This document shows positions 1-64,000 of a DNA stretch of 64,000 nucleotides, piece after piece; the first letter of the stretch is position 1, and each line of letters starts with the position of its first letter. Under the pieces are notes generated by a model, which was not told the DNA's origin, did not search any database, and saw nothing but the letters and a program-made list of their open reading frames with translations. This DNA is from Cryobacterium melibiosiphilum (lineage in GTDB: Bacteria > Actinomycetota > Actinomycetes > Actinomycetales > Microbacteriaceae). The stretch spans positions 124,001 through 188,000 of the forward strand of contig NZ_QZVS01000096.1 in NCBI RefSeq assembly GCF_003602235.1, in the 5' to 3' direction. Made by a program: the position numbers and the translations under genes.

Positions 1-2
1 TT

Positions 3-995
3 CCCGAGGGATCGTCGGCGAAGACGGCTGTCGATCCCGTCGCAGACCACACCCTGCTGGCCCCGGAGTCGACCGCCACCAGCTCCACCCCGATTCCGCT
101 CCAGAGCCGCGCGGACCTGCGTGCTGACCGGGCTGACTCCCGGGCCGGGCGTCCTCGTCGCCAGCCGGCCGCCACCGCGCGCCTCGCCGACGTGGAAGCG
201 CCGTTCGCGCCCACCCGCCGGTTCGTTCCCAGTGCGACGCCGCCCGCGGCATCCGCTCGCCCGGTGCGAGCCCCCGTGGCCCGCGCACGGCGCCTCGCCA
301 CCAAGGCCGTCACGGTCGCGGCTATGTCGTTCGTTGCCCTGATGGCCGTGGCCACGTCGCTGCCCGCCGAGGCGCTGCTGAGTTCCTCCGACGTGCAGAC
401 CGCGGTGCAGGCGTCGCAGCAGCCGACCGACTCCGAGCCGCTGCAGTCCCTCGACCTCGCCGGCGGCGACACCATCGTGCTCGAGCGTGACGGATACGCG
501 TCCAGCACCATCGCCGATTCGGCCGCCGCGAGCGGAATCCGGATGGAAGACACCTTCACGAACAACCCGAATGGCACCATCCAGTGGCCCTTCGCCGTCG
601 GTGTTCACATCGGGGACCAGTTCGGATACCGCAACTGCGCCGGCTGCTCGGTGAACCACGGTGGCCAGGACTTCAACCCAGGGCTCGGCGCGCCGATCCA
701 GGCGATCAGCGATGGGGTCGTGAGCTTCGCCGAAGACGGCGAAGGCAGCCTCGGCGTGCACATGATCATCGACCACATGGTTGACGGCGAACTCGTTTCC
801 AGTGTTTACGCGCACATGATCCACGGCTCGATGCTCTTCAAGGCCGGCGACGTCATCAAGGTCGGCCAGGTCATCGGCCAGACCGGCAGCACCGGCATGT
901 CGACGGGCCCGCACCTGCACTTCGAGATCCGCCTCGGCGGCATCAATGGCGTCAAGGTCGACTCGCTGCAGTGGCTCTACGCCCACACCGACTAG
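3..995 (+). CDS. M23 family metallopeptidase, 5' end missing
   Basis: Reading frame is open to the left edge, so the true start lies outside the window; the first in-window GTG at 192 would lose a Pro/Ala/Arg-rich N-terminal stretch. Of about 330 visible residues, 101-121 form a membrane-spanning or signal-anchor segment (AVTVAAMSFVALMAVATS). The C-terminal half is a LytM/M23 domain: HGGQD (H219, D223 of the fragment) and HLHFE (H304, H306) supply the zinc ligands of the family. M23 enzymes cleave peptide cross-links of peptidoglycan outside the membrane; with one N-terminal anchor the catalytic domain should face the wall. Substrate is not readable. Both motifs are intact, so it looks catalytically competent rather than an EnvC-like activator. 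Confidence 0.9.
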   Translation, partial: PEGSSAKTAVDPVADHTLLAPESTATSSTPIPLQSRADLRADRADSRAGRPRRQPAATARLADVEAPFAPTRRFVPSATPPAASARPVRAPVARARRLATKAVTVAAMSFVALMAVATSLPAEALLSSSDVQTAVQASQQPTDSEPLQSLDLAGGDTIVLERDGYASSTIADSAAASGIRMEDTFTNNPNGTIQWPFAVGVHIGDQFGYRNCAGCSVNHGGQDFNPGLGAPIQAISDGVVSFAEDGEGSLGVHMIIDHMVDGELVSSVYAHMIHGSMLFKAGDVIKVGQVIGQTGSTGMSTGPHLHFEIRLGGINGVKVDSLQWLYAHTD

Positions 996-1043
996 GCACG
1001 TCCCCCGCGCTACGCCTGGGTCGTCGCATCAGCTTCTTTCGCT

Positions 1044-1100
1044 GGCATGCGGCCATTGTTGGCAACTGGCTCACGACATGCCAAAATATGCCCCTTGAGG
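1044..1100. repeat. Inverted-repeat element in convergent gap (short form)
   Basis: GGCCATTGTTGGC (1051-1063) faces GCCAAAATATGCC (1080-1092), followed by CCTTGAGG. The right half closely resembles the unit at 19765-19781 (GCCAAAATCTGCCCCTTG), and the inner text (CTCACGA) recurs there too. It is one direct plus one inverted copy of the unit that appears as a 2+1 array near 19.7 kb. It lies between two genes that end towards each other, so it could act as a bidirectional terminator, but it has no T-tract. Confidence 0.6.
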
Positions 1101-1204
1101 CCCGTCAACCCCTGTGAGCCGCCTAAAAGCGGATGCGGCGGCATCCGCTGCCAGGTCCGGCGCCCGGCCAGGCGGCGATGGCACAGGGCCGCAGGGGCAG
1201 GCAG

Positions 1205-2089
1205 CTACTCGGCTGCGGGGGCCACCGGGCTGCGGCCGCGCACGAAGGCCTCGAGCAGGTTGCGCGGCAGTGGGAACGGCGGCAGCCCGGCGAAGTTGAG
1301 CATGTCGGCGTCGGCCGCGTCGCGGGGCGAGGTGTCGAGGGCGACGACCTGGTCGTGCAGAAATTCCATCTTCTCGTCGAGGCGATTGGATGCATCCGCG
1401 GCCTGCTTCAGGTCGTCGACGAGGGCGTCGGGCACCGCTCCGTCGTACTTGTAGAAGATCTTGTGTTCGAGGCTCGCCCAGAAGTCCATCGCGACGGTGC
1501 GAATCTGCACCTCCACGGTCACGGGCTGCACCCGGTCGCTCATGAACACCGGAATCGCGACGATCAAGTGCAGGCTCTTGTAGCCGTTCGCCTTCGGCGT
1601 CTGGATGTAGTCCTTCTCGAGCAGCACCGTGACGTCGCGCTGGTTGATCAACATGTCGCGCACGCGGTAGGTGTCCGAGATGAAGCTGCAGGTGATGCGG
1701 ATGCCCGCAATGTCCTGGATGTTCTCCCGAATGCTCTCTAAGGCGAGCGGGTACCCCTTGCGCAGCGCCTTCTTCAGGATGCCCTCCGGCGACTTCAGCC
1801 GCGAACTGACGTGCTCGATCGGGCTGTAATCGTGGATCGACCCGAACTCCTCCTTGAGAATGTTGATCTTCGTCATCATCTCGTCGGTCGCGAACTTGTA
1901 CGACATCATGAACCGCGTCAGCTCGTTCTTCAGCGCCCGCAGCTCGGCCACGTCCACCGTCGACGTCGCATCCGCGGCCGCCTCGGCGATCGCCTCGACC
2001 GCATTGCTCGCGGCGGTCACCGACATCGGGCCGGCGGGTGCCTCCACCCCGGCACCCGTGTCCCCGATCGTCCCCCCGACCGTGGTCAC
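1205..2089 (-). CDS. RelA/SpoT-domain small alarmone synthetase
   Basis: 294 residues. Starting at GTG 2089, the start codon overlaps the stop of the upstream alpha-glucosidase (GTGA), so translation is probably coupled; an internal ATG at 2026 is the alternative and neither has a strong ribosome binding site. Residues 70-215 form a synthetase domain: RLKS (97-100), DIAGIR (127-132), NGYKSLH (169-175, with the guanine-stacking Tyr170) and EVQIRT (194-199, catalytic Glu). There is no HD hydrolase, TGS or ACT domain, as in RelP/RelQ-type enzymes, which make (p)ppGpp from ATP and GDP/GTP in the cytoplasm. The N-terminal 60 residues and an acidic C-terminal tail are outside the domain. Pairing with carbohydrate genes suggests a link to carbon state, which is inference. 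Confidence 0.88.
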   Translation of the reverse strand: MTTVGGTIGDTGAGVEAPAGPMSVTAASNAVEAIAEAAADATSTVDVAELRALKNELTRFMMSYKFATDEMMTKINILKEEFGSIHDYSPIEHVSSRLKSPEGILKKALRKGYPLALESIRENIQDIAGIRITCSFISDTYRVRDMLINQRDVTVLLEKDYIQTPKANGYKSLHLIVAIPVFMSDRVQPVTVEVQIRTVAMDFWASLEHKIFYKYDGAVPDALVDDLKQAADASNRLDEKMEFLHDQVVALDTSPRDAADADMLNFAGLPPFPLPRNLLEAFVRGRSPVAPAAE

Positions 2090-3843
2090 GCGGAACGCAG
2101 CCAGACCGTCGTATCGTTCGGCAGAATACGCTCGCCGTTCGGTCCCGTGAGAATCGGTCCGCTGGCCAGCAGCAGGTCGCCGGCGGGCAGGGCGACGGAT
2201 GCCGCCCCCGCGTTGCCGATGACGGTCACGTCGCCGTTCACGAACGCGACGATCTCGGGGCCGAAGCCGCCCAGCCAGGCGACCGTTCCCGGCCCGAGCA
2301 GGTGCTCGCGGCGCAGGGCCAGGGCCAGTGTGTACAGCTCGAGGGTGGAGCCGGCCGTGCCGCGCTGCACGTCGCGGGCGAGGTGCGCCCACTCGGCGGG
2401 CTGGGGCAGCCAGCTGGCGCTCGTGGGGCCGAAACCGTAGGAGGGGGCGGCGGCTTCCCAGGGGAGGGGCACGCGGCATCCGTCACGGCCGTAGCGTTCG
2501 CCGTTGGTGCGGAACCAGGTCGGGTCTTCGCGGGCCTCGTCGGGCAGGTGGATGACCTCGGGCAGGCCGAGCTCCTCGCCCTGGTAGAGGTAGCTGGAGC
2601 CGGGGAGCGCGAGCATGAGCGTGCTCGCCGCACGGGCGCGGGCCAGGCCGAGCACGGGGTCGGGCAGGCCCAGCGACTTCGGGCCGATGCCGTGGCCCTG
2701 CAGGTTCTCGCCGGTCAGGGCGAGGCGGGAGGCGTGGCGCACCACGTCGTGGTTGGAGAGCACCCAGGTGCTCGGCGCTCCGACGTCGCCGAAGGCCTTG
2801 AGGGAGTCGTCGATGACCCGGCGCAGGGCCGGCGCGTTCCACGGGGTTTCGAGGTAAGCGAAGTTGAACGCCTGGTGCATCTCGTCGGGGCGCACCCATT
2901 CGGCCACCCGGGTGAGCGGATCGACCCAGGCCTCGGCGGCCAACACCCGGTCGCCGGGATACTCGGCGAGCACCTGGTGCCAGTCGCGATAGATCTCGTG
3001 CACGCCGTCCTGCGCCCAGTACGGCGGGGTCTCGGCCGGCGGGGCATCGATGCCGGGCTCGAGCGCCGTGGCGCCGCCGCCCATGCTGCCGCCATCGGCC
3101 GGCGGGGTGTAGTCCGGCAGGCCCGCGGCCTTGATCATACCGTGCGCTACGTCGACGCGGAAACCGTCGACGCCGCGGTCGAGCCAGAACCGCAGCACGT
3201 CGCGGAACTGCTGGCGCACCCACGGGTTCTCCCAGTGCAGGTCGGGCTGGGTGGTGTCGAAGAGGTGCAGGTACCACTGGCCGGGAGTGCCGTCGGCGTT
3301 CTCGGTGCGGGTCCAGGCGAGGCCGCCGAAAACGGACTCCCAGTTGTTCGGCGGCAGTTCGCCGGCCTCGCCCTTGCCGTCGCGAAAGATGTAGCGCTCG
3401 CGTTCGTGGCTGCCGGGCGCGGCCGCGAGGGCCTCCTGAAACCAGTCATGGTCGCTCGAGGAGTGGTTGGGCACGATGTCGACGATCACCCGGATGCCGA
3501 GATCGTGGGCGGTGCGTTGCATCTCGTCGAAGTCGTCGAGGGTGCCGAACAGCGGGTCGACGTCGCAGTAGTCGGCCACGTCGTAGCCGGCGTCGCGCTG
3601 CGGCGAGGTGTAGAACGGGCTCAGCCAGATCGCGTCGACGCCGAGTTCCTGCAGGGCGGGCAGCCGGCTCGTGATGCCGGCGAGGTCGCCCATACCGTCT
3701 CCGTTCGCGTCGGCGAAGGAGCGGGGGTAGATCTGGTAGATCACCGCGGTACGCCACCATTCCGATCCGGTCGGAACGGTCATGCTGTGGTCAACTGCGT
3801 CGGGGCCGGTCAACGTGGGGCCGGTCACACTGGTGCCTGTCAT
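2086..3843 (-). CDS. GH13 alpha-glucosidase (oligo-1,6-glucosidase-like)
   Basis: 585 residues from ATG 3843; an in-frame ATG at 3783 (MTVPTGSEWW) fits the family's usual N-terminus and may be the real start. All GH13 regions are present: DIVPNH (122-127), GFRVDVAH (nucleophile Asp231), AAEAW (acid/base Glu304) and SNHD (Asp366). The YQIYPRSFADANGDGMGDL opening is typical of the alpha-glucosidase/oligo-1,6-glucosidase/trehalose-6-P hydrolase group, which releases glucose from alpha-glucosides. No signal peptide, so it acts in the cytoplasm. It sits between a GT1 glycosyltransferase (upstream, 40-bp gap) and the alarmone synthetase, whose GTG overlaps its stop. Exact substrate cannot be told from sequence. 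Confidence 0.9.
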   Translation of the reverse strand: MTGTSVTGPTLTGPDAVDHSMTVPTGSEWWRTAVIYQIYPRSFADANGDGMGDLAGITSRLPALQELGVDAIWLSPFYTSPQRDAGYDVADYCDVDPLFGTLDDFDEMQRTAHDLGIRVIVDIVPNHSSSDHDWFQEALAAAPGSHERERYIFRDGKGEAGELPPNNWESVFGGLAWTRTENADGTPGQWYLHLFDTTQPDLHWENPWVRQQFRDVLRFWLDRGVDGFRVDVAHGMIKAAGLPDYTPPADGGSMGGGATALEPGIDAPPAETPPYWAQDGVHEIYRDWHQVLAEYPGDRVLAAEAWVDPLTRVAEWVRPDEMHQAFNFAYLETPWNAPALRRVIDDSLKAFGDVGAPSTWVLSNHDVVRHASRLALTGENLQGHGIGPKSLGLPDPVLGLARARAASTLMLALPGSSYLYQGEELGLPEVIHLPDEAREDPTWFRTNGERYGRDGCRVPLPWEAAAPSYGFGPTSASWLPQPAEWAHLARDVQRGTAGSTLELYTLALALRREHLLGPGTVAWLGGFGPEIVAFVNGDVTVIGNAGAASVALPAGDLLLASGPILTGPNGERILPNDTTVWLRSA

Positions 3844-3883
3844 AGAAGAAGGGTACGTCAAGCACCTGCGCGTCCCTGCCGCA

Positions 3884-5233
3884 TCACTCGCTCGTGTGCC
3901 CGTCGCGGGGCGTGTGCCGGGGGGCAGCGGATGCCGCGCGCGGCTCCACAAGGCCCGTGATCGCCTGGGCGGCGGCTAACAGGCCGTGCGTCTCGGCGTA
4001 GCGGGAGGCAAGCACCCGCGCCCGCCGACGAAACCGCGGGTCGCCGAGCACTCGGCGCACCGCGAGCGTGACGTCCTCCGCGCCCGGGTCGGCGCTGTGC
4101 AGGCAGACGCCGACGCCGGCCCACTCCACCCGGGCGCTCACCTCGACGGTCTCGTCGGTGCCGCCGGCGACGATCACCGGGATGCCGGCGGTCAGAGCCT
4201 GCTGGATGCCCAGATAGCCGCCCGTGGTGACGAGTACGTCGGCGCGGGGCAGCACCTCCGAGAAGGGCAGAAACCGTTCGAGCCGCAGGTTCTCGGGCCG
4301 GCGTGAGCGGGGCAGCACCGCTTCGGGATCGATGCTTCCCGTGCAGCCGATGACGAGGGCATTCTCGGCCGCGAGTCCGCGAATGGCCGGCAACAGCAGG
4401 CGGTGGCTTTCGCTGTCGTGCAGGCCCTGGGTGAGCACGATCACCGGGCGACCGGCATGTCGGGCGGCGGCCACGTCGCCCCACCACGCCGGGGTGCGCC
4501 AGCCGCGGCTGCGGCCCGGCAGCAGCGGGCCGGTGAACTGCAGATGGGGTGACAGATCGCCGCGCGGATATTCGAATTCGGGCACGGTCGCGGCCAGGTA
4601 GCGGCTGGCGAGTTCGACATTCCAGTTGAGAAAGAAACTGTGCCGCGGCGGCAGGCCGCAGGCGCGGCGCACGCCATTCGCGGCGGCCTGAACATCGGCG
4701 AGAAGAACGTGCTCGTAGCTCCAGTTCAGGGCACGATTGCGGGCGTGTCCCGCACCGGAGGCGGCCGGGGCGAGGCCGGTGCCCACCGGGGCGGTGTCGC
4801 TCGACGGGACGGCGAGCGGTGTGGTCGAGAACGCGACGCTCGGCAGTCCCAGCTTTTCGGCCAGGAACAGGCCGGCCAGAAACCCGTGTTCGACGACGAC
4901 GACCTGCGGGCGCACGCGGTCGGCCAGCGCTTCGAGTTCGTGCAGCCAGCCGGGGATCGGGTCGAGGGAGACGTGCCGGTGCGCCCATTTCTGGGCGGCA
5001 ACACCCGGTTTCGGGTTGGCGACCGCGTGCATCCGCGCAACGGATGCGTCGGAGTAATCGTGTGGGGGCGACATCGGCACCGCGATCGCCCCGGTCGAGG
5101 CCACCTCGGTGGCATACGTCGACCCGGTGTACCAGGTGACCTGATGGCCGTCGGCGACGAGGCGGCGGGCCAGGGGCAGGCCGGGGCGGACAGCGTTGGT
5201 GCGGGGCATGCTGCCGAATAAAATGCGCGTCAT
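3884..5233 (-). CDS. GT1 (UGT/MGT-like) glycosyltransferase
   Basis: 449 residues. GT-B fold: N-terminal acceptor half opens with a beta strand and PGLPLARRLVADGHQVTW, as in macrolide- and MGT-type transferases that scan small hydrophobic acceptors. The C-terminal donor half carries LVTTGGYLGIQQALTAGIPVIVAGGTDETVEVSARVEWAGVGV, the nucleotide-sugar region (GGxxGxxxAL..P..D...NA in the family; here E-V-S replaces the usual Q-xx-NA). Cytoplasmic, no signal peptide. These enzymes move a sugar from UDP- or TDP-sugar to glycosides, lipids or antibiotics; donor and acceptor are unknown. First gene of a leftward set with the GH13 enzyme and the alarmone synthetase. Confidence 0.85.
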   Translation of the reverse strand: MTRILFGSMPRTNAVRPGLPLARRLVADGHQVTWYTGSTYATEVASTGAIAVPMSPPHDYSDASVARMHAVANPKPGVAAQKWAHRHVSLDPIPGWLHELEALADRVRPQVVVVEHGFLAGLFLAEKLGLPSVAFSTTPLAVPSSDTAPVGTGLAPAASGAGHARNRALNWSYEHVLLADVQAAANGVRRACGLPPRHSFFLNWNVELASRYLAATVPEFEYPRGDLSPHLQFTGPLLPGRSRGWRTPAWWGDVAAARHAGRPVIVLTQGLHDSESHRLLLPAIRGLAAENALVIGCTGSIDPEAVLPRSRRPENLRLERFLPFSEVLPRADVLVTTGGYLGIQQALTAGIPVIVAGGTDETVEVSARVEWAGVGVCLHSADPGAEDVTLAVRRVLGDPRFRRRARVLASRYAETHGLLAAAQAITGLVEPRAASAAPRHTPRDGHTSE

Positions 5234-5443
5234 CAGTGACTCCCGATGGGACGGTTTTCGTCAATAGCGTGGGGCGCAAATCCGCGTGAAACTGGCGTCA
5301 TTGCGGGGCACAAGGGGGCGCCGAGGGGAGCGCCCGGGGCTTGTCGGAGCCATGTTATCCGGCCTCGGTAACTGGATGGCCTCAACTGGTGATAATCTAG
5401 ACAGGTTGCCAAAACTGGCGGCTGCTTCGCACGGTGAAGCGTC

Positions 5444-5515
<72 letters not shown>

Positions 5516-5548
5516 CAGGCTTGCAGCACTAAGCTGCTGACAGGTCGT

Positions 5549-5622
5549 GGCGGGGTAGCTCAGTTGGTTAGAGCACACGGCTCATAATCGTGGTGTCGCG
5601 GGTTCAATTCCCGCTCCCGCTA
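5549..5622 (+). tRNA. tRNA-Met (CAT), elongator type
   Basis: Acceptor GGCGGGG pairs with TCCCGCT with G-U at both ends. Anticodon loop CTCATAA has anticodon CAT; the anticodon stem CACGG/TCGTG lacks the three G-C pairs of initiator tRNA, so this is the elongator or a CAT-Ile candidate. T-stem is GCGGG/CCCGC, discriminator A5622. It lies 33 nt after tRNA-Thr, probably in one transcript. Confidence 0.93.
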
Positions 5623-5639
5623 CACAGTTCTCAGAGAAA

Positions 5640-5676
5640 TACCCCGGACTTCTGCGAAGGTCCGGGGTATTTTTTT
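5640..5676 (+). terminator. Rho-independent terminator after tRNA-Met
   Basis: Perfect 10-bp stem TACCCCGGAC (5640-5649) and GTCCGGGGTA (5660-5669) with a 10-nt loop, followed by seven T. It sits 18 nt after the tRNA-Met 3' end. Confidence 0.92.
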
Positions 5677-5734
5677 ACCCAGCGGGGGCCGCGGCCGGCT
5701 CCACGTTCAGCGTGTCGGGCGGCCAGCCCGTGTT

Positions 5735-6196
5735 CTAGGCGACAGGCGAGAACCAGTACTGTCCGAGCCATTCCAGAAATTCTTCCGCCTGCCGGTTGGC
5801 GTGTGCAAGCTGGACCTTGCCGGTGCTTCCGTCGAAAATATCGTCATATCCGGCCAATTGGTCCAGCGCCATACTCGAGAGCGGTCGAAAGCCCATCGTC
5901 CACCCGGGAAACTGGCGCGACGTGATCTTCTCCTCACTCACCGTGTGGATGCTGCGGTGCCGCGGGTCTGCGCGGATCACGGCGAATCGATCGCGAACTT
6001 CGTCATCGGGGCCCTCGAGGATTTGTATGAATTTGCCCTCGTGATAGATGAGGGCGCCGGTGAGGTGATGCTCGTCGTTGTTCGCCCGTGCCTGCACGAG
6101 GATCGCGGCGATGTCTTCGTCCGACAGGGGGACCGCCGAAGCGCTCACATAGGCAATTGATAGCAGGGTGTCCTCCGGACGTGAAATATGTTTCAT
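5735..6196 (-). CDS. BLUF-domain blue-light photoreceptor
   Basis: 153 residues from ATG 6196, chosen over an upstream ATG because GAGGAGGAAC precedes it. The whole protein is one BLUF domain. Counting residues, Tyr16, Asn40, Gln58, Trp99 and Met101 have the same spacing as AppA Tyr21, Asn45, Gln63, Trp104 and Met106, so the FAD hydrogen-bond switch looks intact. BLUF proteins bind FAD and change conformation in blue light. No EAL, GGDEF or cyclase output is fused, so it must signal by protein contact like PixD-type short BLUFs. It is divergent from a DUF1206 membrane protein across 122 bp. A photolyase and carotenoid-type genes elsewhere in the window fit an organism that meets light, but nothing ties them directly. 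Confidence 0.93.
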   Translation of the reverse strand: MKHISRPEDTLLSIAYVSASAVPLSDEDIAAILVQARANNDEHHLTGALIYHEGKFIQILEGPDDEVRDRFAVIRADPRHRSIHTVSEEKITSRQFPGWTMGFRPLSSMALDQLAGYDDIFDGSTGKVQLAHANRQAEEFLEWLGQYWFSPVA

Positions 6197-6318
6197 GTTC
6201 CTCCTCGGCGAAGCGACCGAACAGACCCCAACCGAGGGGCGCGGAGTACCCGCGACACGGGCAGCTATCGTTGAGAAGAGAAATTCGTGGTGTGGTGACA
6301 AGTAGGAGGCGACCCGGT

Positions 6319-7119
6319 GTGACCTCCACCACCGATCGCGCCTCGATGCGCACGCGCACCTTTCGCCGCCTGGCCCGTTCCGGCTACGCGGTCAACGGTC
6401 TGATTCACTTTCTGATCGGCACCATCGCCCTCACGGTCGCTTTCGGCGGCACGCCCGCCGCGGGCGCCGATCAGTCCGGCGCCCTGCGGGAAGTGGCAGG
6501 GTCACCGGGCGGCGGCCTCCTGATCTGGGCGGCCGTCGTGGGGCTGGGGGCGCTCGGTCTCTGGCAGGTGACCCAGGCCGGGCTGATCGTCGACCCGAAT
6601 CCCCTCAAGAAGTGGGGCCGCCGCGCGTCAGAGGCCGGTAAGGGTATCGCTTACCTGGCGCTCGGGTTCACGGCCATGGCGGTTGCGCTCGGCGGCCGCA
6701 CGAGCTCGTCCGAGTCGATCCAGGCCGTGAGCGCCTGGCTCCTGGAGAGCGACCTCGGTGTCCTGCTGCTCATCGCGATCGGCCTGACCGTGTTCGGCGG
6801 CGGCATCGGCTTCATCGTCATTGGGCTGCGCCGGGGATTCCGCAAATTCATCCGCGTGCCGGGCGGCCGCCGCGGCCTCTTCGTTCTGCGGCTCGGCCGG
6901 TCGGGCTATATCGTGAAGGGGTTGTCTCTTGGCATCATTGGATCCCTCCTCGTGGTCGCCGCGCTCACCAGCGATGCCGCCCAGGCGGGTGGCCTCGATG
7001 GAGCCCTCCGTACCCTCGGGCAGCTTCCGCACGGGGCCATCTACCTGACGATCGTCGGGCTGGGCCTGGCGCAGTATGGCCTGTTCCTGATGATCCGGGT
7101 GCGGCTGGCCCGCTTCTGA
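6319..7119 (+). CDS. DUF1206 integral membrane protein
   Basis: 266 residues. GTG 6319 is preceded by AGGAGG at 6304-6309 with good spacing. The protein has three internal repeats of about 75 residues, each opening with a Gly-Tyr motif (RSGYAVNGLIH near 21, KGIAYLALG near 108, RSGYIVKGL near 193), each giving two membrane helices, six in all. This is the DUF1206 pattern, whose biochemical function I do not know. It is divergent from the BLUF gene, sharing the 6197-6318 promoter region. Its stop lies 3 bp before a structured repeat that also forms the end of the facing gene. Confidence 0.85.
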   Translation: MTSTTDRASMRTRTFRRLARSGYAVNGLIHFLIGTIALTVAFGGTPAAGADQSGALREVAGSPGGGLLIWAAVVGLGALGLWQVTQAGLIVDPNPLKKWGRRASEAGKGIAYLALGFTAMAVALGGRTSSSESIQAVSAWLLESDLGVLLLIAIGLTVFGGGIGFIVIGLRRGFRKFIRVPGGRRGLFVLRLGRSGYIVKGLSLGIIGSLLVVAALTSDAAQAGGLDGALRTLGQLPHGAIYLTIVGLGLAQYGLFLMIRVRLARF

Positions 7120-7209
7120 GCCGTGACGAAAACCGGAGGAGACCGTGAAAAAGTCCCCATTCATCCGGTTTTCGATGAGAACTGCTCAGTTCATCCGGTT
7201 TTCGTCACT
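7116..7209 (-). repeat. 93-bp triad element A (two direct, one inverted unit)
   Basis: Read on the minus strand: unit CGAAAACCGGATGAA at 7204-7190 and again at 7174-7160, exactly 30 bp apart, then the inverted copy at 7123-7137. The outer arms GTGACGAAAACCGGA (7123-7137) and TCCGGTTTTCGTCAC (7194-7208) pair over 15 bp without mismatch. The first unit supplies the last codons and the stop codon of the LLM/FAD gene. The geometry matches the elements near 10.7 and 16.9 kb although the stem sequence differs. No T-tract. Confidence 0.8.
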
Positions 7210-9434
7210 CCGTCGAGCTGGCCGAGGTTGATGTTGTCGCGGAAGACGTTGTGCGGGTCGACCCGGCTCTTGACCGCCTGCAAGCGCTCGAGCGTTGCCG
7301 GGGGGAAAGTGAGCCTTAGCCGCCGGGCGTCGAGCTGGGTTTCGAAGCTCAGGTACGCGCCGACCGCGTGCCGTTCGAGCGGCGCCCAGGCCGAGTCGAG
7401 GGCCGCGTTGTTCGAGCCGAGGGCCACGACGGCGAAGTTGGCGCTGCGGCCGGCGTAGGCCGTCGCATCCGCTGCCACGTCACTGACCGCCCCGCCGACG
7501 GAGCGCACGCTGAGCACCCCAGCCGTCCCGGATTCGAGCAGCGCGGCAATGTTTTGCCCGACCTCCGCGGTGAAGTGGTCGATCAGGATCGACCGGCCCG
7601 CCGGTTGGCCCTGGCCGCGGTGAGGGTCGGTTGAGGCCATCATGGCGTCGGTGTAGCGCTGCAGGCGCACGTCCTGCCCGATCAGCGGGGCGATGTCGGC
7701 GAGCGGCTGCAGCGCCGAGAGGATCTCGCCCTCGTCGTCGGAGTCGACGAGCGCCATGACGAGGGCCTGGGAGGGGGAGCCGCGGCGCGACGAGCCCATC
7801 ATGATGTTGGCGGTGAGACTGCGCGGGGCCGCCTCGACGGCGCGCCCGAAGCGCTCGAAGAAACCGGCGACATCCGTCGCGTCGAAGGTCAGCTGCGCGA
7901 ACGCGACCAGGCCGACCGGGTCGGCGATGATCTCGAAGGCCGTCGCGATGCCGAGGGCAGAGCCCGCGCCGCGCATGGCCCAGAACAGCTCCGGGTCATG
8001 GTCGGCGTCGACCCGCACGACCTCGCCGTCGGCCAGCATCAGTTCGACGGCTTCGATATGGTCGATCGTCAGGCCGTTCTGGCGGGCGAGCCAGCCAATG
8101 CCGCCGGCCGTCGCCAGACCGCCGACGCCGACTCCGCCGTAGTCGCCGCTCGAGACCGCCCAGCCGTAGGGGGCCAGCGCGGTCGCGACATCAGACCAGC
8201 TGGCCCCCGGTCCGATACGCACCAGTCGCCGTTCTTCGTCGATCACCTCGATCGAGTCAAGGTGCCGCAGGTCGATGACGATGCCGCCGTCGTTGGTGCT
8301 GCGGCCGCTGATCCCATGGCCGCGGCTGCGCAGGGCGAGCACGGCATCCGGATGCTTCCGGGCAAATTCCAGGGCCTCGGCTACCTCAGCGACGCTGGTC
8401 GGCTGCAGCACCACGGCGGGGGAGCCGCCGCGCAGATAGGTGGAGCGCACGTCGCGGTAGCCGGCGTCGCCGGGTTCGATCGCGGCCAGGTTCGCCGGAA
8501 TGTCGTCGTAGGAGATTCCCGGGCGGCGGTGCGCGAGTGTCGCGGTGCTGCGTGCCGCGGGGCTGGCGGGGCTCGTGCCGCCGCGCTCGGCCGTGACGAG
8601 TTCGCGCACCGCGGGGGCGACGTTCTCGATGAAGCCCTGCAGCGTGCGCGGGTCGTCGCTCGCGAGAATGAACAGGCTGACCTGTTCAGTGAGCACCAGG
8701 CCCGACAGCTCCTCCGCCCAGTCCGCCGGATCGCGGCCGGGAACCGGCATGACGTTCAGCAGTCGGCGCACCTCGCTCGGGTCGCGGCCGGCGCCGACCG
8801 CGGCATCGTCGATGATCTTGTTCGCCTCGGTGAGCGTGGGGTCGCGCAGGTACGGCTGGCTGGGCAGCCAGCCGTCGGCCAGTCTCCCGGTGAGCGCGAG
8901 CATTTTCGGCTTGAGGGCGCCGACGATGATCGGAATCGGATGCTCCGGCGCCGGACCTCGTTGGGCCCCGGCCACGCGGTGGTACCGGCCGTCGACGGTC
9001 ACGCCGCCGGGGGCATCCGTCTGCCAGATGCCGCGGATGATGGTGATGGCCTCCTCGAGCGCGGTGATGCCCTGCCCCGGGGTCAGCCGGGCGCCGCCCA
9101 TCGACGCGATCGCGTCCCAGAACGCCCCGGCACCGAGGCCGAGATCGAAGCGGCCGTTCGAGAGCAGGTCGAGGCTGGCCGCGGCGCGCGCCACGACGGC
9201 CGGCGGGCGCAGCGGCAGGTTCAGCACGTTCGGCGCGATGCGGATGCGTTCGGTTTTCGCGGCGACGTAGGACATCAGCGTCCAGGTGTCGAGAAACGAC
9301 GCCTGGTACGGATGATCCTGAAACGTCACCAGGTCGTAGCCGAGGCGCTCCACCAGGGTCGACAGTTCGACGACGGCTCCGGGCTGAGCGGCCGTCGGCG
9401 TGAGGAAAGCACCGAACTCGAGGGGGTGGTTCAT
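7191..9434 (-). CDS. Fused LLM flavin oxidoreductase and FAD-linked oxidase
   Basis: 747 residues; ATG 9434 shares one base with the stop of the upstream azoreductase (TGATG). Residues 1-275 are a luciferase-like monooxygenase barrel (MNHPLEFGAF, FDLGLGAG near 97-103, ALEEAITIIRGIW near 125-137, PIIVGALKPKMLALTGRLADGWLP near 168-191), which uses FMN or F420. Residues 330-747 are an FAD_binding_4/BBE oxidase of the 6-hydroxynicotine/berberine-bridge type: RSRGHGISG holds His373, the usual site of covalent FAD. The second cysteine of bicovalent members is absent (GGIGWLARQNG). VDPHNVFRDN near the end is the BBE terminus. Two flavin enzymes in one chain suggests consecutive redox steps on one compound; substrate unknown. 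Likely controlled by the HxlR regulator with the azoreductase. Confidence 0.87.
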   Translation of the reverse strand: MNHPLEFGAFLTPTAAQPGAVVELSTLVERLGYDLVTFQDHPYQASFLDTWTLMSYVAAKTERIRIAPNVLNLPLRPPAVVARAAASLDLLSNGRFDLGLGAGAFWDAIASMGGARLTPGQGITALEEAITIIRGIWQTDAPGGVTVDGRYHRVAGAQRGPAPEHPIPIIVGALKPKMLALTGRLADGWLPSQPYLRDPTLTEANKIIDDAAVGAGRDPSEVRRLLNVMPVPGRDPADWAEELSGLVLTEQVSLFILASDDPRTLQGFIENVAPAVRELVTAERGGTSPASPAARSTATLAHRRPGISYDDIPANLAAIEPGDAGYRDVRSTYLRGGSPAVVLQPTSVAEVAEALEFARKHPDAVLALRSRGHGISGRSTNDGGIVIDLRHLDSIEVIDEERRLVRIGPGASWSDVATALAPYGWAVSSGDYGGVGVGGLATAGGIGWLARQNGLTIDHIEAVELMLADGEVVRVDADHDPELFWAMRGAGSALGIATAFEIIADPVGLVAFAQLTFDATDVAGFFERFGRAVEAAPRSLTANIMMGSSRRGSPSQALVMALVDSDDEGEILSALQPLADIAPLIGQDVRLQRYTDAMMASTDPHRGQGQPAGRSILIDHFTAEVGQNIAALLESGTAGVLSVRSVGGAVSDVAADATAYAGRSANFAVVALGSNNAALDSAWAPLERHAVGAYLSFETQLDARRLRLTFPPATLERLQAVKSRVDPHNVFRDNINLGQLDGVTKTG

Positions 9435-10099
9435 CAGGCAGCCGCGAGGCGGGCGGCACGTCGGGCGGCCAGGCTCTGGCCGTGGCGCACGGCCTGGGCC
9501 TCGGCGAGGGTCTTGAGCTCGTTGGCGATCTCGGTGAACTGGTCGAGGGCTGGGTTCACGCCGACGAGGGTGAACTCGCGGGTGACGACCTCGAGGTCGA
9601 GCTGCCAGACGTCTTCGAGGATGCGGCGCATCCAACCGGTGGCGTGGTCCCAGCCCTCGCGGGGTGTGCCGGCGGAGTAGTTGCCGCCCTGCACGGTGAC
9701 CAGCACGGCCGGCTGGCCCGCCGTTGCGGGAGTCGTTCCCGAGGCCATACGCGGGTCGGTCAGCACGAGGTCGACGTAGGTCTTGAAGTGCTGCGAGACG
9801 CCGAAGTTGTAGAGCGGAACGGCGAACAGCAACGCGTCGGCATCCGCTAACTCATCGGTCAGTGTGCTGGCCAGGGCCGTTGCGGCCTGCTGCTCGGGCG
9901 TGCGCTCGGCCGCCGGGGTCATCGACGCGGAGACGGCGTTCGACCAGGAGGTGGCGGGGATCGGGTCGGTACCCACGTGGCGGCGCACGGTCGAGGTGAG
10001 CGGATGCTCGGCACGCCACTCGGCTTCGACGAGGTCGCCCAGGGCGCGACTCGACGAGCCTTCGGTGCGCATGCTGGCGTCTAAACGGAACAGGGACAT
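9434..10099 (-). CDS. FMN-dependent NADH-azoreductase/quinone reductase
   Basis: 221 residues with GAGGAGAG before the ATG. Flavodoxin_2 fold: opening MSLFRLDASMRTEGSSSRAL is the FMN phosphate loop, PLYNFGVSQHFKTYVDLVL (about 99-117) matches the AzoR FMN motif P-x-YNF, and VQGGNYSAG the second FMN loop. AzoR-type enzymes reduce azo dyes and quinones by two-electron transfer from NAD(P)H, protecting against thiol and quinone stress. It is the first gene of a two-gene leftward operon with the LLM/FAD fusion and is divergent from an HxlR regulator, a common pairing for quinone- or electrophile-responsive reductases. Confidence 0.9.
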   Translation of the reverse strand: MSLFRLDASMRTEGSSSRALGDLVEAEWRAEHPLTSTVRRHVGTDPIPATSWSNAVSASMTPAAERTPEQQAATALASTLTDELADADALLFAVPLYNFGVSQHFKTYVDLVLTDPRMASGTTPATAGQPAVLVTVQGGNYSAGTPREGWDHATGWMRRILEDVWQLDLEVVTREFTLVGVNPALDQFTEIANELKTLAEAQAVRHGQSLAARRAARLAAA

Positions 10100-10139
10100 G
10101 ACTCTCCTCGGTACTCGCCGGACCGTCGACCCGGGCTTT

Positions 10140-10156
10140 AGTTACCATCAGTAACT
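10140..10156. promoter_or_regulatory. Operator palindrome 1, azoR/hxlR gap
   Basis: AGTTAC-CATCA-GTAACT is a perfect 6-bp inverted repeat 40 bp upstream of the azoreductase start. A second GTTACC palindrome lies 50 bp away in the same divergent gap. The pair is a good candidate binding site for the adjacent HxlR regulator. Confidence 0.6.
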
Positions 10157-10205
10157 CTGAAGATAACTCTGTACGATGAGAGCCTGTAACCGCAAACGAT
10201 GCCCT

Positions 10206-10221
10206 GTTACCCCACGGTAAC
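10206..10221. promoter_or_regulatory. Operator palindrome 2, azoR/hxlR gap
   Basis: GTTACC-CCAC-GGTAAC, a perfect 6-bp inverted repeat sharing the GTTAC core with the site at 10140-10156. It ends 14 bp before the HxlR start codon, so occupancy would block hxlR transcription or translation (autorepression). Confidence 0.6.
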
Positions 10222-10235
10222 CGATGGAGGCCCGC

Positions 10236-10661
10236 ATGGATCAGGACGCCCGTTTCGAGGCGCTGCAGGACCGTCTGAGCGCATCACACCCGACCATGAG
10301 CCAGCTCTGCACGAGCGATTCTCCCGACCTGTTCCGGTCGCTGCTGTCGCGTATCGGCGACAAATGGACCCTGATCGTGATCGGGGTGCTGGGGGAGGAG
10401 CGCAAGCGCTTCACCGAGCTGGTCGACTTCATCCCGGGCATTTCCCGGCGGATGCTGACGGTCACCCTCCGAGCGCTCGAGCGCGACGGGCTGGTGTCGC
10501 GAACCGTCTATGCCGAGGTTCCGCCTCGTGTGGAGTACGAGGTCACCCCGCTCGGCCGTTCGCTGCAGGCGGTGGCCCTCACCCTCGGTGACTGGGTCAG
10601 TGAGCACCAGCACACGATCGCGCACCATCGCCGGGAGTTCGACGCGGCCACCGCGCCCTGA
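10236..10661 (+). CDS. HxlR-family winged-helix regulator
   Basis: 141 residues; ATG 10236 chosen over ATG 10224 because GGAGG (10226-10230) precedes it at the right distance. HxlR signature: Cys near the N-terminus (LCTSDSPDLFRSLLSRIGDKWTL), then a winged helix with RFTELVDFIPGISRRMLTVTLRALERDGLVSR and the wing RVEYEVTPLGRSL. Members with a Cys just before the KW motif (QorR, HypR, YodB types) sense quinones, hypochlorite or diamide by thiol chemistry. Divergent orientation from an AzoR-type reductase supports that reading. Probable autoregulation through the GTTAC palindromes. Confidence 0.9.
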   Translation: MDQDARFEALQDRLSASHPTMSQLCTSDSPDLFRSLLSRIGDKWTLIVIGVLGEERKRFTELVDFIPGISRRMLTVTLRALERDGLVSRTVYAEVPPRVEYEVTPLGRSLQAVALTLGDWVSEHQHTIAHHRREFDAATAP

Positions 10662-10666
10662 GCGGC

Positions 10667-10755
10667 GTGCCGGCGGGAGGATGAATTGCCGAGGTGTCGT
10701 CGCCGGGAGGATGAATCGGCCGGTTTTGCCGATCGCATCCTCCTTTCGCGGCGGG
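10667..10755 (+). repeat. 93-bp triad element B (two direct, one inverted unit)
   Basis: GGGAGGATGAAT at 10675-10686 and 10705-10716 (30 bp apart), then the inverted CATCCTCC at 10736-10743 within ATCCTCCTTTCGC. Aligns without gaps to the element near 16.9 kb, sharing much sequence, and to the one near 7.1 kb in geometry. It fills the gap between the convergent hxlR and Cys-rich microprotein genes and abuts the latter's stop codon. Confidence 0.8.
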
Positions 10756-10923
10756 CTAGCGGCCGAAGAGGCGCGACAGGAACGAGCCGGACGACACGGG
10801 CGCCGGGTGGTTTCCGGGGCAGCGCTCGTTGCGCGGCACGTTGCGCATGACCTGGTCGACGTGCTGGCCGCAGCCGGCCCAGGTGGTCTTCTGGCAGGTC
10901 TTGCAGGTGACGGCTCTACACAT
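10756..10923 (-). CDS. Cys-rich microprotein (CxxC, GCGQHVD), copy 1
   Basis: 55 residues, ATG 10923 preceded by GAAAGG. Sequence begins MCRAVTCKTCQKTTWAGCGQHVDQVM and has a second Cys cluster in NERCPGNHP. The TWxGCGQHVDxVM core and the spaced cysteines suggest a zinc- or iron-binding knuckle. I know this as a small conserved family without an assigned function. It lies directly downstream of thioredoxin (52-bp gap, same strand). A second copy, 42 residues, sits at 14506 next to the other palindromic operators, so both ends of this cluster carry one. Confidence 0.8.
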   Translation of the reverse strand: MCRAVTCKTCQKTTWAGCGQHVDQVMRNVPRNERCPGNHPAPVSSGSFLSRLFGR

Positions 10924-10975
10924 GGGGATTGCCTTTCGGTGACGCGGTTGGTGGAGGGTGGCGAATAGAGAGGGG

Positions 10976-11335
10976 TCAGGACTGCGCGGCGACCTTGGCG
11001 CGCACATCGTCCATGTCGAGGGCCTGCACACCCGTGACGAGCTCCTCGAGGGTCGCGGCATTCAGCGCGCCGGGTTGGGAGAACACCAACACCCCGTCGC
11101 GGAAGGCCATCAGGGTTGGAATCGAGCGGATGCCCGCGGCCGACGACAGCCCCTGCTCGGCTTCGGTGTCGACCTTGCCGAACACCACATCGGGGTGTTT
11201 GTCGGAGGCGGCGCTGAACGTGGGTGCGAAGGAGCGGCACGGGCCGCACCAGGCGGCCCAGAAGTCGACGAGCACGATGCCGCCGGCGTTGACGGCCGCG
11301 CTGAAAGTGGTTTCGGTGAGATCAGTGGTTGCCAT
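10976..11335 (-). CDS. Thioredoxin
   Basis: 119 residues, ATG 11335. Classic thioredoxin fold with VLVDFWAAWCGPCRSF: redox pair Cys30 and Cys33, cis-proline loop at GIRSIPTLMAF. It reduces protein disulfides, here possibly persulfides, using thioredoxin reductase elsewhere. The leader is only about 4-5 nt, and the promoter spacer is filled by a long palindrome, so expression is probably induced by the ligand of a CsoR/CstR-type repressor. Downstream is the Cys-rich microprotein, upstream on the same strand the MFS transporter and SQR-like oxidoreductase. Confidence 0.94.
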   Translation of the reverse strand: MATTDLTETTFSAAVNAGGIVLVDFWAAWCGPCRSFAPTFSAASDKHPDVVFGKVDTEAEQGLSSAAGIRSIPTLMAFRDGVLVFSQPGALNAATLEELVTGVQALDMDDVRAKVAAQS

Positions 11336-11340
11336 AGGGG

Positions 11341-11371
11341 AACTGTATACCCCTTGGGGTATACAGTTCAA
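11341..11371 (-). promoter_or_regulatory. Thioredoxin promoter with CsoR/CstR-like operator
   Basis: Arms AACTGTATACCCC (11341-11353) and GGGGTATACAGTT (11356-11368) form a perfect 13-bp inverted repeat around TT. On the minus strand TTGAAC (11371-11366) and TATACA (11349-11344) are 16 bp apart, so the operator fills the promoter spacer. ATACCCC..GGGGTAT is the kind of site bound by CsoR-family repressors (copper) and their persulfide-sensing relatives (CstR). Confidence 0.75.
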
Positions 11372-11387
11372 GTTCCGAGGGTGATTC

Positions 11388-12650
11388 TCAGATACCCCGG
11401 TGGGTACTCTTCTGCACGAGTCCCCAGGTGACCACGATGGCGACGAGAACGAGGGCGGCAGCCCCCAGGCCCGAGTACCCCAGGAGCACGAGGATCGGCC
11501 CGGCAACCGCGCCGCCGAGCGCGCCGGCGGCGTTCATGGAGAGGTCGGAGAAGCCCTGCAGTGATGAGCGGTCCTCGATGTCGACGGCCTCCGAGATGAG
11601 CGCCGAGCCGGCGACGACGGATGCCGACCAGCCGAGTCCCAGCAGGATCAGGCTCACCGTCAGAACCGGCTGGGAGCCGTCGCCGAGCCACGCGGTGAGC
11701 AGCGCGGCGAGGAGCATCCCCTGGCCCAGCAGAATGGTCGGCAGGCGACCGAAGCGGTCCGAGAGCCAGCCGAAGACGGGGGAGAGGGCGTACATGCCGG
11801 CCACGTGCAGGCTGATCGTCAGCCCCACAATGGTCAGGCTGGCGCCATGGTCGCGCAGGTGCACCGGTGCCATCGACATCAGGGCGACCATCGTCATGTG
11901 GCTGAGCGCGACGGTGACGACGGCGAAACGGGCCAGCCCATTGGCGCGCAGAATCGTGAGGCCGCCGTGGGCGCGCCGGGCGCCGACCTGGCCCGCGCGG
12001 GCGGCGAGGGCGGTGAGCAGCGGGTCCGGCCGCAGCCCGAAGGAATAGACGAAGGCCGCGGCGACCGTGGCCGCGAGGGAGAAGGCGAAGGCGCCGGTCA
12101 TGGCGGGCAGCCCCAGGGCGGCGCCGAGCGCCTCGCCGGGGCCGAACAGGTTGGGCCCGAGCACCGCCCCGATCGTGGTCGACCAGACGACGAGCGAGAG
12201 GTCCCGGGCACGAAACCGCGTGCTGGCCAGATCGGTCGCGGCGAAGCGGGCCTGCAGGTTCGTGGCCGATCCGGCGCCGAGCAGCATCAGGGCCAGCAGT
12301 AACAGCGGGAAGACGCCGATCGCCGCCGCGACGATCGCCAGCACCGCGCCGGCGCCGGCGATGAGCGACCCGGAGGCCAGCGAGATGCGCCGGCCCCGGC
12401 GCTGCGCGAGACGGGCCAGCGGAACGGCCACGACGGCCGCCCCGAGGGTGCTCATGGTCGCCGCCATGCCCGACCAGGCGCTCGACCCCGAGAGCTCGGC
12501 AGCGAGCAGCGCCCCGAGCGACAGGGTCGCGCCCATGCCGATGCCGCCGAGGATCTGCCCGGCGACGAGCACTCGCACGACCCGCTTTTGCAGGGTGGAG
12601 TGCGCGTCGGCGGGCCGGGCGCGGGCGACGGATGCGGCATCCGTCGTCAT
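11388..12650 (-). CDS. Major facilitator superfamily exporter, 12 TM
   Basis: 420 residues with about twelve hydrophobic segments. MFS signatures: RLAQRRGRR between helices 2 and 3 and the equivalent FGWLSDRFGRLPT between 8 and 9. Start ATG 12650 follows GAGGCC. Drug:H+ antiporter-like; cargo not readable. It belongs to the leftward cluster SQR-like, 47-residue protein, MFS, thioredoxin, microprotein, which suggests export of a sulfur compound, metal complex or reactive small molecule, but this is inference from context only. Confidence 0.85.
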   Translation of the reverse strand: MTTDAASVARARPADAHSTLQKRVVRVLVAGQILGGIGMGATLSLGALLAAELSGSSAWSGMAATMSTLGAAVVAVPLARLAQRRGRRISLASGSLIAGAGAVLAIVAAAIGVFPLLLLALMLLGAGSATNLQARFAATDLASTRFRARDLSLVVWSTTIGAVLGPNLFGPGEALGAALGLPAMTGAFAFSLAATVAAAFVYSFGLRPDPLLTALAARAGQVGARRAHGGLTILRANGLARFAVVTVALSHMTMVALMSMAPVHLRDHGASLTIVGLTISLHVAGMYALSPVFGWLSDRFGRLPTILLGQGMLLAALLTAWLGDGSQPVLTVSLILLGLGWSASVVAGSALISEAVDIEDRSSLQGFSDLSMNAAGALGGAVAGPILVLLGYSGLGAAALVLVAIVVTWGLVQKSTHRGI

Positions 12651-12706
12651 CGTCGGCCTCGGGTCGAGCAGGACAAGCGATCGGCGATCATGTGTCTCCA
12701 GTGGTG

Positions 12707-12850
12707 CTAGTGGCTGCTCTTGGCCAGCCGGTACATGGTGAAGTTGAGCATCAGAAAGCGCAGCAGTTGCACTCCGAGATTACTGCGCCGGGCGAGTTCG
12801 GCGGCGCCCGGAAGTGGGGCTCGGTCGATGCGGTCCTGGGTGGTGGTCAT
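12707..12850 (-). CDS. 47-residue protein with hydrophobic C-terminus
   Basis: ATG 12850 with GGAGAA upstream; a longer frame to 12895 would overlap the SQR stop. The first 25 residues are polar (MTTTQDRIDRAPLPG), the rest is one hydrophobic stretch LLRFLMLNFTMYRLAKSSH with a basic end. It may be a small membrane-associated subunit. Position between the SQR-like gene (41-bp gap) and the MFS gene supports co-expression. No function assigned. Confidence 0.6.
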   Translation of the reverse strand: MTTTQDRIDRAPLPGAAELARRSNLGVQLLRFLMLNFTMYRLAKSSH

Positions 12851-12891
12851 CGTGTTCTCCGTCGGTAGAAGGGGTGGGGTGGGGCGTGCGG

Positions 12892-14355
12892 TCATTCCGG
12901 GATCAGGTACCAGAACGGATAGGCCTTGGCCTTGTAGAGGAACATCGTGTGCAGCACCCGTTTGACCCAGTGCGCGGCCAGGCCGATCTCACCGGTCGTG
13001 GTGCGCGGGTCGCGTCCGTTGGTGTCGGGGTACCGGGCGTTGTCCGGCACGATCGGCGACATCGACATCGCCGCGGCGGTGCCCCGGCGCAGGCCGGTTC
13101 CGGTGGATGCGATGCAGGCGGCGGCCATTTCGCCCATCGACGCGTGGTGGGTCGGGGCGAGGGCGCCCTTCAGGATCATGTCGGCGATCGTCATCGCGAC
13201 AACCTTGCCCATCGCGCCCGAGGGCATGCCGGTGCGCGGCGGGGCGGGCGCGACGGCGAGGCCGCCGGGCGTGGCGTAGGGGCGGGAGATGGCGTGCGGC
13301 GGCGCGAAGGCGATTCCGACGCCGAACATGTTGGCGTAGGTCGGGTTCTGGTAGGTTTTCGGCCAGTCCTCGGCGGTCCACTCGTCGAACGGCTTGGCCG
13401 TGTAGTCGGCGTCGACGCGCATGAAGCCGCTCGGCGCGAAGATCGTGTCGGTGATCTCGGCACCGGTGCGGTCGAAGGCTTTCAGGCCCACCCCGCGGAA
13501 CGGCGGCAGCAGCATGGCGAAGTCGAATTTCTGGGTGTTCTCGGTGCCGTCGATCTGCGTGTAGTTGATGACGCCGGGATCAATCCGGGTCACCGCGGCC
13601 TGGGTGATGGCCTTCATTCGGCGCTCGCGAAAGAGCGATTCCATCCAGGCCTCGCTCGTCACGCGGGCACCTCCGGAGTTGAAGGTCATGCCGCCGACGC
13701 CGAAGTCGCCGAGCTCGTGCTCGTTGGTGAGGTAGATGACCTCGGCCTTGTCGCGCACGCCGGCGCCCTGCAGCTCCTGCTCCACGTTGAAGGCGTATTC
13801 GAAGGCGGCGCCCTCACAGGTGCAGGTGCCGTGGCCGACACCCACCACGAGGGTCTGCGGGATTCCCGCTTTCAGGGTCGTGATGACCTCGGCCAGGCGC
13901 TTCGCCGCGCCGACGGCGTGGCTCGGCGTGCAGACCGAGACAGTGTTGCCTGCGTCCGGCCCGAGGCCGGGTGTCGCGGCGAAGTTCAGCTGGGGCCCGG
14001 TCGCGTTGATCAGGTAGTCGTAGCCGAGGCGTTCGGTCGTGCCAACCCGGGTGGGGTCGGTGTAGACGATCTCGACCTGCCCGCGCGGGTTGTGGGCGTC
14101 GCCGTCGGGGTAGAGGGCCACGGCCTTGGCCTGGTGAAACTCGATTCTCTTGCGGCGATAGATGGGGGCGAGGGGAAACACCACCTTGTCGGCGCCCATC
14201 TTGCCGACTCCGACCCAGATGTTCGAGGGAATCCAATTCCACTTCGAGCCCGGGGAGACCACGATCACCTCGTGATCCCGGCCCAAACGCTTCTTCAAGT
14301 ACAGGGCCGCGGTGTGGCCGGATACCCCTGCTCCCAATACGACGACACGTGCCAT
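12892..14355 (-). CDS. SQR-like FAD/NAD(P)-dependent oxidoreductase
   Basis: 487 residues. N-terminal FAD-binding Rossmann motif VVVLGAGVSGHTAALYLKK; SPGSKWNWIPSNIWVGVG follows as in sulfide:quinone oxidoreductases. Cysteines at 142 (VSVCTPSHA), 178 and 180 (GHGTCTCEGAAFEY) and 414 (AAACIAST) sit where SQR and its relatives keep redox-active Cys; CEGAAFE resembles the SQR x-EG-x-A-x-E motif. The C-terminal end has aromatic and hydrophobic residues (VLHTMFLYKAKAYPFWYLIP) that could bind the membrane and quinone. SQR oxidises sulfide to polysulfide or persulfide and reduces quinone. First gene of the leftward cluster, with two ATACC palindromes upstream. Confidence 0.82.
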   Translation of the reverse strand: MARVVVLGAGVSGHTAALYLKKRLGRDHEVIVVSPGSKWNWIPSNIWVGVGKMGADKVVFPLAPIYRRKRIEFHQAKAVALYPDGDAHNPRGQVEIVYTDPTRVGTTERLGYDYLINATGPQLNFAATPGLGPDAGNTVSVCTPSHAVGAAKRLAEVITTLKAGIPQTLVVGVGHGTCTCEGAAFEYAFNVEQELQGAGVRDKAEVIYLTNEHELGDFGVGGMTFNSGGARVTSEAWMESLFRERRMKAITQAAVTRIDPGVINYTQIDGTENTQKFDFAMLLPPFRGVGLKAFDRTGAEITDTIFAPSGFMRVDADYTAKPFDEWTAEDWPKTYQNPTYANMFGVGIAFAPPHAISRPYATPGGLAVAPAPPRTGMPSGAMGKVVAMTIADMILKGALAPTHHASMGEMAAACIASTGTGLRRGTAAAMSMSPIVPDNARYPDTNGRDPRTTTGEIGLAAHWVKRVLHTMFLYKAKAYPFWYLIPE

Positions 14356-14418
14356 GTCAACCTCTTATCTTGTGCGGCTGCGACCGTGCAGCTGCGCTTC
14401 TGAGGCGACCCTACTCCT

Positions 14419-14434
14419 ATACCCAATGGGGTAT
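14419..14434. promoter_or_regulatory. CsoR/CstR-like operator 2
   Basis: ATACCC-AATG-GGGTAT, an exact 6-bp inverted repeat, 64 bp upstream of the SQR-like start. Same core as the thioredoxin promoter site. On the minus strand its right arm runs into TATAGG, a possible -10 for the SQR-like gene. Confidence 0.65.
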
Positions 14435-14461
14435 CTACCACGACGGATGCCGTTTTCTGCT

Positions 14462-14477
14462 ATACCTCATAGGGTAT
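14462..14477. promoter_or_regulatory. CsoR/CstR-like operator 3
   Basis: ATACC-TCATAG-GGTAT, the same palindrome with a single mismatch when six-base arms are compared. It overlaps TATTCA, a possible -10, and lies 29 bp upstream of the rightward Cys-rich microprotein. With the 14419 site it gives each divergent promoter its own operator. Confidence 0.6.
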
Positions 14478-14505
14478 TCATTTCCCGACATGAACAGGAG
14501 TCACA

Positions 14506-14634
14506 ATGTGTAGTCCAATTCGGTGCAGCAAGTGCGCAAAGGTCACCTGGGTTGGCTGCGGCCAGCACGTCGACGAGGTCATGGCGGACTTCGCACTCAG
14601 CCAGCAGTGCACCTGCGTCGAGCCCGGACGGTAG
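14506..14634 (+). CDS. Cys-rich microprotein (CxxC, GCGQHVD), copy 2
   Basis: 42 residues, a gene easily missed by length cut-offs. AGGAG at 14496-14500 is five bases before ATG 14506. MCSPIRCSKCAKVTWVGCGQHVDEVM matches copy 1 (10756-10923) at C2, C7, C10, K12, TW, GCGQHVD and VM; the tail has QCTC instead of ERCPGNH. It is divergent from the SQR-like gene and carries its own ATACC operator, so both paralogues flank one probable regulon. Metal or persulfide binding is the simplest guess from the cysteines. Confidence 0.82.
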   Translation: MCSPIRCSKCAKVTWVGCGQHVDEVMADFALSQQCTCVEPGR

Positions 14635-14761
14635 CTGGTTCAGGGGCGTGCGGGACGCCGTGGAGTCCTGCGGGACTCGCATTTCCTGGAGTTTGTCAGT
14701 ATGTTAGAACAATAGTCATCCGGCATCGGTGGCTACCGACTGACATCACCGAGGAGATTCC

Positions 14762-15166
14762 GTGCCACTGGTTCGTATCGACGTCAACGTGGGCCGCAGC
14801 CCCGAACAGCTCGGCGGCATCAGCGCCGCCATTCACGGCGCGATCCTCGCCGTCTACGGCATTCCCGAGCGTGATCTGTTCCACATCCTCACCGAGCATC
14901 CCCTGGGCCAGTTGCGCGCGCAGGACGCCGGTCTCGGCTTCGAGCGCACCGACGGCGTTGTCATGATTCAGATCTTCACCCAGGGCGGGCGTGACCAAGC
15001 GGCCAAGAGCGCCCTCTTCGACCGCATCTCGAGCGAACTGGCCGCGGTCAGCGTCGACGGAGCGGATGTCTTCATCGGCTACGTCGAGAACGGCCCCGGC
15101 GACTGGTCCTTCGGCTTCGGCCGTGCCCAGTACGTCACCGGGGAAATCGCGGTCCCCGCCTCCTGA
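14762..15166 (+). CDS. Tautomerase-superfamily protein
   Basis: 134 residues from GTG 14762 with GAGGAG at 14751-14756. Begins MPLVRIDV: after Met removal Pro becomes the N-terminal catalytic base of 4-oxalocrotonate tautomerase-type enzymes. Length fits the fused (about 130-residue) tautomerases built from two beta-alpha-beta units. GDWSFGFGRAQYVTG near the end resembles the conserved end of this group. Substrate unknown. It lies after the microprotein on the same strand (127-bp gap) but has no palindromic operator of its own. Confidence 0.82.
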   Translation: MPLVRIDVNVGRSPEQLGGISAAIHGAILAVYGIPERDLFHILTEHPLGQLRAQDAGLGFERTDGVVMIQIFTQGGRDQAAKSALFDRISSELAAVSVDGADVFIGYVENGPGDWSFGFGRAQYVTGEIAVPAS

Positions 15167-15180
15167 CCTCGCCTCTCGAC

Positions 15181-15340
15181 GCGCCCGTTCTTGCCGGGGT
15201 CCAGCGAGCGCACTCCCGTCCCGCTGGTTGAGCCGCGCCCGTTCTTGCCGGGGTCGAGCGAGCGCACTCCCGTCCCGCTGGTTGAGCCGCGCCCGTTCTT
15301 GGCGCGGTCGAAACCAAGTGAGCCGACCTCCGGATCGCGG
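15181..15340. repeat. 54-bp tandem repeat inside GGTTGAGC/GGTCGAAACC element
   Basis: A 54-bp unit beginning GCGCCCGTTCTTGCCGGGGT runs at 15181-15234 and 15235-15288 with one mismatch seen, and a third partial copy starts at 15289. Each unit ends CCGCTGGTTGAGCC. The tail GGTCGAAACCAAGTGAGCCGA (15307 on) matches the interspersed repeats at 34.9 and 40.3 kb. Fills the gap between the convergent tautomerase and SGNH genes. Confidence 0.85.
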
Positions 15341-15348
15341 GAGGGCCG

Positions 15349-16176
15349 TTAGTGCTCGTGCACCGGCAGCAGCTCGGGCCGCTTGGCCGTGCGGCCGTCG
15401 CCGCTCGAACGTCCGGTCAGTCGGCGGCCGATCCAGGGCAGCACGTGGGTGCGATAGTAGTGTTCGCCCTGCACGCGCGCCGCGACCGGGGCAGCGGATG
15501 TGTCGGCGCCGGCGCCCGAAGAAATCGCCGGGTCCCAGTCGGCGGGAACGGGCACGTCGAGTGCCCGCAGTACGTTCTCGGCGACGCGGGTGTGGCCGCG
15601 GGCATTCAGGTGCAGCCGGTCGGACGACCAGTACTCGGGCTTGGCCAGGGTGATGTCTCGCCAGTTGTCGACGAAGGTGACGCCGGGGCCCGTGAACGTG
15701 GCGCGGCAGGCATCCGCCAGGCGATCGCCGCGGCGCTGGATCAGCGCGCCCATCGGCAGGTGCCGGGTGGGGTCTCCGCCGGTCAGCATCAGAACGTGGG
15801 CACCCTGCGCGGTGGCACGCTGCACGACCGTGTCGAGCAGGGCCACGATCGCGGCGTTCTCGACCCGCGGGCGCATGACGTCGTTTCCGCCGCCGCAGAT
15901 CGACAGCAGCGTGGGCGCAAGGGCGAGCGCCGGCTCGAGCTGCTGCGACACGATCGGGCCGAGCAGCTTGCCGCGGATGGCGAGGTTCGCGTAGCGCACG
16001 CCGGGCGCGGCATCCGCGGCGCCCGCATCCGCTCTCGCGGAGGGGATGGCGGCCGCGAGGGCGAGGGCGACGAGGTCGGCCCAGCCGCGCTGGGTGCCGT
16101 CGGGGAGGTCGTCGCCGACGCCCTCGGTGAAGCTGTCGCCGAGGGCGACGTATCTGTCAAACCTGCCGTCCTGCAT
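15349..16176 (-). CDS. SGNH/GDSL-family hydrolase
   Basis: 275 residues. Block I VALGDSFTEGVGDD has the catalytic Ser15; GGGNDV holds the block III Asn; SSDRLHLNARGH holds the catalytic Asp186 and His189 (block V). No signal peptide, so cytoplasmic. The N-terminal half resembles the lysophospholipase/esterase branch found throughout actinobacteria. Natural ester substrate is unknown. Follows the HEAT-repeat gene on the same strand with a 37-bp gap. Confidence 0.88.
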   Translation of the reverse strand: MQDGRFDRYVALGDSFTEGVGDDLPDGTQRGWADLVALALAAAIPSARADAGAADAAPGVRYANLAIRGKLLGPIVSQQLEPALALAPTLLSICGGGNDVMRPRVENAAIVALLDTVVQRATAQGAHVLMLTGGDPTRHLPMGALIQRRGDRLADACRATFTGPGVTFVDNWRDITLAKPEYWSSDRLHLNARGHTRVAENVLRALDVPVPADWDPAISSGAGADTSAAPVAARVQGEHYYRTHVLPWIGRRLTGRSSGDGRTAKRPELLPVHEH

Positions 16177-16213
16177 CCGTTCCCCTGACGATTGCGTGCG
16201 CGGTTGTTCCGAG

Positions 16214-16768
16214 CTATTCCTTCGGCAGGCCGAGGCGCTTCGCGATGGCGTCGCGGGCCTGCTGGGCCGCGCGGCGCACCTCTTTGTCGGGGTCGCGCAG
16301 GCGCACGGCGATGGTGTCGAAGTTCTCGGGCGTGCCCTGGGCGGCGAGTGCGTGCAGCGCCGCAGCGCGCACGCGCGGGGTCTCGTCGGTGGTCAGGCGC
16401 ACGAGCTTGGGCACGGTCTGCAGATCGCGCAGCAGCACGACCTTGGCGCACATCTCGCGCACGCGCCAGGACTCGTTGTTCAGGCCGACCACGATGTAGG
16501 GCGCGGCGGCTTCGCTCCAGATGTGCAGGAATGCGCGGGCGCCCCACAGCTCGGGCCAGTACAGCGCGGGCGCGCCATCGAGAATGCCGAGGGCGTGGCG
16601 TCCGCCGGCGTACATGAGAAAGTCCTTGCCGGCGTTCTTGCCGCGCAGCAGGGCGATGGAGTTGTCGACGACGACGGTCTCGCCGTAGTGCGCGACGGCG
16701 GCGTGCAGGCGCTCAGCCGTGGGCAGGTCGATCGGAAGGTCGGGGTGCGGAGTCAGTTTGTTATGCAT
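16214..16768 (-). CDS. HEAT-repeat protein
   Basis: 184 residues. The C-terminal half (about 85-180) has three helical HEAT/PBS-type repeats (ESWRVREMCAKVVLL, TPRVRAAALHALAAQG, DKEVRRAAQQARDAIAKR). The N-terminal half has no recognisable fold but conserved-looking LYWPELWGARAFLHIW. HEAT repeats usually bind other proteins; partner unknown. Start ATG 16768 has no strong ribosome binding site. Upstream of the SGNH hydrolase on the same strand. Confidence 0.72.
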   Translation of the reverse strand: MHNKLTPHPDLPIDLPTAERLHAAVAHYGETVVVDNSIALLRGKNAGKDFLMYAGGRHALGILDGAPALYWPELWGARAFLHIWSEAAAPYIVVGLNNESWRVREMCAKVVLLRDLQTVPKLVRLTTDETPRVRAAALHALAAQGTPENFDTIAVRLRDPDKEVRRAAQQARDAIAKRLGLPKE

Positions 16769-16833
16769 AGCAGTACCAAACTACCGCGCGGGCCTGTGAA
16801 GCCCGCTGTTCAGGCGATAACTCGCGGCCTGCG

Positions 16834-16922
16834 GTAGCGAAAGGAGGACGATTTGACCCGATGTCGGCACCGGGAGGACGATTTGGGCCTCTGCGAGGGC
16901 ACGATCCTCCTTTCGCGACGGG
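16834..16922 (+). repeat. 93-bp triad element C (two direct, one inverted unit)
   Basis: GGAGGACGATTTG at 16843-16855 and 16873-16885, exactly 30 bp apart, then the inverted copy at 16905-16916. The outer arms GCGAAAGGAGGA (16837-16848) and TCCTCCTTTCGC (16905-16916) pair perfectly over 12 bp. Highly similar to element B (shared GGGAGGAxGA.TT and ATCCTCCTTTCGCG). It lies just beyond the stop of the leftward GNAT gene, upstream of the HEAT gene. Confidence 0.8.
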
Positions 16923-17399
16923 TCAGACGGCGAGGGGGCGCGCGGCGGGCGCGAGCTCGAGTTCGAAGCCGAAGGCGCTGTCGTAGATGCCGTAGTTTCC
17001 GATGTCGGCATAGCCGAGGCCGCGGTACAGGGCCAGGGCCTCGGGCTGGGCGTAGCCGGTTTCGAGGCGTACCCGCAGGTAGCCGAGCTCGACCGCGATC
17101 GCTTCGAGGGCGTGCAGCACCGTGCTGGCGTGGCCCTGGCGGCGGAAATCGGGGTTGGTCCACATGCGCTTGACCTCGGCGGTTCCGGGCGCATAACAGC
17201 GGATGCCGCCCCCGGCCACCGAGATCCCCTCGTGCACCAGCACCACGAAGGCCCCGACGGGAGGGTCGAACTCTTCGGCGGCGACGTCATAGGCCGAGTC
17301 GCCGGAGCCGTCGCCATAGCGGGCGTCGTACTCTCGGTGCAGGTCGGCGAGCAGGGGGACAACTTCGGGGTCGCTCAGACGAACGCGTACGATTTTCAC
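16923..17399 (-). CDS. GNAT-family N-acetyltransferase
   Basis: 158 residues, a single GNAT domain. Acetyl-CoA pyrophosphate loop at RRQGHASTVLHALE (about 92-105), preceded by the strand AEVKRMWTNPDF, and the family's final GLGYADIGNYG. It transfers acetyl from acetyl-CoA to an amine, target unknown. Monocistronic by appearance. It is divergent from the hadA-like gene with an 81-bp gap that carries a likely leaderless promoter for the latter. Confidence 0.88.
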   Translation of the reverse strand: MKIVRVRLSDPEVVPLLADLHREYDARYGDGSGDSAYDVAAEEFDPPVGAFVVLVHEGISVAGGGIRCYAPGTAEVKRMWTNPDFRRQGHASTVLHALEAIAVELGYLRVRLETGYAQPEALALYRGLGYADIGNYGIYDSAFGFELELAPAARPLAV

Positions 17400-17468
17400 T
17401 CGGGATAGTCTGCCGTATGCGGCTGGGAGAACGGTGGTGGGGCATCCGTCACCGTCGCAGTCACCGCG

Positions 17469-17474
17469 TAAACT
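17469..17474 (+). promoter_or_regulatory. -10 box for a leaderless hadA-like transcript
   Basis: TAAACT ends six bases before GTG 17481, which itself has no upstream Shine-Dalgarno sequence. That distance places the transcription start at or next to the start codon, the usual layout of leaderless actinobacterial genes. Confidence 0.55.
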
Positions 17475-17480
17475 GGCGCG

Positions 17481-17927
17481 GTGTCAGTAAACCCCGAACT
17501 TCAGGGGCGGGTCTTCCCGCCGGTGCCGCCGTATCTCGTGGGCCGGGAGAAGGTGCGCGAGTTCTCGCGGGCCGTCTTCGCGACCAACCCGATCAACTTC
17601 GATGCGGATGCCGCCCGCGCGGCCGGCCACGCCGACGTCGTGGCCCCGCCGACCTTCGCCGTCGTGGTGCAGGAGGCGACCCTCGCGCAGCTGCTCGCCG
17701 AACCCGACGCCGGCATCGACTTCACCCGGGTGGTGCACGGCGACCAGCGTTTCACCTACAGCCGCCCCATCGTCGCTGGCGACGAGCTCACCGCGACCCT
17801 GTCAGTGTCGAGCATCAAGACCCTCGGCGGCCACGCCATGGTCACCGCCGAGTCCCGCGTGGTCGATGCGACCGGCGCGCACGTCGTGACCGCGATATCC
17901 ACTCTTGTTGTTCGGGGAGACGAATGA
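17481..17927 (+). CDS. MaoC-type dehydratase, N-terminal (HadA-like) subunit
   Basis: 148 residues. YLVGREKVREFSRAVFATNPINFDADAARAAGHADVVAPPTFA is the opening of the FAS1-DH/MaoC N-terminal hot-dog domain, as in mycobacterial HadA. Together with the next gene it probably forms a heterodimeric (R)-3-hydroxyacyl-ACP/CoA dehydratase, this subunit shaping the acyl channel. The next start overlaps its stop (ATGA). In many actinobacteria the same pair precedes murB, as here. Real substrate in a family lacking mycolic acids is unclear. Confidence 0.85.
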   Translation: MSVNPELQGRVFPPVPPYLVGREKVREFSRAVFATNPINFDADAARAAGHADVVAPPTFAVVVQEATLAQLLAEPDAGIDFTRVVHGDQRFTYSRPIVAGDELTATLSVSSIKTLGGHAMVTAESRVVDATGAHVVTAISTLVVRGDE

Positions 17928-18385
17928 GCCAGACCGTGACGACCCCGAACTTGTCCACGCTGACCGTCGGCGAGGTCGTCGCCAGCCGGGAATTCGCGCT
18001 GACCCGGGATTCCCTCGTTCGCTACGCAGGGGCATCCGGTGACTTCAACCCGATCCACTACCGCGACGAGGTCGCCGTGTCAGTCGGCCTGCCCGGTGTG
18101 CTCGCCCACGGCATGCTGACCATGGGGCTGGCGGTGCAGCCGGTCGTCGACTGGGCCGGCGACCCCGCCCGTGTTGTGGACTACCAGGTGCGTTTCACCC
18201 GCCCCGTGCTCGTCGACGGCGTGACCGGCGCACTCGTCACCGTCACCGCGAAGGTCGGCGCTCTCAACGCCGAGGCGCAGATCGTGCGGATCGACCTCAC
18301 GGTCACCTTCAACGAGCAGACCGTCCTCGGCAAGGCGCAGGCCCGTGTGAGCCTGGCTGTGGCCCCCGTCAGCGTGGTGGCGTAG
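17924..18385 (+). CDS. MaoC-type dehydratase, catalytic (HadB-like) subunit
   Basis: 153 residues, ATG overlapping the preceding stop by four bases. Hot-dog hydratase with YAGASGDFNPIHYRDEVA (about 40-57), which carries the catalytic Asp and His of the hydratase 2 motif, and GVLAHGMLTMGL (about 66-77). Partner of the HadA-like subunit. Adds or removes water across 3-hydroxyacyl/enoyl thioesters. Four bases separate it from murB, so the three genes form one operon. Confidence 0.88.
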   Translation: MSQTVTTPNLSTLTVGEVVASREFALTRDSLVRYAGASGDFNPIHYRDEVAVSVGLPGVLAHGMLTMGLAVQPVVDWAGDPARVVDYQVRFTRPVLVDGVTGALVTVTAKVGALNAEAQIVRIDLTVTFNEQTVLGKAQARVSLAVAPVSVVA

Positions 18386-18389
18386 CCCG

Positions 18390-19550
18390 ATGCCGATGAT
18401 CGAACCCGTTGCGCTGAGCACGCTCACCACCTTTCGCGTCGGCGGCGTTCCGGCCGCGATGGTCGCCTCGCAGACCGAGCAGGAGCTCGTCGATGAGGCC
18501 CTCGTGGTCTGGAGCCTCGACGAAGACTGGATGCTGCTCGCCGGCGGCTCCAACACCGTCGCCGGCGACGAGGGTTTCGAGGGAACCGTGATCCGCATCG
18601 TGACGCGCGGCATCGAACGCCTCGATGCCACCCAGACAGCGGATGCGTCGGCGCCCGACACCGTGCTGCTGCGCGTGCAGGCCGGCGAGCCCTGGGATGA
18701 GCTCGTTGCCTACACGGTCGCCCAGGGCTGGGCCGGCATCGAAGCGCTCTCCGGCATCCCGGGCAGCTGCGGCGCCGCGCCCGTGCAGAACATCGGCGCT
18801 TACGGCCAGGAGCTGGCCGACAGCCTCGTCGCGATCAGCTTTCTCGACTACGAGACGGGCGAGGTGGTGCGCCTGACAGCGGATGCCCTCGGCCTCGACT
18901 ACCGCACGTCGGCGCTGAAGCGCGGCCTGCGCGGCATCGTGCTGGCAATCGAGCTGGAGCTTCACGACACCGAGCGGGAGGCATCCGTCGTGGGTGCCGT
19001 GCTCGGGCAGCCGATTCACTATGGGCAGCTGGCCGGGGCGCTCGGCGTGCAGGTCGGGGACCGGGTGGCGCTGTCGACGGTGCGCGAGACCGTGCTCGCA
19101 CTGCGAGCCGCCAAGGGCATGGTGCTCGATGCGGCCGACTCCGACACCTGGAGCGCCGGGTCGTTCTTCACGAACCCGATCGTCTCCGAGAACTTTGCCC
19201 GCTCGCTGCCGACCGCGCTGCCGCGCTGGCCGCTCGCGGTCGAGGTGCCCGACCGGGTCATCCCGCTCGACGATTACTTCGGCGTCGGGCCGGTTCCGGG
19301 AATCGACCAGGTGCAGCTCGTGAAGCTGAGCGCCGCGTGGCTGATCGAGAACGCCGGCATTCGCCGCGGGTTCTCACTGCCGGGCTCGCAGGCCGCGGTG
19401 TCGAGCAAGCACACGCTCGCCCTCACCAACCGGGGCGGGGCATCCGCCGAGCAGATCGCGGAGCTCGCCCGCTACGTGCTGGGCCGGGTGCAGGCCGATT
19501 TCGGCATCAACCTGCAGCCCGAGCCTGTCCTGGTAGGCCTGACCCTGTAG
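18390..19550 (+). CDS. murB: UDP-N-acetylenolpyruvoylglucosamine reductase
   Basis: 386 residues. FAD-binding PP-type domain: LTTFRVGG (about 11-18), LLAGGSNTV, GIPGSCGAAPVQNIGAYGQEL. Catalytic residues of MurB are visible: Ser in SAGSFFTNP (about 252), the Glu in the C-terminal QPEPVLVG (378) and the family's Tyr-loop region after PRWP. Catalyses the NADPH-dependent second step of UDP-MurNAc synthesis in the cytoplasm. Longer than E. coli MurB, with an actinobacterial-type insertion. Last gene of the hadA-hadB-murB operon; a strong hairpin follows 25 bp after the stop. Confidence 0.96.
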   Translation: MPMIEPVALSTLTTFRVGGVPAAMVASQTEQELVDEALVVWSLDEDWMLLAGGSNTVAGDEGFEGTVIRIVTRGIERLDATQTADASAPDTVLLRVQAGEPWDELVAYTVAQGWAGIEALSGIPGSCGAAPVQNIGAYGQELADSLVAISFLDYETGEVVRLTADALGLDYRTSALKRGLRGIVLAIELELHDTEREASVVGAVLGQPIHYGQLAGALGVQVGDRVALSTVRETVLALRAAKGMVLDAADSDTWSAGSFFTNPIVSENFARSLPTALPRWPLAVEVPDRVIPLDDYFGVGPVPGIDQVQLVKLSAAWLIENAGIRRGFSLPGSQAAVSSKHTLALTNRGGASAEQIAELARYVLGRVQADFGINLQPEPVLVGLTL

Positions 19551-19574
19551 CTCCGGAGGCGGCGATGGGGCGAT

Positions 19575-19604
19575 CTGTGACACCTCGTGAGCGAGGTGTC
19601 ACAG
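19575..19604 (+). terminator. 13-bp perfect hairpin after murB
   Basis: CTGTGACACCTCG (19575-19587), loop TGAG, CGAGGTGTCACAG (19592-19604). No T-tract follows, so it may be an mRNA 3'-end stabiliser or a Rho-type end rather than an intrinsic terminator. Confidence 0.6.
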
Positions 19605-19609
19605 AGTGG

Positions 19610-19649
19610 TTGCGGGTTGCGGGTTGCGGGTTGCGGGTTGCGGGTTGCG
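19610..19649. repeat. Heptanucleotide tandem repeat
   Basis: TTGCGGG repeated five times without error (19610-19644) plus a partial sixth. Such short tandem tracts slip during replication, so length variation between strains is expected. Confidence 0.92.
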
Positions 19650-19684
19650 CCGGGCCGTTCGCGGCCGTGCCGCCTGCCAGACGC

Positions 19685-19786
19685 CGGGCAAGGGGCCATT
19701 TTTGGCTTTTCGCTCACGAGAAGCCAGAAACCGCCCCATGAGGCGAAGAGCCACGACGCGAAACGCCAAAATCTGCCCCTTGGGTT
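19685..19786 (-). repeat. Triad element E (longer 2+1 form)
   Basis: Inverted unit CAAGGGGCCATTTTTGGC (19689-19706) faces two direct units, AAGCCAGAAACCGCCCCATG (19721-19740) and ACGCCAAAATCTGCCCCTTG (19763-19782), 42 bp apart. Outer arms pair over 18 bp with two mismatches. The last unit is nearly identical to the repeat at 1080-1097. Between the convergent murB and a leftward membrane protein. Confidence 0.7.
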
Positions 19787-19800
19787 CGAGGTAGGACCAA

Positions 19801-20334
19801 TCAGTCGGTGCGGCGGGTGGCGGCGGCGATGCCCGCGATCACGAGCACGAGGCCCACGCCGATCACGGCGGCGAGCAGCCACAGGGTCGGGTCGAGCGTG
19901 CCCGGGAACAGGGTCCACGCGGCCATGAACACCGCGAACCCGAGCAGCAGGGCTCCCCAGAGGATCGTCGCGAAGCGCGGCCGATGGCGAGCGGATGCCG
20001 CAGGCTGCTCCCACGCGAAGGGTGCGGCGGGCGGCGTGGCCGCGGCGGGCGCTGTGGCCGGTGCCTCTGCGCTGGTGGTCGCCGTCGCGGTTGTTTCGGT
20101 GGCGGCCGAGGCCGCCGCCGGGGGAGTGAGCGTCGGCGTGGATGAGCCGGTCGGGCCGGTCGGGCCGGTCTCACGCGCGAATAGCTCGGGAAGTACCAGC
20201 GTGGGTCCGGTCAGTGGCCGGGTCTCGGTGGAGTCCGTCGACGGTGCCTCCGTAGAGGGTGTCTCCGCGGACTGTTCCGGGGCGGTGTCGGGAGTCGGGC
20301 GAGCCGGGTTTGGAGTGTTGGTGGGGTTGGACAT
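19801..20334 (-). CDS. Two-TM protein with Thr/Ala/Pro-rich N-terminus
   Basis: 177 residues; TAGGAGCC before ATG 20334. Residues 1-115 are low-complexity (Thr, Ala, Pro, Glu), with no fold visible. Two membrane helices follow (about 124-142, FATILWGALLLGFAVFMAAW, and 152-170, WLLAAVIGVGLVLVIAGI) and a basic end RRTD. It starts 8 bp after the PspC/toastrack stop on the same strand, so it probably belongs to that envelope-stress unit. Function unknown; similar small tail proteins often accompany PspC operons in actinobacteria. Confidence 0.75.
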   Translation of the reverse strand: MSNPTNTPNPARPTPDTAPEQSAETPSTEAPSTDSTETRPLTGPTLVLPELFARETGPTGPTGSSTPTLTPPAAASAATETTATATTSAEAPATAPAAATPPAAPFAWEQPAASARHRPRFATILWGALLLGFAVFMAAWTLFPGTLDPTLWLLAAVIGVGLVLVIAGIAAATRRTD

Positions 20335-20342
20335 GACGGCTC

Positions 20343-21914
20343 CTAGCGGGCTTCGATGACGTCGACCTGGCCGATGAGCGACCAGACGCGGATGACGGGA
20401 ATGGGAACGTCGTACTCGGCGTCATCCGCTGAGAATGTGCGGGAATCGTGCAGGAACACGCCACCGCGGTCGACGGTGTCCGCGTCGGCGGACCCAGAGC
20501 CGAAATTAGCGCCCGCGGCGTAGTCGACGGCTCCGATGAAGGTGTTGGTCTCGACCCGGATGGCGGTGTTGCTCGGCAGTTCGAGCTGGGTGACGCCGAG
20601 GCCGACCCAGACGTCGATGACGCGGCCCGCGACGTCGTCGGCATTGCGGGTGTCGGCGAGGGCGCGCAGGTCGACGGTGGCCTCACCGGCGATCATCGCG
20701 TAGCCGGGCACGGTTTCGTTCCCGAAGTCGGTCGACGAGCCGGTGGCCTCGGCGCGCCAGCCGGAGCCGCCGAAGGCCGAGAACTGGGTGCCGGCCGGAA
20801 TCACACCGACGACGAGCAGGGCGACCGCGGCGAGAAAGGCGAAGCCGCCCATGGCGCCGCTGACCCGGCCGCGAATGCCCGACACGATGATGCCGAGGGC
20901 GAGCACTCCGAGGCCGACTGCGAGCCCGATCACGAGCGCGTCCGGTGACCAGGTGCCGCCGGAGAAGACGACCGCGGTCGTGGCGGCGGCGAGCAGGGCG
21001 ATGCCGAGCACGATGGCGGTGAAGCCGGCGCCCGGGTTGCGGCGGCGGTAGCGGGCCGCTTCCTTCAGCCGGCGGGCCTCGCGCTGGGCACTGTGCTTTT
21101 CGGTCAGGGCGTCCCAGGAGCTTCTATCGGTGATGGGCGGGGTCGCCGTAGCGCCCGGTGCGGCGTACGCCGAACCGACAGAGGACGATCCGCCATAGCC
21201 GGAGGAGGTCGTGCCGGTGCCCGCACTGCTCGTCGGCGCTGCGTCTGCGGGGGCGAAACTGCTCGCGGTCGGGCGGGCCGGGGCATCCGCTGCCGAAGGA
21301 CCCGACGGCGCACCGGGCGTCGCGGGGGGCTGCGGCGCGGAGCCGTAGCCCGAGGCGGGCGGCGTGGGTCCGGGCCGGAAGGTGGAGGCGGGCAGGTGGC
21401 GCAGCAGAACGACCACGAGCCAGATGACGCCGGCCGTGAGCAGCAGGGCCCAGCCGACCGAGAACGTCGTGGCGAGCCAGTCCGGAAGACCCCAGGCACC
21501 GGGCATGCCGTTCCACCAGAATCCGCGGAAGGCCGGCACGATGGTGAAGAACAGCAGGGCGCCAATGGCGATCATCGCCGGTTCGAAGCGCTTGCGAAAG
21601 GCCTCTTCGAGGTAGATGCGACCCTCGGAGTTGGGGATGAGTGCCCAGCCGATGGCGTACGCGAACACGAGCGGGCCGCCGAGAATCGCGATGACGATGG
21701 CGATGCCGCGCACGATCAGCGGGTCGAGCCCGGTGCGGGCGGCGATGCTGCCGCAGACACCGGCGATCCAGCGGTCGGAGCCGCGCGTGAGGCCGGAGGC
21801 TCGGATCCAGTCGAAGAATCGGGCGAGTTGGTAGCTCGCGCTGCCGGTGCGGTTGGTGTTGCCGCTGCTGGGCGGCGGCGGGGTGCCTGCAGGATCGTAC
21901 GGTGTCTCGGTCAT
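20343..21914 (-). CDS. PspC-domain membrane protein with toastrack-like C-terminus
   Basis: 523 residues. N-terminal PspC domain (SGLTRGSDRWIAGVCGSIAARTGLDPLIVRGIAIVIAIL, about 40-78) with its membrane hairpin, more helices near 115-170, a Pro/Ala/Ser linker, four helices around 300-370, then a soluble beta-rich end with ATVDLRALAD, VGVTQLELPSN and GAVDYAAG. The latter pattern resembles the LiaF/YvqF (toastrack) domain. Such proteins restrain a neighbouring histidine kinase until envelope stress. It is divergent from exactly such a kinase (123-bp gap), which also carries a PspC domain. Confidence 0.82.
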   Translation of the reverse strand: MTETPYDPAGTPPPPSSGNTNRTGSASYQLARFFDWIRASGLTRGSDRWIAGVCGSIAARTGLDPLIVRGIAIVIAILGGPLVFAYAIGWALIPNSEGRIYLEEAFRKRFEPAMIAIGALLFFTIVPAFRGFWWNGMPGAWGLPDWLATTFSVGWALLLTAGVIWLVVVLLRHLPASTFRPGPTPPASGYGSAPQPPATPGAPSGPSAADAPARPTASSFAPADAAPTSSAGTGTTSSGYGGSSSVGSAYAAPGATATPPITDRSSWDALTEKHSAQREARRLKEAARYRRRNPGAGFTAIVLGIALLAAATTAVVFSGGTWSPDALVIGLAVGLGVLALGIIVSGIRGRVSGAMGGFAFLAAVALLVVGVIPAGTQFSAFGGSGWRAEATGSSTDFGNETVPGYAMIAGEATVDLRALADTRNADDVAGRVIDVWVGLGVTQLELPSNTAIRVETNTFIGAVDYAAGANFGSGSADADTVDRGGVFLHDSRTFSADDAEYDVPIPVIRVWSLIGQVDVIEAR

Positions 21915-22037
21915 GGTTCAAGCTTCCCAGCGGGCACGGCGCACGGCCATGGGGGATCACCCTGACTGAACCCTGAGATCGCGCGCGAAGCCCGGTGAAT
22001 AGGTCAGCGTGTCGGCGGGTCGTGCTTGGATAAGACC

Positions 22038-23450
22038 ATGAGAACAGAGCGGATGCTGCGCCCCCGACTCCGCCTGATCGGCGGCGTCTGCGCGGGGTTC
22101 GCCGAGCACACCGGGCTGCCGGTCAACGCCGTGCGTACTGCGGCGCTGCTGCTCACCGTGTGCGGCGGCGCCGGGGCGTTGCTCTACGCCTGGCTGTGGG
22201 TGACCGTGCCGAGTGCCCCGGCAGAGTCGGGCCGCTTCGCGACACCGCTGCCTAAGGCAAGCCTGGCCCGCCCGGCCCGAGCGGCGGGCGCCTCGGATGG
22301 CCAGTTCCGGTCGGGGCCCGGCGCGGGTTGGGCAGGAAAGGCAGCCGGCGCGGGCTCGGAGGCGACTGCCCCGAAACTCGGCAATGCCATCCTCGAAGGC
22401 GCCTCGGCGGGCACTGCGGTGGGCGCCAACCCCCGCGCCGCCCCGATTACCGAAATCTTGCTCGGGGTGGCCCTGCTGACCGCCGGCATCACCCTCGTGG
22501 CGAGCCGGCTGGGGGCCAACATACCGCTCGCCGTCGTCGTGCCGGGCATCGTCGTGCTCGCCGGAGCCGCCCTGGCCTGGCGGCAGTTTGCCGACATCCG
22601 CAGCGGCGAGGCGCAGCAGGCATCCGCCCGGCTGGTGCGTGCCCTCGGCGCCCTCGTGCTCGTCGTCGTCGGCATTCTCTTGTTCTTCGTCACCGGCAGC
22701 GCGCCGAACGTGTGGACGGTGGTGGCGGCATCCATCGCCGTGCTGCTCGGTGTTGCGGTGGTGATCGCGCCGTGGCTGCTGCGACTGGCCCGCGACCTCG
22801 CCGACGAGCGTGCGGCCCGGGAACGCGAGTCCGAGCGCGCCGAAATCGCCGCCCACCTGCACGATTCAGTGCTGCAGACCCTCGCCCTGATCCAACAGAA
22901 GGCGGGACCGCACAGCGACGCCGCCCGGCTGGCCCGGGCGCAGGAGCGCGAGCTGCGCGAGTGGCTGTTCGCCGACACGCCGACCGGGGTGAGCGACACC
23001 GTCGACCTCGCAACCGAAGTGCGCCGGGTGTCGAGCCTGATCGAGGCCGACTTTGCGGTGCACTTCGAGTTGGTTGCGGTCGGACCGAGCGTGGCCGACG
23101 CCCCGGAGGCCCTCGTCGCGGCAGCCCGCGAGGCGATGCTCAACGCGGCCCGGCATGCCGGCGGCAGCGTCTCGATCTATCTCGAGTCGCGACCGAGCGG
23201 CATTGAACTCAGCGTTTCCGACCGCGGCCCGGGGTTTCTGATTGACGAGATTCCCGCCGACCGTCACGGCGTGCGGGAATCGATCCTCGCGCGCATGACC
23301 CGGGCCGGCGGCAATGCCCTGCTGCGACCCGGGCCCGGCGGGGTGGGTACCGAGGTTGTTCTGACCCTGCCTGCCGCCACAATCGCGGCGCCCGGAACGG
23401 CTGCACCCGGCACTCCCGCCGAGCACACGATCGAAACGAGAACCACATGA
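22038..23450 (+). CDS. PspC-domain sensor histidine kinase
   Basis: 470 residues from ATG 22038 (an in-frame TTG lies at 22026). Residues 9-58 are a PspC domain with one helix pair (LIGGVCAGFAEHTGLPVNAVR). Four further helices lie at about 137-250. The cytoplasmic kinase has a HisKA_3 helix ERAEIAAHLHDSVLQTL with phospho-acceptor His275 and an HATPase with REAMLNAARHAGG and DRGPGF. The following response regulator overlaps its stop. Sensing inside the membrane without an extracellular domain suits cell-envelope stress detection together with the divergent PspC/toastrack protein. Confidence 0.9.
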   Translation: MRTERMLRPRLRLIGGVCAGFAEHTGLPVNAVRTAALLLTVCGGAGALLYAWLWVTVPSAPAESGRFATPLPKASLARPARAAGASDGQFRSGPGAGWAGKAAGAGSEATAPKLGNAILEGASAGTAVGANPRAAPITEILLGVALLTAGITLVASRLGANIPLAVVVPGIVVLAGAALAWRQFADIRSGEAQQASARLVRALGALVLVVVGILLFFVTGSAPNVWTVVAASIAVLLGVAVVIAPWLLRLARDLADERAARERESERAEIAAHLHDSVLQTLALIQQKAGPHSDAARLARAQERELREWLFADTPTGVSDTVDLATEVRRVSSLIEADFAVHFELVAVGPSVADAPEALVAAAREAMLNAARHAGGSVSIYLESRPSGIELSVSDRGPGFLIDEIPADRHGVRESILARMTRAGGNALLRPGPGGVGTEVVLTLPAATIAAPGTAAPGTPAEHTIETRTT

Positions 23451-24136
23451 CCGAGGCCACAGCGAATGTCGGGGCCGCGGCATCCGTCGCCCTGCCGGTT
23501 CTGATCGTCGATGACCACTCCATCTTCCGTTCGGGGCTGCGCGCCGACCTCGACGCCGGGCTGCACGTGCTCGGCGAGGCGGCAACCGTGGATGAGGCGA
23601 TCGCGCTCGTGATCGAACTACAACCGCGGGTGGTGCTGCTCGACGTGCACCTGCCCGGCGGGCAGGGCGGTGGGGGCGCTGAGGTTATTCGGGTGGCCGC
23701 GCCGAGCGCGCCGCACACCCTCTTTCTGGCATTGAGCGTGTCGGACGCCGCCGACGACGTGGTGAGCGTCATTCGTGCCGGCGCCCGCGGCTACATCACC
23801 AAGAGCGCCTCCGGGGCCGAGGTCAGTGACGCGGCCCGACGAGTGGCCGATGGTGACGCCGTGTTCTCGCCGAAACTGGCCGGCTTCGTGCTCGATGCCT
23901 TCGGTGCCGTGGCAGGGGAGACCGCCGACACCCTCGAGGAACTCGACCGGCTCTCGGCCCGGGAAACGGAGGTCATGCGCCTCATCGCCCGCGGCTATTC
24001 GTACAAGGAGGTCGCCGGCAGCCTGTTCATCTCGATCAAGACCGTGGAGACCCACGTCTCCTCGGTGCTGCGCAAGCTGCAGCTCTCCAATCGCCACGAA
24101 CTCACGGCCTGGGCGCTCGCCCGCAAGCTGCTCTGA
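23447..24136 (+). CDS. NarL/LuxR-type response regulator
   Basis: 229 residues, ATGA overlap with the kinase. Receiver: acidic pair VDDH (21-24), phospho-Asp66 in LLDVHLPGG, Lys in YITKSASG. LuxR-type helix-turn-helix LSARETEVMRLIARGYSYKEVAGSLFISIKTVETHVSSVLRKLQL at about 164-208. It is the output of the PspC kinase and likely controls the divergent PspC/toastrack operon and itself through the 21915-22037 region. Confidence 0.93.
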   Translation: MTEATANVGAAASVALPVLIVDDHSIFRSGLRADLDAGLHVLGEAATVDEAIALVIELQPRVVLLDVHLPGGQGGGGAEVIRVAAPSAPHTLFLALSVSDAADDVVSVIRAGARGYITKSASGAEVSDAARRVADGDAVFSPKLAGFVLDAFGAVAGETADTLEELDRLSARETEVMRLIARGYSYKEVAGSLFISIKTVETHVSSVLRKLQLSNRHELTAWALARKLL

Positions 24137-24389
24137 GGTACGCGGGCCAGGCTGAATGGTCCCGGTAAAGAAAACTGGAAAGTTCTTTTTTCGTTCGGCT
24201 GGTTGAGGCTCGATTTCGGCCCGTGGTCGGGGCGGGTATGTCAGAGGTGCAGTGTTGACTAATGCTCATGAAGATTCCCGAGGATGTACCCGAGGAGGAG
24301 CCTGATGATGAGGAGACTGACGATGAGGAGTGCCCGTCTGGCAACGTTCGGCTGCTCGCGCAGACGGTCGAAGCTAGAGACGTTCGAAA
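24137..24389. other. Convergent gap without a confident gene
   Basis: Holds a weak hairpin with a T-run (AAAGAAAACT..AGTTCTTTTTT, about 24165-24190), a fragment of the GGTTGAG repeat family at about 24201-24210, and a purine-rich, acidic-coding stretch 24262-24390. That stretch has a 43-codon frame (MLMKIPEDVPEEEPDDEE) but no ribosome binding site, so I do not call it. Confidence 0.5.
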
Positions 24390-25844
24390 CTAGAGACGGT
24401 CGAGACGGTCGAGCAACTTCTGCATCGCCGTCATCGCGCCACCCAGTACGGCGGGGATGCCGCCGCCGGGGTGAACCGACGCGCCCACCCGCCAGAGCCA
24501 CGGTCGGGCACGGCTCGTGTAACCCGGCCGGTGGAACGGCCCGCTCTGCCAGAGTGGGTTCGTCGCGCCGTACAGCGCGCCACCGGTCGACCCCCAATCC
24601 GAGAAGTACTGCGGATCGAGCACAACATGGTCCCGAAACAGTTCACTGATGGGGCGATCGAGTCCCACGGCCGCGCTCACCCGCGCGATCTCCGCCGCCA
24701 CCCAGGGGCTCTCGAGGGTGTACTCCCGGCCGTCGGCGGGTGCGGTGAGCAGCACCGCCACGGTGGCCAGGTCATTGGGGTATACCTCATGGGGCCGGTA
24801 GTAGTTGAGAAAGGCCATCGTCTGCTCCGGCGGCACCCCCGCGTCAAGGCTGCGGTGCAGCGCCGCCGGATCGTCGGGCAGCACGACGGAATGAGTGGCG
24901 ATGCCGGCGGGAAGCGGCGCGGCCAGAGTTGCGTAAATTGCCACCCCCGAGCAGGAGAGCGGGCGCGGCCGAGCCGCCGGCAATCCGAGCAGCCCGTCGA
25001 TCACGCCGCGATCGAGTCCACTCACGATGACGTCGGCCGGGTAGGTGGCCGACTCCGTGACGACCCGCCCCTGGGCGACGGATATGACCGGCTCACCCAG
25101 GTGAACCTGGGCGCCGGCGTGCAGAGCGAGCCGGTGTAGGGCCCGCGGCAGCTCGTTCACGCCGCCTTCGGGCACCCAGACCCCGTCGGTGGCCATGATG
25201 GCCGGCATGCTCGCGTAGAGGGCGAGGGTCTGCCGGGGTGAGACGCCCGCGTTGAGGGTGTGGATGGCGATGACCTCGCGCAGGCCGTCGGGCATCCAGG
25301 TCAGGCCGTCGAGAAAGCTCCGGGTGGTCAGCCGGGTGCCGTAGCGACGAAATACGCCGCGCACGGCGGGGAGTGATGCCGGATCGGCCGGGTTGGTCAT
25401 GAGCATGCTCGAGACGAGGGCGCCCAGGCCGCCGTGTTCCCGTTCGAACCGAGCCCAGGCGGAGTGCCACGGATGCCCCGCCGGTACCGGCAGGGTGACG
25501 CTGTCACCGCGATAGAAGTATCGACCCACTTCGGGCAAGCGTTGCAGGGTCACCCCGGCCACAGCGGCAGCCTCACGGGGCGCCGACCCGCGGGCGCCTA
25601 GCGCGTCGTATCGGGCCAGCAGCTCGTTCCAGACCGGCGGGAACGTGACCAGGGCCGGTCCGGTGTCCACCCGCTGCCCGCCGATCTCGAGCCGGCGGCT
25701 CTTGCCGCCGACCCACTCAGCGCCTTCCAGCACGGTCACCGAGTGTCCGGCTCGGCTCAGGAGCGCGGCGGCCGTGAGCCCGCCCAGGCCTGCTCCGAGC
25801 ACGACGATGCGTTGTGGCTTCGTGCGCGTGGCCATGCGGGTCAT
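24390..25844 (-). CDS. CrtI-family carotenoid desaturase-like oxidoreductase
   Basis: 484 residues; ATG 25844 overlaps the UbiA stop by four bases and TAGGAG precedes it. FAD-binding RIVVLGAGLGGLTAAALLSRAGHSVTVLE (about 12-40), then GGKSRRLEIGGQRVDTGPALVTFP as in phytoene desaturases. The C-terminal GASVHPGGGIPAVLGGAMTA is the CrtI signature. CrtI members introduce double bases in phytoene; CrtD members do so at the 3,4 position of C40/C50 chains. Pairing with a UbiA enzyme fits C50 carotenoid (CrtD with lycopene elongase) metabolism, but crtE, crtB and a cyclase are not in this window, so the step is uncertain. Confidence 0.85.
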   Translation of the reverse strand: MTRMATRTKPQRIVVLGAGLGGLTAAALLSRAGHSVTVLEGAEWVGGKSRRLEIGGQRVDTGPALVTFPPVWNELLARYDALGARGSAPREAAAVAGVTLQRLPEVGRYFYRGDSVTLPVPAGHPWHSAWARFEREHGGLGALVSSMLMTNPADPASLPAVRGVFRRYGTRLTTRSFLDGLTWMPDGLREVIAIHTLNAGVSPRQTLALYASMPAIMATDGVWVPEGGVNELPRALHRLALHAGAQVHLGEPVISVAQGRVVTESATYPADVIVSGLDRGVIDGLLGLPAARPRPLSCSGVAIYATLAAPLPAGIATHSVVLPDDPAALHRSLDAGVPPEQTMAFLNYYRPHEVYPNDLATVAVLLTAPADGREYTLESPWVAAEIARVSAAVGLDRPISELFRDHVVLDPQYFSDWGSTGGALYGATNPLWQSGPFHRPGYTSRARPWLWRVGASVHPGGGIPAVLGGAMTAMQKLLDRLDRL

Positions 25845-26680
25845 CGGTAGACTCCTAGCAGAATTGCGGCTACGACCTGGGTTCCGGCAACGGAACCAGC
25901 CACGTAGGGGAACGCGATCGAGTAGCGATACAGACGTCGGGCTGTGGCCGGGGTGGGGTCCCTGCCCAGCGAGAACACGAGCCAACCCGCGATGAGCGTG
26001 TTCACGACGGCGACCGGCCAGCTCACGAACGCGAATCCGATGCTGGACAACGTCCACCAGACGCCGCTCCACACCGTGGCGCCACGGGCACCCAGGGAGA
26101 CGGCCGTGGTGTGGATGCCGACGGCTTCATCTTCGTCGATGTCCTGAACCGCGTCGTAGGTGTGTTTGGCCACGCTCCAGGCCATCAACCCGATCACGGC
26201 CGGCCAGATCGGGGTCTCGCCGAGCGCGAGCGGCACAAAGGCCAGGGGGAACGCGTAGGCGGCGTTGCTGAGTGAATCCAGGTAGCGCCGGGCCTTGAAC
26301 CGTAGTGGAGGCGCGGAATAGAAGATGAAGATGACCGCATAGGCGACGATCCAGGCCAGCGCGGCCGGCGGCAGGAAGAGAAAATACACGAGGAACGGCA
26401 CGTTGGTCAGCACGACTCCCAGCAAAATGCTGCGCGTCTCCGAACCCAGGATGCGGGCACCCTCCAGGCCGCCCTTGCGCGCGTTGCCGGCATCCGTGTC
26501 CTGGTCGAAGATGTCGTTGATGCCGTAGATGAGCAGGTTGAACGGCAGCGTCAGCCAGAGCAGTATGGGCACCGCTTCCCAGCGCCACAGGTCCCCGATC
26601 AGCCACATGCCGATCACAGCGGTTCCGATCGTGTTCACCCAGAGCACCGGTCGTGAGATCTGGACAAGGCGCGCGAGCAT
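25841..26680 (-). CDS. UbiA-family prenyltransferase (lycopene elongase-like)
   Basis: 279 residues, about eight membrane helices. First Asp-rich motif NDIFDQDTD (55-63) and second DIDEDE (about 178-183) bind the Mg-diphosphate of a prenyl donor. The next gene is a CrtI-like desaturase, so a lycopene elongase/hydratase (CrtEb/LyeJ type) role in C50 carotenoids is the best guess; menaquinone or heme-O enzymes are less likely from context. Follows the response regulator by 35 bp on the same strand. Confidence 0.82.
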   Translation of the reverse strand: MLARLVQISRPVLWVNTIGTAVIGMWLIGDLWRWEAVPILLWLTLPFNLLIYGINDIFDQDTDAGNARKGGLEGARILGSETRSILLGVVLTNVPFLVYFLFLPPAALAWIVAYAVIFIFYSAPPLRFKARRYLDSLSNAAYAFPLAFVPLALGETPIWPAVIGLMAWSVAKHTYDAVQDIDEDEAVGIHTTAVSLGARGATVWSGVWWTLSSIGFAFVSWPVAVVNTLIAGWLVFSLGRDPTPATARRLYRYSIAFPYVAGSVAGTQVVAAILLGVYR

Positions 26681-26715
26681 TTTCTTACTCTATCGGCGTG
26701 CGCGGGAGGGATTCT

Positions 26716-27354
26716 TCAGAGCAAACCGATCTCCATCGCCCGGGTCACGGCGCGGGTGCGATCATTCACGTCGAGCTTCTCGAAGATGTGCACGAGATGG
26801 GTCTTCACCGTTGCCTCGCCGATGAAAAGAGTGCGGGCAATGGTGGGGTTGCTGTCGCCGCCGGCGACGAGACGCAGCACCTCGAGTTCGCGAGCCGTCA
26901 GGCGGCACGGCGTGGCCACAGCCGCTCGCAGCCCCTGTTCGCGCAGGCGCTGCACGAGTGTCGCGGCGATCGACGGTGCGAGCACGGTCTGACCGCCGGC
27001 GACCGAGCGCACCCCCTCGAGAATCTCGGCCTGCGGGGCCGCCTTCAGCAGGTAGCCGCTCGCACCGGACTCGATCGCACCGAGAATCTGGTCGTCGCTC
27101 TCATAGGTGGTCAATATCAGAACGCGGATGCTGCCGGCCACGGCCAGGATCCGCGCGGTCGCCGCGGCGCCGTCGAGCAGCGGCATGCGCAGGTCCATCA
27201 GCACCAGGTCGGGCACGAGCGTCACGGCCAGCCGCACGGCCTCCTCCCCGTCGGCGGCCTCGCCGACCACTTCGATGTCATCGGCGAGCGCGAGCAGCGC
27301 CACGATTCCGCTGCGCACGATGGGGTGGTCGTCGGCGACGAGGACCCGGATCAT
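26716..27354 (-). CDS. NarL/LuxR-type response regulator
   Basis: 212 residues. Receiver with VADDHP (6-11), phospho-Asp54 in VLMDLRMPLLDG and Lys in YLLKAAPQ; LuxR helix-turn-helix LTAREVLRL..NPTIARTLFIGEATVKTHLVHIFEKLDVNDR (about 147-200). Its ATG overlaps the kinase stop by four bases. Downstream of an ABC-2 exporter and its kinase, upstream of the UbiA/CrtI pair, all leftward, so it may autoregulate the whole operon. Confidence 0.93.
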   Translation of the reverse strand: MIRVLVADDHPIVRSGIVALLALADDIEVVGEAADGEEAVRLAVTLVPDLVLMDLRMPLLDGAAATARILAVAGSIRVLILTTYESDDQILGAIESGASGYLLKAAPQAEILEGVRSVAGGQTVLAPSIAATLVQRLREQGLRAAVATPCRLTARELEVLRLVAGGDSNPTIARTLFIGEATVKTHLVHIFEKLDVNDRTRAVTRAMEIGLL

Positions 27355-28583
27355 GAAACGTGCGCTTCGAGGGAGGCTCGGACATCCCGCGCCGCGTCAG
27401 GCCCTGTGGATACGCTGACCCGCAACAGGGTCCCGCCGCTGTCGCCGGTGCGCACCTCCAGGCTGCCGCCGACCAGCGCGAGGCGGTCACGCATGCCCGA
27501 CAGCCCAAAGCCGGTCTCGCGTGCCGCGGAGTAGTCCCCGAGGCCGCGGCCGTTGTCGGTGACGTTCAGAGTGACGAGGTCTTCGGTGCGGGTCAGGGTG
27601 ACGGATGCGGCGCTTGCCCGCGAGTGCTTGCGCACGTTGGCGAGTCCCTCCTGGGCGCAGCGCAGCAGTACCACCTCGAGTTCGCGGTCGATGCCGCTGA
27701 CGTGCGCGGCGGCATCCACCCGGATGCCGGTCTCGCGTTCGAAACGTTCCGCCAGCCGGCCGAGGGCGTCGCCGAGGCTGGAGTCGCCGACCCGGACGGG
27801 CGACATCGCGGCAACGAGGGTGCGGGCCTCGGTGAGGGCGTCGCGGGCGTAGCTTTCGATCAGGTCGACGCTGGCCCCGGCCACGGCGGTGTCCGCGGCG
27901 ACGCCGGCCAGCTCGATCCGGGTGCGCTGGGCGAGCATGACCAGACTGGTGAGGCTCTGGGCGATGGTGTCGTGCATCTCGCGGGCCAGGCGCTCACGTT
28001 CACTCGTGGCGCCCGCCGAGCGGTGCAGGGCGGCCAGTTCACCCTGGGCCGCGGTCAGTTCGGCGACGAGGGCGCGCTGCTGTTCACCGGCAACGCTGAT
28101 GTGGCTGATCCAGAAACCCAGCGCGAGCGAGAATGCGAACGCGAGCATCTCGATGATGCCCGCCTGCAGCGCGGCGTCGAGGGTTCCGCCGAGGCTCGCG
28201 GTGAGGCTGGCGAACATCGTGAGGGTGAGCACCGCGTTCCAGATCACTGCCGAGGTGATCGTCGGTGCGAGCACCCAGAGCAGCGGAAAGGCCAGCGACT
28301 GCAGCGTCGCCATGCTGGGAGAGAAAGCGGTGGCGACACCACAGCCGACGACGACGACCACCCTCAGCGACAGCGCGGCACCCGCATGCCCGGGCCGGGC
28401 ATCAGGTGGGAGCTCGCAGATGCCGCGGCGACCGAACCCGGCGTAAAACACGCCGATGGCCGCGAGAGTCCACAGCGCGCCGGTGCGGGCGGCATCCGTC
28501 AGGGCTGAATCGGCAACGGCCACGAGGGCCATCAGGGTCAGCGCCCCCGCGAATGCCACGTCCCACCATCGTTGTGCCGTCAT
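27351..28583 (-). CDS. Sensor histidine kinase (HisKA_3), membrane-bound
   Basis: 410 residues. Five or six N-terminal membrane helices (about 8-160) with no extracellular domain, a short coiled linker, the HisKA_3 helix ERERLAREMHDTIAQSLTSL with His204, and an HATPase (NVRKHSRASAASVTL, DNGRGL, GLSGMRDRL). Intramembrane-sensing type, typical of kinases linked to ABC exporters. GGGAAGGTGAGGAC precedes its ATG. Cognate regulator follows immediately. Confidence 0.92.
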   Translation of the reverse strand: MTAQRWWDVAFAGALTLMALVAVADSALTDAARTGALWTLAAIGVFYAGFGRRGICELPPDARPGHAGAALSLRVVVVVGCGVATAFSPSMATLQSLAFPLLWVLAPTITSAVIWNAVLTLTMFASLTASLGGTLDAALQAGIIEMLAFAFSLALGFWISHISVAGEQQRALVAELTAAQGELAALHRSAGATSERERLAREMHDTIAQSLTSLVMLAQRTRIELAGVAADTAVAGASVDLIESYARDALTEARTLVAAMSPVRVGDSSLGDALGRLAERFERETGIRVDAAAHVSGIDRELEVVLLRCAQEGLANVRKHSRASAASVTLTRTEDLVTLNVTDNGRGLGDYSAARETGFGLSGMRDRLALVGGSLEVRTGDSGGTLLRVSVSTGPDAARDVRASLEAHVS

Positions 28584-28696
28584 GTCCTCACCTTCCCAGA
28601 GATTCGAGGCAGGTCCCGGCGAGAGCGGATGACGAGTCGGTCTGAGCGGCCCACAACGACGACCCGACCGCTCTCGCGGGACACTGCGAATGGCAT
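28580..28696 (-). CDS. Possible 38-residue coupling ORF
   Basis: Fills the gap between permease stop and kinase start: its ATG lies 2 nt after the permease stop and its TGA overlaps the kinase ATG (ATGA). Product MPFAVSRESGRVVVVGRS.. is basic with no known domain. The exact fit at both ends suggests translational coupling, but the frame could also be chance. It has no own ribosome binding site. Confidence 0.3.
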   Translation of the reverse strand: MPFAVSRESGRVVVVGRSDRLVIRSRRDLPRISGKVRT

Positions 28697-28698
28697 GG

Positions 28699-29574
28699 TC
28701 AGGCGTCGCGGCGGATCCAGCGGAAGGTGACCCGGCTGAGCACCAGGCCCACCACGAGCCACAGGCCGAGGGCGACCGCCACCGCGACCAGGTCCCAGGC
28801 GCCGTTCTGCTCGGCGGCCGCGAAGCTGTCGGGCAGAAAGACGGAGCGCATGCCCTGCGCCATCCACTTCAGCGGAAAGACGCTCGCGAGGTTCTGCATC
28901 CAGTCAGGCAGGGTCGTGAACTGCAGGTAGACGCCGGAGATGAATTGCAGCACCAGCACGATCGGGGCCACGACGGCCGTGGCGCTCTTACCCGAGCGCG
29001 GCAGCGCCGAGAGTGCGATGCCGACGAAGGCACTGGTGATCACGCCGAACACGAACACCCAGGCGAAGGTGGCCCACTTCTCGGGATCACTGGGCAGTTC
29101 GATGCTGAAGAGCACCCGCGCGACGAGCAGTAAGAGCGCGGCCTGCAGCGTGGCGGTCACGAACACCTGGCCGATCTTGCCGAGGAAATAACTCAACGGC
29201 GAGAGCGGAGTGCCGCCGAGGCGCTTGAGGGTGCCGTCGCTCTTCTCTCCGGCGATGTCCACGGCGAGGTTCTGCACCCCGGAGAGCAACATGCCAGCCG
29301 CGAGCATGCCCGGCAGGTAGTAAGCCCCCACGCTGACGCCGCCCACACCGTTGTCGTCTCCACCAATGTTGCCCGCCGCACTGAACGCGGCGGTGAAGAT
29401 GCCGAGCATGATGAACGGAAAAAAGAACGTGAAAAGCAGGGTATCCGGCGAGCGGAAGTACAGGCGGGTCTCGTAGCGGATGCGAGAGATGCCCAGCCGC
29501 ACAGTGGTTCCGGGTCCCGGCACGCGAACGGTTGTCGTGGTCGGCCGCGGTCTCGCGGCGCTCGTCGTGGTCAT
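28699..29574 (-). CDS. ABC-2 type exporter permease
   Basis: 291 residues with six membrane helices in ABC-2 order; after helix 1 the sequence YYLPGMLAAGMLLSGVQNLAVDIAGEKSDGTLKRLGGTPLSPLSYFLGKIGQ carries the family's E-x-GT-x-K-R-L motif. N-terminal 30 residues are Thr/Arg-rich and cytoplasmic. Starts within the ATPase stop (ATGA). Exports a drug, lipid or peptide with the adjacent ATPase; the linked two-component pair suggests induction by the substrate or by membrane damage. Confidence 0.9.
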   Translation of the reverse strand: MTTTSAARPRPTTTTVRVPGPGTTVRLGISRIRYETRLYFRSPDTLLFTFFFPFIMLGIFTAAFSAAGNIGGDDNGVGGVSVGAYYLPGMLAAGMLLSGVQNLAVDIAGEKSDGTLKRLGGTPLSPLSYFLGKIGQVFVTATLQAALLLLVARVLFSIELPSDPEKWATFAWVFVFGVITSAFVGIALSALPRSGKSATAVVAPIVLVLQFISGVYLQFTTLPDWMQNLASVFPLKWMAQGMRSVFLPDSFAAAEQNGAWDLVAVAVALGLWLVVGLVLSRVTFRWIRRDA

Positions 29575-30506
29575 GCCCGCATCTCCTTCTGGATCAGTCC
29601 CGCGGTAGTCGGAACGTCGGTGGCCGGGATTTTCGCTTCGTCGTCGCGCACCAGGCCGAGGTAGACGTCTTCCAGACTCGGCCGAATGATCTCCAGTTCG
29701 TCGGGCTCGGCACCATCGGCGGCGGCGACCAGGTCGGCGACGAGCCGGGCCGGGGAATCCGTTCGTTGCTCGCGTGGCCGACCCGATGCATCACGCCAGC
29801 GCACGAGCGGCACGCGGGCGTCGGCGCCGCCGAGCTCGTCGATGGGCCCGATCTCGATCAGCCGGCCGCCGGCGATGATCCCGGCGCGGTCGCCGAGCTG
29901 CGCGGCCTCGTCGAGGTAGTGCGTGGTGAGCAGGATCGTGGTGCCCTCGCCCTTGAGAGTGCGGATCAGATCCCAGAACTGGTGCCGCGCTTCCGGGTCG
30001 AAGCCGGTTGTCGGTTCGTCCAGGAAGAGCAGTTCGGGGCGACCGATGATGCCGAGCGCGACATCCACCCGCCGGCGCTGCCCGCCGGAAAGTTTGCTGA
30101 TGCGGGTCCTGGCCTTCCCGCGCAGGCCGGCGGCGTCGATCACCTCGTCGATGTCGCGTGGGTTGGGGTAGAAACCGGCGAAGTGGCGGAGCTGCTCAGT
30201 GACGGTTGCGTTGCCGGTCTCGGCGCTGGTCTGGAGCACGATGCCGAGCCGGGCCTTCCAGTCGAGGCCGCCCCGGTGCGGGTCGACTCCGAGCACGCTC
30301 ACCTCGCCGGAATCGCGGCCTCGGTAGCCCTCGAGGATCTCGATCGTGGTGCTCTTGCCGGCGCCGTTCGGGCCGAGCAGCGCGAAGGTCTCACCGGCGG
30401 CAATGGAGAAGCTGATGCCGCGCACGGCCTCGAAATTTCCGTAGGACTTGCGGAGGTCCTGCACGCGCACAACAGGGCCTGTGTTCGTCAGAGCGTTGGG
30501 TGTCAT
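29571..30506 (-). CDS. ABC exporter ATP-binding protein
   Basis: 311 residues from ATG 30506 (MTPNALTNTG). Walker A GPNGAGKST (about 46-54), Q-loop VLQTSAE, ABC signature LSGGQRRRVD, Walker B LLFLDEPT, switch His TTHYLDE. The C-terminal 80 residues are the DrrA-type extension. First gene of a long leftward set: ATPase, permease, kinase, regulator, UbiA, CrtI. DrrA-like drug/daunorubicin exporters are the nearest family; cargo unknown. Confidence 0.93.
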   Translation of the reverse strand: MTPNALTNTGPVVRVQDLRKSYGNFEAVRGISFSIAAGETFALLGPNGAGKSTTIEILEGYRGRDSGEVSVLGVDPHRGGLDWKARLGIVLQTSAETGNATVTEQLRHFAGFYPNPRDIDEVIDAAGLRGKARTRISKLSGGQRRRVDVALGIIGRPELLFLDEPTTGFDPEARHQFWDLIRTLKGEGTTILLTTHYLDEAAQLGDRAGIIAGGRLIEIGPIDELGGADARVPLVRWRDASGRPREQRTDSPARLVADLVAAADGAEPDELEIIRPSLEDVYLGLVRDDEAKIPATDVPTTAGLIQKEMRA

Positions 30507-30599
30507 AGGTCCAGAATCCCACCGCAACCCGCCCGCGACTAGCCGTCTACCGGACGACTATGGCATCCCCCGATCGATGGATGCCCCTGCAGTCGGGTG

Positions 30600-31808
<1,209 letters not shown>

Positions 31809-31893
31809 GCTACGAGCATACGACGCAGGCCAGCGGATGCCTACGGGCCACTCCCGCAGTCCGCCGCGGTTGCCCCTCAGCTTGCCCCTCAGC

Positions 31894-31923
31894 TTTACAT
31901 GGTCCACCCCGGTGACCTAGACT
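31894..31923 (+). promoter_or_regulatory. Likely promoter for tRNA-Trp, secE, nusG
   Basis: TTTACA (31894-31899) and TAGACT (31918-31923) are 18 bp apart, about 80 bp before tRNA-Trp. A 12-bp tandem duplication (GCCCCTCAGCTT) lies just upstream. Confidence 0.5.
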
Positions 31924-32004
31924 GGCTGAAGGTAGTTGAAGTCTGCCAAACTTTTTTGCGCCCTTTTCACTGGGGTGCGGCAAGGGCGATGGATTTCTCT
32001 CCAT

Positions 32005-32077
32005 AGGGTGGTGGCTCAATTGGTAGAGCAGCGGTCTCCAAAACCGCAGGTTGCAGGTTCGAGTCCTGTCCGCCCTG
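32005..32077 (+). tRNA. tRNA-Trp (CCA)
   Basis: Acceptor AGGGTGG pairs with CCGCCCT (one G-U), anticodon loop TCTCCAAAA gives CCA, T-arm GCAGG-TTCGAGT-CCTGT, discriminator G32077. It directly precedes secE, the standard actinobacterial arrangement. Confidence 0.96.
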
Positions 32078-32119
32078 CAAGCCGGTGGTAATTCTGTCGG
32101 CCCAGGAAAGGTGTAACTG

Positions 32120-32392
32120 GTGGCCCGAAAAGTTGTCGACGAACCCAGTGAGGAAGTCGTCGCGAACGCGAAGATTGCCCGCGACGCCAAACGTGGACCC
32201 TTCGCTCGGCTGTCCCTGTTCTTCAAGCAGGTCATCGCTGAACTGAAGAAGGTCGTCACCCCGACCCGCAAAGAGCTCTTCAGCTACACCGGCGTCGTGC
32301 TGGTCTTCGTGGTCATCATGATGGCCATCGTGTCGGCATTCGACTGGGTGTTCGCCCTCGTCGTGACGTATGTGTTCGGAACGCCGAGCTAA
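32120..32392 (+). CDS. secE: Preprotein translocase subunit SecE
   Basis: 90 residues from GTG 32120 with AGGAAAGG upstream. Cytoplasmic amphipathic helix (FARLSLFFKQVIAELKKVVTPTRKEL) with the family motif EL-K-VxxPTR-E, then one membrane helix (about 58-80). The short single-TM form is usual outside Enterobacteria. It clamps SecY in the SecYEG channel. Lies between tRNA-Trp and nusG. Confidence 0.97.
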   Translation: MARKVVDEPSEEVVANAKIARDAKRGPFARLSLFFKQVIAELKKVVTPTRKELFSYTGVVLVFVVIMMAIVSAFDWVFALVVTYVFGTPS

Positions 32393-32463
32393 TACTGCCC
32401 TTGTTGCAGCTGCTCCGCCCCGAACCCGACCAACACCGAACGATAGACAAGGATTGAATTTTA

Positions 32464-33435
32464 GTGACTGAGACGAAGCACGACGATGTCGACTGGGCAA
32501 CCGCTGCCGAGCAGTCCTCCGAAGAGGACGAAGCGCAGGAGGGCAACACCCTCGCTGCCGCCGAAGACTCCGTAGAGGCCTCAGAAGAAGCCGCCCTGCA
32601 CGTCATCGACGAGTCCGCCGGTGTTGAGGTCAACCTCGACGCCGCCCTCGACGCGCTCGCCGAGTCCACCGATCCCGAAGCCGACGCGATCGTCGACGAC
32701 GCCCTCGACATCGACTCCGCCGCCGAGGCGGACGCCTCCGTCGAAGCCGTCACCGATGAAGAAGAGACCGACGAAGAAGACGCCGCAGTCGAAGGCTCCG
32801 CTGACGCCGAGCCCGCTGAGGTTGACCCCTACGCTGCGTTCCGCACCGAACTGCGCATGATGCCCGGCAAGTGGTTCGTCATCCACTCCTACGCCGGCTT
32901 CGAGCGTCGTGTGAAGTCGAACATCGAGAACCGCAAGCAGTCGCTCGGCATGGAAGATTTCATCTACCAGTGCGAGGTCCCGATGGAAGATGTCGTCGAG
33001 ATCAAGAACGGCCAACGCAAGATGGTCACCCGCGTACGCATCCCCGGCTACGTGCTCGTGCGCATGGACCTCAACGAGGACAGCTGGTCGGTTGTGCGTC
33101 ACACCCCCGGTGTCACGGGCTTCGTGGGCAACGCCCACAACCCCACCCCGCTGCGCTTCGAAGAATCCTTCGGAATGCTCAAGGGCCTCGTCGAGATCGC
33201 CGAAGCTCCGGTCAGCAAGTCCGGCACCCCCGGCAAGAGCGCCCAGCGCGTCATTGCCGCGGAGATCGACTACGAAATCGGCGAGACCATCACGATCAAG
33301 GAAGGCTCCTTCGCGGGCCTGCCCGGCACGATCAACGAGATCAAGCCGGAGAGCGGCAAGCTCATCGTGCTCGTCTCGCTCTTCGAGCGCGAAACCCCGG
33401 TCGAGCTCAGCTTCGACCAGGTCACCAAGCTTTAG
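32464..33435 (+). CDS. nusG: Transcription factor NusG with acidic N-terminal extension
   Basis: 323 residues from GTG 32464 (AAGGA upstream). Residues 1-125 are strongly acidic and low-complexity (runs of D, E, A), far beyond the about 180-residue E. coli protein; long acidic N-termini occur in actinobacterial NusG. The NGN domain begins at [26 protein letters not shown] (about 137), with [30 protein letters not shown] and [12 protein letters not shown]. The KOW motif is at about 275-300 ([16 protein letters not shown]). Binds RNA polymerase and modulates pausing, Rho termination and coupling. A terminator-like hairpin separates it from rplK. Confidence 0.97.
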
Positions 33436-33445
33436 CCGATAGATG

Positions 33446-33475
33446 ACGGATGCCCCACACCGGGGCATCCGTTTT
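33446..33475 (+). terminator. Terminator/attenuator between nusG and rplK
   Basis: ACGGATGCCCC (33446-33456) pairs with GGGGCATCCGT (33462-33472), an 11-bp stem, followed by TTTT. It would partly separate nusG from the rplKA transcript. Confidence 0.8.
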
Positions 33476-33560
33476 CTGCGGTTTTTCGAACCACCGGGGC
33501 CCATCCGGGCCACCGGGAGAGCAGCTCGCCTGCTCGAACATCACAACGTAAGGAAGAACA

Positions 33561-33992
33561 ATGGCACCGAAGAAGAAGGTTACCGGTCTGATCAAGCTTC
33601 AGATCAAGGCCGGCGCCGCGAACCCCGCACCCCCCATCGGCCCGGCCCTCGGCCAGCACGGTGTGAACATCATGGAGTTCTGCAAGGCGTACAACGCAGC
33701 GACCGAAGCCCAGCGCGGCAACGTCATCCCCGTCGAGATCACCGTCTACGACGACCGCTCCTTCACCTTCATTCTGAAGACCCCGCCCGCCGCGGAGCTC
33801 ATCAAGAAGGCCGCCGGAGTCGCCAAGGGCAGCGGAACCCCGCACACCGTCAAGGTTGCCAAGCTCTCGCAGGCCCAGGTTCGCGAAATCGCCGAGCTGA
33901 AGATGGTTGACCTCAACGCCAACGACATCGACGCCGCCGCGAAGATCATCGCAGGAACCGCCCGCTCCATGGGCGTTACGGTCGAGGCTTAA
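33561..33992 (+). CDS. rplK: Ribosomal protein L11
   Basis: 143 residues. Opens with [43 protein letters not shown], the Pro-rich L11 N-terminal domain that binds thiostrepton and RelA-linked factors, and ends with the rRNA-binding domain ([17 protein letters not shown]). AAGGAAGAAC precedes the ATG. Part of the L1 stalk/GTPase-centre pair with rplA. Confidence 0.98.
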
Positions 33993-34091
33993 TCTCGGCA
34001 TCCCCCGGGTGACAACAAGTCACTCGTTAGCAGTTCGTGGAAGAGCCTGCCAGGTTCACGAAAACCACATTCCCAGTACAGGAGATTCACC

Positions 34092-34781
34092 ATGGCAACA
34101 AAGTCAAAGGCCTACCGCGCCTCTGCCGAGAAAATCGGCGAAGACACCTTCTACACCCCCGCAGCAGCCGTCGCGCTCGCCAAGGACACCGGCTCCGCCA
34201 AGTTCAACTCGACCGTTGAGGTCGCCCTGCGCCTCGGCGTCGACCCCCGCAAGGCAGACCAGATGGTTCGTGGAACCGTCATCCTGCCCCACGGCACCGG
34301 CCGCACCGCCCGCGTCATCGTCTTCGCAACCGGCCCCGCCGCCGAAGCCGCTATCGCAGCCGGCGCCGACGAGGTTGGTGGCGACGAGCTCATCGAGAAG
34401 GTAGCCGCCGGTTACACCTCGTTCGACTCCGCCGTTTCGACCCCCGAGCTCATGGGTAAGGTCGGTCGTCTCGGAAAGGTCCTCGGCCCGCGTGGCCTCA
34501 TGCCGAACCCGAAGACCGGAACCGTGACGCCCGACGTCGCCAAGGCCGTGTCCGACATCAAGGGCGGAAAGATCGAATTCCGCGTCGACAAGCACTCCAA
34601 CGTGCACTTCGTCGTGGGCAAGGCCTCGTTCTCCGTTGAGCAGCTCAACGAGAACATCTCCGCCGCCCTCGAAGAGGTCGTTCGATTGAAGCCGAGCTCC
34701 TCCAAGGGCCGTTACATCACCAAGGGCGTCGTCTCGACGACCTTCGGCCCGGGCATCCAGCTCGACGTCAACAGCATCTAA
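34092..34781 (+). CDS. rplA: Ribosomal protein L1
   Basis: 229 residues, CAGGAGATTCACC before ATG. Signature [16 protein letters not shown] (about 134-149) and [22 protein letters not shown]. Binds 23S rRNA at the E-site stalk and, in many bacteria, its own mRNA leader to repress rplKA. A strong terminator follows 16 bp after the stop. rplJ and rplL are absent downstream and appear only at 60.3 kb. Confidence 0.98.
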
Positions 34782-34797
34782 TCTCGCTGTAAACACA

Positions 34798-34834
34798 AAG
34801 AAGGGCCCGTCTTCGGACGGGCCCTTCTTCTTTT
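34798..34834 (+). terminator. Terminator after rplA
   Basis: 14-bp perfect stem AAGAAGGGCCCGTC, loop TTCG, GACGGGCCCTTCTT, then CTTTT. Stable UUCG tetraloop. Confidence 0.95.
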
Positions 34835-34843
34835 GCGTTCGCC

Positions 34844-35056
34844 GCGGCTCAATCGCCGGGTGTGGATGTCGCTGGTTGAGCCTGCGCGCGAAGCGCGCTG
34901 GTCGAAACCGGGCGAGCCGATCTTCGGTCTGAGGATCGGCTTGCGTGGTTTCGACCGCTCCTTCGTCGCGGCTCAACCGGCGGGTGGTGGAGGATCCCGC
35001 CGGTTGAGCCTGCGCGCGCAGCGTGCTGGTCGAAACCGGGCGAGACGATCCTCAGA
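34844..35056. repeat. GGTTGAGC..GGTCGAAACC interspersed repeat array
   Basis: Two direct units (about 34871-34927 and 35000-35055), each GGTTGAGCCTGCGCGCG..GCTGGTCGAAACCGGGCGAG, and an inverted unit between them (GGTTTCGACCGCTC..GCGGCTCAACCGGC, about 34932-34984), plus an inverted fragment at 34844. Same family as the repeats at 15.2 and 40.3 kb. Lies between the convergent rplA and aldehyde dehydrogenase genes. Confidence 0.85.
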
Positions 35057-35065
35057 CGCGGGGCC

Positions 35066-36499
35066 TCAGCCGATGTAGCTCATCACGTGCTTGAGGCGGG
35101 TGTAGTCCTCGAGGCCGTACATCGAGAGGTCCTTGCCGTACCCGGAGTGCTTGAAACCGCCGTGGGGCATCTCGGCGACCAGCGGAATGTGCGTGTTGAT
35201 CCAGACGCAGCCGAAGTCGAGATTCTTCGCCATCCGCATCGCGGTGCCGTGATTACTCGTCCAGACGGATGACGCCAGCCCGTACTGCACATCGTTCGCC
35301 CAGGTCAGGGCCTGCGCCTCGTCGGTGAACTTCTGCGCCGTGATCACCGGGCCGAAGATCTCGTTCTGCACCGCGGCATCCGTCTGGCGCAGGTTGGACA
35401 CGATCGTCGCCTCGTGAAAGTAACCGCGGCTGCCCTGGCGGTGGCCGCCGAGCGCCAGCGTGGCGTGGTCGGGCAGCCCGGCGACGACGGCCTCGACCCG
35501 GGCGAGCTGGTCGGCGCTCGAGAGTGCGCCGTAGAGAATGTCGTCATCGAGGGGCGCGCCGGTGCGCGCGTTGTCCCGCGAATAGGCGGCGAGGGCCGCG
35601 ACGAACTCGTCGTGGACGCCCTCCTGCACGAGAATGCGGGTGGCGGCGGTGCAGTCCTGGCCGCCGTTGTAGAACGCGGCGGCGCTGATGCCGGCCACGG
35701 CCTGCTCGATGTCGGCGTCGTTGAAGACGATGACCGGGGCCTTGCCGCCGAGCTCGAGGTGAACCCGCTTCACGTCGAGGGCGGCCGCGCCAGCGACCTC
35801 CATGCCGGCGCGCACCGAACCGGTGATCGACACGAGCTGCGGCACCCGGTTGGTGACCAGCGCACGGCCGGTCGTGCGGTCACCGGTGACAACGTTGAAG
35901 GCCCCGGCGGGAAGGAATTCGGCGGCGATCTCGGCCATCAGCAGGGTCGAGACCGGGGTGGAGTCTGACGGCTTCAGCACGACGGTGTTGCCCGCCGCGA
36001 GGGCCGGCGCAATCTTCCACATCGCCATCATCATCGGATAGTTCCACGGCGTCACCTGGCCGACGACGCCGATCGGTTCGCGGCGCACGAATGAGGTGTG
36101 GTCCTTCATGTACTCGCCGCCGGACTTGCCCTCGAGCAGGCGGGCGGCGCCGGCGAAGAAACGCAGCTGGTCGACCATCATGTCGACCTCTTCGGCGACA
36201 AGGTTCGGGCGGGGCTTGCCGGTGTTCTCGCTCTCGACGTCGGCAAGTTCCTCCGAGCGGTCTTCGAGGGCATCGGCGAATTTCAACAGCGCGAGCTGAC
36301 GTTCCCCGGGGGTGGTCTCACCCCAGGTCTCGAAAGCGGCGGCCGCTGCCGAGTAAGCGGATGCGACATCCGTTTCACTGGAAATCGGGCTGCGGGCGTA
36401 GACCTCTTCGGTGGCCGGATTGATGATGTCGAGCTGTTCGCTCGCATCGGACGACACGTACTCGCCGTTCACGAAGTTCTGGAGTTCACGGATTCCCAT
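35066..36499 (-). CDS. Aldehyde dehydrogenase (gamma-aminobutyraldehyde type)
   Basis: 477 residues, complete ALDH. Catalytic residues seen: Asn153 (TPWNYP), Lys176 (LKPSDS), Glu249 (LELGGK), Cys283 (NGGQDCTA). GGQDCTAATR and the length are characteristic of the PatD/Prr 4-aminobutyraldehyde (aminobutyraldehyde/betaine aldehyde) branch that oxidises putrescine-derived aldehydes to GABA with NAD+. No partner transaminase or putrescine oxidase is adjacent, so the exact aldehyde is inferred from motif only. Confidence 0.85.
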   Translation of the reverse strand: MGIRELQNFVNGEYVSSDASEQLDIINPATEEVYARSPISSETDVASAYSAAAAAFETWGETTPGERQLALLKFADALEDRSEELADVESENTGKPRPNLVAEEVDMMVDQLRFFAGAARLLEGKSGGEYMKDHTSFVRREPIGVVGQVTPWNYPMMMAMWKIAPALAAGNTVVLKPSDSTPVSTLLMAEIAAEFLPAGAFNVVTGDRTTGRALVTNRVPQLVSITGSVRAGMEVAGAAALDVKRVHLELGGKAPVIVFNDADIEQAVAGISAAAFYNGGQDCTAATRILVQEGVHDEFVAALAAYSRDNARTGAPLDDDILYGALSSADQLARVEAVVAGLPDHATLALGGHRQGSRGYFHEATIVSNLRQTDAAVQNEIFGPVITAQKFTDEAQALTWANDVQYGLASSVWTSNHGTAMRMAKNLDFGCVWINTHIPLVAEMPHGGFKHSGYGKDLSMYGLEDYTRLKHVMSYIG

Positions 36500-36668
36500 A
36501 ACTGACCTTTCGAGGCATCGTTGACCACTGAAGACTGTAGGCCGACGATACCCCAGATGAGCCCTCGAGATGTGGCCGCCAAGCCGGCACGGAACCGGCC
36601 TCGGATGGGGGGAGTCGGGCGTGGCTTACCGAAACAATCTCGCAACAGGTCGGCAGTACGCTCGCATC

Positions 36669-38381
36669 ATGGTTGACCTGTTCGCCGGTTACGGCGCCAC
36701 TGCACGAGATCGATCCAGGCGCGGCGCGCCCACGGCGTGGGATGAGATGTTCCCCGACCCGACGTCGCTGACGCCCCTGGAAACCCGCGCCGCGTACAAG
36801 GATGTCTTCGGGGCGCTCGCCCGCATGACCCAGGAAGATCTGCGCGGACGAGCGGATGCCCTCGCGAGCTCCTATCTGGCCCAGGGCGTCACCTTCGACT
36901 TCGCCGGCGAAGAGCGGCCATTTCCGCTGGACGCCGTGCCGCGCGTCATCGAGCAGCAGGAGTGGATCGGCGTCGAAGCCGGCATCAAGCAGCGGGTGCT
37001 CGCCCTCGAAGCATTCCTCGATGACATCTACGGACCGCAGGCCGCGGTGCGCGACGGCGTGATCCCGGCCGCGCTGATCAGCTCCTCGAAGCACTTTCAC
37101 CGGCAGGCCGCCGGCATCGTCTCGGCCAACAACGTGCGCATCCAGGTCTCGGGTATCGACCTGATCCGCGACGAGAAGGGTGCCTGGCGGGTGCTCGAAG
37201 ACAACGTGCGGGTGCCCAGCGGCGTCAGCTACGTCATCTCGAACCGTCGGGTGATGGCCCAGACGCTGCCGGAGCTGTTCTCGTCGATGCGGATCCGCCC
37301 GGTTGGGGACTACCCCAACAAACTGCTGCAGGCCCTGCGCGCCTGTGCGCCGGCCGGCGGCGACGACCCCAACATCGTCGTGCTCACCCCCGGCATCTAC
37401 AACTCCGCCTACTTCGAGCACACCCTGCTCGCCCGGTTGATGGGCGTCGAACTCGTCGAGGGGCGCGACCTGTTCTGCTCGGGCGGCAAGGTGTGGATGC
37501 GCACCACGGCCGGCCCGACCCGGGTCGACGTGATCTATCGCCGGGTCGACGACGAGTTTTTGGACCCACTGCAGTTTCGGGCCGACTCGCAGCTCGGCTC
37601 GCCGGGCATCATGCTCGCCGCCCGGCTCGGCAACGTCACGATCGCCAACGCGGTGGGCAACGGCGTCGCCGACGACAAGCTCGTCTACACCTACCTTCCC
37701 GACCTCATCAAGTACTACCTCGGGCAGGAGGCGATTCTGCCCAACGTCGACACCTGGCGCCTCGAAGATCCGGGCGCCCTCGAAGAGGTGCTCGACCGGC
37801 TAGACGAGCTCGTCGTCAAGCCCGTCGACGGCTCCGGGGGCAAGGGGCTCGTCGTCGGCCCCGCAGCATCGAAGGGCGAGCTCGCCGCACTGCGCGCCCA
37901 GCTGATCAAGGACCCGCGCGGCTGGATCGCCCAGCCCGTGGTGCAGCTGTCCACGATCCCGACGCTCGTCGACGAGGGCCTGAGGCCTCGCCACGCCGAC
38001 CTGCGACCCTTCGCGGTCAATGATGGCAGCGACGTCTGGGTGCTGCCGGGCGGCCTGACCCGGGTGGCCCTGCCCGAGGGTGAACTCGTCGTGAACTCCA
38101 GCCAGGGCGGCGGCTCCAAGGACACCTGGGTGCTCGGCCTGGAACGCGACTTCGTCACGGGATCGGACATGGATGCCGCCCACGATATCGCCGGGCTCGT
38201 GGCCGAGCAGGCCGCGAACACTCACGGCACGCCGACGCAGTCGATCCCGGTGATCGGCCAGACCGTCGACCACTCGCCCGAGGACCGGCCGAAAGACCGC
38301 GACCAGCAGGAACAGCAACAGCAACAGCAGTCTCAGCAGCAACCCGCCCAGCACGTCACCCCGGAGGTCAGCGCATGCTGA
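36669..38381 (+). CDS. Circularly permuted ATP-grasp protein
   Basis: 570 residues from ATG 36669. CP_ATPgrasp_1 family: AYKDVFGALARM, VRIQVSGIDLIRDEKGAWRVLEDNVRVPSGVSYV (about 155-190), VVLTPGIYNSAYFEH, LVVKPVDGSGGKGLVVGPAAS (nucleotide loop), LRPFAVNDGSDVWVLPGGLTRVAL. Ends in a Gln-rich tail (about 535-560). ATP-grasp enzymes join a carboxylate to an amine through an acyl phosphate. With the next two genes it forms the conserved ATP-grasp, alpha-E, transglutaminase trio, proposed in comparative-genomic work as a peptide or tag synthesis system. No peptide substrate gene is visible nearby. Confidence 0.9.
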   Translation: MVDLFAGYGATARDRSRRGAPTAWDEMFPDPTSLTPLETRAAYKDVFGALARMTQEDLRGRADALASSYLAQGVTFDFAGEERPFPLDAVPRVIEQQEWIGVEAGIKQRVLALEAFLDDIYGPQAAVRDGVIPAALISSSKHFHRQAAGIVSANNVRIQVSGIDLIRDEKGAWRVLEDNVRVPSGVSYVISNRRVMAQTLPELFSSMRIRPVGDYPNKLLQALRACAPAGGDDPNIVVLTPGIYNSAYFEHTLLARLMGVELVEGRDLFCSGGKVWMRTTAGPTRVDVIYRRVDDEFLDPLQFRADSQLGSPGIMLAARLGNVTIANAVGNGVADDKLVYTYLPDLIKYYLGQEAILPNVDTWRLEDPGALEEVLDRLDELVVKPVDGSGGKGLVVGPAASKGELAALRAQLIKDPRGWIAQPVVQLSTIPTLVDEGLRPRHADLRPFAVNDGSDVWVLPGGLTRVALPEGELVVNSSQGGGSKDTWVLGLERDFVTGSDMDAAHDIAGLVAEQAANTHGTPTQSIPVIGQTVDHSPEDRPKDRDQQEQQQQQQSQQQPAQHVTPEVSAC

Positions 38382-39304
38382 GTCGCATCGCCGAAAGCCT
38401 GTTCTGGATCGGACGCTACATCGAGCGCAGCGACGGAACCGCACGCATCCTCGATGTGCACCTGCAGTTGCTGCTCGAAGACCCGTGGATCGAGGAGAAC
38501 CTGGCCTGCCGCTCGCTGCTGCAGCTGATGGGCTCCGAGGTGCCGCTGCAGGAGGGCCTCACCCGGCAGGATGTGCTCGCGAGCCTCGCGATCGATCGCA
38601 CCAACGCCGCATCCATCGCCTTTTCGCTGGAATCGGCGCGGGAGAACGCCCGCCGGGCGCGGGAGATCGTGCCCACGGAACTGTGGGAGTGCCTCAATAC
38701 AACCAAGGTGCGGATGCCGCGCCGGGTGGCCCTCGAGAAGACGCACGACTACTTCGCCTGGGTGCGTGAGCGCGCCGCCCTCGCCGTGGGGATCGTCGAG
38801 TCCGGCTCGAGCCGCGACGAGGCCTGGCATTTCTTCACCCTCGGCCGCAGCCTGGAACAGGCCGACATGACCGCGCGACTGCTCTCCACCCGCTCGCTCA
38901 CCCTGGCCAGCGGGCCATCGTGGACGACGATCCTGCGCTCCTGTGGCGCGTACGAGTCGTACCTCCGCACCTACCGCGGGGTGCCGTCGGCGCACAATGC
39001 GGCCGAGTACCTGCTGCTGGATCGCCTGTTTCCGCGCTCGATCCTCTACTCGGTGTCCCGCGCCGAGCAGTGCCTGCGCGAGATGGAACCGCGCACCGAC
39101 CGCATCGGTGTGAGCGACCGGGCCCAGCGCATCCTGGGCAGGATTCGCAGCCAGCTCGAGTACCGGCCGGTCGCGGACGTGCTCGTGGAACTGCCCGCCC
39201 AGATGGAGGTGGTGCAGAAAGCCATCAGCACCGCCTCGGAAGCCATCGCGGAGCGCTATTTTCCGACCCACGCGACCCCGACCTGGACGGGAGAAGCCTC
39301 GTGA
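38375..39304 (+). CDS. Alpha-E domain protein (DUF403)
   Basis: 309 residues, ATG overlapping the ATP-grasp stop. All-helical with the family opening MLSRIAESLFWIGRYIERSDGTARILDVH and repeated R-x-x-E pairs (SRDEAWHFFTLGRSLEQADMTARLL, YLLLDRLFPRSILYSVSRAEQCL). Function of the fold is unknown; it always travels with the circularly permuted ATP-grasp and transglutaminase genes. The next start overlaps its stop (GTGA), so the three are translationally coupled. Confidence 0.9.
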   Translation: MLSRIAESLFWIGRYIERSDGTARILDVHLQLLLEDPWIEENLACRSLLQLMGSEVPLQEGLTRQDVLASLAIDRTNAASIAFSLESARENARRAREIVPTELWECLNTTKVRMPRRVALEKTHDYFAWVRERAALAVGIVESGSSRDEAWHFFTLGRSLEQADMTARLLSTRSLTLASGPSWTTILRSCGAYESYLRTYRGVPSAHNAAEYLLLDRLFPRSILYSVSRAEQCLREMEPRTDRIGVSDRAQRILGRIRSQLEYRPVADVLVELPAQMEVVQKAISTASEAIAERYFPTHATPTWTGEAS

Positions 39305-40146
39305 ACCGCCTGCGCGTGCGCCACACCACCGGATATCGCTACAAGGGCGAGGTCGCGGCGTCGTACAACGAGGCGCGGATGCTGCCGGTCAGCTCCGCCG
39401 ACCAGTTCGTGCTGCACTCCCACCTCGATATCTCCCCGGTGTCGAGCAGCCACACCTACCTCGACTACTGGGGCACGCGGGTGTCGTCGTTCGAGGTGCT
39501 CGTGCCGCACGAGGAGTTGACCCTGAGCGCGAACAGCCTCGTGGAGGTGCGGCCGCGGGCGCACCACACCGAGCCGTTGCCGTGGGACGCCCTCGCCGCG
39601 ATGACGGCACGGTCGACGAGTTCGGTCGAACACACCTGGCAGACCAAACTGACCGATCCGACGACGGATGTCGCGGAGCTCGCCGCCGAGATCGCCGGCA
39701 CGCACTCGAATCCCACGGATGCAGCGTTCGAGATCTGCTCCGAGATCGGCGACCGCATGCAGTACGTGCAGGGCGTCACCGGGGTGCACTCGACCGCCAA
39801 GGATGCCTGGACCGACAAACGCGGCGTCTGCCAGGACATCACCCACATCGCGCTCGGCGCGCTGCGTTCGGTCGGCATTCCGGCGCGCTACGTGTCGGGG
39901 TACCTGCACCCGAAACCGTCGGCCGAGATCGGCGAGACCGTGACGGGGGAGTCGCACGCCTGGGTCGAGTGGTATTGCGGCGACTGGCGCGGCTTCGACC
40001 CCACCAACCTGATCGATATCGGCGACCGGCACGTGGGGGTCGGCCGTGGCCGCGACTACAACGACGTCGCCCCGCTGCGCGGGGTCTACGCCGGGTCGTC
40101 GGGGTCTCAGCTGTTTGTGAAGGTCGAGATCACCCGGGAGGGCTAG
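39301..40146 (+). CDS. Transglutaminase-like cysteine protease family protein
   Basis: 281 residues from GTG 39301 (GTGA overlap). N-terminal beta domain starts LRVRHTTGYRYKGEVAASYNEARMLP, the Bact_transglu_N motif; the papain-like core has Cys177 (KRGVCQDITH), His219 (GESHAWVEWY) and Asp233 (FDPTN). Cytoplasmic, no signal peptide. Such enzymes cleave or transfer peptide bonds, so in this operon it may hydrolyse or remodel what the ATP-grasp enzyme makes. Third and last gene of the trio; a 9-bp microsatellite begins 12 bp after its stop. Confidence 0.92.
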   Translation: MNRLRVRHTTGYRYKGEVAASYNEARMLPVSSADQFVLHSHLDISPVSSSHTYLDYWGTRVSSFEVLVPHEELTLSANSLVEVRPRAHHTEPLPWDALAAMTARSTSSVEHTWQTKLTDPTTDVAELAAEIAGTHSNPTDAAFEICSEIGDRMQYVQGVTGVHSTAKDAWTDKRGVCQDITHIALGALRSVGIPARYVSGYLHPKPSAEIGETVTGESHAWVEWYCGDWRGFDPTNLIDIGDRHVGVGRGRDYNDVAPLRGVYAGSSGSQLFVKVEITREG

Positions 40147-40157
40147 CGATCACGGCA

Positions 40158-40247
40158 CCCGCTGGAGCCGCTGGACCCGCTGGGCCCGCTGGGCCCGCCG
40201 GTCCCGCCGGTCCCGCCGGTCCCGCTGGTCCCGCTGGTCCCGCTGGT
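40158..40247. repeat. 9-bp tandem repeat (ten units)
   Basis: Units of CCCGCTGGT/CCCGCCGGT/CCCGCTGGG repeat ten times in 9-bp register. The last unit becomes the CGCTGGT that opens the following GGTTGAGC element, so the tract looks like expansion of that element's edge. In one plus frame it would read Gly-Pro-Ala repeats, but no gene supports that. Confidence 0.9.
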
Positions 40248-40383
40248 TGAGCCTGCGCGCGCAGCGCGCTGGTCGAAACCTAGCGAGCCGAACCTCGGAC
40301 TGTAGGTCGGCTTGCGGGGTTTCGACCGCTCCACAAGCGGGCCTGCCGCCGGATTGAGCCTGCCGAAATCTCAACCAGCGGTG
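40239..40383. repeat. GGTTGAGC..GGTCGAAACC interspersed repeat
   Basis: Direct unit CGCTGGTTGAGCCTGCGCGC..GCTGGTCGAAACC (40242-40279) with tail TAGCGAGCCGAACCTCGG, then the inverted GGTTTCGACCGCTC (40318 on) and an outer inverted CTCAACCAGCGG (40371-40382). Convergent gap between the transglutaminase and ramB-like genes. Confidence 0.85.
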
Positions 40384-40391
40384 GTGACCGG

Positions 40392-41876
40392 TCAGTGCGG
40401 GGCGTGGGCCTCGAGAAACTGGTAGACCTCGGTCTGGTCGACACCCGGGAACGTGCCCGTCGGCAACGCGGCCAGCAGGCTCGTCGGAGTGCGGGCCGCC
40501 GGCCAGGACTGGCCGGCCCAACGGTCGGCGAGGTCACCGGGGGCGCGGCGACAGCAGGAGTCGTCGGGGCACTTCGATACTTCGCGGTGCACCGTCTCGC
40601 GGCCGCGGAACCACTTCACGTGGTCGAACGGCACGCCCACGCTCACCGAGTACTCGCCTTCCTTGGCCTTCTCGACCCGCGCGGTGCACCAGAACGTGCC
40701 GGTGGGGGTGTCGGTGTACTGGTACCAGGCGCTGAATCGGTCGGGTACGTCGAACACCGTGCGGGCCGTCCAGCTGCGGCAGACCGTGGTGCCCTCGACC
40801 GCGCCGAGCGCGTCACTCGGAAACCGCACCGAGTCGTTCTCGTAGGCCTTGATGATCGTGCCTGACTCGTGCACCTTCATGAAGTGCACCGGAATGTCCA
40901 GCCGCGCGGTCGCGAGATTCGTGAAGCGGTGCGCGGCGGTCTCATAGGACACCGCGAAGGCGTCGCGCAGGTCCTCCATCGAGATGCGGCGCAGGGATTT
41001 CGCCTCGGTGAGCATGCGCACGGCGTCGCGTTCGGGCAGCAGGATGGCCGCGGTCAGGTAATTCGTCTCGACTCGCTGGCGCAGAAATTCCGCGTAATTT
41101 TCGGGCTCTTTGTGTGCGCAGAGGTGGCTCGCGAAAGCCTGAACGATGGGGGAGCGGGAATCCCGCGACGATGACCGCTCGGTCGGCAGGTAGATGCGGC
41201 CGTTGCGCTTGTCGGTCACCGTGCGCGTCGAGTGTGGCAAATCGTTCACGTAATGCAGCGAGTAGCCGAGGTGGTCGGCCATGTCCGCAATGTCCTGCTG
41301 CGACACCGGGCCGCCGGAGTGCCCGACCGCGGTCAGCAGTTCGAGCGCCTGGGCTTCGAGCTCCGGAAAGTAATTGTCCTGTTCGCGCATGATGCCGCGT
41401 AGCTGGGCGTTGGCGCGGCGCGCCTCTTCCGGGGTAGCCACCCGCTCCCGATGCAGGCGGTCGATCTCATTGTGCAGGCTCAGGATCGTCTGCAGGGTAT
41501 CGTCGCTCTGGCCCTTGCTGACACGGATGCGGGGCAGGCCGAGCGCCTCGAAGACGGGCCCGCGCACGGCACGCTCTACCGCGATCTCGAGCGCGGCGCG
41601 CGGAGAGGAGACCTCGGTGGTGAGCAGCTCGTCGAGCGTCGTGCCGAGTGCGAGTGCGATGGTGCGCAGCATTGACAGGCGCGGTTCGCGCTTGCCGTTC
41701 TCGATCATGGAGACCTGGGAGGGCGCGCGATCGATGGCGGCGGCGAGAGCGTCGAGGGTCATGCGACGTTCGGTGCGCAGCTCGCGGATGCGCCGCCCGA
41801 GGGTGAGCGCGTCGAGGGCCGGTTCGTCCGCGGGCACGGACAGGGCAGCGAGAGCGGTGGGATCTGCGGTGATCAT
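40392..41876 (-). CDS. ramB: RamB-like XRE/ScfR transcriptional regulator
   Basis: 494 residues from ATG 41876. N-terminal XRE helix-turn-helix (LGRRIRELRTERRMTLDALAAAIDRAPSQVSMIENGKREPRLSML, about 27-71), a middle IrrE/peptidase-like region without the HExxH zinc motif (SHLCAHKEPENYAEFLRQRVETNYLTAAILLPERDAV), and a C-terminal Cys-containing short-chain-fatty-acyl regulator domain (CPDDSCCRR). This architecture and the divergent malate synthase gene match RamB, the acetate/glyoxylate regulator of corynebacteria. The symbol is given by this context; the ligand is not readable. Confidence 0.88.
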   Translation of the reverse strand: MITADPTALAALSVPADEPALDALTLGRRIRELRTERRMTLDALAAAIDRAPSQVSMIENGKREPRLSMLRTIALALGTTLDELLTTEVSSPRAALEIAVERAVRGPVFEALGLPRIRVSKGQSDDTLQTILSLHNEIDRLHRERVATPEEARRANAQLRGIMREQDNYFPELEAQALELLTAVGHSGGPVSQQDIADMADHLGYSLHYVNDLPHSTRTVTDKRNGRIYLPTERSSSRDSRSPIVQAFASHLCAHKEPENYAEFLRQRVETNYLTAAILLPERDAVRMLTEAKSLRRISMEDLRDAFAVSYETAAHRFTNLATARLDIPVHFMKVHESGTIIKAYENDSVRFPSDALGAVEGTTVCRSWTARTVFDVPDRFSAWYQYTDTPTGTFWCTARVEKAKEGEYSVSVGVPFDHVKWFRGRETVHREVSKCPDDSCCRRAPGDLADRWAGQSWPAARTPTSLLAALPTGTFPGVDQTEVYQFLEAHAPH

Positions 41877-41923
41877 GACTCGATCTTCATCATGACTCAG
41901 TGTGGCATGAGAATTCGTTGAAG

Positions 41924-41937
41924 TGGCAAAAGTTTCG
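41924..41937. promoter_or_regulatory. Candidate RamB box in ramB/aceB gap
   Basis: TGGCAAAAGTTTCG (reverse CGAAACTTTTGCCA) resembles the AACTTTGCAAA-type sites described for RamB. It lies 48 bp from the ramB start and 137 bp from aceB. Similarity is partial. Confidence 0.4.
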
Positions 41938-42073
41938 CGGATCAGAAGAACTGGGTTGTTTCTGTCTGGGATTGGCCGGCGTGTCGCTTCCGCTGCCGCC
42001 ATGGTTAGAACACAGGCAATCAACTACGACCCAACACCCCCGGGCCTACCTACTACTTTCCAAGGAGAAAACC

Positions 42074-43765
42074 ATGACCCCCACCAGCCCGGCGACCATT
42101 GACCGCCCCGCACAGACCGCGCCGAAGACCGTGAAGACCACGACCGGCAGCTTCGCCACGATCCGTCCCCACCTCGACGTGACCGGCCCGCTCGGTGCCC
42201 GTTACGACGAAATCCTCACCCCGGAGGCCCTCGAGTTCCTCGCCGAACTGCACGAGCGCTTCGCCGGCACCCGCCACGACCTGCTCGCCACCCGTCTGAA
42301 GAACCGCGTGAACGCCGCCAACGGCCGCGACCCGAAGTTCCTCGGCGAGACCGCGGGCATCCGTTCTGACCCGAACTGGACCGTCGCCGGCGCCGGCCCC
42401 GGCCTCGAAGACCGCCGCGTGGAAATCACCGGCCCGACCGACCGCAAGATGGCCATCAATGCCCTGAACTCAGGCGCCAAGGTGTGGCTCGCCGACCAGG
42501 AAGACGCCACCAGCCCGACCTGGGCCAACGTCATCGAAGGCCAGATCTCGCTCTTCGACGCCGTGCGCGGCCAGCTCGACTTCACGAGCCCCGAGGGCAA
42601 GCACTACACGGTGACCGGCGACGCCAACGGCAAGACGCCCACCATCGTGATGCGCCCCCGCGGCTGGCACCTGGTGGAGAAGAACGTGACCTTCGTCGAC
42701 CGCGCCAACCGCCGCATGGCCGCGTCGGGCAGCATCATCGACTTCGGCCTCTACTTCTTCCACAACGCGAAGCGTCAGATCGAGAACGGCCACGGCCCGT
42801 ACTTCTACCTGCCGAAGCTCGAAAGCCACCAGGAAGCCCGCCTGTGGAACGACATCTTCACGTACTCCGAAGAGCGCCTCGGCATCGACCACGGCACCAT
42901 CCGCGCGACCGTGCTGATCGAGACGATCCACGCCGCCTTCGAGATGGAGGAGATCCTCTACGAACTGCGCGACCACTGCGCCGGCCTGAACGCCGGCCGC
43001 TGGGACTACATCTTCTCGATCATCAAGACCTTCCGTGCCCGCGGCCGCCGCTTCGTTTTCCCGGACCGCAAGGAAATCACCATGACGGTGCCGTTCATGC
43101 GGGCCTACACCGAGCTGCTCGTGGCGACCTGCCACCGTCGCGGTGCCTACGCGATCGGTGGGATGAGCGCCTTCATCCCCAACCGTCGTGACCCCGAGGT
43201 GACCGAACGCGCCCTCGCGCAGGTGTCGGCCGACAAGAAGCGCGAAGCCGGCGACGGTTTCGACGGCACCTGGGTGGCTCACCCCGACCTGATCGAGACC
43301 GCGCAGGCCGAGTTCGACGCCGTGCTGGGCGAACGCCCGAACCAGCTCGAGCGCCTGCGCCCCGAGGTTAGCGTGACCGCCGCTCAGCTGCTCGACATCT
43401 CCACCGTCGGCGGCCAGATCACCGAGGCCGGCGTGCGCGGCAACGTGCTCATCGCGCTGCGCTACATCGAGTCCTGGCTGCGCGGCACGGGCGCCGCAGC
43501 GATCGACAACCTGATGGAGGACGCGGCCACCGCCGAGATCTCCCGCTCACAGCTCTGGCAGTGGATCCACGAGAACTCGGTCACCGCCGAGGGCCGTCGG
43601 ATCGATCTCCCCTGGGTGGAGCAGGTGCTCGCCGAGGTGGTGGCCGGTCTTGACCGAACCCCGACCGACCGGTTCGACGACGCGCTCGAGGTGCTGCGCG
43701 ACGCGGCCCTCTCGCCGGAGTTCCCGACGTTCCTCACCGTGGGTGCGTACGCTCGCTTCTTCTAG
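42074..43765 (+). CDS. aceB: Malate synthase A
   Basis: 563 residues from ATG 42074 (AAGGAGAAAACC upstream). Signatures: LADQEDATSPTW, IVMRPRGWHLVEKN, YFYLPKLESHQEARLWNDIF, TVLIETIHAAFEMEEILYELRDH, GRWDYIFSIIK and, near the end, NLMEDAATAEISRSQLWQWIH carrying the catalytic Asp. Condenses glyoxylate and acetyl-CoA to malate, the second step of the glyoxylate shunt. A 30-residue Thr/Pro extension precedes the usual start. Isocitrate lyase is not adjacent. Control by the divergent RamB-like gene is expected. Confidence 0.97.
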   Translation: MTPTSPATIDRPAQTAPKTVKTTTGSFATIRPHLDVTGPLGARYDEILTPEALEFLAELHERFAGTRHDLLATRLKNRVNAANGRDPKFLGETAGIRSDPNWTVAGAGPGLEDRRVEITGPTDRKMAINALNSGAKVWLADQEDATSPTWANVIEGQISLFDAVRGQLDFTSPEGKHYTVTGDANGKTPTIVMRPRGWHLVEKNVTFVDRANRRMAASGSIIDFGLYFFHNAKRQIENGHGPYFYLPKLESHQEARLWNDIFTYSEERLGIDHGTIRATVLIETIHAAFEMEEILYELRDHCAGLNAGRWDYIFSIIKTFRARGRRFVFPDRKEITMTVPFMRAYTELLVATCHRRGAYAIGGMSAFIPNRRDPEVTERALAQVSADKKREAGDGFDGTWVAHPDLIETAQAEFDAVLGERPNQLERLRPEVSVTAAQLLDISTVGGQITEAGVRGNVLIALRYIESWLRGTGAAAIDNLMEDAATAEISRSQLWQWIHENSVTAEGRRIDLPWVEQVLAEVVAGLDRTPTDRFDDALEVLRDAALSPEFPTFLTVGAYARFF

Positions 43766-43785
43766 TCAGGCAGCTGAGCCGGTTG

Positions 43786-43833
43786 ACGCCCCGCCGCCTG
43801 GTCCGCTTTCGCGGGTCAGGCGGTGGGGCGTTT
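43786..43833. terminator. Bidirectional terminator between aceB and photolyase
   Basis: ACGCCCCGCCGCCTG (43786-43800) pairs with CAGGCGGTGGGGCGT (43817-43831) with one G-T pair, followed by TTT. The right arm contains the photolyase stop codon, so the stem is shared by both convergent genes. Confidence 0.75.
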
Positions 43834-45198
43834 CAGTTCCGCGTAGGCGGCGAGGGCCGCGCGGCGGGTCTCGCCCAGATCCACGAGCGGGGCAGGGTAG
43901 GCATCCGTTGCCCATTCCGGAATGTTCTGCCGGATATATTCCTCGTTCGGATCGAACTTTTTGGCCTGCAGTTCGGGGTTGAAGACCCGAAAGTACGGGG
44001 CAGCGTCGGCGCCGGACCCGGCCACCCACTGCCATCCGAAGGGGTTGCTGGCCGAGTCGGCGTCGACTAGGCAATCCCAGAACCATTGCTCGCCCTGGCG
44101 CCAGTCGATCAGGAGATTCTTGATCAGGAATGAAGCCGTGACCATACGTACGCGGTTGTGCATACTTCCGGTGCGCCACAGTTCGCGCATGCCGGCGTCG
44201 ACGAGGGCGAAGCCGGTTCGGCCGTGCTTCCATGCTTCGAGCGCCCGCTCGTCGAGAGGCGGCCAGGGGAAAGCGTCATAGTCCCGCCGCAGGTTGACAG
44301 TGGCGAGGTCGGGGGCGTGAAAGAGCACGTGCCACGCGAACTCCCGCCAGCCGAGCTCAGTGAGAAAACGGATGCCGCTCGCCGCGTCGGCTCCCGTGGC
44401 CGTGCGCTGCACCTGCTGGGTGGCGTGCCAGACCTGGTACGGGCTGATCTCGCCCCAGCGCAGGTGCGGAGACAAACGCGAGGTCGCCTCTTCGGCCGGG
44501 GCATCGCGCTCGCTGGCGTAGCGGGGGAGGGTGTCGCGCAAAAACGTGGTGAGGGACTCGTGGGCGGCGTCTTCGCCGGGAACCCACGCGGCTCGCAGGC
44601 CACCGGCCCAGTCGGGGCGGGTCGGCAGCAGGGCCCACGATGCGAGGTCGTCGGAGTCGAGGGATGCTGACCGCCCCTCGAGAGATTGCGGCGCCGGGTA
44701 CGGTTGCCGCGGAGGTGGCGCGGCGTTGCAGGCCCGCCAGAACGGGGTGAACACCGAATATGAGCCGCCGGCTCCGGTACTGATCGTCCACGGCTCGAAC
44801 AGCAGCGACCCGGCGAAGCTGTGGGCGAGTACCCCGTTTTCGCGCAGACCCGCCTTGATCTCGGTGTCGACCGCACGTTCAGCGCCGCCGTAGCGCCGGT
44901 TCCAGAGCACGGCTTCGGCGTCGACGGATGCCGCGAGCTCGGCGATGATCGGCCCGGCGGCTCCCCGGCGCAGCACGAGAGGCACGCCCAGACGCGCGAG
45001 GGACTCGGCGAGGGCGGTCAGGCTGCCGTGCAGCCACCAGTGCGCCGCTGCGCCGAGCGGCCGAATACCGGGGGACTCTTCATCCAGGACATAAACGGCG
45101 ACGATCGGGGCACCATGCTCGGCCGCGGCGTGCAGTGCCGGGTGGTCGGCGAGGCGCAGGTCATCGCGAAACCAGACTATCGATGGGCGTGTGGTCAA
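43816..45198 (-). CDS. phr: Deoxyribodipyrimidine photolyase (class I CPD type)
   Basis: 460 residues. N-terminal antenna-binding Rossmann domain (SIVWFRDDLRLADHPAL). C-terminal FAD domain with TSRLSPHLRWGEISPYQVWH, LGWREFAWHVLFH, TGFALVDAGMRELWRTGSMHNRVRMVTASFLIKNLLIDWRQGE and NPFGWQWVAGSGADAAPYFRVFNP, including the Trp residues of the electron chain. Repairs cyclobutane pyrimidine dimers with blue/near-UV light. The RMVTASFLIKNLLIDWR and N-x-x-S context favour CPD photolyase over cryptochrome. Single gene. Confidence 0.95.
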   Translation of the reverse strand: MTTRPSIVWFRDDLRLADHPALHAAAEHGAPIVAVYVLDEESPGIRPLGAAAHWWLHGSLTALAESLARLGVPLVLRRGAAGPIIAELAASVDAEAVLWNRRYGGAERAVDTEIKAGLRENGVLAHSFAGSLLFEPWTISTGAGGSYSVFTPFWRACNAAPPPRQPYPAPQSLEGRSASLDSDDLASWALLPTRPDWAGGLRAAWVPGEDAAHESLTTFLRDTLPRYASERDAPAEEATSRLSPHLRWGEISPYQVWHATQQVQRTATGADAASGIRFLTELGWREFAWHVLFHAPDLATVNLRRDYDAFPWPPLDERALEAWKHGRTGFALVDAGMRELWRTGSMHNRVRMVTASFLIKNLLIDWRQGEQWFWDCLVDADSASNPFGWQWVAGSGADAAPYFRVFNPELQAKKFDPNEEYIRQNIPEWATDAYPAPLVDLGETRRAALAAYAELKRPTA

Positions 45199-45562
45199 GC
45201 GTGGCCTCCAGTGTCACATCCAGTGTCTCGCATGGGTCTGACAGTTCGCTACGGAGACTAGACGTGTCTGTCTAGGGAGAACTCGCTTCACAATGAGTGA
45301 AGGGAGCCTAACGAGTCCAGCTTAAATTTAATGCCATTTGACGGCGTAATAACTGATGTAGCACCCTGAACCGGGCGAGAGGATTGGATACTGCAGGTAC
45401 TGAATGTGACCTTTACTGGGGGCCTTGGGTGGACAGACAACTCTGTCTGTCCGTTCTAGAGTCAGATCAACGGATCGGAAACAGTCGAGGACCATCAGGC
45501 CAGTCGGAGTTCAGTCCGCAAGAGCTCGATACCCCGGACCCGGTGTCGCGAAAGGAATTCTC
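45199..45562. promoter_or_regulatory. 364-bp non-coding region upstream of SipW-dependent genes
   Basis: No gene seen. It is locally AT-rich (TTAAATTTAATGCCATTTGACGG around 45323-45346) and holds two palindromes: CTAGAC-GTGTCT-GTCTAG (45258-45275) and GGACAGACA-ACTC-TGTCTGTCC (45431-45452, perfect 9-bp stem). Both contain the word GTCTGTC or its complement, so they may bind one regulator. The region is long and structured compared with other promoters here, suggesting regulated expression of the surface-protein cluster that follows. Confidence 0.5.
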
Positions 45563-46138
45563 ATGAACACCCTCCTCAAGGGCAGCATTGCCGGAGTCGC
45601 CGGTATCGCCCTCCTCCTCGGCGGAGCCGGTACCTTCGCCCTGTGGAACTCATCCGCAACAGTCGACGGCGGCACCATCGTCGCCGGTGAGCTGGACGTC
45701 GAAGCCGCGGCGGCTGGAGTCTGGACGGTCAATGGGGCCGCGACCATGGCTACGCTGGATGACTTCGTGGCCGTCCCTGGTGACACTATGGTCTTCACCC
45801 AGACGCTCAACATCACCGCCTCTGGCGACAACCTGGTCGCCACCCTCGAACTCGATCCCGCCTCGATCGGTGCGAGCACGGTGGGCAACGACGCGGATGA
45901 TGCGCTCGCCCTCTATCTCCAAAAAGGGGCTGTGCTGGCGGCAGACGGCACCGGCATCGGCGTCGTGTCCGCGGACAATGTGACCACCATCACCGCTGGC
46001 GCCACGGGCGTCACGGAGGCAGTCGACGTCACGGTGACGATTGATTTTCCGCAGAATGCGGTTGCCGGTTTCGAAAACGACACCATGCTCGGCTCGGTCG
46101 ACCTGTCCGACATGGCACTGACCCTCACCCAGAAGTAA
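45563..46138 (+). CDS. SipW-dependent exported protein (TasA/CalY-like)
   Basis: 191 residues, GAAAGGAATTCTC before ATG 45563. The N-terminus MNTLLKGSIAGVAGIALLLGGAGTFALWNSSATVDGGTIVAGEL is the 'alternate signal' type: long hydrophobic core, AxWxxSA, then G-x-I-x-A-G-x-L. Proteins with it are cut by SipW-type signal peptidases, one of which is encoded at 48855. The rest is Asp/Thr/Ala-rich beta-type sequence without cysteines, as in TasA-family fibre subunits. Likely a secreted or surface matrix subunit. Confidence 0.85.
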   Translation: MNTLLKGSIAGVAGIALLLGGAGTFALWNSSATVDGGTIVAGELDVEAAAAGVWTVNGAATMATLDDFVAVPGDTMVFTQTLNITASGDNLVATLELDPASIGASTVGNDADDALALYLQKGAVLAADGTGIGVVSADNVTTITAGATGVTEAVDVTVTIDFPQNAVAGFENDTMLGSVDLSDMALTLTQK

Positions 46139-46251
46139 GCCCCACGGGCTGCTCCCACCGACCGGCGTGTCTGCCTCCCCCCGGGCAGGCACGCCCACCT
46201 CTCTAAACACCTAACCAGCAATACGCCACGACGGAAAGGGCGGTGGTTTCC

Positions 46252-46827
46252 ATGATTCATGGACGCCACTCGCCCTCCCGCCGTGGCTTTTTCTCTGCGC
46301 TGTCGGTGCGGTCGATGCTCCTCACCGCCGCGATGCTCGCGCTCACGCTCTGCATGGTCGTGGTCTCGTCCGGCGGCACGTACGCGCGGCTGAGTTCGCG
46401 GGCCCCCATCCCGGCCTCGACGATTTCGAGCGGCTCGGCGACCCTGACAGTCTCGGCCCTCAGCCTGCCGACGACCCTCCTTTACCCCGGGCTCACCCTG
46501 GCGGCAGCGGTGACCGTCACCAATACCGGCGACGTGCCGCTCGTGCTCTTTCCGAGCCTGACGCCGCCCGCCACCACCACCGCCCTCTCCGGTGTCCTCA
46601 CCGTGGGCGTCGCGGTCGTCGACTCGCCCACCGCCTGCACCGCCGCCACGGCGGCGACGTGGACCAAGACCTTCGCCGGCCCGGCGAGCGACAGCTTCTC
46701 TTCGACCCTGCCGATTGGCGGATCCGCGACCCTGTGCGTTCAGGCCACTCTGCCGATGAACGCGCCGGCCGCGTCCAGCAATTCCGCCACAAACTTTGCC
46801 CTGGTCATCACCGGAATCCAGAACTGA
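46252..46827 (+). CDS. Exported surface protein, SipW cluster
   Basis: 191 residues; ATG 46252 taken, with GGAAAGGG at 46233-46240; GTG 46243 is an alternative. Membrane segment 20-42 (LLTAAMLALTLCMVVVSSGGTYA) followed by LSSRAPIPASTISSGSATLTVSALSLP, similar in plan to the SipW-exported group. Then a beta-sandwich-like region with one Cys pair (DSPTACTAATAA, TLCVQATLP). Reads directly into the next gene (2-bp gap). Probably a second matrix or adhesin subunit. Confidence 0.78.
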   Translation: MIHGRHSPSRRGFFSALSVRSMLLTAAMLALTLCMVVVSSGGTYARLSSRAPIPASTISSGSATLTVSALSLPTTLLYPGLTLAAAVTVTNTGDVPLVLFPSLTPPATTTALSGVLTVGVAVVDSPTACTAATAATWTKTFAGPASDSFSSTLPIGGSATLCVQATLPMNAPAASSNSATNFALVITGIQN

Positions 46828-46829
46828 CC

Positions 46830-48095
46830 ATGTTCCCACAACACCGCACCCGCACCTCCCGCGCACTGCTGATCGGCGCGGCCGCGATCGCCATCGCGCT
46901 CGCTGGCGCGGGTACCGCCCAGGCGACCTGGTCTACTTTCGCCAGCACCACCGCATCCGTCGCCTCGGGAAAGGTCAGCGTCAGCCAGACCGGCTTCGCC
47001 GCGCTGGACATCGACTACACCTCACAGGCGCAGACAATTGTGAAGCCGGTCACCATCGTGAACGGAAACGTGCCCGCGACATACACGGCCGTACTCAGCG
47101 TCGCCTCCAGCAGCGGATCGCTGGCCTCGAAGGTCTCGGTCAGTACCTGGAACGCCGCCACGAGCCCCTGCGCGGGTACCATCCCAGCGAGCGCCACGAC
47201 GGGATCATGGAGTTTGACCACGAGAAATCTCACGGGAACCCTCGCCGCCGGTGCCTCCGCGACGTACTGCGTCAGTGCGACTCTTCCCTCCGCCGTCACA
47301 GCGACCAGCACGAAACAAACCGTGACCGCACAGCTGAGCCTCAGCGCCGCGGCGGGTACCTGGACGGCGGCGGCCCCGGCCGCGACCGCCGTGCAGACCC
47401 TGACCGATAACGTGGCACCCCGGGCACCCGGCCGGCCCTGCATCAATTCTGTGACGGATGCCAGCATCACCATGGACTGGAGGGCCCCCGAAGGCGGCCA
47501 GCTCACCTACAACGTCTATCGTGACGGCGGAACGACGCCGGTCGGCACGGCGACGTCGACCGCAAGCGGGGCCACGGTCGTGTTCACCGACACCGGACTC
47601 AGCGTCGGGTCGACGCACAGTTATACCGTGCAGGCCGTCGATGCGGCCGGCAATGCGTCAGCGAAGTCACCGTCGACGACCGCCGAGACGTCGTCGCTGC
47701 CTTCGGAAAACGCGACCTACCAGGTGCGCAACAACGGCCTCTGCGTCGCGGGCGGAACGGCTGGAACGCCGCTCACGATGGCGGCCTGCAACGGGTCCGC
47801 CGCGCAGGCGTGGAAGTACACGCTGCGTTCGTCGCATAATTCATGGAGCTACTCGGTGCTCGGCGCGTCAACCAACGTGGCCTGGGATCGCTCGAACTCT
47901 CCCGTGCGTGCAGCGACCTACAGCTCCGCCTCCAGCTGGCAGAAGTGGTCGGCTGAGTTCGGCCAGAACGGCCAGTTCAGCTTCACTAACGGCGGCGATC
48001 AGTGCCTGACCGTGTCCGGTTCGACCCTGGTGATGCTGACGTGTACGGACGCCAATGAAGCCGCCCAGGTCTTCACCATCTGGCGGGTGGGCTGA
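46830..48095 (+). CDS. Secreted protein with Fn3 and ricin-like lectin domains
   Basis: 421 residues. Signal region ALLIGAAAIAIALAGAGTAQATWSTFASTTASVASGKVSV again has the AxWSxF-x-T..G-x-V SipW-type pattern. Residues 30-185 resemble the beta region of the preceding protein, 193-285 form a fibronectin type III domain (PGRPCINSVTDASITMDWRAPEGGQLTYNVYRDG..YTVQAVDAAGNAS), and 295-421 resemble a ricin B beta-trefoil/AMP-binding-like lectin (YQVRNNGLCVAGGT, QAWKYT, GDQCLTVSG). Likely a carbohydrate-binding component of the surface structure. Confidence 0.82.
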   Translation: MFPQHRTRTSRALLIGAAAIAIALAGAGTAQATWSTFASTTASVASGKVSVSQTGFAALDIDYTSQAQTIVKPVTIVNGNVPATYTAVLSVASSSGSLASKVSVSTWNAATSPCAGTIPASATTGSWSLTTRNLTGTLAAGASATYCVSATLPSAVTATSTKQTVTAQLSLSAAAGTWTAAAPAATAVQTLTDNVAPRAPGRPCINSVTDASITMDWRAPEGGQLTYNVYRDGGTTPVGTATSTASGATVVFTDTGLSVGSTHSYTVQAVDAAGNASAKSPSTTAETSSLPSENATYQVRNNGLCVAGGTAGTPLTMAACNGSAAQAWKYTLRSSHNSWSYSVLGASTNVAWDRSNSPVRAATYSSASSWQKWSAEFGQNGQFSFTNGGDQCLTVSGSTLVMLTCTDANEAAQVFTIWRVG

Positions 48096-48097
48096 CC

Positions 48098-48892
48098 ATG
48101 GCCGGCACCCGTGGCCGGGCGGCACGCGCCGTGCTGGCGGTGGCCGTGACGGCTCTGCTCGCCCTCACGATCGGTGTCCCGTCTGCCACGGCGGCGCCGA
48201 TCGACCTGACCCTCAGCACCGATGGCGTGACGTTTTCCGAGACCCTTCCCGGTGGCCTGTTCGACGACCTCGGCCTGCTCATTCCGCGGGGTTCGCAGTC
48301 GGCGACGCTGTGGGTGAAGAACCCGACCGATTCGGCGGCCTCGCTGCGCATCAGCACGCGTGACCTGGTCGTCTCCGACCCGGTCTTCGCCGGGGTCGTC
48401 TCGCTGGCGACGTGGAATTCCGCTACCGGCGCGGCCGCCACCACCACGCTGGCCGCCGCCGACGGATGCCGCACCCTGGTTTCCACCGGCAGCCTGGCGG
48501 CCGGCGAGACGGTGCGAATCGTGGTGACGTTCACCATGGCGGACGCGACGGGGCTCACGGGACAAAACGGGTGGGCCACCCTGAACTTTCTCGTCACGAT
48601 GCGGCAGGACGCGGCCGGTGTTCGGCCGGAGTCCGCGTGCGATGACGGCGGCGTGCTCGTGCCGGTCGTCGCGCCGACCGCTGAGGGGGTGGCTGACCCG
48701 GGCCATCGGCCCGTACTGCCGCTCACGGGTGTGCCCCAGGCACTGCCCCTGCTCGTGCTCGCTGCGTTGTTCGTGGGCGCCGGCGTGATCGCACGGGTGG
48801 CACACGACATCCGTGGTGCCGCCGAGTGCGCCAGACTGGGCACGGGGAGGAATCATGGCGGGCATCCGCTCGGTCACACGCGGTCGAGGTGA
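48098..48892 (+). CDS. LPLTG-anchored surface protein
   Basis: 264 residues, ATG two bases after the previous stop. Signal peptide 1-32 (AVLAVAVTALLALTIGVPSATAA). Beta-rich body (about 35-172) like the other cluster members, with Cys124 and Cys181. C-terminal sorting signal: LPLTG (207-211), membrane helix 214-232, then an unusually long polar tail of about 30 residues with RVAHDIRG. A sortase A-type enzyme would link it to peptidoglycan; none is encoded in the window. Its last 38 bases overlap the start of the SipW gene. Confidence 0.82.
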   Translation: MAGTRGRAARAVLAVAVTALLALTIGVPSATAAPIDLTLSTDGVTFSETLPGGLFDDLGLLIPRGSQSATLWVKNPTDSAASLRISTRDLVVSDPVFAGVVSLATWNSATGAAATTTLAAADGCRTLVSTGSLAAGETVRIVVTFTMADATGLTGQNGWATLNFLVTMRQDAAGVRPESACDDGGVLVPVVAPTAEGVADPGHRPVLPLTGVPQALPLLVLAALFVGAGVIARVAHDIRGAAECARLGTGRNHGGHPLGHTRSR

Positions 48893-49454
48893 CCAGCACC
48901 GCGGCCTGGGGCACTATCTCGGCGTGGCGTTGAGCGCCGCCGTGCTGCTGCTCGTGCTCGCCCTCGCCGTGCTGCTGATCGTGGTGCCGAAAGTGGCCGG
49001 CGGGATCCCGCTCACCGTGCTGACCAGCTCGATGGAACCGGGCCTGCCGCCGGGAACCCTCATCGTCGTCGCCCCGGTCGACCCCGATACGCTGCAGATC
49101 GGCGACGTGGCGACCTACCAGATCCGATCCGGTGAGCCCGGGGTGATCACCCACCGCATCACCCAGGTCATCTCGAGTTCGAACGGTGAGCGCAGCTTCA
49201 TCTTTCAGGGCGACAACAACAGCGATCCCGACGCCGATGTGGTGCTGGCCGAGCAGATCCAGGGTCGCCTCTGGTACTCGCTGCCGTTCGTGGGATACGT
49301 CAACAATGCGGTCAACGGGGTGAATCAGGCCTGGATCATCCCGCTCGGCGCGGGCCTGCTGTTTCTCTACGCCGGCTGGTCGATCGGGCGCGGCATCGTG
49401 ACCGGGGTGCGCGGGCGGCGTCGACACCGGATGCCGACGCACCGCGCCGACTGA
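48855..49454 (+). CDS. sipW: SipW-type signal peptidase I
   Basis: 199 residues from ATG 48855 (GGGGAGGAATC upstream), overlapping the previous gene. One membrane helix at about 21-45, then the catalytic Ser59 in TSSMEPGLPPG and His100 in GVITHRI, where bacterial type I peptidases have Lys. Asp120/Asp124 lie in FQGDNNSDPD, and a second helix at about 165-185. The Ser-His-Asp form is that of SipW and archaeal/ER peptidases, which process TasA-like proteins. Last gene of the cluster; it presumably cleaves the three upstream alternate-signal proteins. Confidence 0.9.
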   Translation: MAGIRSVTRGRGDQHRGLGHYLGVALSAAVLLLVLALAVLLIVVPKVAGGIPLTVLTSSMEPGLPPGTLIVVAPVDPDTLQIGDVATYQIRSGEPGVITHRITQVISSSNGERSFIFQGDNNSDPDADVVLAEQIQGRLWYSLPFVGYVNNAVNGVNQAWIIPLGAGLLFLYAGWSIGRGIVTGVRGRRRHRMPTHRAD

Positions 49455-49461
49455 CGCGCGG

Positions 49462-50427
49462 CTACTCGCAGACCCGCAGCACGATCTTGCCGCGGGTGTG
49501 GCCCTGCTCGATCTGTCGGTGGGCGGATGCCCCCTCGGCCAGGTCGAAGACCCGGTCCACGTGTGCGCGCACCAGGCCGGCGTCGAGCAGCTCGGAGATC
49601 TTCTCGAGGGTGTGCCGGTCGGAAGACACTCGAAAGCCGGTCGCCCGCACGCCGGCGGCCGCGGCGTCATCGGCCATGGTGGGCCAGCTGCCGGTCGGCG
49701 CGTTGACGAGCAGGCCGTCGGGCTTCAGCACCGCGAGGGACCGGGTGCCGGTGTTGTCGTGCACGTTGCCGATCAGGTCGATCACGGTGTCGAAGCCGCT
49801 CAGCTGCTCATCGAAACGGCCCGCGGTGTAGTCGAAGACCTCGTCGGCACCGAGCTCCCGCAGGAACTCAAGGTTGCGGGTCGATCCCGTGGCCGTGACC
49901 TGGGCGCCCTGGGTGTGGGCGAACTGCACCGCGAAGTGGCCGACGCCGCCGCTGCCAGCGTGGATGAGCATCCGCTGCCCGGCCGCTGCCTGGGCCGTTT
50001 CGACGACCATGCCCCACGCCGTGAGCGCGGCGAGCGGCACGGCCGCCGCCTCGACGTGGCTCAGCCGGGCCGGTTTGCGGGCGACGCTGAGCGCCGTGAC
50101 GGCAAGGTATTCGGCGAAGCTGCCATTCGTGCGGGGAAAACGGGTCATGCCGTAGACGGCGTCGCCCGGCTGCAGGTGGAACGCGGGATAGGGCGAGGTG
50201 ACGACAACGCCGCTGAAGTCGTAGCCGAGGATCGCGGGGAAACCGGCGATCTCGGAGGCGGCACCCTTGCCCGCGCGAATCTTCGCGTCGATCGGGTTCA
50301 CGCTCGCGGCCATCACGCGCACGATGAGTTCATCGAAGATGGCCGTGGGGGTGGGCACGGAGGCAAGGTGCAGCTCGTCGGCATCTCCCGTCTGGTCGAT
50401 CACGAGGGCACGCATGGTCGTGGGCAT
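49462..50427 (-). CDS. Zinc-independent MDR quinone/enoyl oxidoreductase
   Basis: 321 residues from ATG 50427; ATGs at 50445 and 50415 are alternatives and the upstream AGAGAG does not decide. Medium-chain dehydrogenase fold: MRALVIDQTGDADELHLASVPTP, NPIDAKIRAG, GYDFSGVVV, NADP Rossmann motif HAGSGGVGHFAVQFA, terminal GKIVLRV. The cysteine and histidine ligands of zinc alcohol dehydrogenases are missing, so it belongs to the quinone oxidoreductase (QOR) group. Reduces quinones or alpha,beta-unsaturated carbonyls with NADPH. Seven bases from the convergent sipW stop. Confidence 0.86.
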   Translation of the reverse strand: MPTTMRALVIDQTGDADELHLASVPTPTAIFDELIVRVMAASVNPIDAKIRAGKGAASEIAGFPAILGYDFSGVVVTSPYPAFHLQPGDAVYGMTRFPRTNGSFAEYLAVTALSVARKPARLSHVEAAAVPLAALTAWGMVVETAQAAAGQRMLIHAGSGGVGHFAVQFAHTQGAQVTATGSTRNLEFLRELGADEVFDYTAGRFDEQLSGFDTVIDLIGNVHDNTGTRSLAVLKPDGLLVNAPTGSWPTMADDAAAAGVRATGFRVSSDRHTLEKISELLDAGLVRAHVDRVFDLAEGASAHRQIEQGHTRGKIVLRVCE

Positions 50428-50480
50428 CTCTCTGAAAGTCAGCATGAGGCCCAGTCTGGCGCATGCACCCGCCGACGCGG

Positions 50481-51227
50481 TTACCGGTCGTTGTAGGGAT
50501 TGTCGGGGCCGCCGTGGCGGTCGCCCTCCGGAGCCCGGTGCGGCACCCCGCGTCGGGCGGCTCGCTCGGTGGCCTGGCGGTTCAGAATCTCGATCAGGTC
50601 GTTGGCAAAACCGACCAGGATCGCGATCTGGTCCTCGTCCCGCTCGATCCACTGAAACTCGGGCACGTCGCTGATGGGCACGAAGTTCTCGTGCTGCTCC
50701 CACACCAGCAGGGTGCGGTCGGCGCCGAGCACGTACTGCTGCCACCAGACCTGGCGCAGGTAGTTGCGGGGAATGCTGCGCCACGCCTTGCTCGTGGTCT
50801 TGATCTCGCACAGCTCAAGGGTTCCCGCGGTGCCAGGGCCCACGCCGTCGGGGGTCGCCAGATGGCGAGGCGCGTCGGCGGCATGAAAGAGGTTGGTACT
50901 GGGCTCGATGCCGTAGTTCTGCAGAACCCAGTCGGCGATCACGGGTTCGCGCGCACGACCGTGGTCGGTGAAAGTATTGCCGCCGAAGTTCGACCGGTTC
51001 ATTTTGTCGTTGGCGGCGTTCTGCACGGATTTGGGGGTCGCGAGTTTGGCGACATCCGTTGCCGTGATGCCCTGGTTGCGGGCGCGCATCCAGGCGACGC
51101 GGTCGGTGGAATCGGCGACGATGCGCAGCGTGTGCGGGGCGATGAACTGCGGCAGGGCCGCGGGTGCCGGTGCCGATTCCGGTGCGGAGCCCTCCAGATC
51201 GAAGAGGGCAAGCAGGGTATGAGGCAC
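50481..51227 (-). CDS. YqaJ-family exonuclease/recombinase domain protein
   Basis: 248 residues from GTG 51227 with GGAGAA upstream. PD-(D/E)XK nuclease of the lambda-exonuclease/YqaJ type: NQGITATDVAKL, GRAREPVIADWV (Glu94), ATPDG (Asp127), LCEIKTTSKAW (Glu141, Lys143) and LRQVWWQQYVLGAD. The Glu-x-Lys pair with the preceding Asp is the metal site. In phages it works with a single-strand annealing protein; none is adjacent and no other phage gene is seen, so it looks like a domesticated chromosomal nuclease, common in this order. Confidence 0.82.
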   Translation of the reverse strand: MPHTLLALFDLEGSAPESAPAPAALPQFIAPHTLRIVADSTDRVAWMRARNQGITATDVAKLATPKSVQNAANDKMNRSNFGGNTFTDHGRAREPVIADWVLQNYGIEPSTNLFHAADAPRHLATPDGVGPGTAGTLELCEIKTTSKAWRSIPRNYLRQVWWQQYVLGADRTLLVWEQHENFVPISDVPEFQWIERDEDQIAILVGFANDLIEILNRQATERAARRGVPHRAPEGDRHGGPDNPYNDR

Positions 51228-51292
51228 CCCGCTATTCTCCCTCTCTTGCCGAACGTCGCGCGCCACCGAGCCCGGCGCGCCCGACGGCAGGG

Positions 51293-51601
51293 TTAGGAGT
51301 CGGTGCCGAACTCGCGATCGATGAGTGACTGCACGTCACGGTCGAGGACATCGATGCGCGCGCTGACCTCGGCCAGGCTGGCTCTCATCTCGGCCCGGTC
51401 TGCCCTCATCTCGGCCCGCACAACGGCGAATTCGGCGGTCATCTCGGCGCGCAGCCCGCGGAATTCGGCCTGCATCTCGTTCCGCAGTCCGCCGATTTGA
51501 ACCGTGATGGTGCGGTTGACCTGACCGGTCAGGGCCGCGATCGTGCCGAACAGGGCAGCGGCGAGAACGCCGATGACCGTCCAGACCTGCGGTTCCGTCA
51601 T
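51293..51601 (-). CDS. Small membrane protein with coiled coil
   Basis: 102 residues from ATG 51601 with GGAGGGG upstream. One membrane helix (about 5-26, VWTVIGVLAAALFGTIAALTG) followed by a regular coiled coil with repeated RAEM-RAxx heptads (about 35-95) containing several near-identical RAEMRA units. Two-part design similar to small scaffold proteins; function unknown. Same strand as YqaJ, 65 bp upstream. Confidence 0.72.
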   Translation of the reverse strand: MTEPQVWTVIGVLAAALFGTIAALTGQVNRTITVQIGGLRNEMQAEFRGLRAEMTAEFAVVRAEMRADRAEMRASLAEVSARIDVLDRDVQSLIDREFGTDS

Positions 51602-51797
51602 CGTCACCCCTCCAGTGTGCATCCCGAACAGGGCACACGCTAGACCCGCCGCGGCGCGAAACACACGTCCGGGAGCCATCCGTGGAGAACCCCGCACAGT
51701 TCCGGCCTGTGGAGAGATCGCGCAATCGTTGTCTCCGCGTAACCTGGGCCCGATAGCGTGGCAGTACGTAACCAGATGCACCAGATGGGGGTCTGCC

Positions 51798-52943
51798 ATG
51801 TCGCATCCGATTCGATTCGCCCCGCTGAGATCAACGCTGAGATCAACCGCGACGGTGAGATCGACCGTGACCGTGGCTGCGTTCGCGGCCGTCTTGCTCC
51901 TGAGCGGATGCGCCGGCCAGGCCGGCCCCGGCGACTCGCGCGACGCGGCGCCCGCCGAGGTTGTCGCCGGAGTGGACTGTCAGGCGCCGAATCTGAACCA
52001 GGGCATGCCGGTCTACCCGTCAGCGCCGGAGCCGGCGACGGATGCCCCGGTGCGCCCCGACGCCCCGGCCGCCGGTGACGTGCCGGCCGGCTTCGACCCC
52101 GTCACGCTGTACCGGTGCACCTTCATGGACACGGTCGAAGACGAGCAGGGCCTGTGGTCCGCGGTCACCGTCGAGACGCTCACGGGCGATTTCACCCGGC
52201 TGGTCACGGCCCTCGCCGAACCCGATGACGAGCCGGTATTCAATCAGGCCTGCACGGCCGACATGGAATTGGTGCCCGATCTTTGGCTTGAAAACGCGGC
52301 CGGGGAGGCCATGCGGGTGGCCTGGCCGGTGACCGTGTGTGGCAAGACGAAACCCGCCACGCACGCCGTCGTCGATTCGTTCATGGTCACCGCGACCGAG
52401 AAGCTTCCGCTCACCCTGATCACGAGCCGTGAAGCTCTTGATGCCGGCTGCGCCATGCAGGGGTCGATCCCGCTGTGGGGCGGCCTGGAGCAAATCGAAT
52501 GGCCGCCGCTGGTCGCCGACGGTTCCCCGGCGGTCGTGGCTGAATCGGCGGGCACGACGCCCGCACCCGGCGCGCTGTGCCTCTACACGGTCGAACCCGG
52601 CCAGGGCGAGCTCGAGCCTATCCCGGGTGCCGATGCCGAGCTGCAACAGCAGCTGCAGGACTCTGCCGTGTTCATCGTCAACGGTGGCTTTTCCGGAGCC
52701 GTGACGTTGCCGGCCGCCACCCGTGCGCTTCTGGAGGGCGCGGCATCCGGTGACGGTGCGCCCGCCGCCGACTGCGACACCGTGGCGTCGCGGTTCGCCC
52801 AGGTCGGGTCCTCCTCGTCGGGGTCGGCCGTGGTGACCGCTCCGGTCACGGTCGAACTCGACGGGTGTGAGCGCGTCTTCAGCTCGACCGGCACCGCCTG
52901 GCAGATGTCAGCCGAGCTGCGCGCGGCGCTCGCCGGCGTGTGA
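51798..52943 (+). CDS. Lipoprotein of unknown function
   Basis: 381 residues. Signal peptide with lipobox LLSGC (Cys38) after a hydrophobic core (VTVAAFAAVLLLSGCAG). The signal is preceded by an odd direct repeat in the DNA (CTGAGATCAACx twice and GTGAGATCGACC, 51826-51868), giving RSTLRSTATVRST. Mature part has eight or more cysteines spread over two similar halves (CQAPNLNQG.., CTFMDT.., QACTADMEL.., VCGKTK.., AGCAMQG.., LCLYTV), so probably disulfide-rich and extracytoplasmic. No family recognised. Divergent from the coiled-coil gene. Confidence 0.78.
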   Translation: MSHPIRFAPLRSTLRSTATVRSTVTVAAFAAVLLLSGCAGQAGPGDSRDAAPAEVVAGVDCQAPNLNQGMPVYPSAPEPATDAPVRPDAPAAGDVPAGFDPVTLYRCTFMDTVEDEQGLWSAVTVETLTGDFTRLVTALAEPDDEPVFNQACTADMELVPDLWLENAAGEAMRVAWPVTVCGKTKPATHAVVDSFMVTATEKLPLTLITSREALDAGCAMQGSIPLWGGLEQIEWPPLVADGSPAVVAESAGTTPAPGALCLYTVEPGQGELEPIPGADAELQQQLQDSAVFIVNGGFSGAVTLPAATRALLEGAASGDGAPAADCDTVASRFAQVGSSSSGSAVVTAPVTVELDGCERVFSSTGTAWQMSAELRAALAGV

Positions 52944-52965
52944 CACCGCGCCGGAGCATCCGCCT

Positions 52966-53090
52966 GCCCGTACCATTCGACGGCCCGTACCATTCGCTTG
53001 CCCGTACCATTCGACGGAGATCGACCGCTGCCGCGCTCACGCCGGGCATAATCGGCCGTCGGCGGCGCTCAACTCCGTCGAATGGTACAG
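52966..53090. repeat. Repeat element D: three direct copies, one inverted
   Basis: CCCGTACCATTCG at 52967, 52984 and 53001 (period 17), and the inverted CTCCGTCGAATGGTAC at 53073-53088, pairing over 16 bp without mismatch with 53004-53019. The loop is about 53 bp. Between the convergent lipoprotein and ABC ATPase genes. Same plan (direct copies plus one inverted) as the triads near 7-20 kb but different period and sequence. Confidence 0.85.
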
Positions 53091-53097
53091 GGGCGGG

Positions 53098-53769
53098 TCA
53101 GGCGACCTCTGTCAGCACGCCCTGCTTGATGTGCAGGCGGCGCTGGGCGCGGGCGGCGACGGCCGTGTCGTGGGTGACCACGATCAGGGTGAGGCCGCGG
53201 TCACGCCAGAGGCCCTCGAGCAGCTCCATGATGTCGTCACGGGTGTCCTCGTCGAGGTTACCGGTGGGTTCGTCGGCGAGCAGCACGGTCGGTTCCTTCA
53301 CGAGCGCGCGGGCGATGGCGACCCGCTGCTGCTGGCCACCGCTGAGCTCAGCCGGCAGGTGGGTGAGGCGCTCGCCGAGGCCCACCGCCGCGAGCGCTTC
53401 AGCGGCCCGGGACTTGCGCTCGCTGGCCGGGATCCCGAGCGGCGCGAGGGCGGTCTCCACGTTTTCCTGCGCCGTGAGGGTCGGGATCAGGTTGAAGCCC
53501 TGAAAGACGAAGCCGATCTCGGTCGCCCGAATCTTGCCGAGCTTGCCGTCGCCGAGCGTCGAGAGGTTCGACGTGCCGAGCTCGACGGTGCCGTCGGTCG
53601 GCCGGTCGAGGGCTCCGAGCATCTGCAGCAGCGTGGACTTGCCGCCGCCGGTCGGGCCCTGGATGGCGACCATCTGGCCGTTGGGAATCGAGACGCTCAC
53701 GTTCTTGAGCGCGGTGACGGTGCGCTTACCCTGCGAATAGGTCTTGGTGACGTTGGTCAGTTCGTACAT
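53098..53769 (-). CDS. ABC transporter ATPase, MacB/LolD type
   Basis: 223 residues. Walker A GPTGGGKST (about 38-46; Thr-Gly-Gly instead of the usual Ser-Gly-Ser), Q-loop FVFQGFN, signature LSGGQQQRVAIARAL, Walker B LLADEPTGNLD, His in VVTHD. The DEPTGNLD form marks the MacB/LolD/FtsE group that drives FtsX-like permeases, moving lipids or peptides by mechanotransmission. Partner permease is 40 bp upstream on the same strand. Confidence 0.93.
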   Translation of the reverse strand: MYELTNVTKTYSQGKRTVTALKNVSVSIPNGQMVAIQGPTGGGKSTLLQMLGALDRPTDGTVELGTSNLSTLGDGKLGKIRATEIGFVFQGFNLIPTLTAQENVETALAPLGIPASERKSRAAEALAAVGLGERLTHLPAELSGGQQQRVAIARALVKEPTVLLADEPTGNLDEDTRDDIMELLEGLWRDRGLTLIVVTHDTAVAARAQRRLHIKQGVLTEVA

Positions 53770-53809
53770 GATGCTCTCCTATAAAGGTATGTAAGTGGAT
53801 GCCGCGGGG

Positions 53810-55294
53810 TTACGCGATGCTGCGCAGCGCCTCGGCGGGGCGCAGCGACGAGGCACGCCAGCCGCCGATCATGCCAGCGATGAGGCCACCCAGCACGGAG
53901 AGACCGACCGCGAGCAGGATGACGGAGAAGGTGACCGGCACGCTCAGCAGGATGTCGCTGGTGGCGGCCGCTGCCGCCGCCTCGCCGAAGCCGCCGGGTC
54001 CGCCGCCGGGGCCGCCCATGGCTTCGGTCGATGTCGCGGCGCCGGCCGTCAGGGTCGGGGCGACGAGGTTGATGACGAGGATGCCGGCCAGGCCGACCAC
54101 GATGCCGACGGCGCCACCGATGAGCCCCTGCACGAGCGATTCGCCGGCCACCTGCCGCACGATCTTGCCATTGCTCCAGCCGATGGCCTTGAGGGTTCCG
54201 AATTCCCGGGTGCGGCGGGTGACGCCGCTGATCGTGAACAGGATCGCGATCAGGAAGGCGGCGGCGAGCACGATCAGGGAGAGCCAGAGGCCCAGGTTCT
54301 TGACCAGGTCGGAGGCGCTGGAGAGCGATCCGGAGACGCTCGAGGCGAGGTCGGACTGAGTGTTGACCGTCGAGTCCGGCAGGGCCGTCTCGATGTCGGA
54401 CTGCACCTGGTTGATCGCGGTGGAGGCGCTCGCCTGCACGTAGATGTCGGAGACCTGGTCGGTCAGGCCCGAGAGGGTCTGCGCTACGTCGAGGGGGATG
54501 TACACGTTGGAAGCGGTCGCGGCATCCGCCGTCGTGGCGGTGACGAGGCCGACGATTTCGAAGTCGGTGTCGGCGATCGTCACGGTGTCACCGACGGCGA
54601 GCGAGGCGGTGGTCGCATAGCTGGAGTCGAGCACGGCGACGTTGGTGTCGGCATCCGCTGCGGCGAGGGTACGGCCCTCGGTGAGGGTCACCGAGGAGAG
54701 CGGACCGACGGCCTCATCGGCGGGGTCGAGGCCGAGCACGGTGAAGGAGTCGACGCTGAAGGCGCTTCCGCCGGCGCCGTCGGGCCCGCCGGCGGGGCGT
54801 TCGCCCGCGGCCGGCATCGTGCCGGTGGCTGCGGCATCGGTCGAGTCGGTCGCGGCCATGTCGGGTACTTCGCCGGCGAAGCTCGTGTTGCTCAGGGCGA
54901 GCGTCGCGGCGGCGGCGGAGACATTGTCGACGGTGGTGACGGTGTCGAGCGCGGAGGCGTCGAAGGTGGTGGTGCCGCGTTCGGGTTCGAGCCGGGATTG
55001 GCTGACGCTCGTGGTGCCGTCGGTGGTGGCGCCGTCGTCGGCGCCGAAGTCGAACCGCTGCGGTCCGCCGGTGCCGGCCTCGCCCTCGGTTGGGGCGACG
55101 GCTTCCTGGCTGACCGTGATGTCGGTGCCCACGCCGTATACGGATTCGAGCACGGTGGCCTGGGCGTTCTGCACGCCGGCCGAGACTGCGTTGACGATGA
55201 TGACCAGGGCAATCGCCAGCGCCATGCCGATCGCGACGATGGCGGTCTGCTTGCGGCGGCCCGCGAGTTCCCGTCGGAGGTAGGTGGTAAACAT
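53810..55294 (-). CDS. FtsX/MacB-like ABC permease
   Basis: 494 residues from ATG 55294 with TGGAG upstream. Four membrane helices in MacB order: one at about 19-40, a large extracytoplasmic domain (about 45-335), then three (about 350-375, 405-430, 455-480) with TREFGTLKAIGWSNGKIVRQVAGESLVQGLIGGAVG, the FtsX signature. The external domain is Thr/Asp-rich. With the ATPase it forms a transporter likely controlled by the divergent OmpR-type pair, a set-up usual for antimicrobial-peptide or envelope stress defence. Confidence 0.9.
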   Translation of the reverse strand: MFTTYLRRELAGRRKQTAIVAIGMALAIALVIIVNAVSAGVQNAQATVLESVYGVGTDITVSQEAVAPTEGEAGTGGPQRFDFGADDGATTDGTTSVSQSRLEPERGTTTFDASALDTVTTVDNVSAAAATLALSNTSFAGEVPDMAATDSTDAAATGTMPAAGERPAGGPDGAGGSAFSVDSFTVLGLDPADEAVGPLSSVTLTEGRTLAAADADTNVAVLDSSYATTASLAVGDTVTIADTDFEIVGLVTATTADAATASNVYIPLDVAQTLSGLTDQVSDIYVQASASTAINQVQSDIETALPDSTVNTQSDLASSVSGSLSSASDLVKNLGLWLSLIVLAAAFLIAILFTISGVTRRTREFGTLKAIGWSNGKIVRQVAGESLVQGLIGGAVGIVVGLAGILVINLVAPTLTAGAATSTEAMGGPGGGPGGFGEAAAAAATSDILLSVPVTFSVILLAVGLSVLGGLIAGMIGGWRASSLRPAEALRSIA

Positions 55295-55356
55295 GGGGCT
55301 CCAGTTCCGGCGACCGAGCGGGTCAGGATCACCAGAACCGACGCTAGGGAGGCCGT

Positions 55357-55394
55357 CTATGCCGAAACTATGGGGGATGTAAGAGTCGGCTATG
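55357..55394 (+). promoter_or_regulatory. OmpR-type direct-repeat operator, forward
   Basis: CTATG at 55357, 55368 and 55390, that is 11-bp steps with one degenerate step (GTAAG at 55379). Tandem half-sites one helical turn apart are typical of dimeric OmpR/PhoB regulators. Lies 63 bp from the permease start. Confidence 0.6.
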
Positions 55395-55458
55395 AATGAT
55401 GTGCCCCGCCGGTGAAGCGGATGCACCGGGCTGCCCCACAGGTAAGCCCAAGACCACC

Positions 55459-55474
55459 CATAGCCGGTTCATAG
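55459..55474 (-). promoter_or_regulatory. OmpR-type direct-repeat operator, reverse
   Basis: On the minus strand CTATG-AACCGG-CTATG, the same word and 6-bp spacing as the forward site, 24 bp before the response regulator start. Suggests autoregulation plus control of the transporter. Confidence 0.6.
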
Positions 55475-55497
55475 CAAAGCTGCGAATAATAGGAGTC

Positions 55498-56247
55498 ATG
55501 AGCACACGAGCCGTCCCCCAGTCGATCCATGGTCCGCGCCTGCACAAGGCCGACGGCAGCGCCATCCGCGTGCTGGTGGTCGACGACGAGCCCACGCTCA
55601 CCGACCTGCTCTCGATGGCCCTGCGTTACGAGGGCTGGGAGGTGCGCACCGCGGGGGAGGGCCGTCAGGCGCTCACGATCGCCCGCGAATTTCGGCCCGA
55701 CGCGATCGTGCTCGACATCATGCTGCCCGACATCGACGGCCTGCAGGTCTTGCAGCGGGTGCGCGCCGACGGCTCCGAAACCCCGGTGCTCTTTCTGACC
55801 GCCAAGGACTCCCTCGATGACCGGATCGCCGGCCTGACCGCCGGCGGTGACGATTACGTCACCAAACCGTTCAGCCTCGAAGAGGTCGTCGCCCGGCTGC
55901 GCGGCCTGATTCGCCGTTCGACCCTCGCCGTGGCCGAATCCACCGACCCGCGCATCAGCGTCGGCGATCTCACCCTCGACGAGGACAGCTATGAGGTGTT
56001 CCGCGACGGAACCCAGATCGAACTGACCGCGACCGAGTTCGAACTGCTCCGCTTTCTGATGCGCAATCCCCGCCGGGTGCTCAGCAAAGCGCAGATTCTC
56101 GACCGGGTGTGGAGCTACGACTTCGGGGGAAAATCATCCGTCGTCGAGATCTATATCTCCTACCTGCGCAAGAAGATCGACGCCGGCCGTGACCCGATGA
56201 TCCACACGGTGCGCGGCGCGGGCTACATGCTCAAGACCGCCCAGTGA
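55498..56247 (+). CDS. OmpR/PhoB-family response regulator
   Basis: 249 residues, AGGAG before ATG 55498. Receiver: VVDDEP (27-32), phospho-Asp73 in IVLDIMLPD, Lys in YVTKPF. Winged-helix output: ISVGDLTLDEDSYEVFRDGTQIELTATEFELLRFLMRNPRRVLSKAQILDRVW..VVEIYISYLRKKID..IHTVRGAGYML. The kinase GTG overlaps its stop. Divergent from the MacB/FtsX genes, with matched CTATG repeats in between. Confidence 0.95.
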   Translation: MSTRAVPQSIHGPRLHKADGSAIRVLVVDDEPTLTDLLSMALRYEGWEVRTAGEGRQALTIAREFRPDAIVLDIMLPDIDGLQVLQRVRADGSETPVLFLTAKDSLDDRIAGLTAGGDDYVTKPFSLEEVVARLRGLIRRSTLAVAESTDPRISVGDLTLDEDSYEVFRDGTQIELTATEFELLRFLMRNPRRVLSKAQILDRVWSYDFGGKSSVVEIYISYLRKKIDAGRDPMIHTVRGAGYMLKTAQ

Positions 56248-57776
56248 CCATCGATACGCCAGTGACCGTCCCGACGCCTGAAGCCGGGTCGAGGCCCCGC
56301 GCCGCGCGTGCGCCGTGGACCCTGCGCCGGCGCCTCGTGCTCGCCGTCGTCGGCCTGCTGGCGCTCGTCAGTATTGTGATCGGCGTGATCAGCGTGGCCA
56401 TTCTGCGCGGCAACCTGCTGACCGGCCTCGACACCCAGCTGCGCTCCGCGGCCGATCGTTCGGGCGCGGCCCTCGGCGGCAACGACGGTGACGGCGACGA
56501 CCGGGGCGGCTCGCTGCCCGGCCTGTTCGGCGCGCCGACCGCCGACAATATTCTGGGCGGTCCCGCCCAGCCGCCCGGCCTGCTCGCGCTCGTGTTCGAC
56601 GGCACGACCATCACGACCGGGTATACCAACGACGAAACCGGCGCGATCGAGTCCCTCAGCGCCAGCCAGGTCGCCGAGCTCGCCGAGCACGTGCGGGTCT
56701 CGACTCCGATGACCGTCGACCTGCACGGCTCCCTCGGGCACTACCGGGTGATCGCCGAGACCAGCCGCAGCGGGGTGGTCTACCTCGTCGGCCTGCCGTT
56801 GTCGACCGTCGACGGCACCGCCGCCCAGCTCGCCGCCATCATCGGCTTCGTCTCCCTCGGCGGACTGATCGGCGCGGCCGCCGTCGCCGCCTGGATCGTG
56901 CGCCTGGCCCTGCGCCCCCTGCAGCGCGTGACCGAGACGGCCGCACGGGTGTCCCGGCTGCCGCTCGACCGGGGCGAGGTCTCCCTCGTCGACCGGGTGC
57001 CGGCGGCCGACACCGACCCGCGCACCGAGGTCGGCCGGGTCGGCTCCGCCCTCAATCGCATGCTCGACCACGTCGACCTGGCCCTGGAGACCCGGCAGGC
57101 CAGCGAACGCAAGGTGCGCCAGTTCGTCGCGGATGCCAGCCACGAGCTGCGCACGCCCCTCGCTTCCATCCGTGGCTACTCAGAGCTCACCCGGCGCAGT
57201 GGCCAGGAGCTGCCGCCCGATGCCCTGCACGCGCTCGGCCGCATCGAATCGGAGTCGGTGCGCATGACCGGCCTCGTCGAAGACCTGCTGCTGCTCGCCC
57301 GCCTCGACGAGGGGCGTGAACTCGAGCAGAAGCCCGTCGACCTGACCATGCTGCTCGTCGACGCCGTCAGCGACGCCCACGCCGCCGGCCGCGACCACGT
57401 CTGGAACCTCGACCTGCCCGAAGAACCCGTCGAAGCGCTCGGCGACGCGCCGCGGCTGCACCAGGTGATTGCCAACCTGCTCGCCAACGCCCGCGTGCAC
57501 ACCGAACCCGGCACCACCGTCGAGGTAGCGCTCGCCGCCGACGACGGCCGCGCCGTGATCACGATCACCGACAACGGCCCCGGCATCCCCGAGGATCTCA
57601 AAGCGACCCTGTTCGAGCGCTTCGCCCGCGGAGACTCGTCACGGTTCCGCGGCACCGGAAGCACGGGCCTCGGACTCTCCATCGTGGAGGCCGTCGTCAC
57701 CGCGCACCACGGCGAGGTCACGGTCGACAGCGAACCCGGTCGCACGGCCTTCCGTGTCTCCTTGCCGCTGGCCTGA
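56244..57776 (+). CDS. Sensor histidine kinase (HAMP, HisKA)
   Basis: 510 residues from GTG 56244 (GTGA overlap). Helix 31-55, extracytoplasmic sensor 56-193 rich in Gly and Asp (GGNDGDGDDRGG), helix 194-219, HAMP, HisKA with FVADASHELRTPLASIRGY (His300), HATPase motifs NLLANARVHT, DNGPGI, GTGSTGLGLSIV. Classic two-helix kinase with a periplasmic-side sensor, paired with the preceding regulator. Cognate output is probably the MacB/FtsX exporter. Confidence 0.95.
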   Translation: MTIDTPVTVPTPEAGSRPRAARAPWTLRRRLVLAVVGLLALVSIVIGVISVAILRGNLLTGLDTQLRSAADRSGAALGGNDGDGDDRGGSLPGLFGAPTADNILGGPAQPPGLLALVFDGTTITTGYTNDETGAIESLSASQVAELAEHVRVSTPMTVDLHGSLGHYRVIAETSRSGVVYLVGLPLSTVDGTAAQLAAIIGFVSLGGLIGAAAVAAWIVRLALRPLQRVTETAARVSRLPLDRGEVSLVDRVPAADTDPRTEVGRVGSALNRMLDHVDLALETRQASERKVRQFVADASHELRTPLASIRGYSELTRRSGQELPPDALHALGRIESESVRMTGLVEDLLLLARLDEGRELEQKPVDLTMLLVDAVSDAHAAGRDHVWNLDLPEEPVEALGDAPRLHQVIANLLANARVHTEPGTTVEVALAADDGRAVITITDNGPGIPEDLKATLFERFARGDSSRFRGTGSTGLGLSIVEAVVTAHHGEVTVDSEPGRTAFRVSLPLA

Positions 57777-57788
57777 ATCCCGGCCGCG

Positions 57789-58241
57789 CTAGGGCGTGTT
57801 GAGCTGGGCCAGCAGCCGCCGCAGCTCGTGCAGGTCTTCGGTGCTCCAGCTGGACAGGCGGCGGTGCACGATCGCCGTGTCGCCCGCGCGCAACTCGTCG
57901 AGCTTGGCCACGGCCAAGGGAGTCACGGCCAGGAAATGTGCGCGACCATCATTCGGATCGGGCTGCGTTTCCACCAGGCCCAGCTCGCAGAGCGGTTTGG
58001 TATGCCGGCTGATGACACTCTTATCCACCGCGAGCAGCGTGGCGAGGCCGCTCGCGTGGGTCGGCCCGTTGCGGGACAGCTGCCGCAGAATTCTGAGGCC
58101 GAAGGCCTGCAACCGGGGATCGATGCGTGCGGCTCCCTCGCGCTGGCTGGCGCGAATGCTGCTGGCAAGCACGTTCATCTCCTCGACGACTTCGGTGATC
58201 ATGGCGCTCGTCTCGGGCTTCTCATTCGCACTCTCAGTCAC
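57789..58241 (-). CDS. MarR-family regulator
   Basis: 150 residues from GTG 58241, overlapping the efflux pump stop by eight bases, so translated from the same mRNA. MarR winged helix: LRILRQLSRNGPTHASGLATLLAVDKSVISRHTKPLCELGLVETQPDPNDGRAHFLAVTPLA (about 48-108). It most likely represses the pump-regulator operon through the two TGACA/TGTCA palindromes in the pump promoter, and a pump substrate would relieve this. Confidence 0.93.
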   Translation of the reverse strand: MTESANEKPETSAMITEVVEEMNVLASSIRASQREGAARIDPRLQAFGLRILRQLSRNGPTHASGLATLLAVDKSVISRHTKPLCELGLVETQPDPNDGRAHFLAVTPLAVAKLDELRAGDTAIVHRRLSSWSTEDLHELRRLLAQLNTP

Positions 58242-59940
58242 GGCTTAAGGGTAGGGCCCCGGGCGGGTTGTGCCGTCCCACCGGCGTGAGGGCGATGGAT
58301 GCCGTGCTCACGTCGATCAGGATGTCCTCCATGTCGTCCCGCTCGCGCTGCCCGCGGGCATCCGCCGCCTGCTGCTGGCCCTCAGCATGGGCGCGGGCGA
58401 TGGCGGTCTTGCCGCCGAGTGGGATGTTCGGCAGCACGGCCACCATGATCACGGTGACCAGCGCCAGGGGAGCGCCGAGCAGAAAGACCGTGCCAGCGCC
58501 GGAGCCGTAGGCGGCCTCAACGACCACCTGCAGCACCCGCGGCAATTCGGAGATATCCGGGATGGTTCCCGAGCCGAGCACACTGCCCGCCGCGGCCTGC
58601 TGGGCTGGTTCGAGGGCGCCCACGCCGCGACGGATGCCGTCGGTTACGACGGTTCCGAGCACCGAACCGAGAACCGAGACCCCGACCGTGCCGCCGAGGC
58701 TGCGGAAGAACGTGATGCCGCTCGTGGCCACGCCGAGGGTCTTGACGTCGATGGCGTTCTGCACCACGAGCACGAGATTCTGCATGAGCGAGCCGAGGCC
58801 GGCTCCGAGCACGAACATGTACACGCCGACGAGCACGAGGCTGGTGGTGGAGGTGAGCGTGCCGAGCAGCACCTGCCCGGTGACCACGAGCACGCTGCCG
58901 GTGACCATGATCGCCTTCCACTTGCCGGTGCGGCTGATCAGCATGCCGAACGCGGTCGACGAGACGAGAAAACCGCCCATCATCGGGATGGTCAGTAGCC
59001 CGGACTGGGTGGGCGTGGCGCCGCGGGCCAGCTGCATGTACTGGCTGAGAAAGAGCGAGGTGCCGAACAGGGAGACGCCGACCGAGATGCTCGCGACAGT
59101 GGCGATGCTGAACGTGTGGTTGCGGAACATGGCCAGCGGAATGATCGGCTCGTCGACGGTCGCCTCGACGATCACCGCGGCGACGAGCAGCAGCACCGCC
59201 CCTCCGACCATGACGAGCGTCGTGAGGGATGCCCACTCGAAGTTGGTCCCCGCGAGCGTCACCCAGATCATCAGCAGTGACACCCCGCCGGCGATGAGCA
59301 CCGCGCCGAGGTAGTCAATCTTCACGGCGCGCTTGGCTCGGGTGGGCAGCCGCAGCGTGCGCTGCAGCAGCACAATGGCGACGATCGCCACGGGCAGGGC
59401 GATGAAGAAATTCCAGCGCCAGCCGAAGGCATCCGTGATCACGCCGCCGATCAGCGGGCCGCCGACGGTGCCGAGCGCCATGACGGCACCGAACAGGCCG
59501 GCGTACTTGCCGCGGTCCCGGGGGCTGATGATGTCGGCCATGATGATCTGGCTCAGGGCGGCCAGGCCGCCGGCGCCGAGGCCCTGCAGCACGCGGAAGC
59601 CGATGAGGGTTCCGGTGTCCTGCGAGAATCCGGCCAGCGCCGAGCCCAGCACGAAGATCACGAGCGACAGCTGGATGAGCAGTTTGCGGTTGAACAGGTC
59701 GGCGAACTTGCCCCAGATCGGCGTGGAGACGGTGGTCGCAAGCAGGGTCGCGGTGATGACCCACGTATACGAGGACTGGCCGCCGCCGAGGTCGGCGATG
59801 ATCACCGGCAACGAGGTGCTGACCACCGTTCCGGCCAGGATGGACACGAACATGCCGAGCAGCAGGCCGGACAGGGCCTCGAGCACCTGCCGATGCGTCA
59901 TGGTGCCGTCGGCCGCGATCATGGGGCGCACGCGTGACAT
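58234..59940 (-). CDS. DHA2-family (EmrB/QacA) drug efflux transporter, 14 TM
   Basis: 568 residues, TCGGAGTTCC before ATG 59940. Fourteen hydrophobic segments, DHA2 motifs: VVSTSLPVIIADLGG (motif D1, helix 1), WGKFADLFNRKLLIQ (motif A), GFRVLQGLGAGGL (motif B) and GTVGGPLIGGVITDAFGWRWNFFIALP (motif C, antiporter). A hydrophilic tail (about 515-568) is rich in Arg/Gln/Asp. Proton-driven export of drugs or biocides. Operon with the marR-like gene, from a promoter with near-consensus boxes. Confidence 0.94.
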   Translation of the reverse strand: MSRVRPMIAADGTMTHRQVLEALSGLLLGMFVSILAGTVVSTSLPVIIADLGGGQSSYTWVITATLLATTVSTPIWGKFADLFNRKLLIQLSLVIFVLGSALAGFSQDTGTLIGFRVLQGLGAGGLAALSQIIMADIISPRDRGKYAGLFGAVMALGTVGGPLIGGVITDAFGWRWNFFIALPVAIVAIVLLQRTLRLPTRAKRAVKIDYLGAVLIAGGVSLLMIWVTLAGTNFEWASLTTLVMVGGAVLLLVAAVIVEATVDEPIIPLAMFRNHTFSIATVASISVGVSLFGTSLFLSQYMQLARGATPTQSGLLTIPMMGGFLVSSTAFGMLISRTGKWKAIMVTGSVLVVTGQVLLGTLTSTTSLVLVGVYMFVLGAGLGSLMQNLVLVVQNAIDVKTLGVATSGITFFRSLGGTVGVSVLGSVLGTVVTDGIRRGVGALEPAQQAAAGSVLGSGTIPDISELPRVLQVVVEAAYGSGAGTVFLLGAPLALVTVIMVAVLPNIPLGGKTAIARAHAEGQQQAADARGQRERDDMEDILIDVSTASIALTPVGRHNPPGALPLSRD

Positions 59941-59957
59941 GGAACTCCGATTTCTAA

Positions 59958-59999
59958 TTGACAGATGTCAACTATATGTAGATAGTAGACACGTGTCAA
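59958..59999 (-). promoter_or_regulatory. Efflux promoter with two MarR operators
   Basis: On the minus strand TTGACA (59999-59994), 17 bp, TATAGT (59976-59971). One palindrome, GACACGTGTC (59988-59997), overlaps the -35 box; the other, TTGACA-GA-TGTCAA (59958-59971), overlaps the transcription start. Centres are 28 bp apart, both built on the word TGACA, so binding would fully block the promoter. Confidence 0.75.
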
Positions 60000-60299
60000 C
60001 TAAATGTGGGGCTTCACGCCGGGCTCGATGTGCACGGGTCTGATGTGCACGGGTTCGATTTGCGCTGACGGATGCCGTGACGTACTGTTATCGATAGCCA
60101 CAGACCGCCGGTTGTCGCCTTGCCCAGAAATGAGCGAAGTGACCGAAGGTTCATTCACGTGAACGGCCCGCGCAGGTGTTCGAAGTTCAGTTGCAGTCCT
60201 ATGGATTGTTCCCCAAGCTCCGGCGCCCTGCGCTGGAGCTTTTTTCATGTCTGCTCCAGGGGCTACCCGGCACATGACACCATATTTTTAGGGAGCACC
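60000..60299 (+). promoter_or_regulatory. rplJ leader region (L10 leader candidate)
   Basis: No gene. A 13-bp direct repeat GATGTGCACGGGT occurs at 60027 and 60042. From about 60150 the sequence has the layout of a ribosomal L10 leader, ending in a hairpin AAGCTCCGGCGC (60215-60226), loop CCT, GCGCTGGAGCTT (60230-60241) with a T-run to 60245: a terminator-like stem 55 bp before rplJ. L10(L12)4 binding to such leaders represses translation or causes attenuation. Confidence 0.6.
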
Positions 60300-60815
60300 A
60301 TGGCGAACAAGGAAGCAACGGTCGCCGAGCTTACGGAGAAATTCCAGAGCTCGACCGCCGTTCTGCTCACCGAGTACCGCGGTCTCACTGTTGCGCAGCT
60401 CAAGAGCCTGCGCGTCTCCATCAGTGAGGACGCCACGTACGCCGTGGTAAAGAACACGCTCACCAAGATTGCGGCCAACAACGCCGGCATCACCTCGTTC
60501 GACGAGGAACTTGTCGGTCCGTCCGCTATCGCCTTCGTGCACGGAGACCCCGTCGCCGTCGCGAAGACCCTGCGTACCTTTACCAAGGCAAACCCCCTCC
60601 TGGTGGTTAAGGGCGGTTACTTTGACGGTAACCCGCTCACCGCAGCGGAGGTTGGCAAGCTTGCCGACCTCGAGTCCCGCGAGGTGCTGCTGGCCAAGCT
60701 GGCCGGCGCCTTCAAGGCATCGCTGTTCGGAGCCGCTTATCTCTTCCAGGCACCGCTGTCGAAGGCTGTTCGCACCATCGACGCGCTGCGTGAAAAGCAG
60801 GAGTCCGCGAACTAG
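60300..60815 (+). CDS. rplJ: Ribosomal protein L10
   Basis: 171 residues from ATG 60300 with AGGGAG upstream. [41 protein letters not shown] is the rRNA-binding N-terminus, and the C-terminal helix binds L7/L12 dimers. Forms the ribosomal stalk base. Followed by rplL after 55 bp. Confidence 0.98.
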
Positions 60816-60870
60816 GCATCTGCCTGTTTCACGGTTCACGAAATCTTTAAGAAACTATTAGGAGTACATC

Positions 60871-61254
60871 ATGGCAAAGCTTTCCACTGAAGACCTGCTT
60901 GAGCAGTTCAAGGGCCTGACCCTCATCGAGCTCTCCGAGTTCGTCAAGGCGTTCGAGGAGACCTTCGAGGTCACCGCAGCCGCTCCCGTCGCCGCTGCCG
61001 GAGCCGCTGGCCCCGCCGCTGCTGCTGAAGAGGTCGAAGAGCAGACCGCGTTCGACGTCATCCTTGACGCCGTCGGCGACAAGAAGATCCAGGTCATCAA
61101 GGTTGTGCGCGAGCTCACCAGCCTGGGCCTCGGCGAGGCCAAGGCCGTTGTCGATGGCGCGCCCAAGGCCGTCCTCGAGGGCGTTGCCAAGGATGCAGCC
61201 GAGAAGGCCAAGGCTTCCCTCGAGGCCGCTGGCGCCACCGTCACCCTCAAGTAA
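60871..61254 (+). CDS. rplL: Ribosomal protein L7/L12
   Basis: 127 residues, TTAGGAG upstream. N-terminal dimerisation helices ([27 protein letters not shown]), Ala/Pro hinge (about 36-55) and the compact C-terminal domain (EKTAFDVIL-type start, [34 protein letters not shown]). Recruits translational GTPases. A terminator follows. Confidence 0.98.
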
Positions 61255-61324
61255 TCGAGGCCCCGCGAGGGGTCTGATTCGAGAGTTACCGGCGTCTGCC
61301 ATCTGGTAGAACCATGCACGAAAG

Positions 61325-61357
61325 AAAGGGCGTCATCCGCGAGGATGGCGCCCTTTT
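61325..61357 (+). terminator. Terminator after rplL
   Basis: AAAGGGCGTCATCC, loop GCGA, GGATGGCGCCCTTT (14 pairs, one G-U), then T. The complementary A-run on the left arm makes it usable in both directions for the convergent lacI-type gene. Confidence 0.9.
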
Positions 61358-61382
61358 CTGTCGCTGTGCAGGCCGACCGATG

Positions 61383-62405
61383 TCAGGCCTTCGGACGCGG
61401 TCCGCTCGTGCTGGCCCGCATCACGAGTCGGGGCGGCAGCTCGGTGAGTTCGCCGTCCGCGCGGTGCTCGGTGGGGTTATCGAGCTCGGCGAGCAGCGAC
61501 ACCACGGCGAGACGTCCCTGTTCGCGCGGGTGCTGCTCCAGGGTCGTGAGCCGAAACATCTCGGCATACGGATGCCCGTCGATCCCGATCACGGAGAGGT
61601 CGGCGGGAACGCTGATGCCGAGCTCGCGCGCCGCGACGATGATGCCGACGGCGATCTCGTCACAGGCGGCGAAGATACCCGTCGGGCGACGACGCGGGTC
61701 ACCGAGCACCTCCATGCCGACCGCATGGCCGCCGGGCAGGGTGAATTCGCTCGCGTAGAAGCATCCGTCGGTGGCCAGCCCGGCGCTCATCATGGCCGAG
61801 GTGAAGCCGCGCAGGCGGTTGCTGTGCACCGCGAAGTCCATCTCGTCGACGAGCACCCCGCCCACGTGCACGATGTCGGTGTGGCCGAGGCTGAGCAGGT
61901 GCTCGGTGGCTAGGCGGGCAGCTTCGACGTCGTCGATGGCGATGGTGTGCACGCCGCGGATCGGACCGCCGATGCCCACGAGCGGGCGTCCGAGGCGGTG
62001 CAGCTGGTCGACCTCGGTCTCGCTCAGGGCGACGCCGACGGAGATGACGGCGTCGAAACGTTTGCGGGCGAGGAAGTACTCGAAAATGCGGTCCCGCTCG
62101 GGGCTCGCTGCCGGCAGGTTGTACAGGGTCATGTCGTAGCCCTGCTCGAGCAGGGCCACTTCCATTCCCTCCAGCACCTCGGCGAAGAACCACCGATTGA
62201 TGAACGGGATGATCACCCCGACGCTCTTGGTGCGCCCGGTGACGAGGCTCGCCGCATTGGGGGAGGCCACGTAGCCGATGGACCGGGCGGCATCCACGAC
62301 CTTCTGCCGGGTCTCCTCCGAGACATAGCCGCGGCCGCTGAGCGCGCGGCTGGCGGTGGCCTTGGCGACGCCGGCGAGGCGCGCGACATCGGCGATTGCT
62401 CTCAT
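61383..62405 (-). CDS. LacI-family sugar regulator
   Basis: 340 residues from ATG 62405, GGAGG upstream. N-terminal helix-turn-helix and hinge AIADVARLAGVAKATASRALSGRGYVSEETRQKVVDAARSIGYVASPNAASL (about 3-55), then a periplasmic-binding-like sugar domain (SVGVIIPFINRWFFAEVLEGME..DLSVIGIDGHPYAEM). Divergent from a sugar ABC binding protein, so it probably represses that uptake operon and itself until an oligosaccharide, likely an alpha-glucoside, binds. Confidence 0.94.
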   Translation of the reverse strand: MRAIADVARLAGVAKATASRALSGRGYVSEETRQKVVDAARSIGYVASPNAASLVTGRTKSVGVIIPFINRWFFAEVLEGMEVALLEQGYDMTLYNLPAASPERDRIFEYFLARKRFDAVISVGVALSETEVDQLHRLGRPLVGIGGPIRGVHTIAIDDVEAARLATEHLLSLGHTDIVHVGGVLVDEMDFAVHSNRLRGFTSAMMSAGLATDGCFYASEFTLPGGHAVGMEVLGDPRRRPTGIFAACDEIAVGIIVAARELGISVPADLSVIGIDGHPYAEMFRLTTLEQHPREQGRLAVVSLLAELDNPTEHRADGELTELPPRLVMRASTSGPRPKA

Positions 62406-62470
62406 AGCGTGGCCTCCGACGTTGGAATCGTGCTTCTTCGTAGAGCACAGACTAGCGCGGTGATGGGATG

Positions 62471-62488
62471 TGTGAAACCGATTCCACA
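62471..62488. promoter_or_regulatory. LacI-type operator 1
   Basis: TGTGAAACCGATTCCACA, an imperfect palindrome (outer TGTG/CACA, inner AA-CG-TT type core) 66 bp upstream of the lacI-type start. Confidence 0.6.
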
Positions 62489-62590
62489 TCGAGCCGGGAT
62501 TACGGTTCGGTCACGACGGGCTTTTGGGGGGTGGACGTCAGGTCCTTCGACTCTATTTCTCGATTAGTACCGTTTTGTGACCTCAGAAGG

Positions 62591-62640
62591 TTGCAAACCG
62601 TCATCTGCTCACGTACTTTGACATGTGGAACCGGTTCCTG
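62591..62640 (+). promoter_or_regulatory. Sugar-uptake promoter with LacI operator 2
   Basis: TTGCAA (62591-62596), 17 bp, TACTTT (62614-62619), followed by the operator TGTGGAACCGGTTCCTGA at 62624-62640. Its core GGAACCGGTTCC (62627-62638) is a perfect 12-bp palindrome. Placement just after the -10 box fits repression by the divergent LacI protein. Confidence 0.7.
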
Positions 62641-62690
62641 AAACCCGCGGGACGGCCCGTGTACAGCCCACTCAATGAGGAGAAATACAG

Positions 62691-64000
62691 ATGCGGTCTT
62701 CCCTGCACCGTCGCTTCACAGCACCGATCGCCATTGCGGCGATCGCCGGATTGACGCTCGCCGGTTGTTCCGGCGGCCCCGGCACCACCACAGCGGATGC
62801 CGGCGCCGAGGGCGACGGAACTGTCAGCGTCTATGGCACCATCTCCGAGACCGAAGCCGAACTGCTCGAGCAGTCCTGGGCGGACTGGGAGACCGAGAAC
62901 GGTATCGACATCCAGTACGAAGCCTCGAAAGAGTTCGAGGCCCAGATTTCCATTCGCGCGCAGGGTGGCAGTGCCCCCGACCTCGCGATCTTCCCGCAGC
63001 CGGGCCTGATGGCCGACCTCGCGACCCGCAACTACCTGAAGCCCGCCCCGCAGGCCGTCGAAGACAACGTCGACGAGTTCTGGAGCGCGGACTGGAAGGC
63101 CTACGGCACCGTCGACGACACCTTCTACGGCGCACCGCTGATGGCCAGCGTCAAGGGCTTCATCTGGTACTCCCCGGCCAAGTTCGCCGAATGGGGTGTC
63201 GACGTTCCCGAGACCTGGGACGAACTGCTCGAGGTGACCGCCACCATTCAGGCCGCGACCGGAACCGCGCCCTGGTGCGCCGGCTTCGGTTCCGGTGAGG
63301 CCAGCGGATGGCCCGGCACCGACTGGGTCGAAGACCTCGTCCTGCGCGAAGCCGGCGCCGACGTCTACGACCAGTGGGTCAACAACGAAATCCCCTTCAC
63401 CGACCCGGCGATCGCCAGCGCCCTCGACGCCGTCGGCGAGATTCTGCTCAACCCGGACTACGTCAACGCCTCCCTCGGCGACGTGACCTCGATCAACAGC
63501 ACCGCCTTCGGTGACGTGGCCACCCCGGTCGCCAACGGAACCTGCGCCATGACCCACCAGGCCTCGTTCTTCGACGGTTTCATCACGGATGCCGGTGGAG
63601 AGGTCGGACCCGACGGCGACGTCTGGGCGTTCCTCACCCCCTCCAACGACTCCGACGGCCAAGCCGTCACCGGTGGTGGCGAAATCGTCGCAGCGTTCTC
63701 CGACGACGCCGACACCCAGGCCGTTCAGGCCTACCTCTCGAGTGATGACTGGGCCAACAGCCGCGTCGCCCTCGGCGGAGTGATCAGCGCCAACACGGGT
63801 CTCGACCCGGCCAACGCGCAGAGCCCGATCCTCCAGGAAGCAATCACCATCCTGCAGGACGAGAACACCACGTTCCGCTTCGACGGATCCGACCTGATGC
63901 CCGGTGCCGTCGGCTCGGGAACGTTCTGGAAGGGCATGACCGACTGGATCAACGGAACCCCGACCGACGAGGTGCTCACGGGCATCGAAGCCGGCTGGCC
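62691..64000 (+). CDS. ABC sugar-binding lipoprotein, 3' end missing
   Basis: Frame open to the right edge; 436 residues visible from ATG 62691 (TGAGGAG upstream). Signal peptide with lipobox TLAGC (Cys26). Family 1 extracellular solute-binding protein: GTVSVYGTISETEAELLEQSWADWETENGIDIQYEASKEFEAQISIRAQGGSAPDLAIFPQPGLMADLA, then YSPAKFAEWGVDVPETWDELL and APWCAGFGSGEASGWPGTDWVED. Close in pattern to alpha-glucoside (AglE-type) binding proteins. Delivers sugar to permeases that should follow beyond the window. Controlled by the divergent LacI protein. Confidence 0.92.
   Translation, partial: MRSSLHRRFTAPIAIAAIAGLTLAGCSGGPGTTTADAGAEGDGTVSVYGTISETEAELLEQSWADWETENGIDIQYEASKEFEAQISIRAQGGSAPDLAIFPQPGLMADLATRNYLKPAPQAVEDNVDEFWSADWKAYGTVDDTFYGAPLMASVKGFIWYSPAKFAEWGVDVPETWDELLEVTATIQAATGTAPWCAGFGSGEASGWPGTDWVEDLVLREAGADVYDQWVNNEIPFTDPAIASALDAVGEILLNPDYVNASLGDVTSINSTAFGDVATPVANGTCAMTHQASFFDGFITDAGGEVGPDGDVWAFLTPSNDSDGQAVTGGGEIVAAFSDDADTQAVQAYLSSDDWANSRVALGGVISANTGLDPANAQSPILQEAITILQDENTTFRFDGSDLMPGAVGSGTFWKGMTDWINGTPTDEVLTGIEAGW

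Follow-up and report, generated by a model that had tools for sequence, protein, structure and literature searches.

REP sequences and REPINs are the closest described counterparts of the repeats reported here. In the sections of two reports that deal with these systems (PMC3733652, PMC8049555), the gene of the associated enzyme, RAYT, is flanked by its own repeats, and one genome may hold several repeat families, each with its own enzyme. CGTC-tagged REPs, dispersed palindromes with stems of 8–9 bp and loops of 4–5 nt from Proteobacteria and four other phyla, are reported in PMC3733652 to have no dedicated transposase; neither 'actinobacteria' nor 'Microbacterium' occurs in the main text of that paper. 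On the enzyme side, PF18741 (MTES_1575 Vsr-like nuclease) was named from a Microbacterium protein that the relevant passage of PMC3710099 describes with a Vsr-type nuclease domain.

In this study, we analysed a 64,000-nucleotide stretch of the Cryobacterium melibiosiphilum genome (hereafter the window). A sequence-only reading had pointed out three look-alike elements in it, here termed E7, E10 and E16, and had proposed an RNA switch, a bidirectional 3'-end structure or a non-autonomous mobile element as their identity. Our analysis indicates that they are probably non-autonomous, REP-like dispersed extragenic palindromes that are served in trans by a cognate DUF559/PF18741 (Vsr-like) nuclease.

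The elements resemble the REP/REPIN–RAYT systems in being short palindromic extragenic repeats present in tens of copies, in the flanking of the enzyme gene by the same repeats, and in the presence of several families per genome, each with its own enzyme. However, the partner is a Vsr-like nuclease, an enzyme unrelated to RAYT; the GTAG foot is missing and the A1/A2 consensus arms are of the CGAAAxxxGGA type over about 90 bp; and the unit is 2+1 (2+2 or 1+1 in other families) over about 80–105 bp, as against a hairpin of 20–40 bp. A search for the Y1 (HUH) transposase PF01797 gave no match in 12 genomes while matching 5 of 14 control genomes, and a RAYT/Y1 transposase was rejected as partner, being absent from all 12. 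Because the Y1 enzyme is absent and the repeat anatomy differs, the elements are not members of the REP/RAYT group, although they would work alike. The CGTC-tagged REPs are likewise dispersed palindromes, and CGTC also occurs in some of our elements, at positions outside the arm, but no nuclease partner is described for them in the corresponding part of PMC3733652. MITEs of DDE insertion sequences share the terminal inverted arms, the length of about 80–105 bp, the non-autonomous nature and the dispersal; our elements appear to differ in that their arms match the brackets of PF18741 nuclease genes. Vsr-like/EDxHD homing endonucleases and DUF559 proteins belong to the same nuclease domain family, but the genes read here stand free between other genes. 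We know of no dispersed repeat family for Vsr-like, EDxHD or DUF559 enzymes, and no description of dispersed palindromes paired with DUF559/PF18741 nucleases was found in the open-licence PMC literature.

Results

Anatomy and covariation of the three elements

E7, E10 and E16 follow one plan, in which one inverted arm precedes two direct complementary arms within about 93 bp in total, with the direct arms at a period of 30 bp and an outer offset of 67 bp (Table 1). The canonical orientation used here, inverted arm first, lies on the strand opposite to that of the sequence-only reading. The surrounding genes were called using a codon-usage script trained on the window. Two covariance models were used: R1 was built from 15 copies after a pattern search, and R2 from 30 diverse training rows, which included E7 and two nuclease-bracketing copies (L071 and L105) and excluded E10 and E16. 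The units and spacing originally described were found in place, and R2 recovered all three elements. The statement that they belong to no named family agrees with a search of window positions 5000–20000, in which no Rfam family matched at E7, E10 or E16 up to E = 5.

Table 1. Palindromic elements of the window, with their arms and gene settings
Element	Position	Strand	R2 E-value	Arms	Setting
E7 (inverted arm first)	7120-7212	+	1.2e-18	CGAAAACCGGA 7127-7137; TCCGGTTTTCG 7164-7174 and 7194-7204	Convergent genes with 3' ends at 7119 and 7191; overlap of about 20 bp with the 3' end of the second
E10 (canonical on - strand)	10663-10755	-	3.9e-12	10738-10748 (CGAAAGGAGGA on -); 10701-10711; 10671-10681	Convergent genes with ends at 10661 and 10756
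E16 (canonical on - strand)	16830-16922	-	4e-17	16905-16915; 16868-16878; 16838-16848	Follows the 3' end of a GNAT gene (- strand, stop 16923) and precedes the start of a HEAT-repeat gene (- strand, start 16768)
Fourth palindrome, from a different family	53003-53089	.		CCATTCGACGGAG at 53007; complement at 53073	Convergent genes 51867-52943 and 53098-53769

The sequence-only reading had seen identical geometry with exchanged stems and preserved pairing, and this was borne out across 30 diverse elements: both-side changes occurred in 12 of the 17 outer pairs. The outer pairing held 52 both-side cells, compared with 18.1 in shuffled data and 6–19 when the partner was slid, and the inner pairing held 43, compared with 18.5 in shuffled data. 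Both-side changes affected 8 of the 13 inner pairs, a number that was not above shuffles, since 115 of 500 reached it. The covariation of the elements is real.

A dispersed family in Cryobacterium and other Microbacteriaceae

A covariance-model search for further copies, proposed along with the original observation, yielded them in the own genome and in relatives. R1 detected 32 element places in the own genome after removal of opposite-strand duplicates, among them two identical copies on different contigs (L054 and L055), and scored in 9 of 40 related genomes (own included), all of one genus. The plan thus recurs much more often than chance would allow. Across these copies the 30-bp period was found with diverse stems; the geometry was constant and the arm sequence varied by species. 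Among named genomes, the exact spaced pattern was found in C. frigoriphilum, C. tagatosivorans and C. tepidiphilum as well as in Agromyces cavernae. C. frigoriphilum held 29 distinct element places, 25 of which were read. In A. cavernae, exact CGAAAACAGGA occurred 52 times, as against 0 for a reversed-pattern control; the outer arms lay 67 or 68 bp apart in all 23 element places, and the middle arm was recognisable (at most 2 mismatches) in 20 of them. Of 249 Microbacteriaceae genomes searched with R2 under strict filters, 20 gave matches, and these covered 12 of 85 genera (own included), with further stems that included AACAGCA, AATTGAGGA and AATGCAGGA.

The exact pattern was present in 17 stretches of genome contigs (5 Cryobacterium, 6 Agromyces and 6 others) and had no match among viral contigs, where a phage origin was sought. 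Three of the stretches from other genomes (L148, L153 and L157) were judged by eye to be chance matches, and L151, L156 and L158 to be unrelated palindromes, which we take to be of the GTCATTCCCG type.

The number of arms also varied. In some genera a fourth arm gives a 2+2 version with two forward and two reverse arms (L241, L260), and since some relatives carry this version, GAAAAC in the Cryobacterium loops may, by eye, be a decayed fourth arm. Short forms without one 30-bp unit were observed at L059, L073, L085, L094 and L111; the site of L059 is occupied in C. frigoriphilum by a full-length element, L195, a difference that loss between the direct arms would produce. A. cavernae carries a 3+1 element, in which one more direct arm follows after 34 bp, and also an element with a tandem duplication of 156 bp (L168, L159). 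In several copies from this species (L161, L170 and others), the loop GACACGCCG and the sequence CGGCGTGTC next to the third arm are complementary by eye, so that the element contains a further inverted pair.

Nuclease genes bracketed by palindromes

In the own genome, the C61 gene (about 17390–18241), which encodes a DUF559/PF18741 nuclease domain and lies outside the window, is bracketed by two elements, and elements also stand beside its orthologue in G005 and G021. In a first set of 30 Cryobacterium nuclease loci, 13 had an R2 match at E ≤ 0.01, 6 of them on both sides of the gene, and the arms differed from gene to gene. We also used a stem-blind test, in which the same 11-mer was sought in the upstream and downstream intergenic spacers in either orientation. 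After one locus without a gene call was dropped, 23 of 29 Cryobacterium loci shared such a word across the nuclease flanks, compared with 4.49 on average and at most 10 in 1000 shuffles. A second, family-wide set of 30 nuclease loci, from which 3 were dropped, was largely independent of the earlier searches, apart from the previously encountered genes of G095 and G075. A 12-mer was shared in 11 of its 27 loci (shuffled mean 1.24, maximum 5 in 500 shuffles) and at 0 of 31 neighbouring genes, and no shared 12-mer was found in the other 16; with 11 bases, the corresponding counts were 13 of 27 (shuffled mean 3.04, maximum 7) and 2 of 31. A few of the words shared in each set are simple sequences or lie outside the arms.

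An R2 element adjoins a nuclease ORF in 4 of 28 loci, the four belonging to other genomes of three genera (G095, G075, G164 and G227). At 30 Cryobacterium lysS loci used as controls, R2 matches at E ≤ 0.001 were confined to the own genome (G000), G005, G021 and G001, whose lysS loci carry the nuclease gene or a truncated remnant of it; the next match elsewhere was in G040 (E = 0.21). The nuclease gene is paired with its own repeat, and the agreement between the arms of scattered elements and the nuclease brackets points to a repeat-plus-enzyme partnership.

Alignment of 22 of the nucleases gave PF18741 in all 22 (E ≤ 0.01) and DUF559 in 20, with PF18741 scores near the curated cut-off (38.8 against 38.2 in one member, 36.2 in another). 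E176, D203 and H220 (L112 numbering) were invariant in all 22. Many members have a putative AbiEi-like N-terminus, with the PADLOC AbiEi model matching in up to 14 of the 22 and Pfam AbiEi_4 in 8; NCBIfam gave one weak match, in a single member. The nearest solved chain by sequence was 3hrl, an endonuclease-like protein (E = 8.5e-8), followed below significance by 3r3p, a mobile-intron protein (E = 0.06). The domain layout is taken from sequence profiles, because the single-sequence AlphaFold model had a mean pLDDT of 38.6.

One nuclease, one repeat family

Three DUF559/PF18741 nucleases (C61, C66 and C68) are encoded in the own genome, each with its own palindrome family. The brackets of the C61 nuclease are 2+1 elements of the GGAGGA type. 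The C66 nuclease (G000:C66:5912-6793) is surrounded by palindromes with the same arms as the fourth element of Table 1, and the C68 nuclease by palindromes whose arms, GCATAACTCCTGCA, are likewise present at other places of the genome. The fourth element was first encountered as a weak R2 match and the C66 locus was then examined as a test; its arms (GTACCATTCGACGG) match those of the C66 family exactly. Further copies of this family are found in L007/L014, L024 and L319. At one family's nuclease, the arms of another gave only weak matches with two mismatches.

The same correspondence was observed in other genomes. The A. cavernae nuclease gene (L167 1723-2580) has a 2+1 element with CGAAAACAGGA on each side, and the same element stands at 21 other places. 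In G011 and G013, the single dispersed copies found by R1 (L065, L067) carry the arms of the resident nuclease brackets, with a few mismatches in G013. The AGCGGA and GCAGGA arm types of the own genome have no bracketed resident nuclease among the three, and their partner may be lost or unassembled.

Arm changes between species

Stem types were assigned from the first arm of full-length 93-base copies only. On this basis, ACAGGA accounted for 10 of 12 classified copies in G001, ACCGGA for 7 of 7 in G005 and GCAGGA for 12 of 19 in C. frigoriphilum; the own genome (n = 22) held 8 GGAGGA, 7 AGCGGA and 5 GCAGGA copies. When the stem type changes, all arms of an element change together.

For the own genome and C. 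frigoriphilum, 16 candidate element pairs were compared and 15 re-checked, and 12 were found at corresponding sites in the same orientation. The pair L110/L192 is uncertain, with a length difference of 1.1 kb. Three candidates were rejected as corresponding pairs: L039/L193 is in opposite orientation, L056/L189 lies on different sides of the same genes, and L037/L198 has only neighbouring overlap. Three of the corresponding sites showed a switch of the whole set of three arms between GGAGGA and GCAGGA or ACAGGA. These were L040/L186; L041/L188, which is E16 and its C. frigoriphilum counterpart, with a nearly identical flanking gene; and L053/L183, which adjoins a nuclease gene. Loop identities were 0.56, 0.71 and 0.65, ranking 95, 7 and 32 among 410, respectively, against a mean of 0.466 (sd 0.115) for non-corresponding loops in the set without the listed pairs. 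Of the three switched sites, E16 is the one at which a change of the arms in place is likely.

Occupancy and movement

The lysS locus was compared across 30 Cryobacterium genomes. Four contain the nuclease with elements or a remnant, 16 have a spacer of at most 66 bp, 5 carry a different palindrome at this place and the remaining 5 are other or unclear, a pattern that fits insertion of the nuclease and its brackets as a unit. In C. tepidiphilum (G001:C1:223046-223361; L140 1501-1815), the lysS nuclease matches only residues 4–87 with a short element at the break, and the dispersed ACAGGA elements of this genome persist. In five Cryobacterium genomes (L213, L214, L215, L220 and L224), a spacer of about 112 bp downstream of lysS holds another long inverted repeat (CTCGCGAAC..AAGCAC / GTGCTTAAG..GCTCGCG).

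At L056/L189 (L056 1470-1660; L189 330-460 and 1440-1640), the own genome and C. frigoriphilum are each without the other's element within about 1.2 kb, a difference that speaks for gain or loss; the element-free sites differ by more than the element, and the surrounding bases differ too. Comparison of the own genome with C. frigoriphilum and of the lysS loci caught neither a transposition event nor a target-site duplication, and no empty site was exact. For E7, no empty site was available in C. frigoriphilum, where the left neighbour has no orthologue and only a paralogue at 46%. Movement appears to be slow, since 12 element pairs have kept matching positions in these two genomes.

Placement of the elements and alternative explanations

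Among 80 Cryobacterium element rows, 37 were convergent, 28 tandem, 10 divergent (the identical pair L054/L055 counted twice) and 5 inside called genes; the 23 A. cavernae elements comprised 12 convergent, 11 tandem and 0 divergent. This convergent placement, which E7 and E10 share, together with the long hairpins that the arms could form, would suit bidirectional 3'-end structures or intrinsic terminators fixed by selection between convergent genes. However, a terminator family would be expected to show a stricter placement bias than this, and 10 of the 80 rows are divergent. Eight terminator-like sites were predicted in window positions 5000–20000 (shuffled mean 5.9), and because none falls at E7, E10 or E16, a 3'-end structure is not supported as their primary role, although many elements lie between convergent genes. 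A terminator would also have no need of a third arm or of species-wide arm identity, and the nuclease brackets would be left unexplained, so that this explanation is highly improbable. We give almost no credence to an RNA switch with two mutually exclusive hairpins, even though the inverted arm can pair with each of the two direct arms and covariation is seen in both pairings. In 71 Cryobacterium rows, which are related to one another, would-be G-U cells of the inner pairing numbered 23 on the canonical strand and 63 on the other, a count that leans to the strand of the sequence-only reading. The outer pairing was closer to even, at 29 and 41 in these related rows and at 20 and 17 in the 30 training rows, where the inner counts were 15 and 25. 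The elements stand in either orientation to tandem genes (17 vs. 11) and include the 10 divergent rows and the 5 inside called genes; E7, E10 and E16 have no Rfam match, and the DUF559 gene is the sole recurrent neighbour evident. Neither the switch nor, as primary role, the 3'-end structure offered by the sequence-only reading was supported.

The elements could instead be operator sites. The nuclease, with its AbiEi-like N-terminus, would then be a DNA-binding regulator that autoregulates through its brackets, the dispersed elements would form a regulon or chromosome-organising sites, and mobility would be needless. Members of the AbiEi antitoxin family bind inverted repeats and autoregulate, and AbiEi models match the N-terminus in part of the nuclease set; moreover, the strict 30-bp spacing suits protein binding on one DNA face, and 12 sites are kept between two species. 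Against this, divergent spaces make up about 40% of the intergenic length of the window (3165 of 7900 bases), and the far lower share of divergent elements (10 of 80 and 0 of 23) indicates that promoter regions are avoided. Elements also lie downstream of the nuclease gene, their distribution is patchy within the genus (9 of 40 genomes with R1), and the catalytic-type residues of the nuclease are kept. Operator sites are an unlikely explanation, although less remote than a terminator or a switch. The non-autonomous mobile element, the remaining option of the sequence-only reading, forms part of the preferred reading, in which the elements would be mobile; the cognate nuclease gene had no place in that earlier proposal.

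Discussion

We infer that the elements and the nuclease form a system of binding, cutting and mobility. The N-terminal domain of the nuclease would recognise the arms of about 11 bp, and the fixed spacings of 30 bp and 37 bp would place several nuclease molecules on one element. The nuclease may then cut or nick at or near the elements, and repair from another copy would spread and homogenise them and occasionally move them into intergenic sites; the element–nuclease–element cassette could be copied or moved likewise. Drift in the specificity of the nuclease would drag the repeat set along.

As a broader and more tentative proposal, which may well not hold, Microbacteriaceae, and possibly bacteria beyond them, could share a repeat system that acts across the genome, has a Vsr/EDxHD-type nuclease at its base and evolved independently as a counterpart of REP/RAYT. 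Each nuclease would have its own palindrome family, and cut-and-copy repair would keep tens of copies of it on each chromosome; as the nuclease's DNA recognition shifts, the copies would be rewritten in concert.

With these findings, orphan dispersed palindromes gain a partner and a testable code of one nuclease and one arm sequence. Should the pairing operate as proposed, REP-type repeats would have arisen alongside an enzyme whose fold is not related to that of RAYT, and the DUF559/PF18741 nucleases would gain a target. The parallel arm change between close species would then be a natural experiment, in which a DNA-recognising protein and dozens of its sites co-evolve.
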